Below are positions 1 through 64,000 of a stretch of DNA of 64,000 bases, piece after piece; position 1 is the stretch's first letter, and the number at the start of each line of letters is the position of its first letter. The notes under the pieces were generated by a model that made no database searches, was not told the DNA's origin, and saw nothing but the letters and a program-made list of their open reading frames with translations. Source of the DNA: Pirellulaceae bacterium (lineage in GTDB: Bacteria; Planctomycetota; Planctomycetia; Pirellulales; Pirellulaceae); the NCBI GenBank assembly GCA_029243025.1, contig JAQWSU010000051.1:62001-126000 (forward strand), written 5' to 3'. The translations under genes and the position numbers were made by a program.

Positions 1-331
1 CACCAGCGACCTTGACAACTTTGTCGGCCTTGGCCGGCTTGCCTGACATGGGGCAATTGGTTTGTACAAACTGGCCGGTCATCGCCAGTTGATGATTGGC
101 TTTGGTGGCAAACTTCTTTGTGTTCTTAGCGAAGGCACCGGGGCAACCGGGGCAGCAAAAGTAAACCTTCCCCCCTTTGTAATCGGCGGTTGCTTCCGGG
201 GTGATGGCTTTACCGGAAACGATGCATTTCACTTTGCTGAGGTCAGTTTTTTTCGCATCTTCCGCGACCAGAGTTCCAGCGATGAACATTGCGGTGATCG
301 AAAACGCGGTTACTAATTGTCGCTTAAGCAT
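1..331 (-). CDS. Secreted YHS/TRASH-like protein, partial at its C-terminus
   Basis: The reading frame starts at an ATG at 331, preceded by a GAGGGA ribosome binding site, and runs off the left edge (about 110 codons visible). The N-terminus is a signal peptide (MLKRQLVTAFSITAMF, then a cleavage region ending in VAED). Two similar Cys-containing units follow: KCIVSGKAI with a CCPGCPGAF motif, then CPMSGKPAK. This resembles the YHS/TRASH metal-binding families, in which Cys pairs bind a metal. The role is inferred as an exported metal-binding protein. The exact family and the C-terminal part cannot be settled here. Confidence 0.75.
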   Translation of the reverse strand, partial: MLKRQLVTAFSITAMFIAGTLVAEDAKKTDLSKVKCIVSGKAITPEATADYKGGKVYFCCPGCPGAFAKNTKKFATKANHQLAMTGQFVQTNCPMSGKPAKADKVVKVAG

Positions 332-513
332 GGGTTTCCCTCTCCCTCAGATATCGATGTGGATGGTGGATCGGCCTTTGCAGGTTTGTCTCCCCGCTTT
401 TTCATTTCGGCCTACATTATACAGATACGTAATCCGGTTGTGATCCCGTAAATCAACGACTTCTTACCGTGTTTTTGCGGCATACGTGTCAATGAATCCT
501 GGTCATGGGTGAT

Positions 514-1086
514 CTATCCGACCTGCTGGGGCCCTAATTGGTTCAATAGAAGCTCGAGATAGCTGCGTTTCTCCGGTCGTGAAAGTTTCAGGTGCTCGGC
601 GAGCGACAGGAGGGCCACCTTCGTGGCATCTAAGTGTTTCAGGTCGCTCGTAATCTCGAGCTCCACAAATTGTCCCAGTTGGTCGATTTCATCCAGGCAG
701 ATTTCCACCTGATAGCCTTGCCATTCGTATTCCGCTTTTCGGCGATACTTACGGACTGTCATGACGGGCTCGTATTCGAGCAGAGTGAGTAATTCGACAA
801 ACTGTTCCGAATACTCACGACCGTCTAACAAAGGGAGTTCTAGTTCCCTTCGAGTTTTTGTCGTGTCGTCAATTCTGGCGCCTTTGTAGGTGATGAAGTT
901 CTCGGAGCCAATGGCTCGAAGTCGGAGCGCTTCGTCAGTCTTTCCAAAGTCTTTTTGAGGGTGCGCGAAATAGGTGTCGATCTGTTCGATCGGCGGTCCA
1001 ATGACGGTGCCCAGCTTTTCTATTTTCTCGATGGCCTCATCGAGGCTGTTAATCCAAAACTTCTTTTCGACTTCAAATTGCATCAT
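514..1086 (-). CDS. CYTH domain protein (class IV adenylate cyclase / triphosphatase family)
   Basis: A 190-residue protein whose N-terminus carries the ExExK signature of the CYTH superfamily (FEVEKKF). Further charged strands typical of the triphosphate tunnel fold follow (ITYKGAR, TRRELELP, RKYRRKAEY, EICLDEIDQLGQFVELE). Family members hydrolyse inorganic or organic triphosphates, or make cAMP in the CyaB branch, using the tunnel and divalent metal. The substrate cannot be told from sequence. The gene lies 21 bp downstream of a secreted propeller-like gene and probably ends an operon that begins with the thiamine gene. The start could be either of two adjacent ATGs. Confidence 0.85.
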   Translation of the reverse strand: MMQFEVEKKFWINSLDEAIEKIEKLGTVIGPPIEQIDTYFAHPQKDFGKTDEALRLRAIGSENFITYKGARIDDTTKTRRELELPLLDGREYSEQFVELLTLLEYEPVMTVRKYRRKAEYEWQGYQVEICLDEIDQLGQFVELEITSDLKHLDATKVALLSLAEHLKLSRPEKRSYLELLLNQLGPQQVG

Positions 1087-1107
1087 CGACCCAGTGGTTG
1101 TAAAAGT

Positions 1108-2013
1108 TTAACGATTTTGCGTGTTATTAGTTATCGGTACCATATAGAACGGACTTGGCTTTTTCTCGCTGGTTAGGAAAAGGGTTTTACCGTCGTTGCC
1201 GTAGCAAACGGCCTCTCCCTGCTTCCGTGGTGGTAACGCGATTGTTCTCAGAGGCCGTTGGAGGGCCGTCTGCCAGCTTTCGCCTGCTCGTCGTTGCAAC
1301 TCTGCGCCATTACCCAAGTAGGTAATTGCGAAGCCTCGAGAGCCGTCGGGGGCCAAATCAAGGCCTGTAACGATTGGAAAGCGGATCTCACCGATCCGCT
1401 GGGCGATTTGGGTTTGAGTGCGTTGCGTGGGATCCCAGTTGAGTTGCCAGACAGGACTGGGGAACAGCACTTGGTGATGTTTTCTTTTTTCGATCAAGAG
1501 AAATTGGTTATCTCGTGGGTCGTAGGCGACCGCTTCGCAGTTGTGCGCCCGTTTGTCGGCGTAGCTGAAATCAATGCGATGAACAACCTGGGTGTCCTTT
1601 TTGGGCGTTTTCGGTTCCAGGGCCGTATAGAGCGTGTAATTTCGACGTTTGAGGTCATTGCAGCCCGTATCGGCGACAAAGAGGAAAGGTCGGTCTTGAT
1701 AGCGAAACGTTCCCATGTCTTCCCAATCAATCGCCTGGGCTCCACGAAGTGCACTGGTGCCTGCGTGCTTCCCCGATCGATCGAAAGCAAAGAGGCGAGG
1801 TTTGTCGCCCGAATCATTGTGGGTCCAGAAAATGTTCGGATGGCGATTGGATGCGGCCAGCCCGCTGCTTTCCGTGATCTTGTCGTTTTTGAGCGTCCCG
1901 AGCAATTTCGGAGTACCATACTGAAGATTCGACGAAGGCTCGCTGCTGAGTGCGCTGTCGATCGAGGTCGCCACGAGAATTGCTATCATCATGGGGGCAA
2001 GTCGGAGCATCAT
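1108..2013 (-). CDS. Secreted propeller-like protein of unknown function
   Basis: The 301-residue protein starts at the ATG at 2013, which overlaps the stop of the upstream thiamine gene as ATGA, so translation is probably coupled. A longer open frame to 2166 would run inside that gene and is not used. The N-terminus is a signal peptide (MMLRLAPMMIAILVATS, then ALSSEP). The mature part has recurring strand-rich segments (ESSGLAASNRHP, FWTHNDSGDKPRLFAFD, DWEDMGTF, FVADTGCND, NCEAVAYDP, VTGLDLAPDGSRGFAITY) that look like blades of a beta-propeller. No catalytic motif is evident. The thiamine link is positional only. Confidence 0.7.
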   Translation of the reverse strand: MMLRLAPMMIAILVATSIDSALSSEPSSNLQYGTPKLLGTLKNDKITESSGLAASNRHPNIFWTHNDSGDKPRLFAFDRSGKHAGTSALRGAQAIDWEDMGTFRYQDRPFLFVADTGCNDLKRRNYTLYTALEPKTPKKDTQVVHRIDFSYADKRAHNCEAVAYDPRDNQFLLIEKRKHHQVLFPSPVWQLNWDPTQRTQTQIAQRIGEIRFPIVTGLDLAPDGSRGFAITYLGNGAELQRRAGESWQTALQRPLRTIALPPRKQGEAVCYGNDGKTLFLTSEKKPSPFYMVPITNNTQNR

Positions 2014-3086
2014 GGCGTGTCTCCGTAGCTGGTTGAGGTGACTGCAGGGGTCAGTTGTTGTCGAAAGCGGGCCACTTGTTCGGCGGGTTGCGGACTGTTC
2101 CAGATCGCTGCACCAACGGCGACTCGATGGATGCCAGTATTGAGCACCGATTCGGTTTCGGGCCATCCGATGCCGCCGATGGCGAAGGCGGGCAAGGCAA
2201 CCTGGTCGCTAATCTGCTTCAACAGTGCAAGTCCTGGAAAGTCCGCAAATTGTTTTGTTTGAGAGGGAAATGTAGGGCCGACGCCAATGTAATTTGCGCT
2301 GTCACTCACGGCTTGTTGGGCCTCGGTCAGCGAATGCGTGGAGACGCCGATCAACGGTTCTGTTCCCATGATCTGCCGCGCTTCGTGAACTTGCATGTCG
2401 TCTTGACCGAGATGCACACCATCCGCACCCGACAAGCAGGCGATGTCGGGTCGGTCGTTGACGATCATAAGGGTGGTCGAGTCGGCCGTGGCTTTCCGCA
2501 GGGCGTGTGCGCGTTGCAACAGTTGTCGATCATCAAGTTGCTTATCACGTAGTTGGAGCATGTCGACACGGGAGTCAACGAGTTGTCTCACCCTTTTCTC
2601 GAAGTTCAACGCCCCATCGGCCCCATCGATCAGAACGTACAATTTGGCATCTTTCAAGACTGACGTGCCGACTTGGAGAGCACGGATGGCACTCTCGAGT
2701 TCATAGCTTTGATAACGTAACCCTTCAAAGCTTGCCGCGACGATCGGGTTGGCGAGCTTGCCGTATTCCTCCAAACAGCGCATCGCCTGCTGGACTCGAT
2801 TTAAACTGGCAATTGCCACATCGTGCAATGAACCGCGTTCGAACTCTTTTTCAGTCGTGAGAGCCCGGCCGACGTCTCGAGACGTATCACGTGCCGAAAC
2901 ACGTTGGGGGCCCAATTGGGCGATTTTTGCTGCCAAATCATGTCGGATCTGCTTGCAATGCTGCGCAAGCCCCGGATTTTGACTGACAAATCGCAGGTAC
3001 TCCTCGACGACACGCAATCCTTCGGCGGCTCGATTTGCGTTGACATCGATGATTCGCATTGCATTTTGCGAAAAAGAGGCTGTCAT
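2010..3086 (-). CDS. thiE: ThiD2-ThiE fusion: HMP-P kinase-like domain plus thiamine phosphate synthase
   Basis: From the ATG at 3086 the protein has 358 residues. The first ~140 residues, beginning RIIDVNANRAAEGLRVVEEY, match the ThiD2 family, described as an alternative hydroxymethylpyrimidine phosphate kinase often fused to ThiE. The C-terminal ~210 residues are a ThiE TIM barrel: MLQLRDKQ, IVNDRPDIA, GADGVHLGQDD, GVSTHSL, YIGVGPTFPSQTK and FAIGGI. ThiE joins HMP diphosphate and the thiazole phosphate to give thiamine phosphate. The open frame continues 103 codons upstream to an ATG at 3395. That stretch lacks a recognised domain and a clear ribosome binding site, so the shorter start is preferred. 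No TPP riboswitch was recognised upstream. Confidence 0.88.
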   Translation of the reverse strand: MTASFSQNAMRIIDVNANRAAEGLRVVEEYLRFVSQNPGLAQHCKQIRHDLAAKIAQLGPQRVSARDTSRDVGRALTTEKEFERGSLHDVAIASLNRVQQAMRCLEEYGKLANPIVAASFEGLRYQSYELESAIRALQVGTSVLKDAKLYVLIDGADGALNFEKRVRQLVDSRVDMLQLRDKQLDDRQLLQRAHALRKATADSTTLMIVNDRPDIACLSGADGVHLGQDDMQVHEARQIMGTEPLIGVSTHSLTEAQQAVSDSANYIGVGPTFPSQTKQFADFPGLALLKQISDQVALPAFAIGGIGWPETESVLNTGIHRVAVGAAIWNSPQPAEQVARFRQQLTPAVTSTSYGDTP

Positions 3087-3500
3087 AAAAACTGTCCAGT
3101 TGTCCCGGTGGGGCACATCCAAATTTGTCGGTCGAGCAAGGAAAGGGCTGGGTGCGAGGCTGATTCGGGGAGGCTTTCTCCAGTCGGCCCCTTTTGATGC
3201 TACGGATCGCAGTGTTGCAGAAGCGAGAGGGAATGGCAATTGAACGCCGCTGAGTCGTTTGGCCTCCTCCGTTGGCGGGAATTCTACGTAAGTGTCGCGT
3301 TTCTGTTGGACTGGGATGCTGAGATTGCCGATCGAGCGGTTGGTGGTCGATACGATTTCCGGTGGACGATTTGGATCTGGAAGCAGCAATGGCATCGCCT
3401 AACTCTTTGATAGCGAATACTTTGGCTTGATCGGGTGGCAACAGAAAGCTAGAATTCGGCTCAGGTTTCGAGGAATCGCAGGTGCGAGGTTGGTGAGGCC

Positions 3501-4109
3501 ATGGACGGGATCTTCCAGCATGTTTGTCGTCTTTCCGTGTACGCGTGGCCGGGTCTTGGGCGGATCTGGCGCCATGGGGCGTTCCTAGGGCTGCTGTACG
3601 CATTCGGATTCACGGCATTATTGAGCGCGGCCTTGGTGAGTTCTCTGGTCTGGGACGAATTGCTCCCTGATGGGGTTCGAGTGCTTTTGTGGTTCTTGAC
3701 GCTGCTCTATTGGGTCCTGGGTTGGGTTGATTCGAACCGTTTTTTGGCCAATCATCAGTTCGTTTCTGCCCGGGATGGACAGTTGGACTTGTTCTTGGCT
3801 GCTCGCGGGGAATACTTAAGATGTAAATGGAAGGGTGCAGAGGATCTGTTATGCAGCATCTTGCATGAGAATCCTCGTGATACAGAAGCTAGATTAATGC
3901 TGGCGACCTTGAGTCGGCACCAAGGTTTGCTAGAGGAGGCTCGGGAACATTTGCGACGACTTCAACGATTAGAACGAGCTTCTGAATGGAATATGGAGAT
4001 TGAGCGAGAGTGGAGACTGCTCAGCCGATTAGAAACCTCCGGCAATTTGGACGAATCCATGCCGGAGGGTCGACCCGGACTGGTCAATGAACGCTCGATA
4101 GCGGCATGA
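3501..4109 (+). CDS. Membrane-anchored TPR-like protein
   Basis: A 202-residue protein with two hydrophobic helices (about residues 25-50 and 57-77, with WFLTLLYWVLGWVD), then a cytoplasmic helical part with tetratricopeptide character (AEDLLCSILHENPRDTEARLMLATLSRHQG, positions ~113-142, then EEAREHLRRLQRL). The start ATG follows GGTGAGG. TPR domains bind partner proteins, but the partner is unknown. It precedes clpC by about 150 bp on the same strand, which hints at a shared stress or envelope role but proves nothing. Confidence 0.75.
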   Translation: MDGIFQHVCRLSVYAWPGLGRIWRHGAFLGLLYAFGFTALLSAALVSSLVWDELLPDGVRVLLWFLTLLYWVLGWVDSNRFLANHQFVSARDGQLDLFLAARGEYLRCKWKGAEDLLCSILHENPRDTEARLMLATLSRHQGLLEEAREHLRRLQRLERASEWNMEIEREWRLLSRLETSGNLDESMPEGRPGLVNERSIAA

Positions 4110-4256
4110 CCTATACGAGAGAGAAAACCATTTTAAACGGAACGAATGAAGCGAGAGTCTTGCCTTGCCGGAAGTGTGCCGGATCGTTGTGTTGTATCAA
4201 CCGCGAATAGTTGACGCCTGACTTGTTTTCATCGTTTGCTCCGAAGGAGCTTTCAA

Positions 4257-6806
4257 ATGTACGAACGATTTACGGACCGTGCCAGAAAAGTGATGCAACT
4301 GGCAAACCAAGAAGCGCAACGGTTCAACCACGAATACATCGGCACCGAGCATATTCTGCTCGGTCTGGTGAAAGAAGGTAGTGGTGTCGCTGCGAACGTG
4401 CTCAAAAACCTCGACGTGGACCTGAGAAAGATTCGCCTCGAAGTCGAGAAGCTCGTCCAGAGCGGACCAGAAATGGTCACGATGGGCAAGTTGCCGCAAA
4501 CGCCTCGTGCCAAGAAAGTCATCGAGTACTCGATGGAAGAGGCGCGAAACCTGAACCACAACTATGTGGGTACTGAGCACATCTTGCTTGGACTCTTACG
4601 AGAACAAGAAGGGGTCGCTGCTCAGGTGTTGATGAACCTCGGCCTGAAACTCGAAGAAGTTCGCGAGGAAGTTCTCAACCTGTTGGGTCACGGTATGGAA
4701 GGGGGCGAAACGACTCGCGGAGGTCGCGAAGGTGGTGGATCCGAAGGCAATCCTTCCAAAAGTGGCAAATCCAAGACACCGGCGCTGGACAGCTTCGGTC
4801 GAGATTTAACCGAATTGGCCCGTCAAACTAAGCTTGACCCTGTCATCGGTCGCGAGCGAGAAATTGATCGTGCGATTCAGATCCTCTGTCGACGTACGAA
4901 AAACAACCCCGTTCTCCTAGGAGAAGCCGGCGTCGGTAAGACCGCGATCGTGGAAGGCTTCGCACAACGGGTCATTAGCGGTAATGTGCCCGAATTGCTT
5001 GCAGACAAGCGAATCGTTGTGTTGGACTTGGCGATGATGGTCGCTGGCACGAAATATCGCGGTCAATTCGAAGAACGAATCAAGGCCGTGATGAACGAAG
5101 TTCGTCGCGCCAAAAACACGATTCTGTTCATCGATGAATTACACACGCTGGTGGGAGCGGGCGGTGCGGAAGGCGCCATCGATGCGGCCAACGTGCTCAA
5201 GCCTGCTTTGGCTCGAGGTGAAATTCAGTGCATTGGTGCCACAACGCTTGATGAATATCGCAAGTACATCGAAAAAGATAGTGCTTTGGATCGTCGTTTT
5301 CAGATCATCATGGTCGATCCGGCGACCAAGGGTGAGACGGTTGAAATTCTGAAGGGATTGCGTGATCGGTACGAAGATCACCACCGTGTTCAGATCACGG
5401 ACGATGCGATCGAGGCCGCCGTGGAAATGTCGAGCCGGTACATCACCGGACGCTGTCTTCCTGACAAGGCGATTGACGTGATCGACGAATCGGGAGCTCG
5501 TGTGCGGCTTCGAACAATGACTCGACCGCCGGACTTGAAAGAGATTGACGAAGAAGTTGAACGCCTGAATAAGGATAAAGAAGAAGCGGTTGCCAACCAA
5601 GATTTTGAGAAGGCGGCTTCCCTTCGGGATCAGGCTGACAAGCTTCGCAAGAAAAAAGATGCCATTACCAGAGACTGGCGAGAAAAGTCTCGGCAGACCG
5701 ATGGCGTCGTCGACGAAGAAGTCATTGCGGAGGTCGTTTCCAAGATGACTGGCATTCCGCTTACACGTCTGTCTACCGAAGACAGCATGCGACTGATGCG
5801 GATGGAAAATGATCTGCACAATCGGGTCATCAGCCAAGATGAAGCCGTCAAAGCGATTGCCAGAGCGGTTCGTCGCAGTCGTAGCGGATTGAAAGATCCA
5901 AAACGGCCGACCGGCTCCTTCGTGTTCGCAGGACCTACGGGTGTTGGCAAAACCTTGCTCGCCAAGGCACTCGCCGAATTTATGTTTGGTGATGAAGACG
6001 CGCTCATTCAAATCGATATGAGCGAGTACATGGAGAAACACAATGTCAGTCGCTTGATCGGTGCTCCCCCTGGTTACGTTGGATACGAAGAAGGGGGCCA
6101 ACTTACCGAGAAAATTCGACGTAGGCCGTACGCGGTGGTGCTTCTCGATGAGATCGAAAAGGCTCACCCCGATGTGTTCAACATGCTGCTGCAGGTAATG
6201 GAAGAGGGACGTCTCACCGATAGCTTCGGTCGAAACGTTGACTTCCGAAACTGTGTGCTCATCATGACCACGAATGCGGGTGCGGAAGCGATCAAGAACG
6301 AGCAGTCGTTCGGATTCCAAGCACCCGATGATGATGCCTCCTACGAAAGTATGAAGGCACGTGTGAACGAGCGGATCGAAAAGGTCTTCCGACCCGAATT
6401 CCTCAACCGGTTGGATGATACGATCATCTTCCGACACCTTACCAATGAAGATCTGAAAGAAGTGATCGACCTGGAATTGGGCAAGGTTCGCGAGCGATTG
6501 CTCGAACGAGGCCATGAGCTGCTCCTGACCGAGGAAGCAAAACAGTTCTTGATTCGAAAAGGCTCCAATCTCGATTACGGGGCTCGCCCGCTTCGTCGAG
6601 CGCTCGAGAGTTTCATCGAAGATCCGATGTCGGAAGAGCTGCTGAAGGGTGAATTCCAAGGCATGGAGCGAATTACGGTTGACGCTGTCAAGGATGATGA
6701 AGGTAAGATCCGTCATCTAACCTTCAAAGGCATCCCGACTGAGCCTGATGAACAACCGGCCGCTGCGGTGGCGGGTGATTCAACCGAGGAACCGGCTTCG
6801 GAATAG
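4257..6806 (+). CDS. clpC: ClpC-type AAA+ unfoldase subunit
   Basis: The 849-residue protein begins [13 protein letters not shown] at 4257, 8 bases after GGAG; seven codons upstream are excluded. Two Clp_N repeats (residues ~1-145, [12 protein letters not shown] and [12 protein letters not shown]) precede NBD1 with Walker A GEAGVGKT (~222) and Walker [13 protein letters not shown]-type linker ([20 protein letters not shown], ~440-460) marks it as ClpC rather than ClpA or ClpB. NBD2 has GPTGVGKT (~559), the [18 protein letters not shown] loop and a ClpB-D2-small domain. It would feed substrates to ClpP in the cytoplasm. A terminator follows. The C-terminal tail is acidic and low complexity. 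Confidence 0.97.
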
Positions 6807-6836
6807 GCCCGCTTGCCTCGCTACTTCACGAGTTCA

Positions 6837-6870
6837 AAAGGTCCGTCAATTGACGGACCTTTGTTTTGCG
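6837..6870 (+). terminator. Rho-independent terminator of clpC
   Basis: A perfect 26-base palindrome at 6837-6862 (two 13-base arms, AAAGGTCCGTCAA and its complement) is followed by TGTTTTG. It lies 30 bases after the clpC stop. The arms meet without a loop in the linear sequence, so the real hairpin would open a few central A/T pairs. Confidence 0.8.
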
Positions 6871-7069
6871 CCTGGTTGTGAAAGCAGAGCAAATGATGAC
6901 TCGATAGTGATTTAAAGATACCTATCTTGCCTGTCCTTTCTATCTGTAGTGATCGGTAATCTTTCCTCAAGCCTTAGGGATGACGATCCGAATAATAGTT
7001 ACGGTCGATCAGACTGCGTCGTGCGCTCGCATGGCGCTCCTGTTTAACAACTGAGGTGGAACGCGAGTC

Positions 7070-7936
7070 ATGTCTGAAGGATCGGTTGCTCCAGATCGCC
7101 CCTCCCAGGGGCTACTACATTCAATGACCGATTGGGTCGCTGACTGGGGCGCCGTCGTGATCAACGCATTCGTTGCTGTGGGGGACTTCGCTCAGTTTGC
7201 GGGAAAGACAATTTCCTGGATGTTTACTCGCTTGCCGCGTCGAGAGACATTGCTGCCGAACTTCTTCGAAGTGGGTGTGCTCAGCTTGCCGGTGGTTGCA
7301 TTAACCGGAACCTTCATTGGGATGGTGTTGGCGGTCCAAAGCTACTTTCAGTTTCGACAATTGGGTTTGGAAACTCGCCTGGGTGCAGTCATCAACATGT
7401 CATTGGTTCGTGAATTGGGTCCGGTATTGGCTGCGACGATGTTGGCGGGACGAGTCGGAAGCCGACTTGCTGCACAGTTGGGAACGATGCGGGTGACGGA
7501 ACAGATTGACGCTCTCGATAGCATGGGGGCCAACCCCATTCACTACTTGGTCGTTCCGAGATTTCTGGCTTGCTTCTTTGTAATTCCTTCGCTGACGGTA
7601 ATGGCGGACTTTATGGGCGTCGTTGGTGGGTATTTTTATAGCATTGTGTTTTTGGGCATCGATAAACATCACTACCTTTACAACTCGCAGCAATATGTGG
7701 GCACTTGGGATTTCTTAAGCGGTGTTTCGAAAAGCTTTGTTTTCGGTGCGATCATCGCTTTGATTAGTTGTCATCGGGGATTCACCTGCCGGCCGGGTGC
7801 TGAGGGTGTTGGGCAAGCGGCCACATCGGCGTTTGTACAGTCTTTTGTTCTGATTCTCGCTTCTGATCTGTTCATGAATATTGCATTGGATGCGCTCTAC
7901 TATGCCATTTGGCCAGAGGGTGCTTCCTTGCTCTAG
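7070..7936 (+). CDS. mlaE: MlaE/YrbE-type ABC transporter permease
   Basis: A 288-residue integral membrane protein of the MlaE family. An amphipathic N-terminal helix is followed by about five membrane segments. Family hallmarks include GTFIGMVLAVQSYFQF, ELGPVLAATMLAGRVGSRLAAQLGTM and EQIDALDSMGANPIHYLVVPR. In Mla systems it pairs with the MlaF ATPase and MlaD to move phospholipids between the outer and inner membranes. The next two genes encode exactly those partners, so an operon is well supported. The start ATG is preceded by GAGGTGG. The presence of the system fits a diderm envelope. Confidence 0.93.
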   Translation: MSEGSVAPDRPSQGLLHSMTDWVADWGAVVINAFVAVGDFAQFAGKTISWMFTRLPRRETLLPNFFEVGVLSLPVVALTGTFIGMVLAVQSYFQFRQLGLETRLGAVINMSLVRELGPVLAATMLAGRVGSRLAAQLGTMRVTEQIDALDSMGANPIHYLVVPRFLACFFVIPSLTVMADFMGVVGGYFYSIVFLGIDKHHYLYNSQQYVGTWDFLSGVSKSFVFGAIIALISCHRGFTCRPGAEGVGQAATSAFVQSFVLILASDLFMNIALDALYYAIWPEGASLL

Positions 7937-8007
7937 TTGCGATGTTCGGTGGTATATCAATGGTTGTTGATGCGGCGACATTAATTCAAAATCAGCAGGA
8001 TTCGAAG

Positions 8008-8832
8008 ATGGCTGACGCGGCAGAATCTGCGGCGGATGAACGCTGCCTGGTGGAAGTTGACCACGTGGGTGTCAGCTTTGGCAATCAGGAAGTATTGCGA
8101 GATATCCACTTGCAGATTCCTCGTGGAGAAACGCTGGTTGTCATCGGTGAGAGCGGTTGCGGAAAAACGGTTCTGTTGAAGACCATCATCGGTCTCGTGC
8201 GTCCGACTCGAGGTGTGATCCGTTTTGAGGGTCGCGATTTGTCGACTCTGTCTGACCGAGAGCTTACCGCCATTCGTACAAGATTTGGTTTTGTCTTTCA
8301 GCAGGCAGCTCTGTTTGACAGTTTGACCATCGGGCAAAACGTTGCTTTCCCCTTGCGACAGCATCGTGAAATGGCGGATGTCGAAGTCGAGGAGACGGTG
8401 CGCCGGGCATTGTTTGATGTGGGGTTGCCCGAATCGGTTGTTTTCAAACGGCCTGCCGAAATTTCGGGAGGAATGAGGAAACGCGTCGGGTTGGCTCGAG
8501 CGCTCGTAATGGGCCCCGAATTAGTTCTGTATGACGAACCGACGACAGGCCTTGACCCAATTATGAGTGACGTCATCAACGAATTGATTATGAGAACACA
8601 ACAACGTACTCACGTTACAAGTGTCGTCATTACCCATGATATGAATACCGCTCAGAAGGTTGCCGATCGAGTCGTGATGATTTACCCGCTTGCACGCCTC
8701 GGCGAGCAGGATCCACAAATTATTTTTGATGGCCCTCCGGAGCAGCTTGAATTGTCCGAAGATCAGCGTGTATTGCAATTTGTACGAGGCGAGGCTGGCG
8801 AACGTTTGATGGAACTGCGTCGCGATCATTGA
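8008..8832 (+). CDS. mlaF: MlaF-type ABC transporter ATPase
   Basis: ATPase with Walker A GESGCGKT, Q-loop VFQQAALFDSLT, signature SGGMRKRVGLARAL, Walker B LVLYDEPTTGLDP and H-loop VITHDM. The SGGM signature and the TGLDP segment are typical of the MlaF branch. The chosen ATG at 8008 (274 residues) follows AGGA seven bases upstream. The frame stays open to 7909, overlapping mlaE, so earlier starts are possible. It powers lipid transfer through MlaE at the inner face of the cytoplasmic membrane. Confidence 0.92.
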   Translation: MADAAESAADERCLVEVDHVGVSFGNQEVLRDIHLQIPRGETLVVIGESGCGKTVLLKTIIGLVRPTRGVIRFEGRDLSTLSDRELTAIRTRFGFVFQQAALFDSLTIGQNVAFPLRQHREMADVEVEETVRRALFDVGLPESVVFKRPAEISGGMRKRVGLARALVMGPELVLYDEPTTGLDPIMSDVINELIMRTQQRTHVTSVVITHDMNTAQKVADRVVMIYPLARLGEQDPQIIFDGPPEQLELSEDQRVLQFVRGEAGERLMELRRDH

Positions 8833-8878
8833 TCGGGATCAAAAACGCGAAGAACAACGGAATCAGAAAGACCGAGTC

Positions 8879-9973
8879 ATGGAAGAACGAGTACTTCAAT
8901 TTCGCGTTGGCGTGTTGGTCGCAGCCACAGTCATCATTGCCGTCATTTTGGTCGTTATCTTCGATGGTGGCCAAGGCGTGCTTGCGGGACGTAAGACGGT
9001 CTTTATCCATTTCCCTTCCGCGCCAGGAGTGACCGTCAATACCCCTGTGCGAAAGAGTGGCATTTTGGTGGGGCGTGTCACGGCTGTCGATCTGGAGGAT
9101 GATGGTGGAGTCTTAATTACGGCACGCTTGGAGTCCAATCGGAAAATCAAGACGAATGAGATTTGTCGGATTGGAACAGGTAACTTTCTGGGGGACGCCA
9201 TGCTGGAGTTTGTCCCGAGTGGCGAGAAAGGCTTGCCTAATGAAACCCTGGAGGACGGGGCGTATCTCGAAGGTATCGTTTCAAAAGATGCCATTTCGAT
9301 GATGAGTGATGCGATGCAAGTGTTCACCACTCTCTCATCCGACTTGCGGATCGTGTTGGGCTCTGTCGAAGAGGCTGGCACAGAAATTGGGCAAGTCGCA
9401 AAAAATCTCAATGTCTTGGTGGTGAATAACCAGGATCAGTTCAGTCGTATCATGGGAAAGACAGAACAGGCGATTGGTCGATTCGATACCACGATGATTG
9501 CGGTGCAGGACGTGGTCACCGATGAAGAACTCATGTTGAAACTAAAGCAGGCACTCGACGAAGTTCCCCAAGTGTTAGCCGATACGAGCAACTTGATTGC
9601 TGGGTTGAGTCGAGTTGCTGACGAGGCGGAGCAAAATCTTGTATTCCTCCAGGGGCTGACGAAGCCTTTGGGCGAACGGGGAGATGAAATTGCCTCCTCA
9701 TTGACAAAAAGCCTGCGAAGATTGGATGGCGTCATGCTCGAATTACAGCAGTTCACCAAAGCGATTAATGAAAGTGAAGGGACGTTGGGACAATTCGTTC
9801 ACAATCCCGACCTCTATCAGCGGCTGAATAATGCCGCTGCGAATATTGAGGATATCACCTTCCAGTTGCAGCCCATCGTTGACGATGCTCGTGTGATCTC
9901 CGATAAGATGGCACGTAATCCCGGACGGATTTTGCGAGGAGCCATCGGTCGCCAGCAATCTGGCTTGAAGTAG
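8879..9973 (+). CDS. mlaD: MlaD-like MCE domain protein
   Basis: A 364-residue protein with one N-terminal membrane helix (GVLVAATVIIAVILVVIF, residues ~9-26) and an MCE domain (TPVRKSGILVGRVTAVDL, GTGNFLGDAMLEFV). A long helical C-terminal region follows (~150-350). MCE domains form hexameric rings that bind and pass lipids in the periplasm. E. coli MlaD is about 180 residues, so this is a long version with an extra helical part that could bridge the periplasm, as in other extended MCE proteins. It is third in the mlaE-mlaF-mlaD operon, 46 bp after mlaF. Confidence 0.9.
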   Translation: MEERVLQFRVGVLVAATVIIAVILVVIFDGGQGVLAGRKTVFIHFPSAPGVTVNTPVRKSGILVGRVTAVDLEDDGGVLITARLESNRKIKTNEICRIGTGNFLGDAMLEFVPSGEKGLPNETLEDGAYLEGIVSKDAISMMSDAMQVFTTLSSDLRIVLGSVEEAGTEIGQVAKNLNVLVVNNQDQFSRIMGKTEQAIGRFDTTMIAVQDVVTDEELMLKLKQALDEVPQVLADTSNLIAGLSRVADEAEQNLVFLQGLTKPLGERGDEIASSLTKSLRRLDGVMLELQQFTKAINESEGTLGQFVHNPDLYQRLNNAAANIEDITFQLQPIVDDARVISDKMARNPGRILRGAIGRQQSGLK

Positions 9974-10026
9974 TTCTCAGCAGGTCGAACTCTTGGAGAC
10001 GCAAGATCTTCCCAGCCTGGTGATGT

Positions 10027-10557
10027 CTAGCCTGGTGGATAGAAAGGTTGAGGCGTGTTGACCGGTGTCGCCGGTGTCCCCGGCCGGAATGGGGGCGGTA
10101 ATTCACCGCCTCGCGGAGGCATGGGGGCGGAGGATTCAATTGTTGGTGGGGTTGGTATCGAATAGCCTTCGATGGTTGACGTTCGCAACTGCTGGGCACG
10201 ATCCAATAAAACGTTGGTTGGAATGACCTTCTGGGGCTCCATCTCGATTTGGATGATTCTTTCATCTCGAATCTCTCGAGGAAAAAGATTCTCGGAAAAA
10301 AAGTCCAACGGTGGAATCTGGTACCAGGGAGCTCGCATACGATTCATGACGGTCTCGGTTTCAAAACCGTCTTTCACAACCTGAATCTTACGGGTTCCGT
10401 AGTAGACAAAGGAGCTTGAAACCGGAGTGGTACCGATCTCTTGATCATCCACATAAACGGTCGCGCCCGGGGGATCTGTACGCACCGTCATACGGCGGCG
10501 AACGCAACCGGTCGAAACGAGGCCAATTATTAGCAGAGATAGTAACGTCGACTTCAT
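10027..10557 (-). CDS. PEGA domain lipoprotein
   Basis: The 176-residue protein opens with a lipoprotein signal (MKSTLLSLLIIGLVSTGC; Cys-18 would be lipidated). A PEGA domain follows (VRTDPPGATVYVDDQEIG, then YGTRKIQVVKDGFE). The C-terminus is rich in proline and glycine. PEGA domains occur in envelope proteins and are thought to bind other surface components. The gene is convergent with mlaD, 53 bp apart, so it is not part of the Mla operon. Confidence 0.85.
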   Translation of the reverse strand: MKSTLLSLLIIGLVSTGCVRRRMTVRTDPPGATVYVDDQEIGTTPVSSSFVYYGTRKIQVVKDGFETETVMNRMRAPWYQIPPLDFFSENLFPREIRDERIIQIEMEPQKVIPTNVLLDRAQQLRTSTIEGYSIPTPPTIESSAPMPPRGGELPPPFRPGTPATPVNTPQPFYPPG

Positions 10558-10866
10558 TCGGTGAGATCAGCCGTGTTCCTGGATCGAGTCTATGGAAAAT
10601 ACAATTCCATGGGATTAAAAGGCGGCGAAGTATAGATTTCTCCCTGAGCTACCGCCAGACCGATCTGAGCATGGAGTTTTGCTTGATTGTGTTCAGTATG
10701 CTTGCATTCCGGGTGCTGTCGAACGCTGTCAGCTATCGCTACAATGGCGACATCCACACCCCATGTGCCCAAGAAGTGTTAGTGGCAGTTGCGGTTCGCT
10801 CTGAAACACTCCGTCGCGAGGCTAGCGTTTGAAGTTGGCGTGACTGTCGACGACGATCAAAATGGC

Positions 10867-12147
10867 ATGTCTCAAATCTCAGAAACTATGAATCCGTCAA
10901 TCGATTTTGCTTTCGTTTCCGACATCGGGATGCGGCGGTTAAACAACCAAGATTCGCACCTGGAGCTCGTGCAGGGAACGGCGGAAGTCTGGCGAAGTCG
11001 GGGGCACCTGTTTGTGGTGGCAGATGGGATGGGCGCCCATGCAGCCGGAGAGTTGGCCAGCAAAATGGCGGTGGAAGGCGTCTCGCACCACTATTGCCAG
11101 CATCGCCAGCTATCGCCGCCGGAAGCCATTTTAAAGGCTGTTCGCGAAGCCAATACAGAGATTCACCAGCGCGGCCAGGCGAATTCGGAATTTCACAATA
11201 TGGGTACGACTTGCAGCTCACTGCTGCTTTTGCCGCAAGGCGCTTTGGTTGCTCATGTTGGCGACAGTCGCGTGTATCGCTTGCGAGGTACGAAGTTTCA
11301 GCAGTTGACGTTCGACCACAGTTTGGTGTGGGAGATGCAGGCGACGGGGCAAATCGACGACACGGATGCCTCGATCAACATACCGAAGAATGTCATTACT
11401 CGTTCACTCGGTCCGCAACCTCAAGTTCAGGTTGATCTGGAAGGTCCTTTTGCGATTCAACTCGGCGATACGTTCATGCTTTGTAGTGATGGGCTTACTG
11501 GCAAGATCCGAGATGACGAACTTGGACTAATACTCGGTCTTCTGCCTCCGAATGAGGTAACTGCGTTTTGTGCAGATTTGGCCAACCTTCGAGGTGGCCC
11601 CGACAACATAACGATGACGGTTGCAAAAGTGGTGGGTGATGATATGAGTGGACGCCGTCGTTGCGAGCCACTCACCGTTGGCGCAGAATTGACACCTGAC
11701 CGCCAGGTTCATGTCGGTGTTTGGGTTGTGATGGCGGTAAGCTGGATTGTTGCGGCAGGATTAGTGGTCTCGACCCTTTACTGGCTCGCACTCGCAGCAT
11801 TTCTTGTGGGTGCAGTTGCAATTCCGATTGCGATCTGGCAGAGTCGTGGTGGCTCGGGTGGAATTGCTTTGGTCGGTGGCCGACGATTGGGACGCGGGCC
11901 CTATGTGACGCTGGATTGTCCCGTCACCGCGGAACGAATGGAACTCCTCTATCGTGCGGTGCATGACAATTTTCGCCAGTATAGCGAAGCGCTGGTTGTC
12001 GATCGTTCTCGGGTCAAGGCGTGCTTGTCAGAAGCTCGTACACGATCTGCACAGGGTGAGCATCGCGAGGGCATGCGGATGTTGGCAGTGGCAGTGAACG
12101 TGTTTGCCAATTCACTCAGGTCTTCAAGAGATTCGAATTTCCGCTAA
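10867..12147 (+). CDS. PP2C-family Ser/Thr phosphatase with C-terminal membrane helices
   Basis: Residues ~1-260 form a PP2C domain with the metal-binding motifs SDIGMRRLNNQD, VVADGMGAH, GTTCSSLLL, VGDSRVYRLR, LCSDGLTG and GGPDNITM. The first motif has NNQD where many members have NED. A linker is followed by two hydrophobic helices (VWVVMAVSWIVAAGLVVSTL and LALAAFLVGAVAIPIAIW) and a helical tail. It would dephosphorylate proteins and so counter Ser/Thr kinases, whose FHA readers are common in this window. ATGs at 10867 or 10888 could start it; neither has a clear ribosome site. The 310 bp before it hold no supported gene. Confidence 0.88.
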   Translation: MSQISETMNPSIDFAFVSDIGMRRLNNQDSHLELVQGTAEVWRSRGHLFVVADGMGAHAAGELASKMAVEGVSHHYCQHRQLSPPEAILKAVREANTEIHQRGQANSEFHNMGTTCSSLLLLPQGALVAHVGDSRVYRLRGTKFQQLTFDHSLVWEMQATGQIDDTDASINIPKNVITRSLGPQPQVQVDLEGPFAIQLGDTFMLCSDGLTGKIRDDELGLILGLLPPNEVTAFCADLANLRGGPDNITMTVAKVVGDDMSGRRRCEPLTVGAELTPDRQVHVGVWVVMAVSWIVAAGLVVSTLYWLALAAFLVGAVAIPIAIWQSRGGSGGIALVGGRRLGRGPYVTLDCPVTAERMELLYRAVHDNFRQYSEALVVDRSRVKACLSEARTRSAQGEHREGMRMLAVAVNVFANSLRSSRDSNFR

Positions 12148-12158
12148 GCCTCGTCGCA

Positions 12159-13181
12159 TCAATGGGACGCTGTCGCCGGCCGATTGCTTCGAAAGAGGGC
12201 GGCTTCTTTTTCGTTGGCCGATCCCTGTTGCATCTTGCCTAGCAGACGCTTTACACGTGCCTTTGCAAAGCAATGATTGGAAGCAAAGCGAATGTCTCGG
12301 CTGATTCGGTGCATCAGATATCGGGGTCGCGCGTGGTAGGTGAAATCCGAGAATCGCTTCAGGCGCGCGACGGTCTTGGCGTAACTGTCTGACTGCACTT
12401 TGAGTTCGCAGTCATCGGATTTTTGGAAAACGTAGCGAAGCGCACGCCCATGCTGTTCCGTCAAACAGGCGGTTACCTGAAAACCGCACGATTCTGCCAG
12501 AGCAACGAGTGTCTCTGGTGTGAAGTTGTAGATGTGAGCGAAGTGAAACAACTTGCTCGGTGCTGCGTGAGGCTCAGAAAGATTAGGGCACTCCACGTAC
12601 AGACGACCCTCCGGTTCGAGCATGTTGTGAATATGTTGGAGAGCTTGCCGAGGTGAATTGAAATGCTCAATCACGTGCACAAGCAAGACAAAGTTGTAAC
12701 GCGGCAACTTGGGTTGGTCACTCAATGAGTCACGGCTGATTTTTGCCCGTAAAGACTGACGCGAAAACTGTTGGAAGCCATGTCCTGGTTCGATGCCGCT
12801 CGCGGAGTAACCGTCTAATTCAAAAGCTTTTACGTTGAATCCGATCCCTGCCCCAACCTCAAATACTTTACTGCCTGATGGGACGTAGGGGCGAATCAGA
12901 TTCAGCAGCCACTGAGCGCCTTCCCAGGCTCGGATGATGCGGTGTGCTGACGGCGCGTGCTCGCCGTGGTAGTCGTTTCGATATTCGGTTGCGTAATACG
13001 CATCCACCTCCTCGTCGCTTGGGATCGACTCATGAGATACGAGTCCACAGTTTCGACAGATGACCGTCTTCAAGGGATCCGAACGTCGATCCGTGCGGCT
13101 AATGAGTTCGAAATGGGGCTCGTTGCAGAGGTTGCATGGCGCCGTTCGCGAAGATCGTTCGATTGCGATCGGATCACTCAT
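12159..13181 (-). CDS. Class I SAM-dependent methyltransferase with N-terminal Cys motif
   Basis: The 340-residue protein starts at the ATG at 13181, eight bases after GGGAG; a GTG nine bases upstream lies inside that spacing and is not used. The N-terminus has a CNLCNEP...CRNCGLV zinc-finger-like pair, as in sugar C-methyltransferases and related enzymes. The methyltransferase core follows with VFEVGAGIGFNVKAFE (motif I) and FVLLVHVIEHFNSP. The substrate is unknown; a cell-surface glycan is a guess based on family. It converges on the phosphatase gene with an 11-bp gap and diverges from the LptF/G-type gene. Confidence 0.85.
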   Translation of the reverse strand: MSDPIAIERSSRTAPCNLCNEPHFELISRTDRRSDPLKTVICRNCGLVSHESIPSDEEVDAYYATEYRNDYHGEHAPSAHRIIRAWEGAQWLLNLIRPYVPSGSKVFEVGAGIGFNVKAFELDGYSASGIEPGHGFQQFSRQSLRAKISRDSLSDQPKLPRYNFVLLVHVIEHFNSPRQALQHIHNMLEPEGRLYVECPNLSEPHAAPSKLFHFAHIYNFTPETLVALAESCGFQVTACLTEQHGRALRYVFQKSDDCELKVQSDSYAKTVARLKRFSDFTYHARPRYLMHRISRDIRFASNHCFAKARVKRLLGKMQQGSANEKEAALFRSNRPATASH

Positions 13182-13274
13182 GTTCGTCACTCCCTTGATG
13201 AACAGGCGGGTGGTTTATCGACGATTGCGAGGCAACTGTAGTGAACTTTGTGGGTGACGTCAACGCAATCAGTG

Positions 13275-13302
13275 GCTGTCGCTGGCAGTGCTGTCGCTGG
13301 CA
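13275..13302. repeat. Two-copy short tandem repeat upstream of the LptF/G-like gene
   Basis: GCTGTCGCTGGCA occurs twice, at 13275-13287 and 13290-13302, a 15-bp period. It lies between the divergent methyltransferase and permease genes. Confidence 0.8.
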
Positions 13303-13390
13303 TGACATCATGGAAGCTGTCGTTTGCGGATTCTTTCATTCCTGCTACATTCCGGATCTGTTTTTCCGACGATCGCGCCTTGAGAGACTT

Positions 13391-14581
13391 ATGCGCCGAA
13401 TCACCAGGTATGTTGTCTTCGAACTTCTGTCCGTTTTTCTCGTGACGCTGACGGCGATCACCTCCGTTTTGATCCTTGCAGGTGTTGCCAAGGAAGGCTT
13501 GCGTGAAGGGTTGGGCGTCGGGCCAATCATGCGCATGATTCCTTACGTCATTCCGGTCGCGCTACAAGTTTCTGTCCCAGCAACGATACTGATGGCTGCG
13601 TCCAGTGTCTTTGGTCGAATGTCAGCTGACAATGAAATCGTGGCGCTCAAATCGCTGGGGATTTCACCAATGTCAGTCATTTATCCTGCTCTGATCTTGG
13701 CTTTTTTTGTCAGCCTGGTTGCTGTTTGGATCAATGACATTGCCGTGTCGTGGGGGCGAATGGGCATCTATCAGGTGGTTGTCGAGTCGGTGGAGGAAGT
13801 CGCCTATAATATGTTGCGCACTCAACGGTCGTATAGTTCACGATTGTTTTCGATCAACGTCCAAGATGTGGATGGTAATCGATTGGTTCATCCCATGATC
13901 GAAATTCGTGGTACGAAGGACGCGCCGGCGATTAGCATCAATGCGACGGAAGCTCAACTGAAAAGCGATACTGACGAAAACACGCTAAGTATCCTGTTGA
14001 CAAATGGCACTATCGATATGGGAGACGAATGGTCTGTTGCGTTTCCCGATACCTATGAACAGGTGATTCCGCTCAATGATGCGACTCGCAAAGGAAACAA
14101 CGGGGATAGTCCGTCGGTGATTCAATTGCGATTGATCGCTCAAGAAACTGCCAATCAGGAGGCCATCACGGATCGTTCTGAGCGGCGGTTTGCGACGACG
14201 GCCGGATTCCAGATGATGACGGGAGACTTCATCGAACTCGCTAACGAACGACGGTGGGGGCTCCGCGAAAGTTCGATTGACGGAGCTCGAGACCGATTGC
14301 ACCGGTTGCGTTTGGAACCTTGGCGTCGCTGGGCAAATGGATTTAGTTGTTTCTTTTTTGTCTTATTGGGAGCTCCTCTATCGATTCGAATGAGGACGAC
14401 CAACTTCTTCACAACTTTCGCCGCTTGTTTTCTGCCGATTCTCCTGATTTACTATCCGCTGCTTGCTTTCGCCGTGGACCGTTGCAAGAACGGTTCGGTT
14501 CCACCCTACACCGTTTGGCTGGGAAATCTTGTTCTATTGGTTGCGGGCGTTTTGATGACGAGGAAGGTGATAAGATACTAG
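13391..14581 (+). CDS. LptF/LptG-family (YjgP/YjgQ) permease
   Basis: The 396-residue protein starts MRRITRYVVFELL at 13391, after GAGAG; the open frame upstream to 13241 is not supported. The architecture is typical of the family: three N-terminal membrane helices, with RMSADNEIVALKSLGISPM in the cytoplasmic loop, a periplasmic beta-rich domain (~130-290), then three C-terminal helices. LptF and LptG form the inner-membrane part of the lipopolysaccharide exporter with LptB. Only one such gene is here and no lptB, so F or G cannot be assigned. Confidence 0.88.
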   Translation: MRRITRYVVFELLSVFLVTLTAITSVLILAGVAKEGLREGLGVGPIMRMIPYVIPVALQVSVPATILMAASSVFGRMSADNEIVALKSLGISPMSVIYPALILAFFVSLVAVWINDIAVSWGRMGIYQVVVESVEEVAYNMLRTQRSYSSRLFSINVQDVDGNRLVHPMIEIRGTKDAPAISINATEAQLKSDTDENTLSILLTNGTIDMGDEWSVAFPDTYEQVIPLNDATRKGNNGDSPSVIQLRLIAQETANQEAITDRSERRFATTAGFQMMTGDFIELANERRWGLRESSIDGARDRLHRLRLEPWRRWANGFSCFFFVLLGAPLSIRMRTTNFFTTFAACFLPILLIYYPLLAFAVDRCKNGSVPPYTVWLGNLVLLVAGVLMTRKVIRY

Positions 14582-14695
14582 TGGTTGGGGATCCTTAGAA
14601 TGGCATTTAAGTCGGATGTCAAGGTCGCCTTCCGAAAGTCGATTTTTCTCGTGGCGGAAGCGTCTTAAATAAGTCGTGTTTGGAACGAGTTACGT

Positions 14696-16543
14696 ATGGC
14701 ACCCAGAACCGATGACTACTCGTATCTCACCATGACATCAGGTCCCCGAATGGGGACGAACTTCTTATTATTAGTCGATCGCAAAAATAGGATTGGTCGT
14801 GGTACCGATTGCGAAATTGTCTTGACTGATCCCGTCTGCTCGCGGGTGCATGCCGAATTGGAGTTGCGCGACGATGGTTGGTGGCTCTTGGATTCAGGGA
14901 GTCGTAATGGATGTTATGTTAATGAAGAGCGGGCTGAGCAGGTTCGCCTTCAAGATGGTAGCCGACTCAAGTTCGGCGCCAGTGAATTCGTATTCCATCT
15001 CTCAGATGAACCACCCACGCGGACGGCCGTCCGGTCGCTTGATCGCTCGGAGACGGTTGTCAAGGAAGCACAGGTCAACACGGATGACTCCAGCAAAATT
15101 CTCTTGACCGCACTTGAAAACGCCGAATTTGCACATGACTTGCTCGTGATCTACCAATTAAGCGTGAAGCTTTTGGAGTATCACGAGCCAGATCCAGTGA
15201 TTGCCACTTCCCTCGATTTATTACACGATCGAACGAAAGCCGCGGTTGTTGGATTTCTATGGGCGAGTGACGAGGGGGTGCTGCGTCCAAAGCTCGTCTT
15301 GCCGCGACGAGATGAAGATGTCTCGCTCAGTAGTGATCTTACTAATGTGGTCTGCGAACAGGGGAGGGCGGTTTGGATCTCCAACCAATCATCAGGTCCT
15401 AAGAGTTCGCTGCGAAAGTATTCTGACGCGATCTGCGTGCCACTGGTAAAAAATAAAGTGACTTTGGGTGTGCTCCATCTCTATCTCAAGAACGGTCGCT
15501 TTCGACAAGCTGATTTTGATTTTTCCATTTCCGTTGCCAACCTGATGTCGGTCGCTTTGGTGCGGGCTCGTCAGGATGCGTCGCTGGCAGCCGATCATGC
15601 CCGTCTGGTTGTGAACTCGGCAGCCTCCGACGAATTGATCGGGCTCAGCAGTGTTATGTTGGATCTCAAGTCGCAGATTGAACGCATCGCTCATGCCAGC
15701 GGTTGTGTCTTGATTCGTGGTGAGAGCGGCGCTGGCAAAGAGCTGGTCGCTCGGGCTTTGCATCGAGCGAGTGTTCGTTCTGACCGACCGTTACTTTCCG
15801 TCAATTGTGCCGCAATTCCTGCACCGCTTGTCGAAAGTCAATTATTCGGACACAAGAAAGGGGCCTTCACAAGTGCAGAAACCGATCGGGTCGGTTGGTT
15901 TCAGCAGGCCGACACGGGGACGCTGTTCTTGGACGAGATCGGTGAGTTGCCTTTGGAGGGCCAAGCCAAGTTGTTACGGATTCTTGAGGGACATCCCTTT
16001 CAGCCAGTCGGGGCAGTCGAAGATGTTACGGTCGATGTCCGGGTGCTCGCCGCCACGAATCGTGACTTGAAAGAGTTAGTGGCTCAAAAGCGATTCCGTG
16101 AAGACCTTTACTATCGATTGACCGTGTTTGAACTGATGATTCCACCGCTTCGTGACCGAGGTGAAGACATTGAACGGTTGATCAACCATTTCTTCGCACA
16201 TTTTCGACGTCTACATGGGCGTCCCAAGTTGCAGTTGGAGCCCACTGCGCGGCAACGTCTCCTTGATTACGATTGGCCGGGAAACGTGCGGCAACTACGA
16301 AACGTCATCGACAGCGCTGTTGTGCTTGCCACCGGTGATCGGATTCAAGCGGAGGATTTGGGTATTCAGTCAGCAGAGATTTCGGACCAGCCAACATCGC
16401 TTCGAATCGCTGATTGGGAGAAGAAGCTCATCCAAGATGCTTTGCGTCGAACCCAAGGGAAGGTACCTGAAGCGGCCAAATTGCTTGGTATTGGCCGCGC
16501 GACGCTTTATCGCAAGATTGATGAGTATGACATTCCACGCTGA
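14696..16543 (+). CDS. FHA-GAF-AAA+-Fis transcriptional regulator (NtrC-like)
   Basis: The 615-residue protein has an FHA domain (~10-105, RIGRGTDCEIVL, SRVHAELE, SRNGCYVN), a GAF-like domain (~140-300), a sigma-54 interaction AAA+ domain (~320-545) and a Fis-type HTH (~575-612, GKVPEAAKLLGIGRATLYRK). Walker A is GESGAGKE and Walker B TLFLDEIGEL. The L1 loop that contacts sigma-54 reads GAFTSA at ~389 instead of GAFTGA. The FHA domain suggests control by a phosphothreonine protein. It follows the permease gene by 114 bp and converges on lexA. Confidence 0.93.
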   Translation: MAPRTDDYSYLTMTSGPRMGTNFLLLVDRKNRIGRGTDCEIVLTDPVCSRVHAELELRDDGWWLLDSGSRNGCYVNEERAEQVRLQDGSRLKFGASEFVFHLSDEPPTRTAVRSLDRSETVVKEAQVNTDDSSKILLTALENAEFAHDLLVIYQLSVKLLEYHEPDPVIATSLDLLHDRTKAAVVGFLWASDEGVLRPKLVLPRRDEDVSLSSDLTNVVCEQGRAVWISNQSSGPKSSLRKYSDAICVPLVKNKVTLGVLHLYLKNGRFRQADFDFSISVANLMSVALVRARQDASLAADHARLVVNSAASDELIGLSSVMLDLKSQIERIAHASGCVLIRGESGAGKELVARALHRASVRSDRPLLSVNCAAIPAPLVESQLFGHKKGAFTSAETDRVGWFQQADTGTLFLDEIGELPLEGQAKLLRILEGHPFQPVGAVEDVTVDVRVLAATNRDLKELVAQKRFREDLYYRLTVFELMIPPLRDRGEDIERLINHFFAHFRRLHGRPKLQLEPTARQRLLDYDWPGNVRQLRNVIDSAVVLATGDRIQAEDLGIQSAEISDQPTSLRIADWEKKLIQDALRRTQGKVPEAAKLLGIGRATLYRKIDEYDIPR

Positions 16544-16588
16544 GGAACTGCTGGCATTTTTCGGCCGACGATCGATTCAAACGGCCCG

Positions 16589-17191
16589 CTATGCCATTTG
16601 GCGTACAACGCCGACAACGACGCCAAGCACTTGAGCTTCACGAACGTAAATGGGGGACATCGACGAATTGGCCGGTTGTAATCGGATCCGATTTCGTTCT
16701 GGAAACCAATATTTCAGCGTCGCTTCACCATCGTCGGTTTGAGCCACAACCATCTGGCCGGCAGTGGCCACCTTTTGTTTTTTGACCACGACGTAGTCGC
16801 CGTCGGCGATTTGGGCTTCGATCATTGAATCGCCGCTCACTTCCAGGACAAACTGGTTTTTGCGCGCGAACATTTCCCCGAAATCAATTCGTTCATCTTG
16901 TTCCACCGCTTCGTGTAACACGCCAGCGGCGACCCGTCCAGCGAGCGGAAGTCCAGTGGGATCTTCGTCGCAGGCGGCCAGTCGGATGGCGCGAGACATA
17001 TTGGGTTCGCGCGTAATGAGTCCCTTCTTTTCCAGGGCTTTCAGGTGGCACATGACCCCATTGGGCGAGCTGATTTTGAATCGCTCACCAATCTCACGTA
17101 CAGTTGGGCCGTATCCTCGATTTTGAATTTTGTCGCGGATAAATTCGTAGACAGCACGTTGCCGTTTGGTAAGTTGGTCCAACTGAGACAT
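16589..17191 (-). CDS. lexA: LexA repressor
   Basis: A 200-residue protein with an N-terminal winged HTH (RQRAVYEFIRDKIQNRGYGP, VREIGERFKISSPNGVMCHL) and a peptidase S24 domain. Self-cleavage would occur at the Ala-Gly bond in LPLAGRVAAG (~81), using Ser in SGDSMIEA (~121) and Lys in VVVKKQ. It represses DNA-damage genes until RecA stimulates cleavage. GGGAAG precedes the ATG. A spaced TGTACA inverted repeat lies 65-92 bp upstream and may be its own operator. Confidence 0.95.
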   Translation of the reverse strand: MSQLDQLTKRQRAVYEFIRDKIQNRGYGPTVREIGERFKISSPNGVMCHLKALEKKGLITREPNMSRAIRLAACDEDPTGLPLAGRVAAGVLHEAVEQDERIDFGEMFARKNQFVLEVSGDSMIEAQIADGDYVVVKKQKVATAGQMVVAQTDDGEATLKYWFPERNRIRLQPANSSMSPIYVREAQVLGVVVGVVRQMA

Positions 17192-17255
17192 GAGAAAGGC
17201 TTCCCACCACGGGGTTTTGAGTGAACTTCATCGCTGAACCTACTATAATATACGC

Positions 17256-17283
17256 GTGTACAGAGTCAATAGCGTTTGTACAC
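17256..17283. promoter_or_regulatory. Candidate LexA operator between lexA and sppA
   Basis: GTGTACA at 17256-17262 and its complement TGTACAC at 17277-17283 form an inverted repeat with a 14-base spacer. Each arm holds the self-complementary TGTACA. On the lexA strand, TTGACT followed by A/T-rich TATATTATA overlaps the left arm, so a bound repressor could block transcription. The function is inferred from position and symmetry. Confidence 0.5.
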
Positions 17284-17418
17284 TATCGTTTTGGGCGTCG
17301 CTGAAACGTCAAAATCGTTGAATTGTCTTCCGCTTCACGATAATGTTCGGTAGCAAACTACAATTCACAATCGGTCAATCTTCTCGTCCTCTCTCCCTGC
17401 GATTCGGAGTTTTCAAAA

Positions 17419-19245
17419 ATGCGTTATTTGAGCTTGTCGTTGATGACATGCTGCTTGTTTAGCCCCGTGTTCGCGAGCGAAGGCGAGAAAGCGAAGCCAA
17501 CAACCGAATCGACGGCGACCGATGCGTCGGCCGAGGCACAGCAAACCAAATCGGCGAGTGTGGTGAGCTTGGCCCTTCGTGGGGCAATGTCGGAAACCGT
17601 TGCCTCGTCCGGCTTATTTGGTGAGTTACAGAGCAATCTGCGGGCGACGGTTGATCGGCTCAATCGAGCGGCGACGGATGAGCAAGTTTCTGCGATTATC
17701 TTGCGAATCAGGAATCCGACGATTGGCCGGGGCAAGTTGAATGAGTTGCGACAGGCCATTCGGCAAGTACGTCAGTCGGGTAAGCCGGTATATGCCTCGT
17801 TGGAATCCGCGCAAACTGCCGATTATTTGTTGGCTTGTGCTTGTGATCACATCGTGATGCCTGAGTCGGGCATGCTGTTAGTTCCAGGCGTTCGCGCCGA
17901 GATAACGTTCTACAAAAAGCTGTTGGACAAACTTGGGATTCGCGCTGACATGATGCAAGTCGGCGACTTCAAGGGTGCTGCAGAACCGATGACGCGCGAT
18001 GGGATGAGCGAGTCATTTCGCCAGCAGTATGATCTGTTGGTGGATGATCTTTACGATCAGCTGATCGATATGATTGCCATTGATCGCAACTTCAAACGAG
18101 AGCAGGTCGAGCAACTGGTTGATCAAGGACTGTTTACTCCGGCCGAAGCACTCAAAGCGGGGCTCATCGATCAGGTTGCCTATCAGGATGAATACTTGCA
18201 GGATTTGCAGGATTCGCTCCAAGTGAAGGAGCTTGAAATTGTCAAAGATTACGGACGAAAGAAGGTGGATACCGACTTTTCGGGCATGCTTGGGATGGTC
18301 AAATTCATGGAGATGATGACTGGCTCCACGAAAAGTAATCGTGCAACGAAACAGCCAAAAATCGCAGTCGTTTATGCGGTTGGTGCGATTAACTCGGGCG
18401 GCAGCCAAGTGGATTTGCTCGGCGGGCAAACCATGGGGAGCGATACGATCGTCGCTGCGCTCCAGGAGGCCGAGGAGGATGATTCTGTGGTGTCGGTCGT
18501 TTTGCGGGTCGACAGTCCCGGTGGATCTGCGATGGCGAGTGATTTGATTTGGCGAAAGATCCAGACGATGAAGAAACCGGTCGTCGCCAGTATGGGGGAC
18601 ACAGCGGCCAGTGGGGGGTATTACATCTCGATGGGCTGCCAGCAGGTTTTCGCGGAACCAGGCACATTAACCGGTTCGATCGGCGTGGTCGGTGGGAAAA
18701 TCGCGACGCAAAATGCTTTAGGTAGGCTCGGAGTCACAACCGACGTCATCAGCCGTGGAAAGAATAGCGGTATTTTTGCCGGTTCGATGCCGTTCTCGGC
18801 ATCAGAACGACAAGCCTTTCAGCACATGATGGAGGATACTTACCGGCAGTTTACGGCGAAAGCGGCAGCCGGGCGTAAGATGGAGCTGGGGCGACTCACT
18901 TCTTTGGCGGGTGGACGCGTTTGGACTGGTCGGCAAGCACAGGCCAAAGGGTTGGTGGATCAAGTTGGAACTCTAGACGATGCGATTGCGGCTGCGAAGC
19001 AATTAGGTGGCCTCGCTGCAGATGCAAAATCTGAATTGCTCCTGCTGCCGAAAGCGAAGAGTTTTCTTGAACAGTTGATCCAAGGACCGAACGCGAGTCT
19101 GGCTGTGACGAGTCGTTCCGTCAGCGGGCTTTCGCCCGAGATGGTCAAGCTTGCGGGACCGTTCGTTTCGGACTTTTTACGGATTCAACGGTTATTCGAA
19201 GAGCCACTATTATTTTGGATGCCGTATCGGGTCGATATCCGCTGA
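17419..19245 (+). CDS. sppA: Signal peptide peptidase SppA, 67K type
   Basis: The 608-residue protein has an N-terminal signal sequence (MRYLSLSLMTCCLFSPVFAS) and two S49 peptidase domains, the long E. coli-type form. The general-base Lys sits in VGDFKGAAEPMTRDGMS (~180) and the nucleophile Ser in DTAASGGYYIS (~397), the arrangement known for SppA. It degrades cleaved signal peptides in the membrane. GGAG precedes the ATG. It is divergent from lexA and convergent with proB, seven bases apart. Confidence 0.92.
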   Translation: MRYLSLSLMTCCLFSPVFASEGEKAKPTTESTATDASAEAQQTKSASVVSLALRGAMSETVASSGLFGELQSNLRATVDRLNRAATDEQVSAIILRIRNPTIGRGKLNELRQAIRQVRQSGKPVYASLESAQTADYLLACACDHIVMPESGMLLVPGVRAEITFYKKLLDKLGIRADMMQVGDFKGAAEPMTRDGMSESFRQQYDLLVDDLYDQLIDMIAIDRNFKREQVEQLVDQGLFTPAEALKAGLIDQVAYQDEYLQDLQDSLQVKELEIVKDYGRKKVDTDFSGMLGMVKFMEMMTGSTKSNRATKQPKIAVVYAVGAINSGGSQVDLLGGQTMGSDTIVAALQEAEEDDSVVSVVLRVDSPGGSAMASDLIWRKIQTMKKPVVASMGDTAASGGYYISMGCQQVFAEPGTLTGSIGVVGGKIATQNALGRLGVTTDVISRGKNSGIFAGSMPFSASERQAFQHMMEDTYRQFTAKAAAGRKMELGRLTSLAGGRVWTGRQAQAKGLVDQVGTLDDAIAAAKQLGGLAADAKSELLLLPKAKSFLEQLIQGPNASLAVTSRSVSGLSPEMVKLAGPFVSDFLRIQRLFEEPLLFWMPYRVDIR

Positions 19246-19252
19246 AATAGCT

Positions 19253-20401
19253 CTAGCCGTTTTTCGGGGTTAAGACCATGTTGTCCCGATGGACGACCTC
19301 CTCGTAGGGACAATGTCCCAGAGTTTCAAAAATCTGATTGCTTCGCAGGCCTTTGATTTTCCGTAACTCCGAATCGGAATAGTTCGTGAGTCCCCGCGCC
19401 CACTCCTGCCCCTGGCGATCGCGCAAAGTAACGACGTCGCCTTTGGTGAAGTCACCATGAATTTCCAGGATGCCAATCGCAAGGAGGCTGCGTCCTTGAT
19501 AGACGACCGCTTGCCGAGCACCGTCATCTAGCACAATTTTCCCACGTGGATGGGCTGAAAATCCGATCCAGCGTTTCCATGGGCTAACGCTCTTGCCTTC
19601 CGCAAGAAACACGGTGCCGATACATTCACCGGCGGCCACGCGTCTCAGAATATCCGGTTCGTGGCCGTTCGCCAGAATCACGTTTTCACCCGCCACAGTT
19701 GCTATTTTGGCGGCCTGTAACTTGCTCGCCATTCCCCCCTTACTTAGACCCGTGACAGCGTCTTGGGCAAACGACATGATTTTGTCATTAATGCAGGTAA
19801 CGGTGCTGACGAGCGACGTTTGGTCGCTTTTCGGTGGGCCATCAAAAAGACCATCGATGTCCGATAAAATCACCAGCAAAGGAGCCTGTACAAGGTTCGT
19901 TACCAAGGCAGCCAGGCGATCGTTGTCGCCAAACGTTGTCATTAGTTCGTCGACGGCTACCGTGTCGTTTTCATTGACGATCGGGATTGCCTTCATTTCA
20001 AGCAAAGCCAGTAAAGTGTTTCGCACGTTCAAATAGCTGGTGCGATCGTGTAAATCACCCGCGGTTAGCAGCACTTGTGCCGCGTGATAGCCATGTCGAT
20101 GAAAGGTCTGGTCGTAGGCTTCGATGAGTTTGGTTTGGCCGATGGCGGCCACGGCTTGCAGTTGCGATAGATCGGTGGGGCGCTGGGTGATTCCCAACTC
20201 CGACATGCCGGCTCCTACCGCACCACTGCTCACCAGCAAGACTTTGCGGCCACCCTCCACAATCCCATTAATCTGGTCTGCCAAACTTTCAATTCGTTCC
20301 ACATTCAGCTGACCGTCTGCATGGGTGAGCACGCGAGTACCGACTTTAACGACAATTCGGGAAGCTGCGGCGGTGATTTCTTGACGAACTAAATCCGACA
20401 T
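19253..20401 (-). CDS. proB: Glutamate 5-kinase
   Basis: The 382-residue protein has an amino-acid kinase domain (VVKVGTRVLTHADG, VSSGAVGAGMSELG, PIVNENDTVAVDEL, FGDNDRLAALV, LSDIDGLFDGPP, GMASKLQAAKIA) and a C-terminal PUA domain (GKIVLDDGARQAVVYQGRSL). It phosphorylates glutamate in the first step of proline synthesis. Length and the PUA domain match the standard bacterial enzyme, normally feedback-inhibited by proline. No proA is adjacent. Confidence 0.96.
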   Translation of the reverse strand: MSDLVRQEITAAASRIVVKVGTRVLTHADGQLNVERIESLADQINGIVEGGRKVLLVSSGAVGAGMSELGITQRPTDLSQLQAVAAIGQTKLIEAYDQTFHRHGYHAAQVLLTAGDLHDRTSYLNVRNTLLALLEMKAIPIVNENDTVAVDELMTTFGDNDRLAALVTNLVQAPLLVILSDIDGLFDGPPKSDQTSLVSTVTCINDKIMSFAQDAVTGLSKGGMASKLQAAKIATVAGENVILANGHEPDILRRVAAGECIGTVFLAEGKSVSPWKRWIGFSAHPRGKIVLDDGARQAVVYQGRSLLAIGILEIHGDFTKGDVVTLRDRQGQEWARGLTNYSDSELRKIKGLRSNQIFETLGHCPYEEVVHRDNMVLTPKNG

Positions 20402-20786
20402 GTTTCAGCTCACTGATTTGACGTGCCGGTTCGGCTGTGGGGAAACGTTCCCGCATGGCTGACAGGGCGAACGGCTAACGCGACAAACTACCGGGAAAGT
20501 GTCGACTCGACAACACAGAGCGATGTGGTTTCTTCACCCGTTGGATCGCCTCTTCAGGTTGTTTCTTGTCGCCGCCCGTTGGAGGGGAGCCTTCTTGCTT
20601 AAAAAAGGTAGTTCAAAACGCTCGGTTGAGGAAAACCGCATGGCCGCCTAAAATGGGACCGAACCCCGTGGGGTTCCTACCTGAGATTCATCTCAGCATG
20701 GGGAATGATGGTGGCGAAATTCTCCGGAAAAACGCTGTCGCCAAGTTGGACGGGAATTTAAGTCTTAGGGGGCGCGATTTTCATCG
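20402..20786. other. Intergenic region upstream of purF with a small inverted repeat
   Basis: About 385 bp between divergent proB and purF. GAACCCCGTGGGGTTC at 20661-20676 is self-complementary and could form a short hairpin 110 bp before purF, without a following T-run. No gene or known riboswitch was recognised. Confidence 0.4.
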
Positions 20787-22382
20787 ATGAGTGAAATCTT
20801 CCATGAGTGCGGCGTGGTTGCGATTTATCACCTGAAGGACGGCCCGGTCAGTTCATTATGTCCTGAGGGCGGCCCATCTCAAGTGACTCGCCTCATGCCT
20901 CGAATGTTGTTGGATGTCCAAAACCGTGGGCAACTCGCGGCTGGGATGACGACCTACAACTCCGATCGCGATCAGTTGATCGATACTCACAAAGAAGTGG
21001 GAACCGTGAGCGAGGTTTTTCGGCTGTCGCATTCTGGGAAACGGGAAAGCCTGCTGGCCGAATACAGTGGCAATGCGGCGATTGGACACGTGCGATATGC
21101 GACCTGCGGACGAGACGATCGCAGTTACGCCCAGCCATTTGAACGCCATCATCTGCAGAAATACAAATGGTTTAGCTTTGCCTTCAACGGCCAGTTGGCA
21201 AACTACAGTGACTTACGCGATCAATTGCTCCGCGACGATGATCATCATTTAGCGAGAAACACCGACACCGAGATTATTATGCACGAGCTTAGTCGGGAAC
21301 TAAGTGGAGATGCACGAGATGACTTGGTCCAAGTGATGCGAAATGTGGCGCAACGCTTTGATGGAGCTTACTGTCTTGCACTGCTCAACGCCTGTGGGCA
21401 AATGTTGGTTGCACGCGATCCGTTAGGGATCAAGCCAATGTGTTATGCGATCGACGGACCATTGTTTGCAGCCGCGAGTGAAAGTGTTGCCTTGTTGAAT
21501 CTTGGGTTTGAACGCGACAGCATCAAATCGCTCGAGCCGGGTACGGCTGTCGTGATCTCGGATGGTGAAATAAAGATCGAGCGTTTTGCAGACAGCCCGG
21601 GCCGGGCCCACTGTTTCTTTGAATGGATCTATTTTGCCAACGTGGCGAGCACCCTGGATGATCGAAGTGTCTATCTTTCTCGGACCGCCCTCGGCGAAGA
21701 ATTGGCCCGATTGGAACGCGAGGAAGGCAAAGTGCCTCTCGACGAAAATACCATTATCGTGCCTGTTCCCGACACGAGTAAGGCGGCAGCCGACTCCATG
21801 GCATTTCATCTGAAGATTCCTTGTCGCGAAGGTCTCATTCGTAATCGATACTCCGGCCGTACCTTCATCGAAGGTAGCAATGGTCGCCAGCAGGCCGCGA
21901 AAATCAAATACACGCCGTTGCGACAGGTGCTGGAGGGGAAACGGGTTTTACTGGTTGAGGATTCGATCGTTCGTTCAACAACGATGAAGGTGCTCCTGGA
22001 CCGCATTCGCAGTGAAGGCGCTGCCGAGATTCACGTTCGAGTCGCTTGTCCGCCGATTGTGGCTCCCTGTTTTTACGGTATCGACATGTCGACTGTGGAT
22101 GAGTTATTTGCGCCGCGTTTTCTTAATGGAGATTTACGGCTGTCGGATGAAGTCCATCAACAGATGGCGGATAGCCTGGGGGCCGATTCGCTGCGTTATC
22201 TACCTGTAAAGGCCATCGCCCAAGCCATTGAAAGACCCGATACTGAACTGTGCCAAGCTTGTATCACCGGTGAGTATCCGACGGCTTGCGGACAGACACT
22301 TTATCAAATTTCACTGCAGGAGTCAGGCGAAGAGTCGAGCGAAAGACGAACTTACGAGCTTGGCGAAGGAGTCCGCAGCTAA
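20787..22382 (+). CDS. purF: Amidophosphoribosyltransferase
   Basis: The 531-residue enzyme has an N-terminal glutaminase domain whose nucleophile would be Cys-8 ([14 protein letters not shown]), exposed after removal of a short propeptide. Supporting motifs are [20 protein letters not shown] and RDPLGIKPM. The PRPP-binding domain has [15 protein letters not shown]. Cysteines in [19 protein letters not shown] and [10 protein letters not shown] match the positions that hold the iron-sulfur cluster in Bacillus-type PurF. It commits PRPP to purine synthesis by making phosphoribosylamine. Confidence 0.95.
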
Positions 22383-22400
22383 AGATCAGTTTGCTGCGAG

Positions 22401-23057
22401 TTAAAGCGTCTCGCGGACCGTCTTGGAGAATTCTGAGCGATAGACTGGCTCGTTGTGCAGTCGCATGCGGCGTTCAAAGTGGGTGCGATAATCGAGGTTG
22501 TGAGCGGAAGCCTTTTCTTCGACGTGCTGTGGGCCACTGAGCGGAATCTTTTCGCGCATGAGTTCCAAGGCTTCATCGAAATACTCTTTGACGTCCGTCC
22601 AGAAGTGCAGGCGTCCGTCCGCCTTTAGTACTCGATAAACATCCAAGAGGAATGCTTCATTCATGATTCGACGCTTGCGATGGCGTTTTTTCCACCAAGG
22701 GTCTGGAAAGTAGACATGCACCGCGTCCAAACTTTCCGAGGACAGGTGGTCGTGGAAGAACTTTTGCGCGTCGCCGTGAATCAAAAAAGCATTGTCACGG
22801 GCAGCTTTCGCGAGTCGAGCTGCGGCAAAACTCGCGTATTTGCGGGCGATTTCAATGCCGATAAAGTTGCGATCTGGTAAATCACCCGATGCGGTTGACA
22901 TGAACAGCCCCTTGCCGCAGCCAACTTCCACTTCCAGAGGAGCGTCGTGTTGAAACATCTCGGCGGGCATGAAGGGGGCCGTTAACGAATCAAATTCGCG
23001 CAAGTGCCAGGAAAGATCCAGATCCGCATCAATCTTACGCAGTGCTCGACGTCCCAT
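22401..23057 (-). CDS. trmB: tRNA (guanine-N7-)-methyltransferase
   Basis: A 218-residue protein of TrmB type. Motifs are LEVEVGCGKGLFM (SAM binding), NFIGIEIARKYA, and the family signature VHVYFPDPWWKKRHRKRRI. It makes m7G at position 46 of tRNA. It is convergent with purF, 18 bp apart. The start ATG gives the normal family length. Confidence 0.95.
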   Translation of the reverse strand: MGRRALRKIDADLDLSWHLREFDSLTAPFMPAEMFQHDAPLEVEVGCGKGLFMSTASGDLPDRNFIGIEIARKYASFAAARLAKAARDNAFLIHGDAQKFFHDHLSSESLDAVHVYFPDPWWKKRHRKRRIMNEAFLLDVYRVLKADGRLHFWTDVKEYFDEALELMREKIPLSGPQHVEEKASAHNLDYRTHFERRMRLHNEPVYRSEFSKTVRETL

Positions 23058-23121
23058 ATGCTTGACCGAATGCGGTCCGCGTCGCGAACATTGAAGCCAA
23101 GCAAGGTGGCTTCGTCGTTAC

Positions 23122-23646
23122 CTAACCTTGACGATCGCGGATGGCTCCTTCCAATGCGGCAATCGGAAGCGGAATCCCCTTGATCGTGCCATCGACCACG
23201 ATGCGATCTTTGACCGCGCCCTGAAAGCGACAGACGATCATGCGGCCTCGTCGTACCTTGACGAGCATCGTCATAATCAACAGCCGATCTCCGGGAATGA
23301 CGGGATCCCGAAATCGCACACCCTCTAAACCGCCAAAGCCGACCATCTCGCTTCCCAAGAGGTCATGCTTTTGCGTGTAGTACGAAGCCAGCTGGGCTGC
23401 CGCTTCACACATGATCACGCCAGGCATCAATGGCATGCCAGGCATATGGCCTCTTGCCCAAAATTCTTTTTCCGTCGTGTCACGGAATCCCAAGCAAGTG
23501 TGATTCTCAGTGTTTTCGTGAATGATCCCCGACAACTGCTCCATTTCAAAACGCTGGGGGTTGTAACGACGAATCACTTCGATATCGGCAGTCACATGGT
23601 TCAGATCAATCGCCGACAGATCGAATAGAAAATCCTTGGAGTTCAA
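23122..23646 (-). CDS. FabZ/FabA-like 3-hydroxyacyl-ACP dehydratase
   Basis: The 174-residue hot-dog protein carries WARGHMPGMPLMPGVIMCEA, the FabZ active-site His and loop; the catalytic Glu is in MCEAAAQLASY. Start is a TTG at 23646 preceded by GGGGAAAG, since no ATG lies near the domain start. It would dehydrate 3-hydroxyacyl-ACP in fatty acid or specialised lipid synthesis. It lies just downstream of a 32-codon basic gene and a ruined lipid-exporter gene, all leftward. Confidence 0.85.
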   Translation of the reverse strand: MNSKDFLFDLSAIDLNHVTADIEVIRRYNPQRFEMEQLSGIIHENTENHTCLGFRDTTEKEFWARGHMPGMPLMPGVIMCEAAAQLASYYTQKHDLLGSEMVGFGGLEGVRFRDPVIPGDRLLIMTMLVKVRRGRMIVCRFQGAVKDRIVVDGTIKGIPLPIAALEGAIRDRQG

Positions 23647-23700
23647 ATCTTTCCCCTTGCTGGCATCTGCGACAGTCGTGAAACGAATCCGATAACAAAA

Positions 23701-23799
23701 CTAAGTCTTGGTGATCTTTCGCTTCGATTTGCGGGCCTTCGCATTCGCGGGACGCTTGCCGTGATTCGCTTTCTTGATCTTGCGCCGTGGTTTGCTCAT
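23701..23799 (-). CDS. Very small, highly basic protein
   Basis: A 32-residue frame starting at the ATG at 23799, seven bases after an excellent TAGGAG site, and ending in TAG at 23701. It begins MSKPRRKIKKANHGK and is about half Lys and Arg, with no acidic residue, so it would bind nucleic acid or the ribosome; this is inferred from charge. It lies 54 bp before the fabZ-like start. I do not recognise a named ribosomal family. Confidence 0.65.
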   Translation of the reverse strand: MSKPRRKIKKANHGKRPANAKARKSKRKITKT

Positions 23800-23934
23800 C
23801 TTTGTCTCCTAAGCGTGTCGAGCGACAGAAATTCAATTCCGCAGGATAACATTTTGCTTTCGTATTGAGAAGCCCGAGCGATGGCTGGAGATTTCCCCTT
23901 GGTCTCAGAGGAATCGTCCTAACTCCTAGTGCTG

Positions 23935-26452
23935 TTAAGTGTTGCGGAAGAGATCGGTTCGCGAGGAGGCCCGCTGCGACAATCGATGCATCAGTGCTGG
24001 AAGCCAAACAAGGGAAGTCAGGAGGCAACAGCTTACTCCGAGCGTTACCACCCGTCCCAGCGAGCGAAGCCCTTCGTGTTGTGCGAGCATAAGACTCCCG
24101 AAACCAATCATTGACGTCAGTGATGTCATGATGATCCCGTGGGCCGTCGCCGGTCGTATCGAGAGCACGCCTTGCTGTTGTTGCCAGTCGTGAACCACGT
24201 GGACTCCATCGTCGATTCCGATGTCGACAAGTAGCGGCAACACGATAATGTTGGCCGGATTCAGCGGGATTTGCAGCTAGCCCATCAGACCGAACAGTTG
24301 CAGTAGGCCGAACAAAGTGAGGGGAGCCGCCAACAGAATCAGAGTCGGGCGGCGCAGATCCCACCATAACACCAGCAAGACAGCAAAACTCGAATAGGCT
24401 GCTGCTTGAATATAGCTACGCTTCATTTGGTGGGACCCATGGTGATTTTGCATCGGTTGTCCTGTTGCTGACGGGTCCACCGACTTAATTTGGGTGATAA
24501 ATTCTTCTAAAGCCTCGGGGTCCCAGATGTTTCCTTTGGCGTAGACCCGCAGCAGACGTTCTCCTTGATGTCCAACGAAGCGAGCTCGCAGGCTTTCAGG
24601 CAGATCGGAAATGGTCGGGAGCTCGAACGATGAAACGGCTTGCAAGCTTGTCAGTTGCTGCCAGCGATCTTTGAGAACCGAATTGCTCGCTTGTTGGAGC
24701 CGTTGTTGCGATTGGGGTGTTTGCTGGAGATCGGGAAGCAAGTCGGCGTTGGGGACCCGCTCCAAGGGATCGGTCACGGGGTGAGGAAAGTCGATTGAGC
24801 TGAAAGGGGGCGATTGGTTGACTGCAGCAAGTCGGTGGGAGATTCTCTTGATGATCGTTTGCTTTTGATCGGTGGCATGGGGAATCAATTCGGACAAGTC
24901 TTCGACTCGTTCGACCGAATCAAGCTTGCTGAACGCATTTCGCCGACGCGCTAAGTCATCCCGATCTGTGGCGATTGAAATCGCATGCCAAACACTTTGC
25001 TTGGCGCTTGCAATCAGACGATGTTCCCAAGCAACACTTTCGAGGCCTGCTGCTTGCAGATTCAGCAAGTTGTGATCATATCGCAAGCGAGAAATCCCTA
25101 GGGTCAGCAGGATCGTCAAAATGATCCCCTACGCGACCGTTTGTTGAGAATTTTTCCAGCATGGTCGAAGCGTTCTCGATGCAATTCTTTGCAGATTGCA
25201 TCGCGGCGGCTCGTAGGGGCGACGGTCAAGACGCAAGAGAGCTGGAAGCACGAGCAGCGTTGCTAACACGCAAAGCAGGATTTATCCGCCAGCGATGATG
25301 CTCAATTTGGCGACTCCCAAGAACTCGGTAAGACCGGTTGTGAAAAAGGCGAGGGCGGTTGTGACGCCCGCCGTCAGAATTGTGGGACCGATGGTCAGTG
25401 AGGTTTGCAGCAAGGTGGTTGATGAGTCTTTGTAAGTCCTCCGCAGCGCGAGGTAGCGAGTGACGTAATGAATCGCGAAGTCAACTCCAAGCCCGATAGA
25501 ATTACACCGAAAGATACGCTCAGAATGCTGAGACGGCCCAGCGTAAGGGTGAGATAACCACAGGTCCACGTGATTCCGACCAGCAGGGCTGTGATTGCAA
25601 ATGCCGGATATCGAAGTTTGCCAAATCCTGCCCAGAAAAGAAGGGACACCAAAACAAGCGAAACGATACTTGCTTTCGTCATGTCAGCTTCGCTTGTTGA
25701 CATCTCGTCAAATTCGATCACGGGTAGACCTGTCACTCCGATTTCAATACCAGAGTGTTTTTTAGAGGTTGTCATCGCTATTTTTCGCAGTTTCGTAATG
25801 GATTGTTGTCCTGACGCGAACTGCTGGGCAGGGTTGACCAGATGAAACGCGATTAGTCCGCGTTTGTTGTCGTTGGAGAGCGTGTAAGTTAGCAAGCGAG
25901 CTTGCAGATCGTGAGCTATTTTTGCAAACGGCCAAGGCGACTCGTATTGATCCGGGGTGGTCGCCGCGACGGTGACAAGTTGCCAAAACAGTTGAGCATT
26001 GGCGGACTCGGCTTCGTGAGTGAGTAAGGGAATGGCCTGAATCAATGATTCTTCAAGTGAATTGCGCTCTGCCACCGAAAGGTAATACAACCCCTTTCGG
26101 CTGAATTGGGCTGTGGCAATTTTGTAGTGAACGTTGCGAAAGAGATCGGGTTGCTCAAGCAGTTGCTGCCCGATGTCATCCAGCGCATCGCAAATCATCG
26201 ACGGATCAGAGCCTTCCACGACCACGAGCACGTTGTCAGTCGCATCGAATTGGTGCGTGAAGTCGAGCCAATCTTGTTGAGACTCGCTACCAGGTCCGAG
26301 CAAGGCGGTTCGCTTGGTGCTGAATTCAAGTCGCTGCATCATGAAGAATACGCAGCCGAGCGCCAGCAAAGTGTCACCACGACCGGACAAGAAATTGCCA
26401 GCCGCGTGAGGTTGCGAATCAAAACGGCTTGCAGCCGGTGACTGTGCTGCAT
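23935..26452 (-). pseudogene. Decayed RND/MMPL-family exporter, HpnN-like
   Basis: Continuous similarity to a large RND transporter (about 840 codons, close to HpnN length) is broken by two frameshifts and three in-frame stops. The start (MQHSHRLQAVLIRNLTRL at 26452) shifts frame near 26365. A second shift is near 25500, between SILSVSFGVI and IGLGVDFAIHYVTRYLALR. Stops lie at 25282 (TAA), about 25132 (TAG) and 24277 (TAG), each with recognisable membrane protein beyond it (ILLCVLATLLVLPALL; LQIPLNPANIIVLPLLVDIG). Paired IGLGVDFA and VDIGIDDGVHVVHDW segments are the two RND halves. HpnN moves hopanoids to the outer membrane in other bacteria. Confidence 0.85.
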
Positions 26453-26473
26453 GCGAAGGGACTCATAGCAGGG

Positions 26474-27487
26474 TTATGCGTGACTCAATTCAGCCAAATG
26501 ACGAAGCTTCTCAAGGGCTGCACCACTCGTAATTGCGTCCATCGCAAGCTGCGTGCAGCTTGCCGGTGACTCGTTCATGTTCGCCGTCCAGAGTGCGGCC
26601 GCGGCGTTGATTGCAACGATATCTCGAGCCGGCCCCGCCGTGTTATTGAAGACCTTGCGGATGATTTCAGCGCTGTCAGCAGGGGAATTAACCAGCATTG
26701 ACGATTTGTCCGTGCAGACTTCCAACCCGAATTGGTCGGGTGTCCAACGGAAGTCATGAACCGTGCTCTTGGTGATTTCTGTACAGTCAGTGGCCCCAGT
26801 CAGTGTGACTTCATCCAGACCATCCGAGCCACAAACGACCACGGATCGTTCTGTACCCAGTCGTTCGAGAGCGTTGGCGAGTAAGGGGCGAAGTTCGGGC
26901 TTGCCCACCCCTAGTAACTGAAACTGAGCGTTGGCCGGATTACAAAGCGGTCCCAAAAGATTGAAAATCGTACGAATTCCCAGTTTTTTCCGGACAGCGG
27001 CCACGTGACGCATCGACTGATGCATCAGCGGGGCGAAACAGAAACAGATTCCAGCCTCTTCCAAACATCGCTCAGATTGCGCGACGGTGGCCTCAATATT
27101 GACACCCAGCTCTGCGAGCACATCGGCTGAACCCGTCTTGCTGGTCATACCCCGATTGCCGTGTTTTGCAACAGCGACGTCAGCTGCCGCGGTGACAATC
27201 GCTGCCGCAGTACTAATGTTGAATGTGCCTGATGCGTCGCCGCCCGTTCCGCATGTATCTAGCAAACGTGGACGAGTTGAGCGAATCGGTGTCATGTTCC
27301 GCCGTAGAGCCTCGGCGGCTCCAGCGATTTCATCTACGGTTTCGCCCTTTTGATGAAGAGCGGTCAGCAGGAGTGCAATCTGTTCTTCTTGCCAGCTGCC
27401 CTGCATGATCGCATGAATAGCGGATGACATCTCTTCCATGGATAAATTTTCGCCGCCGGAAACGCGGCCAAGGATTTCACTTGTCAT
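26474..27487 (-). CDS. trpD: Anthranilate phosphoribosyltransferase
   Basis: The 337-residue protein has the family motifs DTCGTGGDASGTFNISTAAA (PRPP binding), VAKHGNRGMTSKTGSADVLA and GPLCNPANAQFQLLGV. It transfers phosphoribose to anthranilate in tryptophan synthesis. It lies alone, without other trp genes, a scattered arrangement. The ruined RND gene starts 22 bp downstream on the same strand. Confidence 0.95.
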   Translation of the reverse strand: MTSEILGRVSGGENLSMEEMSSAIHAIMQGSWQEEQIALLLTALHQKGETVDEIAGAAEALRRNMTPIRSTRPRLLDTCGTGGDASGTFNISTAAAIVTAAADVAVAKHGNRGMTSKTGSADVLAELGVNIEATVAQSERCLEEAGICFCFAPLMHQSMRHVAAVRKKLGIRTIFNLLGPLCNPANAQFQLLGVGKPELRPLLANALERLGTERSVVVCGSDGLDEVTLTGATDCTEITKSTVHDFRWTPDQFGLEVCTDKSSMLVNSPADSAEIIRKVFNNTAGPARDIVAINAAAALWTANMNESPASCTQLAMDAITSGAALEKLRHLAELSHA

Positions 27488-27718
27488 GAAGGGGGGGTCC
27501 TGTCCAGCGATAGGGTGTCAGGATTGAAAGCAGGGGATCATTGAATTACCTGAATTGCCCAGATTCTAGCAGCCGATCGCAGGTCAGACCACGCTGATCG
27601 TGTCGAAGCCGTTTTTTTACCGATTTCGATTAGCCTTGTTGCACGGTAGTCCCAAATCTACAATCGTGATTAACCGGTATAGTCTCTTAATTCTATTCAT
27701 CTATTGAGTTTCAGCCCG

Positions 27719-28663
27719 ATGCCTCGACGAGTTATTATCGATTGTGACCCGGGGATCGACGATGCGGTTGCCCTTTGCATGGCATTGTTCGATCCCAGAT
27801 TCGAAGTCGTGGCCATCACGGCGACGGCGGGCAATGTCGACGCGCGTCAGTCCAGTCGGAATGTGCAGACCGTCATTGAAATGCTCGACCCGCCCCGCTG
27901 GCCGCGACTAGGAATGGGTCGCGAGTCGAGTGCAACATCATCGGTTGATACAACGGATCTGCATGGTGCTGATGGCTTAGGGAATCTAGACGTTTCGATA
28001 TCGGAGTTGCATCATCAACACCCGTCCGACAAGGTGATTGCCGATGCGGTTCGCAATGAACCGGGAGAATTGACAATTGTTGCCTTAGGGCCGCTGACGA
28101 ATATTGCTCGCGCGATCAGTCGCGATCCGGATTTGACGACGATGATCGATCAAATCATCATGACGGGAGGCAGTGTTGAGGGCATCGGCAATGTGACTCC
28201 TGCGGCCGAGCGCAATATCTATTCCGATCCAGAGGCAGCACGGGCCGTGTTTCACTCACCCATCACCAAAACGCTCGTCCCGTTGGACGTAACGCGTCGG
28301 CTGATGTTTCCCTTCGATCTGGTCGATCGACTGCCGCACGGTGAAACACGAGCTGGGAAATTGCTCCATCATGTGGTGCCTTACGCCTTTCGTGCTTATC
28401 GGCAACAACTAGGGCTCGAAGGTATTCATTTGCATGACGCCGTCTCCCTCGTCTTCGCACTCCAACCTGAGCTGTTTCGCACCGAAGAAATGGCGGGAGA
28501 TGTCGAAACGCAAGGTGAACTGACTCGCGGGACAACAATCTTTGACCGACGTCCACGACCCGACTGGCGAATTAACATGGATGTCGTGGTGGATTTGGAT
28601 CTCATCGAAGTTCAAGCTGCTATCGAGCGAGGCTTGAAGTACGCCGGCCAGCAAACCGCCTAG
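27719..28663 (+). CDS. Inosine/uridine-preferring nucleoside hydrolase
   Basis: The 314-residue protein starts MPRRVIIDCDPGIDDAVA at 27719; DxDxGxDD is the calcium-binding signature. Other motifs are TATAGNVDARQSSRN, GPLTNIARAI, IIMTGGSVEG and ERNIYSDPEAARAVF. The enzyme splits the N-glycosidic bond of nucleosides in salvage. Substrate choice among nucleosides cannot be told. It converges on the protease gene with a 42-bp gap. Confidence 0.92.
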   Translation: MPRRVIIDCDPGIDDAVALCMALFDPRFEVVAITATAGNVDARQSSRNVQTVIEMLDPPRWPRLGMGRESSATSSVDTTDLHGADGLGNLDVSISELHHQHPSDKVIADAVRNEPGELTIVALGPLTNIARAISRDPDLTTMIDQIIMTGGSVEGIGNVTPAAERNIYSDPEAARAVFHSPITKTLVPLDVTRRLMFPFDLVDRLPHGETRAGKLLHHVVPYAFRAYRQQLGLEGIHLHDAVSLVFALQPELFRTEEMAGDVETQGELTRGTTIFDRRPRPDWRINMDVVVDLDLIEVQAAIERGLKYAGQQTA

Positions 28664-28705
28664 CTTCAAACGTACCAGCACGGTTACTTATTGATTGCCG
28701 GTGGC

Positions 28706-29902
28706 TCACCGGTTGACGGGTTCGAAATGCCGACGGTTGGCAACTTTGACATTTAATTTTACCAGTTTGGTGTTCCGCACAACATCGATGGAAACCGTTT
28801 GGTTGATCGGCGTCATACTAACCAAATTGACTAAATGGTCATCGTCTTCGATAAAGATTCCGTCGTAAGTGGTGATGAGGTCATCCACTTGAAGGTTGGA
28901 GAAAAAGGCGGGAGACCTTGGAGTCACCCCTTTGACTAAGGCTCCTCGAACTCGATCGAGGCCGAGTCGTTGAGCTTTTTCTAGCGAGTATTCGCCATCC
29001 AATTGGACGCCCAAATAAGCATGGCTGACCTCCCCGTAGACGATCAATTGCTCGGCAACGAACATCACCAGCCGGATTGGAATCGCAAAGCTGACACCTT
29101 CGTTTCCGCCAGAGTTACTGGCGATGGCCGTGTTGATGCCGATGACTTCACCCCTCAGGTTGAGAAGCGGACCGCCGCTGTTGCCTGGGTTGATTGCCGC
29201 ATCGGTCTGTAGGAAATCCTGGAGACGAACATTTTCGGTCCCTAATTCGAGATCGCGCCGGCCCTTGGCACTGATGATTCCGTAAGTCACAGAATGACTT
29301 AAACCAAACGGGCTACCCACTGCGACAACGAAATCACCGATTTCTACTTGATCGCTATTACCGAGGCGGGCGGAAACAATATTTTCACCACGGACCCGGA
29401 TCACTGCCACGTCCGTGTCTGCATCCGTCCAGGTCTTTAGGGGGCGGAGATGACGGCCGTCACTCAGTCGTACCTTGATGTTTTCGAGCGAAGTATCAGC
29501 AATCACGTGCCGATTGGTGATCACGAAAAACTCGCGATTCAACTTGATGATGATGCCAGAGCCAGCCTCTTCGATGGTTGGCTGGGAACCGAATTGCCCA
29601 TCGCTGACTTCCGTCTTGTACGACTCGATGTGGACGACGGTTGGCTTGACGAGCTGAACCACCTTCTTGAGAAGGTTTCCCTGACTCTTGACAAGAGCGT
29701 ACTCAGCAGCAACTTCTTCGTACAGTTTATCCCGACTGTTGTCGACGGTTGCTTGTTCCACAACTCGCGGAGCACTTCGCGGTTTGAGAGCCACCGTTTG
29801 AGCCGACGCGGGTGCGATGCTGCACACTGTTGCCATGCCGCACGCGGTGAAAGTCGTGGCGGCGAATAATAATTTGAACCATCTCAGACGCACAAAGAGC
29901 AT
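28706..29902 (-). CDS. HtrA/DegP-like serine protease with PDZ domain
   Basis: The 398-residue protein has a signal peptide (FKLLFAATTFTACGMATV), a trypsin-like domain with His in VITNRHVIAD, Asp in DTDVAVIRV and Ser in NPGNSGGPLLN, and a C-terminal PDZ domain (YLGVQLDGEY, VKGVTPRSPAFFSNLQVDD). It should act in the periplasm in protein quality control. GGAGG precedes the ATG. A DksA-like gene lies 63 bp upstream on the same strand. Confidence 0.93.
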   Translation of the reverse strand: MLFVRLRWFKLLFAATTFTACGMATVCSIAPASAQTVALKPRSAPRVVEQATVDNSRDKLYEEVAAEYALVKSQGNLLKKVVQLVKPTVVHIESYKTEVSDGQFGSQPTIEEAGSGIIIKLNREFFVITNRHVIADTSLENIKVRLSDGRHLRPLKTWTDADTDVAVIRVRGENIVSARLGNSDQVEIGDFVVAVGSPFGLSHSVTYGIISAKGRRDLELGTENVRLQDFLQTDAAINPGNSGGPLLNLRGEVIGINTAIASNSGGNEGVSFAIPIRLVMFVAEQLIVYGEVSHAYLGVQLDGEYSLEKAQRLGLDRVRGALVKGVTPRSPAFFSNLQVDDLITTYDGIFIEDDDHLVNLVSMTPINQTVSIDVVRNTKLVKLNVKVANRRHFEPVNR

Positions 29903-29965
29903 GCCGTAAACCTCCGTGTCTCACGGCTGGATCCATTCTCAGCCGGCAGTGAACTCGAAATGCGG

Positions 29966-30406
29966 TCAGGAAATGTCGACTTCGACATCATTGATTACTG
30001 GGTCGTCACCCGAATTTAGAATGTTTCCCAGATTTGGGTTCGGCGTGGGTAACTCACCCGTCTTTTCCAATTCCTGTTGGCATTGGATGCAATAGGTCGC
30101 ATACGGGAGAGCCTGAAGTCGGATGACGGGGATGTTCGTAGCACATCCATCACATTTGCCGTACGATCCGTCTCGCATCTTTTCGAGCGCGGTTTCGATG
30201 TTCGCGAGTTCGCGACTTTCGACCTCGGCCAGCTGCGAGTTGATTTCGTCCTGTGCCGAGTCGAGTGCGAAATCGACAACGTCACCTGATGTCTGTTCTC
30301 GCAGTTCTTTGAGGAGACTCAGATCACCAGCCAGTGCTCTGCGGAGCGCATCACGACGTACAATCAGCACCTCGCGAAGATTCGTCATTGCGTCTTTGCG
30401 TGCCAT
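29966..30406 (-). CDS. DksA/TraR-family zinc finger protein
   Basis: The 146-residue protein starts MARKDAMTN at 30406, ten bases after GAGG. It has a helical N-terminal part and a four-Cys zinc finger, CDGC and CIQC, separated by NIPVIRLQALPYATY. DksA proteins enter the RNA polymerase secondary channel and alter initiation with ppGpp. The acidic tip residues of true DksA are not clear here, so the class rather than the function is claimed. Confidence 0.85.
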   Translation of the reverse strand: MARKDAMTNLREVLIVRRDALRRALAGDLSLLKELREQTSGDVVDFALDSAQDEINSQLAEVESRELANIETALEKMRDGSYGKCDGCATNIPVIRLQALPYATYCIQCQQELEKTGELPTPNPNLGNILNSGDDPVINDVEVDIS

Positions 30407-31075
30407 GTTTACTTCAACCTCTGTCTGTTCGAACAAGCTTGGCTGAAGGTTGAATGCCCCCCTTCAGTTTGTCGCTCGAACTGCCTGTAAAAGCCTCGTT
30501 CCGAAGTGTAATCCGTGTTCCGATTTTAGCTCGCTGAGCTCGTCGGCAACCAAACTATAGTACGCTTGCTTCGCGAGTGGGGTTGGAAAAACCGAACCCA
30601 TCCTTAAACTCGGGTTTGACGCCCGGCTGCGTGGCGGTAACGTCTTGCCAAGACTCGTGTTACGGCGGTTGATCCGGCTTCAATTCGCTTCTTGTGGAAA
30701 TGATTTGAAATGTTTGTCGACACTCTGTGGTTTTGAATTGCTACCATTTCGACGCGACAAAAGCCTTGAAAACTGCTCATTCGACCGTTCGACACAAAAG
30801 CGCCCCGAGGCCGCTATCGGATAATCGACAAAACCGGCAGTGACATCTAGCCTTTTTAGGCTGGCTATCAAAATTCCCGAGATCGATGCGAATTGTAGAC
30901 CTAGCGATCGGAGCCGGTTGGATGCACTCAACATCAGGCTGTTAAAGAGTTTGACGCCATCGTTTTCATGACGTAAATCGTAGCTGTGAACTGAATGACT
31001 GAAGGGGGACGTTCGATTCAACGTCGGGTCGAGATTTGCAAAGCCTCCTTTTTATTCGCGAATTAAAGCAGCCGA
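30407..31075. other. Intergenic region without a supported gene
   Basis: About 670 bp between divergent genes. A small imperfect stem-loop (GGGTT and AACCC arms with an A-rich loop) lies at 30580-30599, 25 bases after a TATAGT box at about 30556. A 113-codon leftward frame ending at 30680 has no recognisable domain. Nothing else was identified. Confidence 0.35.
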
Positions 31076-32137
31076 GTGTTGTCAGCCTTGAACGTTTTGT
31101 CCGATTTTTCTACGAGCAAATTGCCCGCAATCATTTCCACCTCGCCCCAGCCTAGCTCTCGCGGGCTCTGCTTTCAAATTCATACCGGCCAGCATCATGG
31201 ACGTGTTTTTCGGATTGGAAGCCAGCTTTGTTCAATCGGTTCAGCATCCGGTTGTACGCTTCGGCTACAGGCACCGAATGTCGAGCCGATGCACTGTGTG
31301 ATTGTTCGAGGCAAGATGGGCACTGTTGTTCGTCGTTGGGCGTCTCCGGCTAAGTTGAATGGTCACGAGTTCACCGAGGCGTATTTGCATCCTGGAGATT
31401 ATTTGTCCATTGGATCGGTGGAACTCGAATTGATCTCCGAACCTGCAGACGCCTTTGTCGAGCGAATTCCTCATCGCTCGAACCGAGTCAGTCTCCACTC
31501 TTTGTCTTCTTTGGCAAACTCAAAACAGCCAAATTATCACAGGGAGGAAAATTTCTCTCGGCCGCTGCAAGCGATTCAGGCTGAATCCAAACGTCTCGAA
31601 CAAAGTCTGTTGCGACAGGAAGGTGAGTTAACTCGGTTGCTGAAAAGTAATCGGGTAACTCAACATGCGATCAATTTAGAGTCCCACAACGGTTCGCAAG
31701 ATGGCGCCTTACTATCCGAGTTGGAACTCGTGAAGCAGCGGTTTGAATTGGCGCAGCAGGCAAGATTGTCTGCTGAGAGGGCGCTCGCAAGATTCGCTCG
31801 AATGATTTGCGAGGTACAGGATTCGGAACCGCGCGTGGGTGGAATTCCAGGCAAGTGCAGCGTTGACTTGGCGGCAGGTGACTTCACCGTGTTCCCCCAC
31901 GATCCGTCGGTACGAGATCGTGGGATTCACCCCAGCGATTCATCACGTGAGGCTTTGTCGTCTTTGCCAGGCAGAAATGGATCGGAACATGGCCGGTCAA
32001 GCGTGGGTGAACACGCCGCAGAAAGCTCGTTGCCTGTTGAGCGGAAAGAGACAGAAGAGATGAGTGAATATCTTCACCGTCTTTTGAAGCGAGTCAACGA
32101 ATTCTCGAAAAACACCGAAGAGCCATCCGAGGAATAG
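31076..32137 (+). CDS. FHA domain protein
   Basis: A 353-residue protein with an FHA domain (residues ~30-120: GRVFRIGSQLCSIGSASGC, VEPMHCVIVRG, KLNGHEF, LSIGSVELEL). A long helical region with coiled-coil character follows (~155-265), ending in an acidic tail. The FHA serine-histidine region is degenerate (GSASGCTLRL), so phosphothreonine binding is uncertain. The frame has no ATG before the domain; a GTG at 31076 is the likely start, with a weak ribosome site. Confidence 0.78.
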   Translation: MLSALNVLSDFSTSKLPAIISTSPQPSSRGLCFQIHTGQHHGRVFRIGSQLCSIGSASGCTLRLQAPNVEPMHCVIVRGKMGTVVRRWASPAKLNGHEFTEAYLHPGDYLSIGSVELELISEPADAFVERIPHRSNRVSLHSLSSLANSKQPNYHREENFSRPLQAIQAESKRLEQSLLRQEGELTRLLKSNRVTQHAINLESHNGSQDGALLSELELVKQRFELAQQARLSAERALARFARMICEVQDSEPRVGGIPGKCSVDLAAGDFTVFPHDPSVRDRGIHPSDSSREALSSLPGRNGSEHGRSSVGEHAAESSLPVERKETEEMSEYLHRLLKRVNEFSKNTEEPSEE

Positions 32138-32334
32138 GATTCGTCCGTTTCCCCACCAACTTGTCAATCTGTCGCATCGCAACTGGCTGGCTTGTCACGC
32201 TCGACACGGTTCACGCTCTTGCAATGGGTTGGTTCTAACGATTCAACCGATGCGGCTAGCAAGATTTCCAGTCGACAGCGGCAGACGAGATCACGAACGG
32301 CCCCCAATACGACGACGATTTGCAGTGAGCGAAC

Positions 32335-33348
32335 TTAGAAGCCGCGGGAGTCACGAATATCCTGGAAATCGCGCAGATGGTAGTCGATGGCCGTATAGTC
32401 GAGCACCTTGCAGAGGCCGCGCAAGGCGACTCCCATCCCATCTGGTCCGCTGAACCCGCCAAATTGACCACCGCCTTTTACGTGGGGTTCCAAATCGAGA
32501 AAGACGCCGGGAATTCCTCGGCGACGGAGTTTTCGTTCGAGTTTGGGAATGTGATCGCGGAAGTCGCGAAAGATCGCCTCGTGAGCGCTTTCACCCAGAT
32601 CAGCCGGTACAAAATGTTTGAGCGTTTCTTCATCGACATGCGTTGTGCGATGAGTTGGCTTGGGATGTCGATAGTCTTTCACGTGGATCCAGCCGAGTCC
32701 TGGCTTCATCGCGAGATACTGGTCAAAGACTTCGGCGGGGGTGAAGCCTTGCGTGATAATGTTGCCTGCATCAAAGATTAACACCAGTGCGGGGTGGTTC
32801 ACCTTGCGATGGATTTCAGCAAGAATCTGGCCGGTTTGTCCCACGAGATTTGCTTCGATTTCGAGACCAAACGTTAGGTCGCTACGATGGCAGGATTCGG
32901 CAATTTGTCCGAGTTGATCGACAACCTGTGGGATATGCTCTTCCGCAGGTGTGTCGCGTGGGTGGTAAAAGGAAAATCCACGGATCAATTTCGTTTCCAG
33001 CGCGTGCGCAATTTCACAGGCTTTCTTGACGTCCTTGCTTAGATAGCGTTTGAACGGGACGAATTTGTTTTTCGACCCATCGTCAACGTCATTAAGCTTT
33101 ACCTTGCCGATGGGTGAACCGACCGACGAAACGTTGAGTCCGTACTCATCTTGCAGGTGTCGAACTTTACTGATTTCGGACTTGGTGAGTTCCATGACGT
33201 TTTTAATGCCATTGCCGACATCGATGAAGCGAATGCTGTAATACTGCAGTCCAATTGCCGCAAATGCTGCGAACTGCTGTTCCGCCGTCTTTTGATTTGC
33301 TGCTTCGTCCGCGAAGCCAGTCAACAGGACCTTAGGATTGTCGGGCAT
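32335..33348 (-). CDS. Sugar phosphate isomerase/epimerase-like TIM barrel protein
   Basis: The 337-residue protein starts MPDNPKVLLTGFADEAANQK at 33348; the open frame up to 33591 is not supported. It has the xylose isomerase-like barrel pattern: IGLQYYSIRFI, YGLNVSSVGSPIGK, LTFGLEIEANL, LVLIFDAGNIITQG and GWIHVKDYRHP, the last carrying likely metal-binding His and Asp. The reaction is probably sugar or inositol isomerisation, but the substrate is unknown. Confidence 0.85.
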   Translation of the reverse strand: MPDNPKVLLTGFADEAANQKTAEQQFAAFAAIGLQYYSIRFIDVGNGIKNVMELTKSEISKVRHLQDEYGLNVSSVGSPIGKVKLNDVDDGSKNKFVPFKRYLSKDVKKACEIAHALETKLIRGFSFYHPRDTPAEEHIPQVVDQLGQIAESCHRSDLTFGLEIEANLVGQTGQILAEIHRKVNHPALVLIFDAGNIITQGFTPAEVFDQYLAMKPGLGWIHVKDYRHPKPTHRTTHVDEETLKHFVPADLGESAHEAIFRDFRDHIPKLERKLRRRGIPGVFLDLEPHVKGGGQFGGFSGPDGMGVALRGLCKVLDYTAIDYHLRDFQDIRDSRGF

Positions 33349-33535
33349 ATCTGTTTTCTCATCGATGATGACGTTGACTAGTAACTGGATCCGACCATTG
33401 TCTCGCTGTGCGAACACCGTGACAAGGGCATTAGACGAGGGTGCAACGACGAGGTTTCGCCGTCGGCCACCTGCCCTCAGCGGGCAACTGACCATGAGAC
33501 TCTTGTGAAGCCTCTTGCAAGCTGAAGCGGTTGGC

Positions 33536-33895
33536 CTAGTTTTCAGCCGAATATCGCGCCGTGATTGTTGCCGTAATCCCGCCTCGTGCATTGAAGTCTG
33601 CTGTGAGCGTCATTTGACGGGGTTGAATGACAGCAACAAGGTCATCGAGAATCCGGTTCGTAACGTTTTCATAGAAGATACCCTCATTGCGAAACTGTTG
33701 CAGGTACATCTTCAAACTTTTCAACTCGACGCACAACTGGTTAGGAATGTAGTTGAGCGTCAGCGTGCCGAAGTCAGGTTGGCCGGTTTTGGGGCATACG
33801 GATGTAAATTCGGGGCACACGATTTCAATTTGGTAGTCCCGTTGCGGGAATGTGTTGTTAAACGGTTCAAGCATCGATTTAAAATCGTCAGGCAT
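33536..33895 (-). CDS. queF: NADPH-dependent 7-cyano-7-deazaguanine reductase, QueF type I
   Basis: The 119-residue protein starts at the ATG at 33895 after GGAG. Motifs are EFTSVCPKTGQPDFGTL (active-site Cys and family signature), ELKSLKMYLQQFRNEGIFYE and FNARGGI. It reduces preQ0 to preQ1 in the queuosine pathway. It is divergent from queE, 125 bp apart. The short length places it in the unimodular group. Confidence 0.95.
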   Translation of the reverse strand: MPDDFKSMLEPFNNTFPQRDYQIEIVCPEFTSVCPKTGQPDFGTLTLNYIPNQLCVELKSLKMYLQQFRNEGIFYENVTNRILDDLVAVIQPRQMTLTADFNARGGITATITARYSAEN

Positions 33896-34020
33896 TAGGT
33901 GCTCCAAGGGCTTTTTGTCGATCGGCGATTTGACGCGTGGAGTTGTTTGCTCCTTTGCGCCGCAAGTTCATTTTGTCATGATGGACAGGGTGGTGCCAAG
34001 GGGCCGGAAAAGCGAAACCA

Positions 34021-34707
34021 ATGCGTGTAGCTGAGATTTACGAATCGATTCAAGGTGAGGGTGCTCTGACCGGCACTCGCAGTGTTTTTGTGCGCACCAG
34101 CGGTTGCAATTTACGCTGTGTTTATTGCGACACCCCTTATGCCTCCTGGAATCCCGAAGGGGAGGATCTTTCGGTCGACGAAATCGTGGAAGCGGTGGTT
34201 AAATGGGATGCGGTGCATGCGGTTCTGACGGGTGGTGAACCGATGCTCTTCGCGGAATTGGTGCCACTCTGTGAGCGACTTCGCGAGTTGGGGATGCACA
34301 TTACCATCGAGACGGCCGGCACTCTCTATTTGCCGCTGGCTTGCGATTTGATGTCGATCAGTCCCAAGCTTTCAAATTCTACTCCTTCGGCAAAAGATTC
34401 GCCCCGTTGGCACCAACGCCACGAAGATTCCCGCCATGTTCCCAAGACCATTCGTCAATTAGTTGACGAATACTCCTATCAATTTAAGTTCGTTGTTGGG
34501 AGTCCCGCGGACCTCGATGAGGTGCTTACGTATCTTGGGTTGTTTCCCCATATTGATCGATCCCGTGTCATGCTGATGCCGGAGGGCTGCGATCAGCAGC
34601 GCCTGCTCGAATTGCAACGCTGGCTTGAGCCTGATTGTCGGCAACACGGATTTCGTTTCTGCCCTCGTCGACATATCGAATGGTTTGGGGCTTTGCGAGG
34701 GACCTAG
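34021..34707 (+). CDS. queE: 7-carboxy-7-deazaguanine synthase
   Basis: A 228-residue radical SAM enzyme. The FeS motif is TSGCNLRCVYCDTPYA (CxxxCxxC), with IQGEGALTGTRSVFVR before it and LTGGEPML and FKFVVGSP after. It converts CPH4 to CDG in preQ0 synthesis. With divergent queF it supplies two steps; queC and queD are not in the window. Confidence 0.95.
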   Translation: MRVAEIYESIQGEGALTGTRSVFVRTSGCNLRCVYCDTPYASWNPEGEDLSVDEIVEAVVKWDAVHAVLTGGEPMLFAELVPLCERLRELGMHITIETAGTLYLPLACDLMSISPKLSNSTPSAKDSPRWHQRHEDSRHVPKTIRQLVDEYSYQFKFVVGSPADLDEVLTYLGLFPHIDRSRVMLMPEGCDQQRLLELQRWLEPDCRQHGFRFCPRRHIEWFGALRGT

Positions 34708-34821
34708 ATTGACCGGCGATCGCGGTGGGATCTCGCCTGAATTCATCGGGAAATGATCGTTTGGCGGCTTGGTTGACTTCGATCTTTGCGGGTTGACTTT
34801 CGGCAGGTTATGCTGATGGCT

Positions 34822-34879
34822 GAGAGTGCGGGCCGCGCTCTCCTATTCGCGATGTGGCCTTGTTTGTATCCGGCCACAT
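34822..34879. other. Two adjacent stem-loops between queE and the DUF1501 gene
   Basis: The first, 34822-34842, has arms GAGAGTGCGG and CCGCGCTCTC around one base. The second, 34852-34879, has arms ATGTGGCC and GGCCACAT around twelve bases. They lie 80-140 bases before the DUF1501 start. Neither has a T-run, so termination is not clear; an RNA leader role is possible. Confidence 0.5.
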
Positions 34880-34959
34880 TCGATTGACCTGTGTGGTTCG
34901 TGACCGGACCTTGTACAGAAACCTATTCGTTGACATCCATCAGCATTTGAGAGCCTACG

Positions 34960-36339
34960 ATGTTGGAGTTTCACGCTCAAGGAAAAGCCTACACCTGTTC
35001 TGGAACGACTCGGAGAGATTTCTTGCGAGTCGGATCATTAAGTGCCATTGGCTTGTCACTTCCTCAATACTTGCAAGCTCGGGAGCAAGGAGCCGTCGAT
35101 CCGAAGGGCGATGATCGATCATGTATCATGATCTTCAATCTGGGCGCTCCGAGCCAGCTCGATACGTTCGATATGAAGCCCGATGCGCCGGCTGAAATAC
35201 GAGGGCCGTTCAAGCCAATTCGGACCGTGTCGCCGGAGATTGAGATTTCAGAAATCTTTCCGCAACATGCCAAAGTGGCTGATCATTTTTCATTGGTGCG
35301 CAGCTGCTATCACACTTCGGCTGCCGTGCACGACGCCGGTTGGCAAATGATGCAAACGGGTCGCCAGTTTAGTGGTGGAGTTGAAACGCCCCATCCCGGA
35401 GCAGTCGTCAGTTATTTGCGTGGACGCAAGACGGACCTACCTCCATTTGTTGTGTTACCCGAACTCATGGGACGCGGCGGAGGAAATCTTCCAAATGGCC
35501 AAGCCGGTGGCTTTCTGGGGAAATCCCATGATCCATTTGCGTTGATGGCAGATCCTTCCCAGCCCAAGTTCAAGGTGCCCGATCTCTTGCCGCCCTCAGA
35601 AATCGGAACGGTTCGACTGGAACGTCGCCGTCGCATGCGCGAGATCGTTGATCAAACGGTCGAGCACTTCGAGCAAAGTGAAGATGCTCGTTTACTGGAC
35701 TCGAATTTTCAGGCCGCCTATCGTTTGATGACTAGCACGCAAGCTCGAGAAGCATTCGATCTCTCCAAAGAATCGAAAAAGGTGCGGGAACGTTACGGTC
35801 AAAATCGCTTTGGTCAATGTTGTTTGCTTGCTCGCAGACTGGTCGAGGCTGGGGTTCGTTTTGTGACCATCAATACGTTTCTGACCGTTTTCGATGAGAT
35901 CACTTGGGATATCCATGGCTCGAAACCCTTCACATCGATCGAAGGGATGCGTGACATTGTCGCACCAATGTACGATCAAGCGTACAGTGCGTTGCTCGAA
36001 GATCTCGTTGATCGAGGTATGTTGGACAGCACGATGGTGGCTTGCTTAGCCGAGTTTGGGCGCACGCCGAAAGTTAATCCGGCTGGAGGTCGAGATCATT
36101 GGCCACAATGTTTTACGGTCAGTTTTGCAGGTGGAGGCGTTCAAGGAGGTCGTGTGGTCGGTGCCAGCGATCCGATTGGTGGAGTGCCTGCCGATCGTCC
36201 CACCCAACCTGCTGAAGTCGTTGCCACGATCTTTCGTGGGCTAGGTCTGAACACCGACGGACACCTTCCGGGACCTTCCGGGCGTCCGTTTCCTCTCGTT
36301 GATATTGGCAATGAGCCCATTAAGGAGCTGTTTTCGTGA
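34960..36339 (+). CDS. DUF1501 family protein with twin-arginine signal
   Basis: A 459-residue protein with a Tat-type signal (TRRDFLRVGSLSAIGLSLPQ) near residue 22, so it should be exported folded. The DUF1501 domain shows IMIFNLGAPSQLDTFDMKP, HPGAVVSYLRG, CLAEFGRTPKVN and GRDHWPQCFTVSFAGGG. DUF1501 is related to alkaline phosphatase-like and sulfatase-like folds and is highly expanded in planctomycetes, always beside DUF1549 proteins. Its reaction is unknown. The following gene overlaps its stop by one base. Confidence 0.9.
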   Translation: MLEFHAQGKAYTCSGTTRRDFLRVGSLSAIGLSLPQYLQAREQGAVDPKGDDRSCIMIFNLGAPSQLDTFDMKPDAPAEIRGPFKPIRTVSPEIEISEIFPQHAKVADHFSLVRSCYHTSAAVHDAGWQMMQTGRQFSGGVETPHPGAVVSYLRGRKTDLPPFVVLPELMGRGGGNLPNGQAGGFLGKSHDPFALMADPSQPKFKVPDLLPPSEIGTVRLERRRRMREIVDQTVEHFEQSEDARLLDSNFQAAYRLMTSTQAREAFDLSKESKKVRERYGQNRFGQCCLLARRLVEAGVRFVTINTFLTVFDEITWDIHGSKPFTSIEGMRDIVAPMYDQAYSALLEDLVDRGMLDSTMVACLAEFGRTPKVNPAGGRDHWPQCFTVSFAGGGVQGGRVVGASDPIGGVPADRPTQPAEVVATIFRGLGLNTDGHLPGPSGRPFPLVDIGNEPIKELFS

Positions 36340-38831
36340 TGAACCCATGCGGAACCCGCTGTAATTTGACTCTCAGTCTGCTTGTGGTTCTTCTGCTGAC
36401 GACTTGCCTTCGTGCTGAAATCAAAATCTTTCCCGACAACGCGATTGTCTTATCCGGACATGATTCGGTGCAGCGCGTGCTCGCCGAGCAAATTCAGGAC
36501 GGGCAATCGGTCGGAGATGTGACAGAACAGGTCGTTTGGAAGGTGAGTGATTTAGGCATTGCGCGGATCGAAGGCGGACAGCTTTTTCCTGTGGCTGACG
36601 GCCTTACGACGCTTACCGCCACGGGGGAACTGGGGAAAGCGACTGTCGAGGTGAGCGTGATCGGTGCGACCCAGAAGACGGATTGGGAGTTTTCCCGTCA
36701 TCTGCTGCCCGTTTTGTCCCGAGCTGGCTGCAATACGGGGGCCTGCCATGGGGCGCTTGCCGGCAAGGGAGGTTTCCGATTGTCGTTGCGAGGTTACCAC
36801 CCAGACGGCGACTATCATGCCATCACGCAAGCGGCTCGTGGACGCCGGATCGAACTCTCGGACCCCGGACGAAGTTTGTTAGTGGCAAAACCTTCCGGAA
36901 TGATTCGCCATCAGGGCGGAATGCGACTTCCCCCAGAATCTCGTGACTATCGTGTGCTGGTCGAATGGGTCACCAATGGTGCATCGGGGCCATCGAAGAA
37001 TGATTCCAAACTCAGCACGATTCATATTCAGCCCGAGTTAATACGGCTGCAACCGGGGGACCGACAACGTTTGATTGTCACGGCAGAATATGAGGATGGT
37101 TTGCGGGAAGACGTGACGGATTGGGCCATGTTCTCCTCTTCTGATCAAACCGTGGCTCGAGTTGACTCCGAGGGCATCGTTGAAATTATTGGCAATGGCG
37201 ATGGGGCAATTGTCGTTTGGTTTTCCAGCCAGCTTGCTTTGACGCGTCTTTCTTCGCCATTTCCCAACCAGATTTCCGATGATCGATATGCGGCAACGCC
37301 TCGCCGAAACTTTATTGATGACTTAGTGCTCGAAAAACTCAAGGAACTGAATCTGCTACCCTCGCCTCGATCAACGAATTCCGAGTTTCTCAGGCGGGTC
37401 TATCTTGACACGATTGGAACACTGCCAACAAGCGATGAGGTTCAGCTGTTTCTTGAAAATGAACGTGCTGATAAGCGAGATCGCGTGATTGATGACTTGT
37501 TAGCCCGTTCCGAATATGTTGACTATTGGAGTCATCGTTGGTCGGATCTGCTGTTGGTCAACGGTCGTCGATTGAGACCGAAAGCCGTCCGCGCGTATTA
37601 CGCCTGGATTCGCGATCACGTCGCGAATAATTCTCCTTGGGATCAGATGGTTCGCGAGATTGTTACTGCCAAAGGGAGTAGCATTGAGAATGGGGCGACC
37701 AATTTTTATGCGTTGCATCAAGATCCGGAGAATATGACCGAAAACGTAAGCCAAGCGTTTTTGGGCCTCTCGATTGGATGTGCCAAGTGCCACAATCATC
37801 CGCTGGAAAAATGGACCAATGATCAATACTATGCGATGGCGAATTTTTTCTCGCGAGTCAAAGCGAAGGGGTGGGGAGGCGACGCTCGAAGCGGAGATGG
37901 GATTCGTACGCTGTTTGCTGCAAATCAGGGTGAGCTCATCCAGCCTTTGACCGGAATTGCCCAACGCCCGACTCCTTTGGACGGAAAGCCGTTGCCGCTG
38001 GCTGCGACTGGGGATCGACGGGACTTTTTAGCCGATTGGCTGACCTCCTCCAAAAACGACTATTTTCGTCGCGCGATCACTAATCGAGTTTGGGCCGCGC
38101 TGCTGGGGAAAGGACTCGTTGAGCCCGTCGACGATTTGCGTGTCTCCAATCCTGCTCGAAATGAACCACTGCTCGATCAGCTGAGTCAGTTCCTGGTCGA
38201 ACGTGATTTCGATCTGAAAAGTTTGATTCGCGAGATCTTAATCTCCGAAACTTATCAACGATCCAGTCAGCCACTGCCCGGCAATCAGGACGATCGTCAC
38301 TATTTCAGTCGCTATTATCCTAGACGACTTTCTGCCGAAGTATTGCTGGATGCGATTTCACAAGTCACTGAAGTGCCGACAAAGTTTACTCAGATCGGAT
38401 ACGACGGAAGTGATTTTCAAAATACTTCTGACTACCCTCTCGGCACCCGTGCCATCCAATTGCACGATTCGGCTGTCGTTTCTGAATTCCTGAAAAGTTT
38501 CGGTCGTAACGAACGAGATATTACCTGCGAGTGTGAACGGTCAGACACGCCCAGCTTGGTGCAGGTGTTGCACATCAGTAACGGTGTCACCATCAACGAA
38601 CGTTTGCGGGAGCCAAACAGTTGCGTACAGAAATCGGTCGCTAATGAGTTGGACCTGGCGGAATTCATTCATCGTGCGTTTGTCAGTACCTTGTCTCGCC
38701 CGCCGACTCAACAAGAGGTCGAAGGGCTTTCGCAGATGATTCAAGAAACACCGGAAGATCAACGCATCACGGCATTCGAAGATCTGTATTGGAGCATCAT
38801 GAGTACTCGAGAGTTTTTGTTCAATCACTAG
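36339..38831 (+). CDS. DUF1549/DUF1553 protein with cytochrome-like Cys motif and Ig-like domain
   Basis: The 830-residue protein starts at 36339 in the TGATG overlap with the DUF1501 gene. After a signal peptide (LTLSLLVVLLLTTCLRAE) come an Ig-like BIG_2-type part, the conserved GCNTGACHGALAGKGGFRLS segment, DUF1549 (NFIDDLVLEKLKELNLLPSP, EFLRRVYLDTIGTLP) and DUF1553 (FRRAITNRVWAALLGKGLV). CAKCHNHPLEKW is a CxxCH haem-attachment-type site. Planctomycetes carry many such pairs with DUF1501; the pairing is known but the function is not. Confidence 0.92.
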   Translation: MNPCGTRCNLTLSLLVVLLLTTCLRAEIKIFPDNAIVLSGHDSVQRVLAEQIQDGQSVGDVTEQVVWKVSDLGIARIEGGQLFPVADGLTTLTATGELGKATVEVSVIGATQKTDWEFSRHLLPVLSRAGCNTGACHGALAGKGGFRLSLRGYHPDGDYHAITQAARGRRIELSDPGRSLLVAKPSGMIRHQGGMRLPPESRDYRVLVEWVTNGASGPSKNDSKLSTIHIQPELIRLQPGDRQRLIVTAEYEDGLREDVTDWAMFSSSDQTVARVDSEGIVEIIGNGDGAIVVWFSSQLALTRLSSPFPNQISDDRYAATPRRNFIDDLVLEKLKELNLLPSPRSTNSEFLRRVYLDTIGTLPTSDEVQLFLENERADKRDRVIDDLLARSEYVDYWSHRWSDLLLVNGRRLRPKAVRAYYAWIRDHVANNSPWDQMVREIVTAKGSSIENGATNFYALHQDPENMTENVSQAFLGLSIGCAKCHNHPLEKWTNDQYYAMANFFSRVKAKGWGGDARSGDGIRTLFAANQGELIQPLTGIAQRPTPLDGKPLPLAATGDRRDFLADWLTSSKNDYFRRAITNRVWAALLGKGLVEPVDDLRVSNPARNEPLLDQLSQFLVERDFDLKSLIREILISETYQRSSQPLPGNQDDRHYFSRYYPRRLSAEVLLDAISQVTEVPTKFTQIGYDGSDFQNTSDYPLGTRAIQLHDSAVVSEFLKSFGRNERDITCECERSDTPSLVQVLHISNGVTINERLREPNSCVQKSVANELDLAEFIHRAFVSTLSRPPTQQEVEGLSQMIQETPEDQRITAFEDLYWSIMSTREFLFNH

Positions 38832-38892
38832 GAAATGATTTGCAGATCGAACGTATCCCTCGCATCCATTCTTACATCAAAGGCATTCGCGC

Positions 38893-41727
38893 ATGCGACT
38901 TCAAAATATTGTCAGGACCCTCGCATTGCTTTGGCTTTTGGCCTACGCTCGCTCGTTGATAGCAGCTGAGTCGCTCGAGTGGCACCAAGACATTATGCCG
39001 CTCATGAATCGGTATTGTACGGGGTGTCACAACGACGACGATCTAGAAGGTGACTTATCGCTCGAGTCCTACTCGACGTTGGTGCAACCCTCTGAAGAGG
39101 GTCCGCTAATACAACCCGGAAATGCTGCAGCCAGCCGATTGCTTGGGGTTGTTAACGGGACGATGGAACCGCGGATGCCGCCGGAGGATCAAACGCAACC
39201 GAGTCAACGTGAAATTGATTTGCTCAAACGGTGGATTGAGACAGGAGCGAAAATAGACGGATCCTTGGCGAATATAAGTCAACCGCCGCGGCGAGAATTG
39301 AATACACCTCAAATTGCTCCCAGCCTGACTCCGAAACCGATCACATCGATGGCTTTTTCGACTGACGGTCAGGTTTTGGCGGTTGCCCGGTTTCAAAATG
39401 TGGATTTGGTTACGGCCAACGATCATCGATTCATTCAGCAATTAAGTGATCATCCCGGCAAGGTCAACGATGTGCATTTTACCCGTGACGGTCGCTATTT
39501 GATCGCCGCTACGGGAATTGCCGGACTGTCCGGAGAAGCTCAAATCTGGGATGTTCGCACGGGGCAGAGGGTTCGTCGTTTGGCAGGGCATCGTGATGTG
39601 CTCTATGCGGCCGTTGCAACCAACGATGGCCAGCGGCTGGCGACAGCTGGCTACGATCGAACGGTGATCCTCTGGGATCTTCGTGATGGGGAAAAGCTGC
39701 GTGAGTTGAAAGGGCACAATGGTCCCGTCTATGACTTGGCCTTCTCACCCGATGGGCGTGTGTTAGCAACTGCCAGTGCCGACGCGACAGTCAAAATCTG
39801 GAATGTGGCTTCTGGCGAACGTTTGGATACGCTGAGCCAGCCACTCAAAGAGCAGAATTCGGTCGATATCAGTCCCGATGGTCGATTTGTGATCGCTGGG
39901 GGAGAAGATAATCGCATCCGACTCTGGCGGCTCCTTTCGGTCGAAAAGCCTCGAATCAATCCGTTGCTGATGGCGCGTTTTGCCCATGATAAAACGATTG
40001 AGCGAGTCCGTTTCACTGCCGATGGCAAGCAAGTGGTCAGTCTGGCGGGCGATCGGAAACTGAAGGTTTGGAATGCTACTGATTTGACTCAACAGCAGAC
40101 AATTGATGCAGGCACCGGCTTTTCTCAGGCCTTTGCTCTGAGACAGGATCAACATCAAGTCGCCGTAGGAGGCATGGATGGCGGAATGCTCGTCAGCGAT
40201 TTTCTAACTTCGAGACCAGCCGAAGATCGGCCCGGACAGAATGTGTCCACCGTTCTCTCGCAGGCAAACTCAAGCGAGGAAGTCAGAGAAGTTGCTGAGC
40301 AGGAAGCGAATGATCAGATTAGCAGCGCTCAGGCGGTGCAGGTTCCCTGCCGCATTCAGGGAACAATCTGGAGTCAAGCTGGGACTGCTGATGTTGATTT
40401 GTTTCGGTTTGTCGCGAAAAGTGGCGACCGATTGGTAATCGAAACGAAAGCTGCCCGCGATGACTCGCCGCTTGACACACGCATTGCGGTGTTGGATCAA
40501 CGGGGAGAACCGATCCCCCGTGTCCAGATGCGAGCTGTTCGTGATTCCTATTTCACATTTCGTGGTAAAGATTCGACGCAAACGGGAGACTTTCGCTTAC
40601 ATAATTGGGAAGAAATGGAGCTCAATCAGTACCTCTATGCGTCTGGCGAAATCGTGAAGCTTTACCATTATCCACGGGGCCCTGACTCAGGCTTCAATGT
40701 CTACCCTAACTTTGGACGACGTCACACGTTCTTCGATACGACTTCAATTACCCATGCCTTGCATGAACCCTGTTACGTTGTCGAACCGTTTGCACCGAAC
40801 GCCAAGCTGCCTCCCAACGGATTGCCGACCTTTATTATCAATTATGAAAATGATGACGAGAGCCGCGGACGCTTTGGGAAGGACTCGTATCTTCGTTTTG
40901 AGGCTCCCAGGAATGGCGAATACATCGTACGCGTCGAAGATGTACGGCGCCTACACGGCGCCGCATTTAAATATCAACTGTCCCTGCGACGCCCCATGCC
41001 CGACTTTACTGTTTCGGTTAGTGGTGCAAATCCAAGTGTTCCCAAGGGGGCCGGTCGTAAGTTTGGCGTGGAGTTGCAGAGGATCGATGGATTTGATGGT
41101 GAGGTTCATGTGGCTGTTGATCGTTTGCCGCCCGGTTTTTCGGTTGGTCAACCGATTGTGATTCAGGCGGGGCAACTCCGTGGTTGGGGTACGATCATGG
41201 CCTCGCCCGATGCGGAACTCAGTGATGTCGAGGTTGCCAAACAATCCCGTGTTACCGCGACTGCAATGATCAATGGAAAATCAGTAACCAAAGAAGTGGG
41301 CTCGCTTGGTGAGATCAAGCTTGAAGATTCACCGAAATTGTTTGTGCATTTTTCGGCGAAGGGTGAAGACGCTGAATTGCCGGTGATCGAGATTCAGGCA
41401 GGGACGACCACCACTGCTCACATTCGCATCGACCGAAAAGGGCATACCGGACGGGTTGGTTTTGGGGGGGAAGAGGCGGTGATGAACACGCCTCATGGTG
41501 TGTATGTCGATAATATTGGTTTGAATGGCGTACTCATTACCGAATCACAGTCAGAACGCACAATCTTCATTTCGGCCGAATCGTGGGTGGAAGATACGGA
41601 GCGGTTGGTATTTATCGAGGCGAATGCCGGGGGCCGACCCACCTCGCGACCCGTGCTGTTGCGCGTTCTTGCAAATCAAGATTCGCTCGCTACCGCAGCG
41701 AATAAATTAGGCGTCGTTCAAGAGTGA
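38893..41727 (+). CDS. Secreted cytochrome-type (PSCyt1-like) and WD40 protein
   Basis: The 944-residue protein has a signal peptide (TLALLWLLAYARSLIAAE), a planctomycete cytochrome-like domain with CTGCHNDDDLEGDLSLESY (CxxCH; ~35-120), WD40 repeats (~140-430, e.g. GHRDVLYAAVATNDGQRLAT, GHNGPVYDLAFSPDGRVLAT), a pre-peptidase-like beta domain (~490-690) and C-terminal beta domains. It follows the DUF1549 gene by 61 bp and completes the trio. Together they may form a periplasmic machine for polymer use, but that is inferred. Its 3' end overlaps the convergent downstream gene by 21 bp. Confidence 0.9.
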   Translation: MRLQNIVRTLALLWLLAYARSLIAAESLEWHQDIMPLMNRYCTGCHNDDDLEGDLSLESYSTLVQPSEEGPLIQPGNAAASRLLGVVNGTMEPRMPPEDQTQPSQREIDLLKRWIETGAKIDGSLANISQPPRRELNTPQIAPSLTPKPITSMAFSTDGQVLAVARFQNVDLVTANDHRFIQQLSDHPGKVNDVHFTRDGRYLIAATGIAGLSGEAQIWDVRTGQRVRRLAGHRDVLYAAVATNDGQRLATAGYDRTVILWDLRDGEKLRELKGHNGPVYDLAFSPDGRVLATASADATVKIWNVASGERLDTLSQPLKEQNSVDISPDGRFVIAGGEDNRIRLWRLLSVEKPRINPLLMARFAHDKTIERVRFTADGKQVVSLAGDRKLKVWNATDLTQQQTIDAGTGFSQAFALRQDQHQVAVGGMDGGMLVSDFLTSRPAEDRPGQNVSTVLSQANSSEEVREVAEQEANDQISSAQAVQVPCRIQGTIWSQAGTADVDLFRFVAKSGDRLVIETKAARDDSPLDTRIAVLDQRGEPIPRVQMRAVRDSYFTFRGKDSTQTGDFRLHNWEEMELNQYLYASGEIVKLYHYPRGPDSGFNVYPNFGRRHTFFDTTSITHALHEPCYVVEPFAPNAKLPPNGLPTFIINYENDDESRGRFGKDSYLRFEAPRNGEYIVRVEDVRRLHGAAFKYQLSLRRPMPDFTVSVSGANPSVPKGAGRKFGVELQRIDGFDGEVHVAVDRLPPGFSVGQPIVIQAGQLRGWGTIMASPDAELSDVEVAKQSRVTATAMINGKSVTKEVGSLGEIKLEDSPKLFVHFSAKGEDAELPVIEIQAGTTTTAHIRIDRKGHTGRVGFGGEEAVMNTPHGVYVDNIGLNGVLITESQSERTIFISAESWVEDTERLVFIEANAGGRPTSRPVLLRVLANQDSLATAANKLGVVQE

Positions 41728-42054
41728 ATCAATTTGTTGTACGGCAACGGTAAGGGAGTGAACCGCCATTTGGAAATTTGTGTGTTGCGAGATCTCAGGT
41801 TGTATTTCGCAGAATAATTCGGTTGCCGATTTTAGCTTTCGCAGCTTTTTTTTTGCCTGTCGCAGATAGGCCTCTGCGTCTCCACTGTTGAGTGGTCCCC
41901 CCAGGGCAAGCATGTAGTCATAGAGGGAACGATGAACCTCACAAAGCTCCTCGTCTTCCTCCGCCTCTTCGCTGTGTTTCAGGAACGCACGCACCATCCA
42001 GACATGGCTCAGGAGTGCATCGATCCGGTGCATCGTCTCTTCAGGGTTGTGCAT
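41707..42054 (-). CDS. Small helical protein of unknown function
   Basis: A 115-residue, mostly helical, charged protein (RIDALLSHVWMVRAFLKHSE, EAYLRQAKKKLRKLKSATEL). No signal or membrane segment and no recognised family. It lies 6 bp after a membrane protein gene, so the two are probably cotranscribed. Its 3' end overlaps the convergent WD40 gene by 21 bases. Confidence 0.65.
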   Translation of the reverse strand: MHNPEETMHRIDALLSHVWMVRAFLKHSEEAEEDEELCEVHRSLYDYMLALGGPLNSGDAEAYLRQAKKKLRKLKSATELFCEIQPEISQHTNFQMAVHSLTVAVQQIDSLLNDA

Positions 42055-42060
42055 TGGAAT

Positions 42061-42711
42061 TCAAGACAGATTTTCTTCCGAGGAATTATCCACATGTTTC
42101 GAATCTGTTGAAGAACTTGTGGCCGAATGGGATCCTCCGGTCTCTTTCGTCGCAGGCGACTCTTTGGTTTTCGAGGCGGATGTTGATTCCTGGCTTGACT
42201 TGGCAGGAGGCGCATGATGCTTGTCTGCGGCCTGTCCTTTGGGAGCAAAAGCCAACACCATCGACGCGCCAATCGCGACCATAATGATCCCCGCTAAGAA
42301 GAATGGAAAACGGGCTCCCAGGTTCTTCCAAGAAGTTCCTTGAAAATACATCGACACCAAGACATTGATGATTGGGGCACCGCCAAAGACCAGTGGCATG
42401 ACATAAATGGGTTTGCCGCCACTGGTTAATGCGAGGATGATGCCAAGAGCACCGAAGGCACCTGCTGTGCCAGCGAGCATGCTCATCGAAATGCCTGAGA
42501 AGCTCCAGTCACCGCCCAGTTTACCGCGGCTGCTGAGAATGATGACCGGAACGATGATGGCGACAATGAAGTAGGCTCCGCCGACGCAGATCAATGGCTT
42601 GAGCCGATCGTCGCCAAGCCCATGTCCGCCTTTGTGCAAGATGGGGCCATACGCACCCCAACAAAGGATCGTAAGAGCGATTCCAGGTAATGCGAAAACG
42701 ATGTCTTTCAT
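42061..42711 (-). CDS. Multi-pass membrane protein with charged His-containing tail
   Basis: The 216-residue protein starts at the ATG at 42711 after GGAGA; a TTG two codons earlier is less likely. Five hydrophobic segments cover ~5-160 (ALPGIALTILCWGAYGPIL, FIVAIIVPVIILS, SMLAGTAGAFGALGIILAL, and others), recalling half of a drug/metabolite transporter fold. The last 55 residues are Ser, Lys, Glu and His rich and low complexity. Function unknown. Confidence 0.7.
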   Translation of the reverse strand: MKDIVFALPGIALTILCWGAYGPILHKGGHGLGDDRLKPLICVGGAYFIVAIIVPVIILSSRGKLGGDWSFSGISMSMLAGTAGAFGALGIILALTSGGKPIYVMPLVFGGAPIINVLVSMYFQGTSWKNLGARFPFFLAGIIMVAIGASMVLAFAPKGQAADKHHAPPAKSSQESTSASKTKESPATKETGGSHSATSSSTDSKHVDNSSEENLS

Positions 42712-42803
42712 CGACAAATCTCCGTAAGCAAGGGGAAGTCGAGTAGTCTACCACGCAACTGCGATCCGCCCAACCGACCTAATTAGTGATCGAAATGGGA
42801 CTT

Positions 42804-45800
42804 TTACTCGTCGCGAAGCGCTTCAAGTGTTGGTGTGGTGAGAACTCGGTAGATGGCCATGGCACCCGTGATCACTCCCACGATCAGCAACAAGCTTAAA
42901 ATGCTGAATACCGTGAACCAAGGTGGTTTTGCCCCACCCGACCAAGCGTGTGGTACGACTGCGATGAGTGCTGCGACTAATCCCATTCCCAGACCGGCAA
43001 GCAGGAGCACTAGATGTTCGCCGAGGACAAGATGGGCCAGCTGATACTTGGAGAATCCGACTGCCTGCAATAGGGCCAGTTCGTGTCGGCGTTCAAAAAC
43101 ATTTCGTAACTGCACCGCGGCTAAGCCAAAAGTTCCCAGCAATAGCCCCAATCCTCCCAGGCTTTGAAAGGTAGAAAGATAGGTGTTTTGAACCGCAAGC
43201 AGCTCTTGTAGAAAATCAGTCGATTCGGTGGTTGTCCAACCTTGGTCGCTGAAAGTTTCTTCCAGTAAACGAGCCGATTCATCGGTTTGCGAAGGTAAGC
43301 AGTGGATGAGAAAGTAGCGATATCCGCTGATGTTGGGGAATACGTTGAGAAGATTGTCTTCGCTGACGATCAATGCTCCCTGCAGGATTGTGTTAGATAA
43401 CAAGCCGACGACTTCGAAGGTTACAGTCCCCGCTGCGCCATAATCGATTTCAAATCGTTCACCGATGCCTCCGTAAAGATGCAGGCTGTACATCGCAGTG
43501 TTTTTGTCCAAGACAACGGGAATCGCGGATTCGAGATGCTGGTCAAGCAAAAGCCAGGGATTGGCCTTCGTTGTCGGATCGTTGCCAGCGCTGGCAGCCC
43601 ATCCGAATGCGGTTTTTTCTGGATTGTTGAAATGCTCGATGAAATTTGGCGGGCAGCCGATGACGCGCGGACGCTGAGATTGATACAGATTGCGACAACT
43701 CGCATCGTCGCCTCCCTGAAGGCGGAAGGAAAAAAACGTGGAGTTGTTTAGTGGCCCGGCCGCTGAGCCCATTACATCAACCCGCACCGTTGGATCGTTG
43801 AGGTTTTCAAAGATCGGCAGATCCGTTTGCGCAAATAACTGAAATCCACCTGTTCCTTCCGTGGTGGGACTCAGCCGAAAAGCACTGATGGCCACGATCA
43901 GAAAGCATGCCGCAGCCATCAAGCCAATGGTGAGCGTGCTGCGGCGGGGGTTGCGAGCGAGGTTTTTTAGGGCAAGCCGCCAGATGTTGAGCTTCTCTGG
44001 TTGGTCCTTCCCCCCAACAGCGAGTTGTTTCAGACGTTGCGATGTCCAAGTGAAGGCTGCGATCAACGCAATCGCACCGCTACCGAAGAAAGCCCCCGCT
44101 TGCGCTTCGCCCGCGAGGCGGGTCGCCAGGATCGCCAGCACGAGGGCAAGTAACAACAGGACTGGAGGCAGGTAGAACCATTGACGGCGAACGGCAATCG
44201 TTACGTCTGCGGTGACTCGTCCGCTGAGCAGGCGCCGCACAGAAAGTTGCCGCAATCCCCGCAAGGTGGCAATTAACGTTAGGAGCGATGCTGCAACTCC
44301 CCCCAACAAACCCAGTATGAGGCTCCAGGGATTGATCACCAATTCCAAGAACGGCGTGACGATTGCCTCGACCCACCAGGTCTTGAGACCGATCAGCATC
44401 AGATTGGCATAAGCGATACCGAGGAGACTACCGATCAGGGCGCCCCCCACGCTAAGGCCAAATCCTTCATAGAGAAACAAGCGGGTCATTTGTTTGCGCG
44501 TTAAGCCTACGGCCAGCAGCAGGCCGGCATTTCGACCTCGTTGTTCAACGGCAAGGCGAGACAACAGCGCCACGAGCATGATGGCAGAGGCGATGATGAA
44601 AAAACTGAATCCAAGAAAAAGTAAACTAAAAGGAGTAGTTCCCGATGAAGCCTGAAGGCCATCTGATTTGACATGTAACAAATGAAAACCGAATTGCTCA
44701 AGTTGAGCGTTGATCACTTGGCTCACTCGCTGGCGAATTTGTTCTTCGTTGACCGTATTATCGATCGGTAATCGAAAAGAAGTGGTCTGCCCGAACCGAC
44801 TACGCCACAAATCTTGGCCGGTAGCGAAGCTAATAAATGCTTTCGGGGTCGTTCGATAGTTGTCCCAGTAATCCTCGTCTTTGGGGTTTCGGATCCGACG
44901 GTAGTCGAATGGGAAAGGAGGGTCCCACTCATCGATTGATGCTTGATCCGTGATGCCGGGAACACTGGGAGTTAGGTCTGGGTCTGTGGCTGCTGACGGT
45001 GGACTTACGTATCGCGCGGAGGTATCGTCCGTATAGGGTAGCAAGGGGGGCGTGAGTGGCACGATCTCTCGCAAGCGAAACGCTCTCGTTGTCTCACGGG
45101 TTTCGCCATGTGTTGTTTCTGGATCGAAAAAAGAAATCTGAATTTCATCCCCAGGTTGGACATCAAGGTCATTAGCCGCCCAGGAGTTCAGTACAATTTC
45201 GTCATTTTGGAGAGGCGCGATTGGTTCGCCCTGTTTGTCGATCAGTGGGCCGAGTTGCGCGGTCGAATCGACGGCGGTGATGGTGGAGTAGGGAATCACC
45301 TGATCGGAGTCGGCTTGGCCAGTTTGGGCAATCGAATTGGCCAGATAAGTCATCACCGGCTGCACGTCGAACTCACCCAGCGCTTGTAGGATTGCATCGT
45401 GGACCTTATCCGAGAATACCATTCGGTCGGTCGAGAGGCTGTAATAGCGGTAGGCGATTTCCGGGGAGTTGCGTCCCTCATTCCAATATTGACGTTCGAC
45501 ACGTTTCAGAATCAGCCCCGCATCGTCTAGCGTTGGACGAATTGCCTCCTTCAGTCGGGCGACGCTGGCTGGATCAGGAGCAAGGTCAAGCCGTTTGCCC
45601 GCGAATAGAATCGCGTTGATCTTGTGCGGACGATCCAAGGCTGTCTGGAGCGTCTCCAGTGGCAAGAATGCGTTGAATGGGGTCGCTTGATTCGCTTGGA
45701 GTGAAAATCGCCCTAGTCCTTCTGCAGGAACAATCGCGACTACCTTGAGTTCTGCCAGACTCCGTGTTAAGTCAGAGGTGTCGGCCAGTGTGCTATCGGC

Positions 45801-46328
45801 CGCAATCGCTTTATCCTGGGCGAGTCGTAAGATGAGTGTGTCGCCAAGTTTGGCCTGAAGACGATCGGCGAGTGGCTGGTTTAAAACGATTTCTCGCCCA
45901 CTGGGGATTCGGGTAGGCTTTGTCTGGATATCTCCCAAATTCCAAAACGTCTCTGTGCTGCCGATCACCGTGATGTTTGTGGCCCGAAAGCTTTGATCGG
46001 TTGTGGGATGTTCTGCACTCGCTTGGCTGAATAGTATGGCTCCCTGTGCCGACTCAAAACCCGCCAATGCCTGCGGATCGGACTGAATTCTTTGCACAAG
46101 TTCGGCGGCAAAGAAATGGTCTGCGATCAGGATTTCATCGATCTTGCCAAGACGTTCGATTGTCAATCGCTGGAGGCTTCCACGGACTGAGTCCCCAACA
46201 ATCAATGCGCCGGTCAGGACCGCGGTGCCTGTAATGATCCCCAGCATTACTGCCAAGCTGACTTGCCAGTGATGTAGCAAGCTCTTGAGAGCGTACTGAC
46301 GACCGTCGAATTTGTGGGGTGTATCCAT
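42804..46328 (-). CDS. Large FtsX-type ABC transporter permease
   Basis: From the ATG at 46328 the protein has 1174 residues. One N-terminal helix (WQVSLAVMLGIITGTAVLTG) precedes a periplasmic domain, then FtsX-type blocks (FSFFIIASAIMLVALLSRLAVEQRGRNAG and, near the end, TYLSTFQSLGGLGLLLGTFG, with ALLQAVGFSKYQLAHLVLGE). The ATPase gene is 28 bp upstream. The fold and pairing match LolCE/MacB-like systems that release or export lipoproteins or peptides; the substrate is unknown. Length is about twice that of MacB, consistent with fused halves. Confidence 0.88.
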   Translation of the reverse strand: MDTPHKFDGRQYALKSLLHHWQVSLAVMLGIITGTAVLTGALIVGDSVRGSLQRLTIERLGKIDEILIADHFFAAELVQRIQSDPQALAGFESAQGAILFSQASAEHPTTDQSFRATNITVIGSTETFWNLGDIQTKPTRIPSGREIVLNQPLADRLQAKLGDTLILRLAQDKAIAADSTLADTSDLTRSLAELKVVAIVPAEGLGRFSLQANQATPFNAFLPLETLQTALDRPHKINAILFAGKRLDLAPDPASVARLKEAIRPTLDDAGLILKRVERQYWNEGRNSPEIAYRYYSLSTDRMVFSDKVHDAILQALGEFDVQPVMTYLANSIAQTGQADSDQVIPYSTITAVDSTAQLGPLIDKQGEPIAPLQNDEIVLNSWAANDLDVQPGDEIQISFFDPETTHGETRETTRAFRLREIVPLTPPLLPYTDDTSARYVSPPSAATDPDLTPSVPGITDQASIDEWDPPFPFDYRRIRNPKDEDYWDNYRTTPKAFISFATGQDLWRSRFGQTTSFRLPIDNTVNEEQIRQRVSQVINAQLEQFGFHLLHVKSDGLQASSGTTPFSLLFLGFSFFIIASAIMLVALLSRLAVEQRGRNAGLLLAVGLTRKQMTRLFLYEGFGLSVGGALIGSLLGIAYANLMLIGLKTWWVEAIVTPFLELVINPWSLILGLLGGVAASLLTLIATLRGLRQLSVRRLLSGRVTADVTIAVRRQWFYLPPVLLLLALVLAILATRLAGEAQAGAFFGSGAIALIAAFTWTSQRLKQLAVGGKDQPEKLNIWRLALKNLARNPRRSTLTIGLMAAACFLIVAISAFRLSPTTEGTGGFQLFAQTDLPIFENLNDPTVRVDVMGSAAGPLNNSTFFSFRLQGGDDASCRNLYQSQRPRVIGCPPNFIEHFNNPEKTAFGWAASAGNDPTTKANPWLLLDQHLESAIPVVLDKNTAMYSLHLYGGIGERFEIDYGAAGTVTFEVVGLLSNTILQGALIVSEDNLLNVFPNISGYRYFLIHCLPSQTDESARLLEETFSDQGWTTTESTDFLQELLAVQNTYLSTFQSLGGLGLLLGTFGLAAVQLRNVFERRHELALLQAVGFSKYQLAHLVLGEHLVLLLAGLGMGLVAALIAVVPHAWSGGAKPPWFTVFSILSLLLIVGVITGAMAIYRVLTTPTLEALRDE

Positions 46329-46356
46329 GCGCTGATCGTTGCGGATGCAATTTTGT

Positions 46357-47031
46357 TTATTTGATTTGCCCGCAGTCCAACTCGTAGCACTTTTGTAGTC
46401 GTGCGGCGAGCGTTGAACTGTGCGTGACGACAATCATCATCGTGTTGTGTTGTTTGTCCTGTTGTAAATCCAACAGTAAGTCGCTTACGGCGTCAGCCGT
46501 TGAGCGGTCCAGATTGCCAGTTGGTTCATCGGCGAGAAGTAGCATGGGTTGGTGAATCAATGCTCGAGCAATGGCCACTCGTTGTCGTTCGCCGCCAGAA
46601 AGTTCGCTTGGGCGGTGACTTAAACGGTCAGATAAGCCCACTCGGTCGAGCAACTCTTTGGCTCGATTGATTTCTGTCGCGGTCGATTTGCCCTGCGCAA
46701 GCGTCGGCACTAGTACGTTTTCAAAAGCGGAAAGCTGTGGCAGCAAGTGGTGATCCTGGAAAATAAAGCCCACCCGCTGATTCCGGAAATCTGCCAGTTC
46801 TTGGTCGCCCAGCGTGAAGGCATTTTGCTCTTGAAGACGGACTTGGCCGGAGCTGGGACGTTCCAAGGCGCCGACGATATATAACAAAGTGCTTTTGCCC
46901 GAACCACTAGGGCCAACGATTGCGAGGTTCTCACCCAGAGACATTTCAAACGAAATATCATTGAGGATCCCTAGGGATTTGCCTCGAGTTTCGTACGACT
47001 TTGAAAGATGTTCAATGACGAGGTCAGGCAT
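46357..47031 (-). CDS. LolD-like ABC transporter ATPase
   Basis: The 224-residue protein starts MPDLVIEHLSKSYE at 47031. Walker A is GPSGSGKST, signature LSGGERQRVAIARAL, Walker B LLLADEPTGNLD and H-loop VVTHS. The family (LolD/MacB/FtsE) powers FtsX-type permeases without driving solutes through the channel. It sits directly upstream of the large permease in one operon. The frame stays open to 47085, but the domain begins at the chosen ATG. Confidence 0.92.
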   Translation of the reverse strand: MPDLVIEHLSKSYETRGKSLGILNDISFEMSLGENLAIVGPSGSGKSTLLYIVGALERPSSGQVRLQEQNAFTLGDQELADFRNQRVGFIFQDHHLLPQLSAFENVLVPTLAQGKSTATEINRAKELLDRVGLSDRLSHRPSELSGGERQRVAIARALIHQPMLLLADEPTGNLDRSTADAVSDLLLDLQQDKQHNTMMIVVTHSSTLAARLQKCYELDCGQIK

Positions 47032-47127
47032 GGCGACAACAAGGGAAATTGGGGGAGTGATGAGAGCAACAACGCATGTGCTCATAGGTTATCAGGTCAG
47101 TTCTTGCTTTGGCTACCAGTTTGTGTC

Positions 47128-48060
47128 TTAACCGAGTTCGCTTTGCAGCAGCGCTAGACCAGCCAGCCCGTAAAACGTGTATTCAACATCGCAGGCTTCG
47201 TCCCATTCGGCGCCGTGGAAACCGCCCGCTGTCCGTTCCATTCCCGCGAAGTAATCCAAGGCCGCCTGGCAATCAATGGCGTCCTTGGCGGCTAAGTCGA
47301 TCAAGGTCAATACACCCGTGAAAGTGCTGAGCGTATCTGCGATCGGAATGCGCGAATTAGCGCGAATTCCTCCCGTCTCGACCTGCATGTCACTGAGGAA
47401 ATCGATCGTGTCTTCCGAGGTTTCAGCTTCCAATGCACCCAGCATTCGCAAGGTTCCTATTGCTGCGGCCGTCGGGTTCGTTCCCGCCCGCTTACTGACA
47501 CGAATCTCGCGAAACCCACCTCCGTCGGCTGCTTGAGAGAGGATGAATTTCACAATTCGTTCGGGTTCAGCAGCTGGACGCGTAATCAGCTCGCGGCAAA
47601 GTAGCACGAGAAAGGTGTGGTAGGTACTACTGGCCTTGCCTTCCGCCCCTTTTGCATATCCGCCGTCGTCGCACCGTAATTTTTCTAGTTCTTCGGCGAC
47701 TGCATCGGCCCAGTTCGGTGCAGCAGCGGCGAAGATGTCTTGGCCCGTGGCCGCGGCGATCAAATTCGCGCCGTAAATCAGCGAAAAAAAATCGACGATC
47801 GATTCCTGGCCAGACATCCTCGTTCGGAGGAAGTTCGCAGCTCGATCAGCAATTTCTCCGTCAAGCAGTCCAAGGATTGCCATGCTTCTGAGGCCAAAGC
47901 CCGTGTAGTACAGATCGCTATCACCTTCTCGCCCCGCGAATCCGCCGTCATCCCGCTGCGATTCGGTCAAGAAATGGGCATGCCTGGCTCGTACTTCTGT
48001 CGGCAATTGCGCCGTGGCGAGAGCAAGCCGAACAGTCAGGGATTCAAGGTAAGAAAGCAT
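47128..48060 (-). CDS. Prenyltransferase beta-subunit-like repeat protein
   Basis: The 310-residue protein is built of alpha-alpha barrel repeats with the PFTB signature: QRDDGGFAGREGDSDLYYTG, CDDGGYAKG, AADGGGFREI, ETGGIRANS and TAGGFHGAE. The order and the closing segment VEYTFYGLAGLALL resemble the Rab geranylgeranyl transferase beta chain. Of that enzyme's zinc ligands (Asp, Cys, His), the Asp remains (ADTLSTF) while Cys is Leu and His is Tyr. The enzyme activity is therefore doubtful. It is 12 bp downstream of a thioesterase gene. No alpha subunit was seen. Confidence 0.8.
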   Translation of the reverse strand: MLSYLESLTVRLALATAQLPTEVRARHAHFLTESQRDDGGFAGREGDSDLYYTGFGLRSMAILGLLDGEIADRAANFLRTRMSGQESIVDFFSLIYGANLIAAATGQDIFAAAAPNWADAVAEELEKLRCDDGGYAKGAEGKASSTYHTFLVLLCRELITRPAAEPERIVKFILSQAADGGGFREIRVSKRAGTNPTAAAIGTLRMLGALEAETSEDTIDFLSDMQVETGGIRANSRIPIADTLSTFTGVLTLIDLAAKDAIDCQAALDYFAGMERTAGGFHGAEWDEACDVEYTFYGLAGLALLQSELG

Positions 48061-48072
48061 GATGACAAGCGG

Positions 48073-48489
48073 CTACGTAGCGAGCCCCTCGAGCTTGTCA
48101 CGAACTTTCGTCGGAATCTCGGTAGAGGACCAATGGCCGTCCTCTTGACGACAGCAAACGGTTGTGATCTGGCCGCTCGCAATTTTACGGTCGTTACATA
48201 GAAATTGAAAATCGTAGGTGACACTGCGTTTACCGAGTTTCGTTACCGTCACCTCGATATCGATGAGCTCCTCAAACCGAACCGGATTGCGATAGTCGCA
48301 TGACGCAGAAATACGTGGCCAGCTGACTGCATTCTCTTCGTGCTTTGGCATCACACTCATTTCAATGCTGCGGAGTGCAGCATGCTCGGCTTGTTCCATC
48401 CAAACAAAGAAGACGGAAAAGTGAGCAATTCCAGCCGCATCCGTGTCGCGAAATTCGACGCGTCGACTTGTTCTAAATGCATTGCCCAT
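48073..48489 (-). CDS. Acyl-CoA thioesterase, hot-dog fold (4HBT type)
   Basis: The 138-residue protein starts MGNAFRTSRRVEFRDTDAAG at 48489. The segment RDTDAAGIAHFSVFFVWMEQ holds the catalytic Asp and the family fingerprint. It should hydrolyse acyl-CoA thioesters; the chain is unknown. It is translated just ahead of the prenyltransferase-like gene. An earlier ATG at 48537 in the same frame cannot be excluded. Confidence 0.85.
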   Translation of the reverse strand: MGNAFRTSRRVEFRDTDAAGIAHFSVFFVWMEQAEHAALRSIEMSVMPKHEENAVSWPRISASCDYRNPVRFEELIDIEVTVTKLGKRSVTYDFQFLCNDRKIASGQITTVCCRQEDGHWSSTEIPTKVRDKLEGLAT

Positions 48490-48552
48490 CGTGATCTCGG
48501 GGGAGTACCTGGCATCAATCGATCTGTTTGCACCCATACTCTGCGCAAGAAT

Positions 48553-48582
48553 AATGGCTCACCCCGTGCAGGACGAGCCATT
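48553..48582 (-). terminator. Terminator of rpsR
   Basis: The arms AATGGCTC (48553-48560) and GAGCCATT (48575-48582) enclose 14 bases. On the leftward strand the stem is followed by ATTCTT. It lies 27 bases past the rpsR stop and before the thioesterase start. Confidence 0.7.
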
Positions 48583-48608
48583 CTTTTGTGTCCGATTGGA
48601 GCTAGGAG

Positions 48609-48881
48609 TCAGTCGCCAACGTAAGGCAAGAGCCCCATGAAACGCGCCCGTTTGATGGCCCGCGTTACTGCTCGCTGACTTACTGCTGAGCAACCCGTTT
48701 TGCGCCGAACGACGATCCGACCGTGTCGATTGACCAATTTCTTGAGCAGATCAACGTCCTTATAGTCGACGAACATCGGACGGGGCCGTTTGCCATCGAC
48801 GAAAATCGGATCCTTCTTCTTTGCTTTCGTTCGGGCGCGCGCCTTTCGTCGCGAGCGAACCGGTCGTTTCTTAAAGGCCAT
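48609..48881 (-). CDS. rpsR: Ribosomal protein bS18
   Basis: A 90-residue protein, with a basic N-terminus ([16 protein letters not shown]) and the S18 core: [38 protein letters not shown] and LLPYVGD at the C-terminus. It is part of the 30S platform. In many bacteria rpsR sits with rpsF and rplI, but here it stands alone, ending in its own terminator. Confidence 0.96.
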
Positions 48882-49006
48882 GTAGGTTTTGTCCTGACAA
48901 TCTATCCGCGGGTTAATGAGCGATTAACTGCAATCCCGAAATTATATCCGTTTGGCAAGGGTACGCAAGTGCAGGCGGCAAACGGTTCTGGCGCTGGAAA
49001 CTTCTA

Positions 49007-49186
49007 GGTGAAGCTGCGGTGAAGCTGCGGTGAAGCTCCACTGTCGTTAAGCAGGCCGGGTGCCAGCGAGGCCGGGTGCCAGCGAGGCCGGGTTCAGTTT
49101 TCGTATTTTAAGCCGCCTACGCCGCTCTCCTGGAGGGATCGGGCTCTGGCAGCAGGATCGGGTTCTGGCAGCAGAATCGGGTTCTC
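49007..49186. repeat. Three different short tandem repeat arrays in one intergenic region
   Basis: Between rpsR and the symporter gene, 310 bp without a gene, are three arrays in a row. At 49007-49039, three copies of GGTGAAGCTGC (11 bp; last copy one mismatch). At 49054-49092, GGCCGGGTGCCAGCGA (16 bp), two copies and a partial third. At 49138-49186, ATCGGGTTCTGGCAGCAG plus one base (19 bp), two copies and a partial third. No coding capacity is seen. Confidence 0.85.
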
Positions 49187-49190
49187 TGAA

Positions 49191-50771
49191 TTAACCAAAG
49201 TGCCTGGCCAGAGTTTCTTTACTCGGCGGCGGGGTGATGAGCGAAACGACAATCATCGTGATCAACGAGCAAATGAAGATCAGCACAACTGGCATGACCT
49301 CATAAATCGCCCATTCCATTCCGGTTAAGTTGTTCATCCAAGTGAGGTCGAGTCGGAGGGCATAGGTGCGATCGGCGCCGAATTGGGCGTCTCGGAATAA
49401 ATAGAGCCAGCAGCCAATCGCCGCCAGGATACTGGCGCAGGCGCCCCAAGCGGTCAGCCGTTTCCAGTACAAGGCGGCAACCACCAGCGGGAATAGGCTG
49501 GCGAATCCACTAAAGCACCAAACGCCCATAGCAAAGACACTCTTGTATCCCATCAGACTCAGCAGGTAAGTTACGATGACGACAAGTACGATGAAGGTTC
49601 TTGCTAGCCAAATCGATTGTCGGTCGCTGAACTTTTCGTGCCCAATGTAATGCCCGACGATGTCATTGCTGAAAATCGATCCCAAGCACAAGAATTGGCT
49701 GTCTAGCGATGACATGATGGCGGCTAGGATTCCTGCCGTCAAAAGTCCTGATAGAACGGGACCGGTTTGGGACTTCACGAGAAATGGCAAGACGGCATTG
49801 GCGGTAACGGTGGGAGGAAGTTTGATGGTGGTGGCCCAAATACCAATCAGCACGCAGGGTACCCAGACAATCATGATGAAAAGTGGATGGCAAATGACCG
49901 GCACTTTAAATGATTTCGCATTCTTGGCTGTCAACCAATGTTGAAATAGATGCGGAAACATGCCTACCGACAGGGGCACGAGTAGATAGGTGAAGAATTT
50001 TGTTTTCGACATGTGAATGCGCGTCACTTTATCAAGTTCGACGCGGGAGGTCACCGTTCGTAGGTTCTCCAGAAAGTCGTCTTGCTTTCCGAGTGTTTTG
50101 GCGATGATCACAAAAGTGACCAAGCCCAATACCATGAAGACCAGGGTCTGAAACGCATTGGCCCAAGCGGTGCCACGCATGCCGCCGAAGAAGACATAGC
50201 AGAGGACGACAGCACAGATCGCGAATGATCCGAGCCAGGGGGGAATGCCTCCGTGGCGGGCAGGGCTGGGATCGCCAAAAGCCTCGAAATTTGGAAAGGC
50301 ACCGGCGGTCATGGTTTGGACAACGGTTCCGCCTGCCATGACGCCAATGAGTAAATAGGGAATGACAAGTCCGACCAAGATTGGAAACAATAAGATGCCG
50401 ATAAAGTCGGAATCCAATCGGTCGCGGAAGTATTCAATCTGGGTGGTATAGCCATACTTACGTCCCAGGGACCAGAGCTTGATACCGATCAGAAAGAAGC
50501 AAAGCGAATGAATGATACCGCTGGAGGAGGCAAGCATTCCGTAGACGCCAATGCCTTCCTTGAAAGCTTCCCCGGATGAACCGACCAATGCGAAGGCGGT
50601 CATCGTTGTGCCAAACAAAGACATTAGCAATAAGAAAGGGCCGATCGAGTGGCTGGCTAGAAGGTAATCCTTCTTGGTGCCGCGAAACATTCGACTCGCC
50701 ATCAAGCCCAACAGTAGCAGCGAGGCAAGGTAGATACAAATGATTACCAGTTGGGTCAGTCCGTCTTTCAT
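49191..50771 (-). CDS. Sodium:solute symporter (SSS family)
   Basis: A 526-residue protein with about thirteen hydrophobic segments and SSS hallmarks (LLASHSIGPFLLLMSLFGTT, FGGMRGTAWANAFQTLVFM, AIMSSLDSQFLCLGSIFSND). It would use the sodium gradient to import a small organic solute; the substrate is unknown. Its start overlaps the stop of the small DUF3311 gene by four bases (ATGA), a common pairing in this family. Confidence 0.9.
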   Translation of the reverse strand: MKDGLTQLVIICIYLASLLLLGLMASRMFRGTKKDYLLASHSIGPFLLLMSLFGTTMTAFALVGSSGEAFKEGIGVYGMLASSSGIIHSLCFFLIGIKLWSLGRKYGYTTQIEYFRDRLDSDFIGILLFPILVGLVIPYLLIGVMAGGTVVQTMTAGAFPNFEAFGDPSPARHGGIPPWLGSFAICAVVLCYVFFGGMRGTAWANAFQTLVFMVLGLVTFVIIAKTLGKQDDFLENLRTVTSRVELDKVTRIHMSKTKFFTYLLVPLSVGMFPHLFQHWLTAKNAKSFKVPVICHPLFIMIVWVPCVLIGIWATTIKLPPTVTANAVLPFLVKSQTGPVLSGLLTAGILAAIMSSLDSQFLCLGSIFSNDIVGHYIGHEKFSDRQSIWLARTFIVLVVIVTYLLSLMGYKSVFAMGVWCFSGFASLFPLVVAALYWKRLTAWGACASILAAIGCWLYLFRDAQFGADRTYALRLDLTWMNNLTGMEWAIYEVMPVVLIFICSLITMIVVSLITPPPSKETLARHFG

Positions 50772-50995
50772 TCCGCCTCTCCATCAGTTGAGGGTTCTTC
50801 GACGTACTCCAAGTGGGATGGCCACGCATAAATCGTGGCTAAATACCAGACCATCACGGCGCAGATTGAAATACCCGCGTGCCACAACAGCCCAATGGGA
50901 ATGAAACCGAAAACCAAGGTGGCATCGGTCCAGAACCAATTGTCTTGGTGAACTAAAAGTAGGACGACAACAAGAGCCCAGATGATGTATTTCAT
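50768..50995 (-). CDS. DUF3311 small membrane protein
   Basis: A 75-residue protein with two hydrophobic helices (YIIWALVVVLLLVHQDNWFW and GISICAVMVWYLATIYAW). The pattern matches DUF3311, found just upstream of SSS symporters and thought to be an accessory subunit. It is translationally coupled to the symporter by the ATGA overlap. Confidence 0.85.
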   Translation of the reverse strand: MKYIIWALVVVLLLVHQDNWFWTDATLVFGFIPIGLLWHAGISICAVMVWYLATIYAWPSHLEYVEEPSTDGEAE

Positions 50996-51144
50996 CGCTT
51001 TACGACCCGTGAATTCATTTGAGTGTCCGTTGAGTGGGAATCCGTCGGCAAGGGGGGTAGTCTACTTGATCGCGTGTTCCCAGGCCAGTCAAGCAAAGCT
51101 TGCAAGTTGACATTGAGACATTTGACCCACTGCTTGGGTTCCCC

Positions 51145-51690
51145 TCAGCACGGTGATACGATTTCTAGTAGTTCGACGCCCGGTTCACCATTGCAGTAGA
51201 TTAATGCCGTACGGCCGTAGGTCAACGTTGACGGAGTCACGTCAAACTGGTTGGCAAGGTCGGCTCCACATTGGATTTGATAGAGCTGGCAAAGTTCCAC
51301 GACACGTAGCACATTGTTTTGAATCAACACGCGACCCAGCGGGATCGACTCCGATACAATTTCTTCGCGGACCTTGGTTTTCAGGCAACTGAGATGAAGT
51401 CGAACAATGCCGAATTGCACGATCTTCTGGTCGGATTGGCGTGAGAGAAGGATTTTGCGGCAGTAGGTTCTTTGCTCGCGTTTAACGGAGAGAACTTGGA
51501 CATCTACTTCACTCTGATGATGAGCCTCAACCGTTACTGTCATGTGTTCGTTGTGGTCGAGCAGTCGGCGGTAAGGTTGAGGCAATTCATGGCCGGCAAT
51601 TCGCGTGGACAAACCGAAATGATCGGGATTGTCATAGAAAAGCTGGACGAGTGATTGCAGGTCAGGAGGGGGCGGTGCGTGGGAGCTCAA
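51145..51690 (-). CDS. DUF98/chorismate-lyase-like protein
   Basis: A 181-residue protein with SIPLGRVLIQNNVLRVVELC and TYGRTALIYCNGEPGVELLE, which recall the chorismate pyruvate-lyase (UbiC/DUF98) fold; the assignment is tentative. The only upstream start is TTG at 51690, two codons after an in-frame TGA, without a clear ribosome site. It is the last gene of the cyclase / polyprenyl synthase operon, 40 bp after it, which would fit quinone or isoprenoid chemistry. Confidence 0.6.
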   Translation of the reverse strand: MSSHAPPPPDLQSLVQLFYDNPDHFGLSTRIAGHELPQPYRRLLDHNEHMTVTVEAHHQSEVDVQVLSVKREQRTYCRKILLSRQSDQKIVQFGIVRLHLSCLKTKVREEIVSESIPLGRVLIQNNVLRVVELCQLYQIQCGADLANQFDVTPSTLTYGRTALIYCNGEPGVELLEIVSPC

Positions 51691-51730
51691 CGGTCAAACC
51701 AGATGCTGCGGTGGCGGAGCTGTCGGCGGG

Positions 51731-53602
51731 CTACGAAGCGGCCTGGGTGAGATTGGTGATGGTGGGGAGGATGGCTGCCGGCTGTTGGGCTTCCCGTTCC
51801 AGTACGGTATCGATCAAGTAATAGAGGAGCCGACGCATTTCTTCGGGCTTGATTTCGTCTGCAATTGCCTCGGCACGATCTTGGTGCTTGTCAACGAGTT
51901 TTTGAGCCTTTTCGAAAACCTTCGCTTCTTCATAAAGCTTGCGGACGCGAGCCAGCTTTTCAGAGGCTGGCATGTCGGCTGGCATGTCGGCTGGCATGTC
52001 ACAGTCTTTTTCGGCAAGCGATAGCAGTTCTTGGCGACCCTCAGGCGACTGTCCCTCGAGCGCCAGGGCCCACAACAAGGTCGGTCGGCCGTGGAGTGTG
52101 TCGCCACCTGCCTCCAGCTTGTTGTTTTGGTCGCCTTCCCAGTCTTTTAGGTCGTTGAGAATCTGGAAGGCCACTCCCAGATTACGCGCGAATAGTTTCA
52201 GGGGTTGACGGTAATCGTCTAAGGAAACGGCCAGACGCACGCCTGTGAAAAAGGCAGCCTCAAAAGCAGGTGCCGTCTTTAACGCGTAAATTCGAAGTGC
52301 GTCCAGCGGTGTGAGTTCTTTATTCTTGGAGTCCCGCCAAGCCAGTTCGGCGCCTTGGCCTTCCGCCAGCTTGAGGTGGGCTTGAGCTAGGCAATCCAGG
52401 ATTTCAACGGTGACATCTGGCCCTAGCTCGCCCGCTTCACGACTCACCAATCGATAGCCCATGCCAATCAGGTAGTCGCCTGCGTTAATTGCGGTGGGGA
52501 TTCCGTATTGACGATGCATTGTTTCTTCGCCGTAGCGGAATTTGTCATCGTCTTCGATGTCATCGTGGACGAGTGAAGCTTTGTGAAATGTTTCGATCGA
52601 CATTGCGGCACGCTTAACGGCGTCGAGCTTTTCTTTTGCCAAGTGCTGGGCTCCATCCGCCTGTGTGCCGTGGCCCCCGGTCAACGCATCATGAATTGCC
52701 AAGCTGATGAAGGGTCTGGCGTGCTTGCCGCCTTTCGAGAGAAAGTCGTAGGACAAAGCTTCAGTGGCAGCGATTGGGTCGAGTGCATCCAGGCCATCTA
52801 CCTGGTTCAGTCGAGGCCCCGGCCGTAAACGGGGGGCTAATCGTTCCAGTTCGTCGTCGTTGAACATCGAGGTCGCAGCCCGCATCAAGTGAACATAGCT
52901 GCGAGTCGGTTGTAGCGACCGCTGAGGCTGGATGTTAATCATCTCCGTCACCCAATCCTCGTCCACCGACGTGTTTCTGCAGTCGCTGGAAAGGAGCGGA
53001 ATCGCCATGCACGGGATGCCTGCAAGGAGTATTTTGTCAATTGCTTTTTCAAGAACGTTCAAGCATGCCACACCGACGATTGCGTCAACATAGCCACTGA
53101 CAATAATCTTGAGTACGACGGGAGAGCCCTCCGCGACCAGTACTCGATAGCCCATTTCCTCGGCAAGTGTGCGGAAGTCGGCGATGCTGCAGGCACCACA
53201 TGTTTTACAATCAAGGCCGAAATCGTCGTAGTCGGCCGGACAGCCTTCCGCGTGCTTCAGACAGTGTGGCAGCAGGAACAGGCGTCGCTCTGGAGGAATG
53301 TGGGCCACTTGCTCTTCCCAAAAAACGGACGAAAGTACAACCATCGTCCAGCCCAAATAGCCTTCACCCAGCTTTTGTTTGTCGAGCAGTTCCCGAGCTA
53401 TCTGCTCCATGTTGTCTTTGGTCAGGGGAACCGATTTGTCGATTTTCGCGACAATGTCGCGGCATTGTTGACGCAAGTCGTCACGCAACTCACGCGACTC
53501 AGGCACCAACTTTAAATGGGCCGTCTTGCGACGCCGTGATTTTTTCTTGCGTTCGCCATCAGGTTGTGTTGAGTTTACTCGAGGTGCCGGTGCCGTAGCC
53601 AA
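51731..53602 (-). CDS. DUF116-polyprenyl diphosphate synthase fusion
   Basis: A 623-residue protein from a TTG start at 53602 (AAGGGCGG upstream). After a basic leader, residues ~25-240 are DUF116, with LPHCLKHAEGCPADYDD and LDCKTCGACSIADF, a Cys cluster. Residues ~265-600 are a trans-prenyl synthase: first Asp-rich motif HDDIEDDD (~344) and second NDLKDWEGD (~482), whose first Asp is Asn. It would condense IPP with allylic diphosphates; chain length is not predictable here. The segment CDMPADMPADMPASEK comes from a 12-bp triplicate repeat. It lies 15 bp downstream of the cyclase gene. Confidence 0.88.
   Translation of the reverse strand: MATAPAPRVNSTQPDGERKKKSRRRKTAHLKLVPESRELRDDLRQQCRDIVAKIDKSVPLTKDNMEQIARELLDKQKLGEGYLGWTMVVLSSVFWEEQVAHIPPERRLFLLPHCLKHAEGCPADYDDFGLDCKTCGACSIADFRTLAEEMGYRVLVAEGSPVVLKIIVSGYVDAIVGVACLNVLEKAIDKILLAGIPCMAIPLLSSDCRNTSVDEDWVTEMINIQPQRSLQPTRSYVHLMRAATSMFNDDELERLAPRLRPGPRLNQVDGLDALDPIAATEALSYDFLSKGGKHARPFISLAIHDALTGGHGTQADGAQHLAKEKLDAVKRAAMSIETFHKASLVHDDIEDDDKFRYGEETMHRQYGIPTAINAGDYLIGMGYRLVSREAGELGPDVTVEILDCLAQAHLKLAEGQGAELAWRDSKNKELTPLDALRIYALKTAPAFEAAFFTGVRLAVSLDDYRQPLKLFARNLGVAFQILNDLKDWEGDQNNKLEAGGDTLHGRPTLLWALALEGQSPEGRQELLSLAEKDCDMPADMPADMPASEKLARVRKLYEEAKVFEKAQKLVDKHQDRAEAIADEIKPEEMRRLLYYLIDTVLEREAQQPAAILPTITNLTQAAS
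51965..52000. repeat. In-frame 12-bp tandem repeat, three copies
   Basis: GGCTGGCATGTC occurs three times, at 51965, 51977 and 51989, within the polyprenyl synthase C-terminal region. It encodes repeated Met-Pro-Ala-Asp and keeps the frame. Confidence 0.95.
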
Positions 53603-53617
53603 GTTGCCGCCCTTCGC

Positions 53618-55474
53618 TTAGTGAGTGAGTTGAGCTGGAGTGAGTTTTCGGTCGGCGGGTGGAATCATCTGTCGCACGGCGGAACCGAGTGTTGAAACCA
53701 GAAAAATCAACGGGTACAAGTCTTCATAATACCAAAGCTTGGCGAAGTAAAAACCGATTGGGCTGGGTTGTCGATGGCGATTCGCGTTAACTTCTTCTAA
53801 CAGCCAAGCAATGCCGGTTTCTACGGATTTTTTTACTCGCTCGTCGCGATGCATCTCAGGCAGCAATGCTTCTACCGCCAGAGCTGTTTCTTCGATACTA
53901 CTCAACAGCTGAGATTCACCCGAATCCAGGTCCCGTAAGCCACCTCCCCAGCCTCCGTCAAGATTTTGTAAATTTAACAGGCCAATACGTCCTTTTTGGG
54001 CCAATGGGTGATCCGACTTACCCAGATCTGTGAAGCCCCGCAACACCTTGGCGGTTCCATAAATCGGGTTTTCGTCATTGGTGCGATCTTGGTTGCCAAA
54101 CCAAAGCGGCGTCCAGGTCCCATCTGGCAGCTGTTTACGCCCCAAAAATCGCAGGCCGCGTTGGACGGCCTGGTTCCATTCGGACGGCTCGATGAGATGG
54201 TGCCACGCTTGCAGGGCTCGCAAGGCGTGCGCTGTTAGATCGCTTCCGCTACGGTCGAATGGCAGCTTCCCCCAACCCCGGCAGAAGGTCGGCCAGCCTC
54301 CATCTCGATTTTGTAGATCCAGCAGCCATTGGATGCCAGCCCTGGCTGCCGAAATAATTTTCTGTTTTTTTTCATCGGTGGTTGTGTCCAAGTCGACGAC
54401 TTTCCGAAGAGCCAAGAGCGCGCCCGGTGTGTCATCCGAATCTGGGACCGCACCGCTCAGGTCCGACCAGCCCCAGCCTCCCGGGGCTGCGCCGGTGAAT
54501 GGATGAGGTGACAAGTGCTGGCAACTCAGCAACCAGTCGATACACGTATCAAGCTTTTCCTCGGCGAAGTCTTGCATTCCAAGCGCATTGAGTGCCAGGG
54601 AAGTGTTCCAGGTCGACAGGTTGGTGTCGATCGGCCAGGAGCCGTCTTCACGAGCTGAGGCCAATAAAAACTCGACGCCTTTTTCAACCACGGGATGTTG
54701 AACTTTGCCTGCTGCTGCCAAGCTCATCACCACGAAGCTGGTTAATGGAATTGCTTCCAAATAGCCCCCGCTTTCGGGTTGCATTCGTTCCAGCACTTCT
54801 AGGCTCGGCTGCAAGGCCAGGTTGCGGGTGATGCGCGAAATAGGATTCCAGGGAGGGCGGTGATGGAAGCGGACCTGACCAATCGCCACGAGTGCCGGAA
54901 TCGCGTAGCTGACGACGGGCAGTTGTAGGAACCGATACATGCTCTGTGGCAAGGCGGCCAGTTCAAAGGGGAGAGGTGAAACCTTGCCCCAAGACACCGT
55001 GCCCGCTAACGCACAGTTTGTCAGGATCGGTACCGCAAAGGTTTTGTCCCTGCCGTATCGTTTTTTGAGTCCTTTGATTCCGCCTTGAGCTTCCATGTAT
55101 TGCTCGGCTCGATCAAGCAACCCATTCGTCTCTGCCGGAACTCCTGTCAAACGAAACGCCGCATGGGCCAGCATGCTCGTGGCAATATTGGAATGACTGA
55201 GGTCTGTGTCTCCCCAACCTCCGTCGCTATTCTGTTGCTGCGACAGCCAGCGAAGACCCCGTACGATCGATTCGCTGAGCGGGCCATCGGTCGGGTCGGC
55301 CGAGTCTTGTTCCCATCTTCGTTGCCGCTGCACAATCGACAGAGCGCTGATTGCCGTTGCGGTTGCCAACGCAGAGGATGCGAGTCGGCCCACCCAATGG
55401 GGGCCACTCCGCTCCGCAAGCAGTTCGCGGCGCAGTTGACGATTCGCTTCAAGCAGTCGGATTCGGTCGATCAT
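53618..55474 (-). CDS. shc: Squalene-hopene cyclase-type terpene cyclase
   Basis: The 618-residue protein starts at the ATG at 55474; the TTG 11 codons upstream is not used. The repeats QQNSDGGWGD, GGWGW, LQNRDGGWPTF and LQNLDGGWGG are QW motifs of the family. The protonating DxDDT motif is present as DSDDT (~345-349). It should cyclise squalene to a hopene-like product at the membrane; other cyclic triterpenes are possible. It starts an operon with the DUF116-polyprenyl synthase and DUF98-like genes. Confidence 0.88.
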   Translation of the reverse strand: MIDRIRLLEANRQLRRELLAERSGPHWVGRLASSALATATAISALSIVQRQRRWEQDSADPTDGPLSESIVRGLRWLSQQQNSDGGWGDTDLSHSNIATSMLAHAAFRLTGVPAETNGLLDRAEQYMEAQGGIKGLKKRYGRDKTFAVPILTNCALAGTVSWGKVSPLPFELAALPQSMYRFLQLPVVSYAIPALVAIGQVRFHHRPPWNPISRITRNLALQPSLEVLERMQPESGGYLEAIPLTSFVVMSLAAAGKVQHPVVEKGVEFLLASAREDGSWPIDTNLSTWNTSLALNALGMQDFAEEKLDTCIDWLLSCQHLSPHPFTGAAPGGWGWSDLSGAVPDSDDTPGALLALRKVVDLDTTTDEKKQKIISAARAGIQWLLDLQNRDGGWPTFCRGWGKLPFDRSGSDLTAHALRALQAWHHLIEPSEWNQAVQRGLRFLGRKQLPDGTWTPLWFGNQDRTNDENPIYGTAKVLRGFTDLGKSDHPLAQKGRIGLLNLQNLDGGWGGGLRDLDSGESQLLSSIEETALAVEALLPEMHRDERVKKSVETGIAWLLEEVNANRHRQPSPIGFYFAKLWYYEDLYPLIFLVSTLGSAVRQMIPPADRKLTPAQLTH

Positions 55475-55739
55475 AAAATGAACGCGGATCGAAGGCCAAA
55501 GTTTCAAGTGTGAGGGCGAGCTTTAATCGAGTTTTGCGCGGTTGTGGAAGGTGACGTTCATCACTGCTGAAAGGTTTCGTCTTTCTCCTGAACACAACCG
55601 CATCGCCCAACGGGTGCAAACTCTTAAGCCGATAAAATATTCAGGCGGTGGGAGGGAGTTAACCGTAGCAGTTTAAATGGCCCAAACGCGGCTGTCGAGA
55701 TCTGAGTCGGCGGTTCCTGCCGAATCCCCCGCTCTGTGA

Positions 55740-55745
55740 TATAAT
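55740..55745 (+). promoter_or_regulatory. Possible -10 element of the radical SAM gene
   Basis: A consensus TATAAT lies 111 bases before the radical SAM start in the 380-bp divergent region. No good -35 box at 16-18 bases upstream was found, so the call is weak. The rest of the region holds no gene. Confidence 0.3.
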
Positions 55746-55855
55746 ACGTTGCCGCAATTCAATGGCGGCTCGCGATGTTACCCCTGACGACAGACCGGTG
55801 AGTCTAGCGGTCAGGTAAATTAGCCGATTTTTGATGCTGTAACGTGTGGTCAAAT

Positions 55856-57106
55856 ATGTATTTAAGCTTGACAAAACGGTTGCTGTTCGAGACCGATAAA
55901 CGTTTGCTCTGGAAACTAACGTGGAATATGGGCTTCAAGGGGATGAGGTCCGTACAAAAACATAAACGGCGGCTGAAACGGGGGCAATTTTTTCCCCCGT
56001 TCATCTACATTTCGATTATCAACAGTTGCAACTTGCGTTGTCAGGGCTGTTGGGTCGATGTGGCAGCCCCGCAACACAAGATCGAATTGGATGATTTGGA
56101 TCGGTTGGTGACAGAGTCCAAGGCAATGGGGAATTCATTTTTTGGCATCTTGGGGGGAGAGCCGTTCATGCACCCGGAGATGTTGGAACTCTTCGAACGT
56201 CATCCGGATTGCTACTTCCAGGTGTTCACAAACGGGCACTTTATTTCTGAGGAAGTTGCGAAGCGCCTGCGACGTGTGGGAAACGTTACACCGCTGATTA
56301 GTGTTGAGGGAAACGAAATCGTCAGTGATGAGAGGCGAGGCCGTTTGAATGTGTTGAGCCAGACCATGCAAGGTTTGCAGCACTGTCTTGAAAACAAAGT
56401 AATGACCGGGGTCTGCACGAGTCTTTGCCAAACCAATTATGATCTGCTTACCGAAAAATGGGTTGATCGGCTGATCGAGATGGGAGTGATGTACACCTGG
56501 TTTCATATCTATCGACCGGTGGGACCCGATGCGGCCCCCGAGTTGTGCTTGACACCCGCTCAACAGGCCAAGGCACGGCAGTTCGTTGTCGATATGCGTG
56601 CCAAGAAGCCGATCATCATCATTGACGCCTACTACGATGGCGAAGGTCAAGCCTTGTGTCCTGCCGCAACTGGCTTCACGCATCACATCAGCCCTTGGGG
56701 TGATATCGAGCCATGTCCCGTGATCCAACTCGCAACGGAATCCATACACGAAAAGAGACCCTTACGTGAGACGTTCAACGAATCGGATTTCTTGCGAGAC
56801 TTTCGGCAGACGGCTGCGGAGGCAACCCGAGGCTGCATCGTCCTAGAACGCCCGGACTTGTTAGAGGCTTTGGCGGAAAGACACGGAGCACGCGATACGA
56901 CGGCCCGACAGACGGGGTTTGCCGAGCTTGGTGAAATGGAAACACGACCATCGCAATACGATCCTTCCTGTGAAATTCCGGAAAAGAGTTGGGCCTATCG
57001 CTTAGCAAAGCGATTCTGGTTTAACGATTATGGAGCTTACACGAAGCATTTTCGACGCGAAGATTGGAAGCCGACGCGTCCCGACATGGACGCCAGCGAC
57101 GTTTAG
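55856..57106 (+). CDS. Radical SAM protein with C-terminal Cys cluster
   Basis: The 416-residue protein starts MYLSLTKRLLFETDKRL at 55856 (GTG four codons upstream possible). The radical SAM motif is INSCNLRCQGCWVDVAAP (CxxxCxxC, ~60), with LGGEPFMHPEMLEL and TNGHFISEEVA. A C-terminal region with CPAATGFTHHISPWGDIEPC suggests a SPASM-like auxiliary cluster. It is divergent from the cyclase operon. It does not match HpnH (no DUF3463-like region seen), so its substrate is open. The stop lies in a tandem repeat. Confidence 0.85.
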   Translation: MYLSLTKRLLFETDKRLLWKLTWNMGFKGMRSVQKHKRRLKRGQFFPPFIYISIINSCNLRCQGCWVDVAAPQHKIELDDLDRLVTESKAMGNSFFGILGGEPFMHPEMLELFERHPDCYFQVFTNGHFISEEVAKRLRRVGNVTPLISVEGNEIVSDERRGRLNVLSQTMQGLQHCLENKVMTGVCTSLCQTNYDLLTEKWVDRLIEMGVMYTWFHIYRPVGPDAAPELCLTPAQQAKARQFVVDMRAKKPIIIIDAYYDGEGQALCPAATGFTHHISPWGDIEPCPVIQLATESIHEKRPLRETFNESDFLRDFRQTAAEATRGCIVLERPDLLEALAERHGARDTTARQTGFAELGEMETRPSQYDPSCEIPEKSWAYRLAKRFWFNDYGAYTKHFRREDWKPTRPDMDASDV

Positions 57107-57133
57107 CCAGCGACGTTTAGCCAGCGACGTTTA
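57093..57133. repeat. 14-bp tandem repeat across the radical SAM stop codon
   Basis: CCAGCGACGTTTAG occurs at 57093 and 57107 with a third near-full copy at 57121. The stop TAG is in the first copy, at 57104-57106. Confidence 0.9.
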
Positions 57134-57322
57134 AGGAGCGGATTTTCTAAGGAATTGCCGATTCTGCAATGGGAAGCTTTGCCCAACTGTGACAGCGACC
57201 TTAATTTTTGGCCGTCGTTGTCCGATATAACCCAACGACGGTAAACTTTTCGTAATTGTCATCGCCGCCGCATTTGCCGCTAGCAGCGGCCTCTCACCAA
57301 CAGCCCTGTGCGCTAGTTTTCC

Positions 57323-59296
57323 ATGTCGAGTTTTCTGCGAGTTGTTCGATTGAGTTTGCGCTACCGTTTCACGGTGGTCGGGACCATTGTTTGCGCGCTG
57401 GCAGTGGGAGTCCTCTGGGGGGGGAACATCGGTGCTGTTTTCCCGTTCGTCGAAGTGGTTTTTCGCGGTCAGTCGCTGCAGGAATGGGTGGATGGTGAGG
57501 TTGAGAAGGCGGAGCAGAAAATCGAGCGAATGGATGCTCAGATTGCGGGAGTTGCCGGTGAACCTGAGCTTGATTCGAATCAGCGAAAGCGATTGGTTGC
57601 TCGCAGGCGGGCCGAGGTGGCCGCTTTGGAGGCGTATCGGCGTGCGCAGCCTTATATTTATCGCTATCTTCCCGAGCAACCGTTCACAACTTTGTTGCTT
57701 GTTATGATGCTCCTTTTTATTGGTACGTTGATAAAAGATGTCTTTCTTGCGTCGAGTACCGTGCTGACCGAACGCTTAGCTCAAGCGGGAACGATTCAGC
57801 TTCGCAAGCAATTGTTTAATCAGACTTTGCGGACGGAGTTACAGAGTTTTCAAAATAGGGATTCCAGTCAATTATTGAGTCGACTGACCTATGACCTGGA
57901 GCAAGTGACAATTGGTTTACGTATGCTATTTGGCCGCTCTATTCGCGAACCGCTGAAGATGCTGGCGTGTTTGATTGGTGCGGCCTTCATCTGCTGGCGG
58001 TTACTGTTGCTTTCGATGTTTTTGGCTCCACTGGCCGCTCTTTTGATTTCACTCCTGAACCGTGCGTTAAAACGAGCGAATGCCCGCGCGTTGGACGAAA
58101 TGTCACAGATTTATTCCGTGCTTGGAGAAACCTTGCGGGGAATGAAAATTGTGAAGGCATACACGATGGAGAGAATTGAACGTCGGCGATTTGATGTGGT
58201 CTCGCGGCGATTCTTTCAGCGCGCCATGCGAGTGGCGATTTTTGACGCGATGGTACGTCCCACGATCGAAATGATGGGAATTGGAATCATTTGCGTGGCA
58301 ATTCTCGGCGGTGCCTATTTGGTGTTAAATCAAGAGACTCATCTTCTGGGCCTTAAAATCAGCGAACGGCCGCTATCGATCAGTGCTGTAATGCTGTTTT
58401 TTGGTTTGCTGACGGGGGTCAGCGATCCGGCTCGAAAACTGTCGGGCGTGATTGGTAAGTTGCAACGCGCGGCAGCGGCGGCAGATCGTGTGTTTGAACT
58501 GATTGACCGCAGTTCGGAGTTACCTCGTGCTTCGCGACCCGTGGATACCGTGAAGCATCAACGAGAACTGCGGTTTGAGAACGTCAAGTTTGCTTACCGA
58601 GATGGTCCGCTGGTCTTGGACGAGGTCAGTTTGCGCGTGCAAGCAGGTGAGACGATTGCGTTTGTAGGGCCCAATGGGTGCGGCAAAAGTACGCTCGCTA
58701 ATCTTGTGCTGCGTTTCTTCGATCCCGACTCTGGAGCTGTTTCTATTGATGGGGTGGATCTTCGGCAGATGCGATTGCGAGACTTACGGTCTCAGGTCGG
58801 ACTCGTGACGCAAGAAGCTGTTCTGTTTAATGATACGGTGGAAGCAAATATTCGCCTGGGTCACCCGAATGCGAGTCGGGAGCAGGTCGTTCGGGCAGCT
58901 CAACAGGCACATGCTCACGATTTTATTGAGAATCAACTCGCCGATGGCTACCAAACGGTGGTTGGCGAAGGGGCGAGCCGCCTTTCGGGTGGACAGAAGC
59001 AACGTATCTCGCTAGCTCGCGCCATCTTGAGGGACCCCAAGATTCTGATTCTCGATGAGGCGACAAGCCAAGTAGATGTCGATAGCGAGCGGCAAATTCA
59101 CGCCGCCCTGGCCGCGTTTATGCAGGGACGAACCTCTCTGATTATCACGCATCGGACGGGGATTCTGGAACTCGCGGACCGGATTATTGTGATGGAAGGT
59201 GGTCGGATTACCGACGACGGAACGTTGCCCGAGTTGATGGCTCGCAGTTCCGCTTTTCATCGTCTCTCGACGGATCATCGGGCCAAGAGTGCCTGA
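57323..59296 (+). CDS. MsbA-like ABC exporter, full-length half-transporter
   Basis: A 657-residue protein with six membrane helices and a nucleotide-binding domain: Walker A GPNGCGKST, signature LSGGQKQRISLARAI, Walker B ILILDEATSQVD and H-loop ITHR. An insertion of about 80 charged residues, coiled-coil-like (VEKAEQKIERMDAQIAG, RKRLVARRRAEVAALEAY), lies between helices 1 and 2 on the outer side. It probably exports a lipid or lipid-linked glycan as a homodimer. Three sulfotransferase genes follow on the same strand. Confidence 0.9.
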   Translation: MSSFLRVVRLSLRYRFTVVGTIVCALAVGVLWGGNIGAVFPFVEVVFRGQSLQEWVDGEVEKAEQKIERMDAQIAGVAGEPELDSNQRKRLVARRRAEVAALEAYRRAQPYIYRYLPEQPFTTLLLVMMLLFIGTLIKDVFLASSTVLTERLAQAGTIQLRKQLFNQTLRTELQSFQNRDSSQLLSRLTYDLEQVTIGLRMLFGRSIREPLKMLACLIGAAFICWRLLLLSMFLAPLAALLISLLNRALKRANARALDEMSQIYSVLGETLRGMKIVKAYTMERIERRRFDVVSRRFFQRAMRVAIFDAMVRPTIEMMGIGIICVAILGGAYLVLNQETHLLGLKISERPLSISAVMLFFGLLTGVSDPARKLSGVIGKLQRAAAAADRVFELIDRSSELPRASRPVDTVKHQRELRFENVKFAYRDGPLVLDEVSLRVQAGETIAFVGPNGCGKSTLANLVLRFFDPDSGAVSIDGVDLRQMRLRDLRSQVGLVTQEAVLFNDTVEANIRLGHPNASREQVVRAAQQAHAHDFIENQLADGYQTVVGEGASRLSGGQKQRISLARAILRDPKILILDEATSQVDVDSERQIHAALAAFMQGRTSLIITHRTGILELADRIIVMEGGRITDDGTLPELMARSSAFHRLSTDHRAKSA

Positions 59297-59510
59297 TCGA
59301 ATGTTGGACGAAAGCGAACTGCGCGGCCCTCTTTAGCGCGGAAATGGGCTTCCAGCTCTGCTGGCTCACGGCGGAATTTCCATCTGATTTGTTTGCTAAT
59401 TCCAACGCTTGCTCCTAATGATCGCGTAAAGATTTACCGATCCGTTGATATGGAGAGGTTAATCGGTCTTGATTGATTCTATCAATGATAGCGTTTGAGC
59501 CATTTCAATC

Positions 59511-60296
59511 ATGCTACTTTCACATTCCCATAACTTCCTGTTTGTTCATCTCGCCAAGACCGGTGGCACGAGTGTTCGTGCGGCTTTGTCGAGTCGAAGT
59601 TGGAGGGATCCGCTCCATTGGCCGACGTTTTTCTGCCATCGGGTCAGTGAGTTTTGTGGGCACCGATTGGGATGCAAGATTCCACGGCACGCACCAGCCC
59701 TGGTGGCCAAGGAACTATTGCCGCCAACTTTCTTCGACGAGCTTTTTAAGTTTAGTTTTGTGCGAAATCCTTGGGATCGTGTGGTAAGTGCCTACCACCA
59801 CTTTGAACGGGAACGGCGTGACGTTTTGGCGGAGCAACGGATCCGTGACATTGCCCATTTCACCGATTGGTTGTTGGACGTTCCTTTAAACGAAACAAGT
59901 CGCGCGGGTTTAGTTGCCGCGTTGCGCCGCCCCCAGATTGAACACCTCGTCGATTTCCACGGGAATCTATTGGTGGATTTCGTGGGGCGTTACGAACATT
60001 TGCCTGAAGACTTCCAGTGGGTCGTGGAACAAGTCGCGTTTAAGGGTGTGAAATTGCCGCACAAGCGTCGGTCGCAGCGCCCCCGAGATTACCGACTAAG
60101 TTACACGGACCGAATGGCTGAGCAAGTTGCCGACCATTTTGCCCCCGACATCGCTGCATTTGAGTACAGTTTCGATCCTCCGGATTTGTTGGAGATCAAT
60201 CGAAAAGACGCTGCTCACCGAATGAGAAATCATTCGGTGAATCCCTTCGTTTTGGGAAGGCATAAGCCTCAGGATGGGAAGTCGATAAAATGTTAA
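59511..60296 (+). CDS. Sulfotransferase family 2 protein
   Basis: A 261-residue protein with the PAPS 5'-phosphosulfate loop FVHLAKTGGTSVRAAL and the 3'-phosphate motif FSFVRNPWDRVVSAY (Sulfotransfer_2 pattern). It transfers sulfate from PAPS, probably to a sugar. No signal peptide or membrane anchor was seen, so it should act in the cytoplasm. The next sulfotransferase gene overlaps its end by seven bases. Confidence 0.88.
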   Translation: MLLSHSHNFLFVHLAKTGGTSVRAALSSRSWRDPLHWPTFFCHRVSEFCGHRLGCKIPRHAPALVAKELLPPTFFDELFKFSFVRNPWDRVVSAYHHFERERRDVLAEQRIRDIAHFTDWLLDVPLNETSRAGLVAALRRPQIEHLVDFHGNLLVDFVGRYEHLPEDFQWVVEQVAFKGVKLPHKRRSQRPRDYRLSYTDRMAEQVADHFAPDIAAFEYSFDPPDLLEINRKDAAHRMRNHSVNPFVLGRHKPQDGKSIKC

Positions 60297-61282
60297 ATCG
60301 CAATGCAATTTTCGTAAATGGGTTTTCGCGTGGCGGGACAACGATGTTGACCAATCTTCTGGCATCACATCCCACCGTTTGCCTGGTCGGCGAGACTCAT
60401 CATGTTTTTAAAGGTCACAACATTACCGACAGTCGTTGGCGAGTGCTCAACAAGTGTTTGTATCATGATGCTCCGATCCTGATGCGACACGGGCAAAACT
60501 TTTTTAGCCCGCGCTTAGTCAAGCCTCGTAAATCGCTCTGCCGTTGGTCAGAAAATCGAATCGATCGGATTCTCTATCGGGAGAAGTTGAGGTCAAATCA
60601 TCCACTCCTGAATCAATATAAGACGGCCAACCTGGAATATACGCGTGAAGAACTCATGGAGTCGCGATTGCTTTGCAAGAACATTGACGGCATGATTTAT
60701 GTAAATGATGCCTTTTCACAGATGTATCCCGATGGCACCTATTTTGGTCTGGTTCGAAACGGATTCGCGGTTTGTGAAGGGCATGTGAGACGTGGACGCT
60801 CTGCTCAGGAGATTGGTTGGCGTTACAGAGTATTGGCTGAAAAAATGCTGTCCGATGCCGAACGTTTTGCTAATTATCACATGGTGCGTTTCGAAGATTT
60901 GGTTGCCGATCCGATGGAAACCGTGGCTGCCGCCTATGCCGCTGCGGGACTTGATGTGGACCGTCTGGACAAAGTTCGTATGCAAGTTCGTCGCGTCATG
61001 GATGCGAATGGCAATCACCAATTGGTCGGCGATTCAGAATGGGATGTTGTCTGGCTGACCTTCTCAGAGCTTGGTGGCTATTTCAAACAGGATGTCAATC
61101 TGAATCAAATTAAACGTTTGTCGGCTGTGGATCGTGACGCGTTTCTCGAAGAAGCGGGGGACGTGATGGAACGACTCGGGTACCCGTGTGAAGTGAGCGA
61201 GTCTCGTGGATACTGTGTTCCTGTTCTCCAGCGACAGGCCAAGCCATTGAAGGTCGCCGATGTGAGTCGCCGTGCTGCCTGA
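60290..61282 (+). CDS. Sulfotransferase-like protein
   Basis: A 330-residue protein with the PAPS-binding loop FVNGFSRGGTTMLTNLLASH near its N-terminus, then GLVRNGFAVCEGHVRRGRS and MVRFEDLVADPMETV, the classic later motifs of Sulfotransfer_1/3 enzymes. The acceptor is unknown. It overlaps the previous sulfotransferase and belongs to the same unit. Confidence 0.87.
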   Translation: MLNRNAIFVNGFSRGGTTMLTNLLASHPTVCLVGETHHVFKGHNITDSRWRVLNKCLYHDAPILMRHGQNFFSPRLVKPRKSLCRWSENRIDRILYREKLRSNHPLLNQYKTANLEYTREELMESRLLCKNIDGMIYVNDAFSQMYPDGTYFGLVRNGFAVCEGHVRRGRSAQEIGWRYRVLAEKMLSDAERFANYHMVRFEDLVADPMETVAAAYAAAGLDVDRLDKVRMQVRRVMDANGNHQLVGDSEWDVVWLTFSELGGYFKQDVNLNQIKRLSAVDRDAFLEEAGDVMERLGYPCEVSESRGYCVPVLQRQAKPLKVADVSRRAA

Positions 61283-61315
61283 CGAATTGTGATCTAATCA
61301 AGTTGAGGTGATTTG

Positions 61316-62152
61316 ATGTTAGCCTTTGTCCACATCCGTAAGACCGGTGGAAGTACCGTCGATACGATACTACGTCAGTCCTTTGGTTTGCGGCATTTTC
61401 GACTTCGCTTAGGTCCACATCGGGCCGTTAATCCCATTGCCAGCGCAGGTGAGGTTCGTCGTTGTCAGTGGATCTACTGGCGGATGAAATGTCTTGCGGG
61501 GCATGGGATCGTGCCGCACAGTGATCTGCGAGAGTTGAGTGAATCGCTGCGGTATTTTACCTTCTTACGTGAACCGGTCACTCGTTGCGCATCGGATTAT
61601 CAGTTTCGTGTCGATCGCGGTGGCCTGCGACAGCCATTCGAAGAATGGATTCATACGGAGTATGCTGCCAATCAACAGACGCTAAAAATTGGTGGGGAAC
61701 GAAAGGCTGACAAAGCCATTGAAATGCTTCTCAAAGAGATTGGTTTTGTCGGTATACTCGAGCGGTTTGATGAATCTCTTGTGATGCTCAAGCAATGGGT
61801 GGATTTGCCGGAATTCGATATCCGGTATCGATCAAAGAACGTTGCCGCACGCTCTTCGATCAAGTCTCGCTTGCTGGCTGACCCGCAGACGTTGAGTTTG
61901 CTCCGCGAAGTCAATCAAGAAGATCTCAAACTATATCGATATGCGATGGAAGAAATCTATCCAAAAGCAGTAAGTCGGTTTTCTGGCGATTTGGAGAACG
62001 CTGTTTGCGATTTTCGCCGCACGAATCAACCCCGGCCAGTCTTGCCCCGACAGATCGGTAGCATCTTGGTCCGCGAAGGTGTCTACAAGCCGATCGCTAC
62101 GATGTTGAGTAATCAATCCAACGCGACGGCGTTGCCATCGCGGGCCGCTTGA
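61316..62152 (+). CDS. Sulfotransferase family 2 protein, third of the cluster
   Basis: The 278-residue protein starts at the ATG at 61316 after GAGGTG. The PAPS loop is LAFVHIRKTGGSTVDTIL and the 3'-phosphate motif is TFLREPVTRCASDYQF, a Sulfotransfer_2 pattern. It is 33 bp after the second sulfotransferase, so the three are probably cotranscribed. The acceptor is unknown. Confidence 0.87.
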   Translation: MLAFVHIRKTGGSTVDTILRQSFGLRHFRLRLGPHRAVNPIASAGEVRRCQWIYWRMKCLAGHGIVPHSDLRELSESLRYFTFLREPVTRCASDYQFRVDRGGLRQPFEEWIHTEYAANQQTLKIGGERKADKAIEMLLKEIGFVGILERFDESLVMLKQWVDLPEFDIRYRSKNVAARSSIKSRLLADPQTLSLLREVNQEDLKLYRYAMEEIYPKAVSRFSGDLENAVCDFRRTNQPRPVLPRQIGSILVREGVYKPIATMLSNQSNATALPSRAA

Positions 62153-63289
62153 CGGAAGCTGTCGTTGCAGAGAAGGTCGTACGAAAGCACCGATCGGGTG
62201 CCCACCCCAGGGCTTTTCTCGAGCCATGTTATCGGCAGTCTCAAGTCGCGTAATGTATTCACTGATGTGATGAATTACGTTGTTTTCATCGGGTTGCCCT
62301 GCAGCCGCATCGCTGTTGAACGCTCATTGAAACATGGGGGTTAGGCAGGAACTGAATCGCCTGCGATATGTACGTCCTGTGTTATGAGAGGAATCAGATT
62401 GAATGGTTGTTTAATAGCCAAAATCGTCAGCTGATTGAATAGGCGGGCGATTGATCTGCAGGTGCTTTCGGTGTGCCAAACTCGTCGCGCGCCGCTCGCT
62501 AAAAACTCGCCTGATGGGCGAAAAGAAACTGGGGATTTTTCGTGAGTAATTTGGAGCCGAACCGGTGCCTGCTGACTCGCTTGTGCCACACGTTGCAGGT
62601 TCTGATTTGAATCCTTTATCTTTTGCGAAATCCATTTGAGGCGATTGCTGCGATTCAGCAAGAAAAATCTCACTCGACATTGGGGAACGTTGACGGCGGC
62701 TCTTTCGAACGAGCAAAATACAACCGGGGCTTTGCGAGAGCATGCTGACAATCATCAAGACGGTCAGATTGGATGATCTGTTGACGAGGTCGGGCGATTG
62801 ACGAGGCCGGGCGAGGTTGCGTTGCAATTTGCTTAATTTTGGGTCTGCCAACGGATCGCGGATACTTGAATACGTCTTCAGGCATACTCTGCAGCCTGCC
62901 TCAGCCGGCACAGTTTCAGGTTAAATGGCCAGCGGCGTTGGTTGACTTCGTGGTGAAACGAGCCGAAAAGTTTCCGGATCTCAACCGATATGAATATTCT
63001 CTGCAGAATCGTGGGGGTGTTGTGGCTACCTTTTCTCATGGCGAGAGCTCCCAACTGCCGTCGGTTGCCTGAGCCACCCATCCGATTGGCTGACTCGACT
63101 TTTTTAGAGCACATTTTTTGGGGCAAACCATCTGACGAACGCGCGTTACGGATAGCAAGTTGCTAAGATAGAAGGCCAATGGCGCAGCTGTCTGATGGAT
63201 TGACTAGCATTGAAACTTGAATCCTATTCGAGGGCTGCCTTTTGGCAGGCCCACACTGAATCTATTTCGAATCGATGAGCGAGGGATTG
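62153..63289. other. About 1.1 kb without a secure gene
   Basis: Several open frames are present. The best is leftward, 62341-62751 (TTG start, 136 codons), whose end has a weak response-regulator-like look (GEFLASGARRVWH, STCRSIARLFNQL); the overlapping frame 62411-62911 looks random. A rightward frame 62839-63072 ends GGVVATFSHGESSQLPSVA. None has a clear family, so this may be decayed DNA. A 17-bp tandem duplication is at 62781-62814. Confidence 0.45.
62781..62814. repeat. 17-bp two-copy tandem repeat
   Basis: TTGACGAGGTCGGGCGA at 62781-62797 is followed by the same unit with one T to C change at 62798-62814. Confidence 0.9.
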
Positions 63290-64000
63290 ATGTTACGCTT
63301 CAGAATTTTTGGTTTGTTGTTATGTGGATTAATGTTGGTGGGCTGTAGCAAGAACAGCGCCCAGCCGGAAGCAACGAAGACGATCGGTTACTCGGCCCTG
63401 ACTCTGACAAATCCATTCTTTATGACGATCAAGGAATCGATGGAGTCAGAGGCTGCCAAGCACGGCTATCAGTTGTTGGTGGTTTCGGGGGAACGCGATC
63501 CGAAGAAACAATCAGATCAAGTCGATGATTTCATTGTGAAGGAAGTGGATGCGATTATTCTCAATCCTTGTGACAAATCCGCCGTTGGTCCCGCGATTAA
63601 AAAGGCCAATGAGGCGGGGATTCCCGTATTCACCAACGACCTGGCCTACGTTGGTAGCGATGGCAAAGTCGTCTGTCACGTGGCCACCGACAATCTCCAG
63701 GGCGGGCGTTTAGCGGGCGAAGCGATGGTGAAATTATTGGGCGAGGCAGGTGGTAAAGTTGCGATTATTGATTTTCCGCAAGCCGAATCGTGCCAATTGC
63801 GTGTCGCCGGTTTCGAAGAAATACTTGCTGCTCACAATAAACAGCCCAACGTGAATCCGATTGAGGTTGTTTCCAAAACCGATGGGGGCGGCGTGCGGGA
63901 TGAAGGGAATAAAGCGGCTCGAGACGCTTTGGAATCGAATCCAGATTTAGCGGCCGTTTTTGCCATCAATGATCTCTCGGCGTTGGGTGCTTATGCTGCT
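63290..64000 (+). CDS. Periplasmic sugar-binding lipoprotein (RbsB-like), partial
   Basis: The frame starts at the ATG at 63290 after GAGGGATTG and runs off the right edge (237 codons seen). A lipoprotein signal (LLLCGLMLVGCSKN, lipobox LVGC) precedes a type I periplasmic binding domain: IGYSALTLTNPFFMTIKESM, VDAIILNPCDKSAVGPAIKK and AVFAINDLSALGAYAA. This is the ribose/galactose-type substrate binder of an ABC importer. The sugar is unknown; ATPase and permease would lie beyond the edge. Confidence 0.9.
   Translation, partial: MLRFRIFGLLLCGLMLVGCSKNSAQPEATKTIGYSALTLTNPFFMTIKESMESEAAKHGYQLLVVSGERDPKKQSDQVDDFIVKEVDAIILNPCDKSAVGPAIKKANEAGIPVFTNDLAYVGSDGKVVCHVATDNLQGGRLAGEAMVKLLGEAGGKVAIIDFPQAESCQLRVAGFEEILAAHNKQPNVNPIEVVSKTDGGGVRDEGNKAARDALESNPDLAAVFAINDLSALGAYAA

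What the first reader, a model, noticed from the sequence alone, without database searches (positions are those of the whole stretch)
47128..48060. GGTase-beta-like protein lacking two zinc ligands
The repeat order and closing YTFYGLAGLALL match the Rab geranylgeranyl transferase beta chain. By my reading, Cys and His of the Asp/Cys/His zinc site are Leu and Tyr. A eukaryote-like fold without its catalytic metal suggests a binding role for isoprenoids, or a different chemistry. An ABC pair with LolD-like ATPase lies downstream.
Basis: partly seen in the sequence, partly recalled or inferred. Interest (0 to 1): 0.65.

Follow-up and report, generated by a model that had tools for sequence, protein, structure and literature searches.

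The report
Zinc-free prenyltransferase-like terpenoid-cluster protein
A planctomycete protein folds like the barrel of enzymes that attach isoprenoid tails to eukaryotic proteins, but the cysteine and histidine that would hold the zinc are missing, unchanging acids and tyrosines stand in their place, and its gene nearly always travels with genes for making and cyclising isoprenoids.

Summary
Window 47128-48060 (minus strand) encodes a 310-aa six-repeat alpha-alpha toroid. For its AlphaFold model (pLDDT 96) all 50 listed VIA-align matches are protein prenyltransferase beta chains (RabGGTase beta, Z 28.1). In the linear register the Asp/Cys/His zinc site reads Asp242/Leu244/Tyr294; against farnesyltransferase the sequence favours a one-repeat circular permutation, giving Asp291/Glu293/Tyr52. 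All six residues are invariant in 83 aligned homologues, and no Cys or His column reaches 90%. The basic diphosphate pocket is also gone (permuted register). It does not look like a protein prenyltransferase.

Across 392 genomes of the phylum it co-occurs almost one-to-one with a DUF116-polyprenyl diphosphate synthase (88 both, 3 and 6 alone, 295 neither), a DxDD class II cyclase (88/3/4/297) and, less tightly, a radical SAM enzyme (80/11/5/296). Outside its class it lies within 4 kb of the synthase in 42 of the 50 genomes that have both.

I read it as a zinc-free member, with an acid/tyrosine site, of a planctomycete terpenoid module, probably an enzyme. The reaction is unproven; a non-catalytic isoprenoid-binding role is the main rival.

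The parts
47128..48060 (-). The toroid protein (310 aa), PF00432 family
   Evidence: AlphaFold pLDDT 96.1; RabGGTB Z 28.1
47170..47190 (-). Repeat 6 motif D291-V-E293-Y294-T-F-Y297; D291, E293, Y294, Y297 invariant in 83; aligned with FTase beta D297-G-C299-Y300 in the permuted register and with the RabGGTB His290 repeat in the linear register
47896..47916 (-). Repeat 1 motif D49-L-Y51-Y52-T-x-F55; aligned with FTase D-F-Y-H362-T-C-F and RabGGTB D-P-F-H290-T-L-F
47323..47337 (-). Repeat 5 motif D242-x-L244-S245-T; aligned with RabGGTB D238/C240 (linear) or FTase His248 (permuted)
48073..48537 (-). 4HBT acyl-CoA thioesterase-like gene, 12 bases upstream of the toroid gene
   Evidence: a match in 58 of 80 named loci
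46357..47085 (-). LolD-like ABC ATPase, 42 bases downstream (TIGR02211 257.5 bits, below its cut-off 307.75)
   Evidence: a match in 54 of 80 named loci
42804..46433 (-). FtsX/MacB_PCD ABC permease, 1209 aa as called
   Evidence: a match in 37 of 80 named loci
51731..53602 (-). DUF116-polyprenyl diphosphate synthase fusion; DDIED present, D347/D348/D351 and D484/D487 conserved at 94% or more of 18
53618..55507 (-). Squalene-cyclase-like class II cyclase, DSDDT at residue 356
55844..57106 (+). Radical SAM protein (CxxxCxxC), partner by co-occurrence; HpnH model 31 bits, far below its 225 cut-off

Best explanation
The protein is a zinc-free relative of protein prenyltransferase beta subunits and of class II terpene cyclases, and it works in a conserved planctomycete terpenoid module. 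Shown: the toroid fold (predicted with high confidence); absence of the Cys/His zinc ligands; loss of the basic diphosphate residues in the permuted register; an invariant Asp/Glu/Tyr set (D242, D291, E293, Y51, Y52, Y147, Y294, Y297, with D49 in 81 of 83); near one-to-one co-occurrence with a polyprenyl diphosphate synthase and a DxDD cyclase, and less tightly with a radical SAM enzyme. Inferred: these residues ring the mouth of a barrel lined with aromatics; the barrel holds the polyprenyl chain made by the synthase; and the acid/tyrosine site does acid-base chemistry (protonation-driven isomerisation, cyclisation or hydration) or Mg2+-assisted diphosphate chemistry, before or after the DxDD cyclase. 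No protein is prenylated.
For: Fold: pLDDT 96.1, pTM 0.93; the 50 entries listed by VIA-align are all protein prenyltransferase beta chains, RabGGTB Z 28.1, rmsd 2.6 over 269 residues; the distant subfamily folds the same way (pLDDT 96.3; best Z 26.8). Site: D242, L244, S245, D291, E293, Y294, Y297, Y51, Y52, Y147 are each 83 of 83; the best Cys/His columns are H27 66/83, H148 55/83, C155 42/83. Diphosphate pocket in the permuted register: FTase H248 -> D242, R291 -> A284, K294 -> E288 (variable), only Y300 -> Y294 kept (FTase residues from a passage of PMC12493179). PPTA alpha-subunit matches over the cut-off: 0 of 20 genomes (limits under Membership tests). Module: toroid/DUF116-synthase 88 both, 3 toroid only, 6 synthase only, 295 neither; toroid/cyclase 88/3/4/297; all three in 85; toroid/radical SAM 80/11/5/296. 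Within 4 kb of the synthase in 42 of the 50 genomes outside the window's class that have both; side by side on one strand in 9 of 41 stretches. The cyclase keeps DxDDT in 18 of 18.
Against: No reaction, ligand or metal has been shown. The register is not settled: RabGGTase does not favour the permuted order and its best single stretch implies a third one. Genomes share ancestry, so the co-occurrence counts are not independent events, and the cut-offs were set by eye. Inside the window's own class the toroid and synthase genes lie within 12 kb in only 8 of 38 genomes. The radical SAM gene is missing (at 293 bits) from 11 of 91 toroid genomes. The toroid has no DxDD motif, and in the SsDMS alignments its DxEYT repeat is never the one set against the cyclase's acid motif, so likeness to class II acid motifs is a pattern, not an alignment. 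Invariant residues could serve folding or partner binding.
Confidence: 0.5

Rival explanations
1. A non-catalytic isoprenoid-binding protein (carrier, chaperone or scaffold) that keeps the polyprenyl chain soluble and hands it between the synthase, the cyclase and a membrane or export step.
For: Zinc site lost and, in the permuted register, the basic diphosphate pocket too; the barrel is kept; near one-to-one company of synthase and cyclase genes.
Against: Invariance of several polar, potentially catalytic residues (D242, S245, D291, E293, Y52, Y294) across 83 sequences down to 27% identity to the window protein is more than a greasy pocket needs.
Confidence: 0.25
2. A zinc-free prenyltransferase that moves the polyprenyl group to a non-thiol acceptor such as a sugar, an aromatic ring or a lipid head, possibly with Mg2+ held by the acid cluster.
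For: Fold and best sequence match are to prenyltransferases; a dedicated polyprenyl diphosphate synthase is a near-constant partner; Tyr300 equivalent kept.
Against: His248, Arg291 and Lys294 of the diphosphate pocket are replaced by Asp, Ala and a variable residue in the permuted register; no alpha subunit found over the cut-off.
Confidence: 0.14
3. A one-domain squalene-cyclase fragment or degenerate cyclase, perhaps derived from the partner cyclase.
For: Foldseek ranks one-domain cyclases high, first for the distant subfamily (8paj, E 7.3e-7); SsDMS scores 64-66 bits, level with FTase at 62-66.
Against: SQHop_cyclase_C 16.6 bits is below its 26.1 cut-off while PF00432 is passed; VIA-align shows only prenyltransferases in its 50 rows for both models; the toroid profile scores the 18 partner cyclases at 14.5-59.5 bits, below RabGGTB at 77; no DxDD in the window protein.
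Confidence: 0.07
4. A working protein prenyltransferase beta subunit of bacteria.
For: Fold and best sequence match.
Against: Asp/Cys/His in 0 of 83 in four registers counted; no PPTA match over the cut-off in 20 genomes; diphosphate residues lost in the permuted register.
Confidence: 0.02

Closest known systems
Rab geranylgeranyltransferase beta subunit (RabGGTB) and protein farnesyltransferase beta subunit
   Same: Six-repeat alpha-alpha toroid, Z 28.1 and up to 26.9; GG loops; repeat motifs such as D-x-Y-[Y/H]-T; FTase Asp297 and Tyr300 kept as D291 and Y294 in the permuted register.
   Different: Zinc Cys and His replaced (Glu/Tyr or Leu/Tyr by register); H248/R291/K294 lost (permuted register); no alpha subunit found; repeat order apparently permuted by one relative to FTase (72.2 bits as one alignment against 55.8 + 11.2 in native order).
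One-domain class II terpene cyclases (MstE, Archangium/Cystobacter SHC 8paj/8pak) and SsDMS
   Same: Same barrel fold, bacterial, terpenoid context; Foldseek E 9.5e-6 to 6.1e-5 for 8paj, 8pak and MstE with the window model, 7.3e-7 for 8paj with the distant subfamily; SsDMS 64-66 bits by profile.
   Different: No DxDD in the window protein; registers against SsDMS inconsistent between stretches.
DUF116-polyprenyl synthetase fusion Psta_0175 of Pirellula staleyi (PMC5898192, passages seen)
   Same: Same kind of fusion as the window's 51731-53602 protein.
   Different: The passages seen note the fusion and suggest electron transfer for DUF116; they mention no toroid or cyclase partner.
Squalene-hopene cyclase and hopanoid (hpn) pathway
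   Same: Partner cyclase has DxDDT and SHC-type domains; radical SAM distantly like HpnH.
   Different: Partner scores 109 bits on the hopene cyclase model against a cut-off of 431, and the radical SAM 31 against 225 on HpnH; no squalene/phytoene synthase family match in 5 of 20 module-bearing genomes, one of them a single-contig genome at 100% completeness.

Membership tests
Protein prenyltransferase beta subunit (FTase/GGTase-I/RabGGTase) | Six-repeat alpha-alpha toroid fold | tested here: met
   predicted model, (RabGGTB Z 28.1)
Protein prenyltransferase beta subunit (FTase/GGTase-I/RabGGTase) | Zinc site Asp/Cys/His | tested here: not met
   D/L/Y (linear) or D/E/Y (permuted), each 83 of 83; D/C/H in 0 of 83 in four registers, Cys absent in all; no Cys/His column at 90%
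Protein prenyltransferase beta subunit (FTase/GGTase-I/RabGGTase) | Diphosphate pocket His248/Arg291/Lys294/Tyr300 (FTase numbering, passage of PMC12493179) | tested here: not met
   D242/A284/E288(variable)/Y294 in the permuted register; only Tyr kept
Protein prenyltransferase beta subunit (FTase/GGTase-I/RabGGTase) | Partner alpha subunit (PPTA, PF01239) | tested here: inconclusive
   0 of 20 genomes over the cut-off; weak matches in 6 of 20 and in 4 of 14 control genomes. No control rang over the cut-off, and in 5 of the 20 (the window's genome among them) only 150 of 159-226 first-look candidates were scored
Protein prenyltransferase beta subunit (FTase/GGTase-I/RabGGTase) | Transfers prenyl to protein cysteine | not testable with these tools
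   needs a bench assay
Class II terpene cyclase (squalene-hopene type or one-domain) | Alpha-alpha barrel | tested here: met
   Foldseek 8pak TMq 0.66, MstE TMq 0.63
Class II terpene cyclase (squalene-hopene type or one-domain) | DxDD general-acid motif | tested here: not met
   none in the window protein; D-x-D-D letters occur somewhere in 2 of 83 members only; DxEYT and DxYYT are the nearest conserved patterns
Class II terpene cyclase (squalene-hopene type or one-domain) | SQHop_cyclase Pfam score over cut-off | tested here: not met
   16.6 against 26.1 bits
Pfam PF00432 Prenyltrans (sequence family) | Score over gathering cut-off | tested here: met
   58.4 against 26.5 bits
Planctomycete terpenoid module (DUF116-synthase, cyclase, radical SAM) | Co-occurrence and linkage | tested here: met
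   linkage loose inside the window's class (8 of 38 within 12 kb)
Planctomycete terpenoid module (DUF116-synthase, cyclase, radical SAM) | Shared biochemical product | not testable with these tools
   needs lipid analysis of mutants

The most novel reading that the evidence does not exclude
The toroid is a circularly permuted cousin of protein prenyltransferase beta subunits in which the zinc triad Asp/Cys/His became Asp/Glu/Tyr and the basic diphosphate pocket turned acidic. It works as a new type of acid-driven one-domain terpene cyclase or isomerase in an undescribed planctomycete isoprenoid lipid pathway that need not start from squalene.
Probability: 0.28. Interest if true: 0.82.

Novelty: new variant of a known kind. 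Interest (0 to 1): 0.62.

Why it matters
One barrel fold carries zinc-thiolate protein prenylation in eukaryotes and acid-driven terpene cyclisation in bacteria. A conserved bacterial family that sits nearest the first by fold, lacks its zinc chemistry, and travels with enzymes of the second bears on how one became the other. The module also points to a terpenoid of unknown structure in the planctomycetes, with a short list of genes to delete or express. It warns against the name 'prenyltransferase' that a PF00432 match alone would suggest.

Tried and rejected
Protein prenylation: disfavoured on the missing zinc ligands and diphosphate residues; the alpha-subunit search found none over the cut-off but is limited. 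Squalene-cyclase fragment: disfavoured, though Foldseek for the distant subfamily puts 8paj first, which counts for it; cyclases are absent from the 50 VIA-align rows shown, which is a capped list. A direct equation of DxEYT with the class II DxDDT acid motif: attractive as a pattern, but in the printed SsDMS alignment the stretch DVADT (the D303A mutant chain; the mutated site is taken from PDB titles) is set against toroid repeat 5 (20.1 bits) or repeat 3 (26.7 bits), and the best stretch (34.6 bits) begins after it; never against repeat 6. So I do not claim it.

Register: RabGGTase does not decide it. Its pieces sum to 77.5 bits in native and 75.8 in permuted order, and its single best stretch (36.8 bits) pairs toroid repeats 5-6 with RabGGTase repeats 2-3, a third register; there the ligands would fall on Asp90 (69 of 83), position 92 (no Cys) and His148 (55 of 83). 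A repeat-by-repeat sum favours the one-repeat rotation for RabGGTase (10.7 against 7.7 linear and 9.2 for the third register) and FTase (9.8 against 0.9 and 5.7), in both subfamilies, but 82 and 9 of 720 arbitrary repeat assignments do as well or better. RabGGTase repeat 1 and FTase repeat 6 were lacking in that test. A control, RabGGTase against FTase, gave the unrotated register as expected. I take VIA-align to be sequential, so its linear ranges cannot exclude permutation.

The viral fold library gave nothing at E <= 0.001. dN/dS with the nearest relative was not usable: dN 0.21, dS returned as undefined. Internal stops reported in many radical SAM matches look like terminal stops read through at the alignment end (in the one case checked, L072/G116, the match is as long as the ORF plus its stop), not recoding. 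Squalene synthase family: present in 15 of 20 module-bearing genomes, so a squalene route is not excluded for most. Paper searches showed nothing on this toroid family or on its partnership in the listings; several listings were capped (one search showed 12 of 845 papers, 10 of 45, 10 of 24, 15 of 24, 6 of 17). I saw listings and, for PMC5898192, PMC12493179, PMC7839719, PMC13290415, PMC12365925 and PMC1994686, passages only (for PMC13290415 also section 8).

Choices that affect counts: in the co-occurrence tables I counted 91 of the 96 toroid genomes, leaving out five whose best E was 9.6e-5 or weaker (G134, G336, G416, G409, G070); DUF116 matches of 99.7 bits or more (94 of 145 genomes), called fused from open-frame length (286 aa upwards, some cut by contig ends), not checked one by one; cyclase matches at E 5.5e-29 or better (92 of 97; the weakest, G334, is a 103-bit fragment); radical SAM matches of 293 bits or more (85 of 110). 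These cuts were set by eye after seeing the lists. With all 96, toroid and synthase are together in 90, toroid alone 6, synthase alone 4 (hand count). In some searches at most 5, 3 and 4 first-look candidates of a genome were scored, so absences are less sure than presences. That the four searches drew the same 392 genomes is judged from the handles listed. Alignment A1 holds 83 of the 85 homologues; L019 and L051 were left out by choice.

Full report
WHAT IS THERE. The minus-strand ORF at 47128-48060 encodes 310 aa. It starts 12 bases after a 4HBT thioesterase-like gene (48073-48537) and is followed after 42 bases by a LolD-like ABC ATPase (46357-47085) and a 1209-aa FtsX/MacB permease (42804-46433), all in the same direction. 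About 4-9 kb away lie a DUF116-polyprenyl synthetase fusion (51731-53602), a squalene-cyclase-like protein (53618-55507) and, on the plus strand, a radical SAM protein (55844-57106).

THE FAMILY. Matches at E <= 1e-3 occur in 46 of 60 relatives and 96 of 392 genomes drawn across the phylum, the window's own genome included. A close set (67 sequences) and a distant set (18) were aligned; 83 of these 85 form alignment A1. Invariant in 83 of 83 are Y51, Y52, F55, Y147, A199, D242, L244, S245, D291, E293, Y294, Y297 and four glycines; D49 is D in 81. The best Cys or His columns reach only H27 66/83, H148 55/83 and C155 42/83, so no family-wide Cys/His zinc site exists, whatever the register. Named members from GTDB genomes include Blastopirellula marina, Roseimaritima, Neorhodopirellula, Stieleria and Rhodopirellula.

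THE FOLD. The AlphaFold model has mean pLDDT 96.1 and pTM 0.93: thirteen helices, which I read as six inner and six outer helices plus one at the N-terminus. Among solved structures the 50 entries listed by VIA-align are all protein prenyltransferase beta chains: RabGGTB Z 28.1, rmsd 2.6 over 269 residues (model 18-308, chain 17-304), GGTase-I Z 27.0, FTase up to 26.9. A member of the distant subfamily (pLDDT 96.3) gives the same picture (best Z 26.8), though Foldseek there ranks a one-domain squalene-hopene cyclase first (8paj, E 7.3e-7) with RabGGTase (1.2e-6) and MstE (2.2e-6) close behind. By profile, RabGGTB scores 76-77 bits, SsDMS 64-66, rat and human FTase 62-66 and SHC 50-51 (SsDMS named from titles). 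So the nearest solved relatives are the protein prenyltransferases, with bacterial class II cyclases not far behind. I built no tree.

THE ZINC SITE AND THE REGISTER. Repeats, however, allow other registers. Against FTase the profile aligns repeats 2-6 with FTase repeats 1-5 as one stretch and repeat 1 separately with FTase repeat 6. When FTase pieces are put in that permuted order the two fuse into one alignment of 72.2 bits over positions 32-305, against 55.8 + 11.2 in native order. Repeat-by-repeat sums lean the same way for both eukaryotic proteins and both subfamilies, modestly. RabGGTB does not bear this out on its own: 77.5 bits native against 75.8 permuted, and its best single stretch (36.8 bits) pairs repeats 5-6 with RabGGTB repeats 2-3, a third register. 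In the permuted register FTase D297, C299 and H362 become D291, E293 and Y52; Y300 becomes Y294; and the diphosphate residues H248, R291 and K294 become D242, A284 and a variable E288 (FTase residues from a passage of PMC12493179). In four registers counted, Asp/Cys/His occurs in 0 of 83 and the Cys in 0 of 83; His occurs at the third place only in the third register, in 55 of 83. So the thiolate-activating zinc site is gone; the loss of the basic diphosphate grip is read in the permuted register. I could not measure distances, as no coordinates were available.

NO ALPHA SUBUNIT FOUND. PPTA (PF01239) has no match over its cut-off in 20 module-bearing genomes; weak matches occur in 6 of the 20 and in 4 of 14 control genomes. 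No control rang over the cut-off, and in 5 genomes, the window's own among them, only 150 of 159-226 candidates were scored, so this is supporting, not decisive.

THE COMPANY. In 9 of 41 stretches examined the toroid and synthase genes, as picked by a crude ORF caller that missed some toroid genes, stand side by side on one strand, with the cyclase and often the radical SAM gene near; in L077 the run also holds GcvH-like, CobW, 4Fe-4S and aminotransferase-V (NifS-like) genes. Over 392 genomes the toroid and the DUF116-synthase occur together in 88, toroid alone in 3, synthase alone in 6, neither in 295; toroid and cyclase 88/3/4/297; all three in 85; toroid and radical SAM 80/11/5/296. Cut-offs were set by eye, not every first-look candidate was scored, and shared ancestry inflates formal significance. 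Match starts of toroid and synthase lie within 4 kb on one contig in 42 of the 50 genomes outside the window's class that have both, and in 4 of 38 inside it (8 of 38 within 12 kb, the window among them). In named loci close to the window, matches to 4HBT (58 of 80), LolD (54 of 80) and FtsX (37 of 80) are the common local partners, the synthase in 16 of 80; these 80 are the closest of 567.

THE PARTNERS. The cyclase keeps DxDDT in 18 of 18, the motif whose central Asp is the general acid of class II cyclases (passage of PMC7839719). The synthase keeps its aspartate motifs. Five of 20 module-bearing genomes, one a single-contig genome at 100% completeness, have no match at E <= 1e-5 to the squalene/phytoene synthase family, so at least there the cyclase probably does not use squalene made by such an enzyme; two of the five are only 61% and 81% complete. 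The DUF116-synthetase fusion itself is in print (Psta_0175, passage of PMC5898192).

HOW IT MOST LIKELY WORKS. Shown: predicted fold, lost zinc ligands, invariant acid/tyrosine set, module partnership. Inferred: the synthase makes a polyprenyl diphosphate; the toroid's barrel holds the chain; its acid/tyrosine mouth does proton chemistry or Mg2+-aided diphosphate chemistry; the DxDD cyclase and radical SAM enzyme act in the same pathway. I put 0.5 on this reading as a whole, 0.25 on a non-catalytic carrier or scaffold, 0.14 on a zinc-free transferase to a non-thiol acceptor, and little on a cyclase fragment or a true protein prenyltransferase.

NOVELTY. The fold family is known. The zinc-free, probably permuted, acid-site branch and its module partnership did not appear in the (partly capped) listings of my searches of one open-access library, which does not show that they are undescribed. 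I call it a new variant of a known kind.

Noticed in passing
51731-53602: DUF116 joined to a polyprenyl diphosphate synthase; DUF116 matches of this strength (99.7 bits or more) in 94 of 392 phylum genomes; the fusion is already noted in PMC5898192.
   Followed up: yes
53618-55507: Very divergent squalene-cyclase-like protein with conserved DxDDT (18 of 18), far below the hopene cyclase cut-off; substrate unknown.
   Followed up: partly
55844-57106: Radical SAM protein with CxxxCxxC and further conserved C-terminal cysteines, distantly HpnH-like, co-occurring with the module.
   Followed up: partly
L077:476-10893: In L077 the module sits in a run with GcvH-like, CobW, 4Fe-4S and NifS-like genes (families of this whole set tested there only); by BLAST clustering the set recurs wholly or in part in L070-L073, L078 and L079.
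   Followed up: partly
59511-62152: Three consecutive sulfotransferase-family genes next to an ABC transporter (57323-59296) beyond the terpenoid genes.
   Followed up: no
48609-48881: A protein read as ribosomal protein bS18 (name recalled, not searched) just upstream of the thioesterase-toroid run; a match lies in 50 of 80 named loci.
   Followed up: no
G000:C16:58206-58877: The window's genome has only one, partial-looking squalene/phytoene synthase match (112 bits, profile positions 2-192), where 12 of the 20 genomes searched have two.
   Followed up: no
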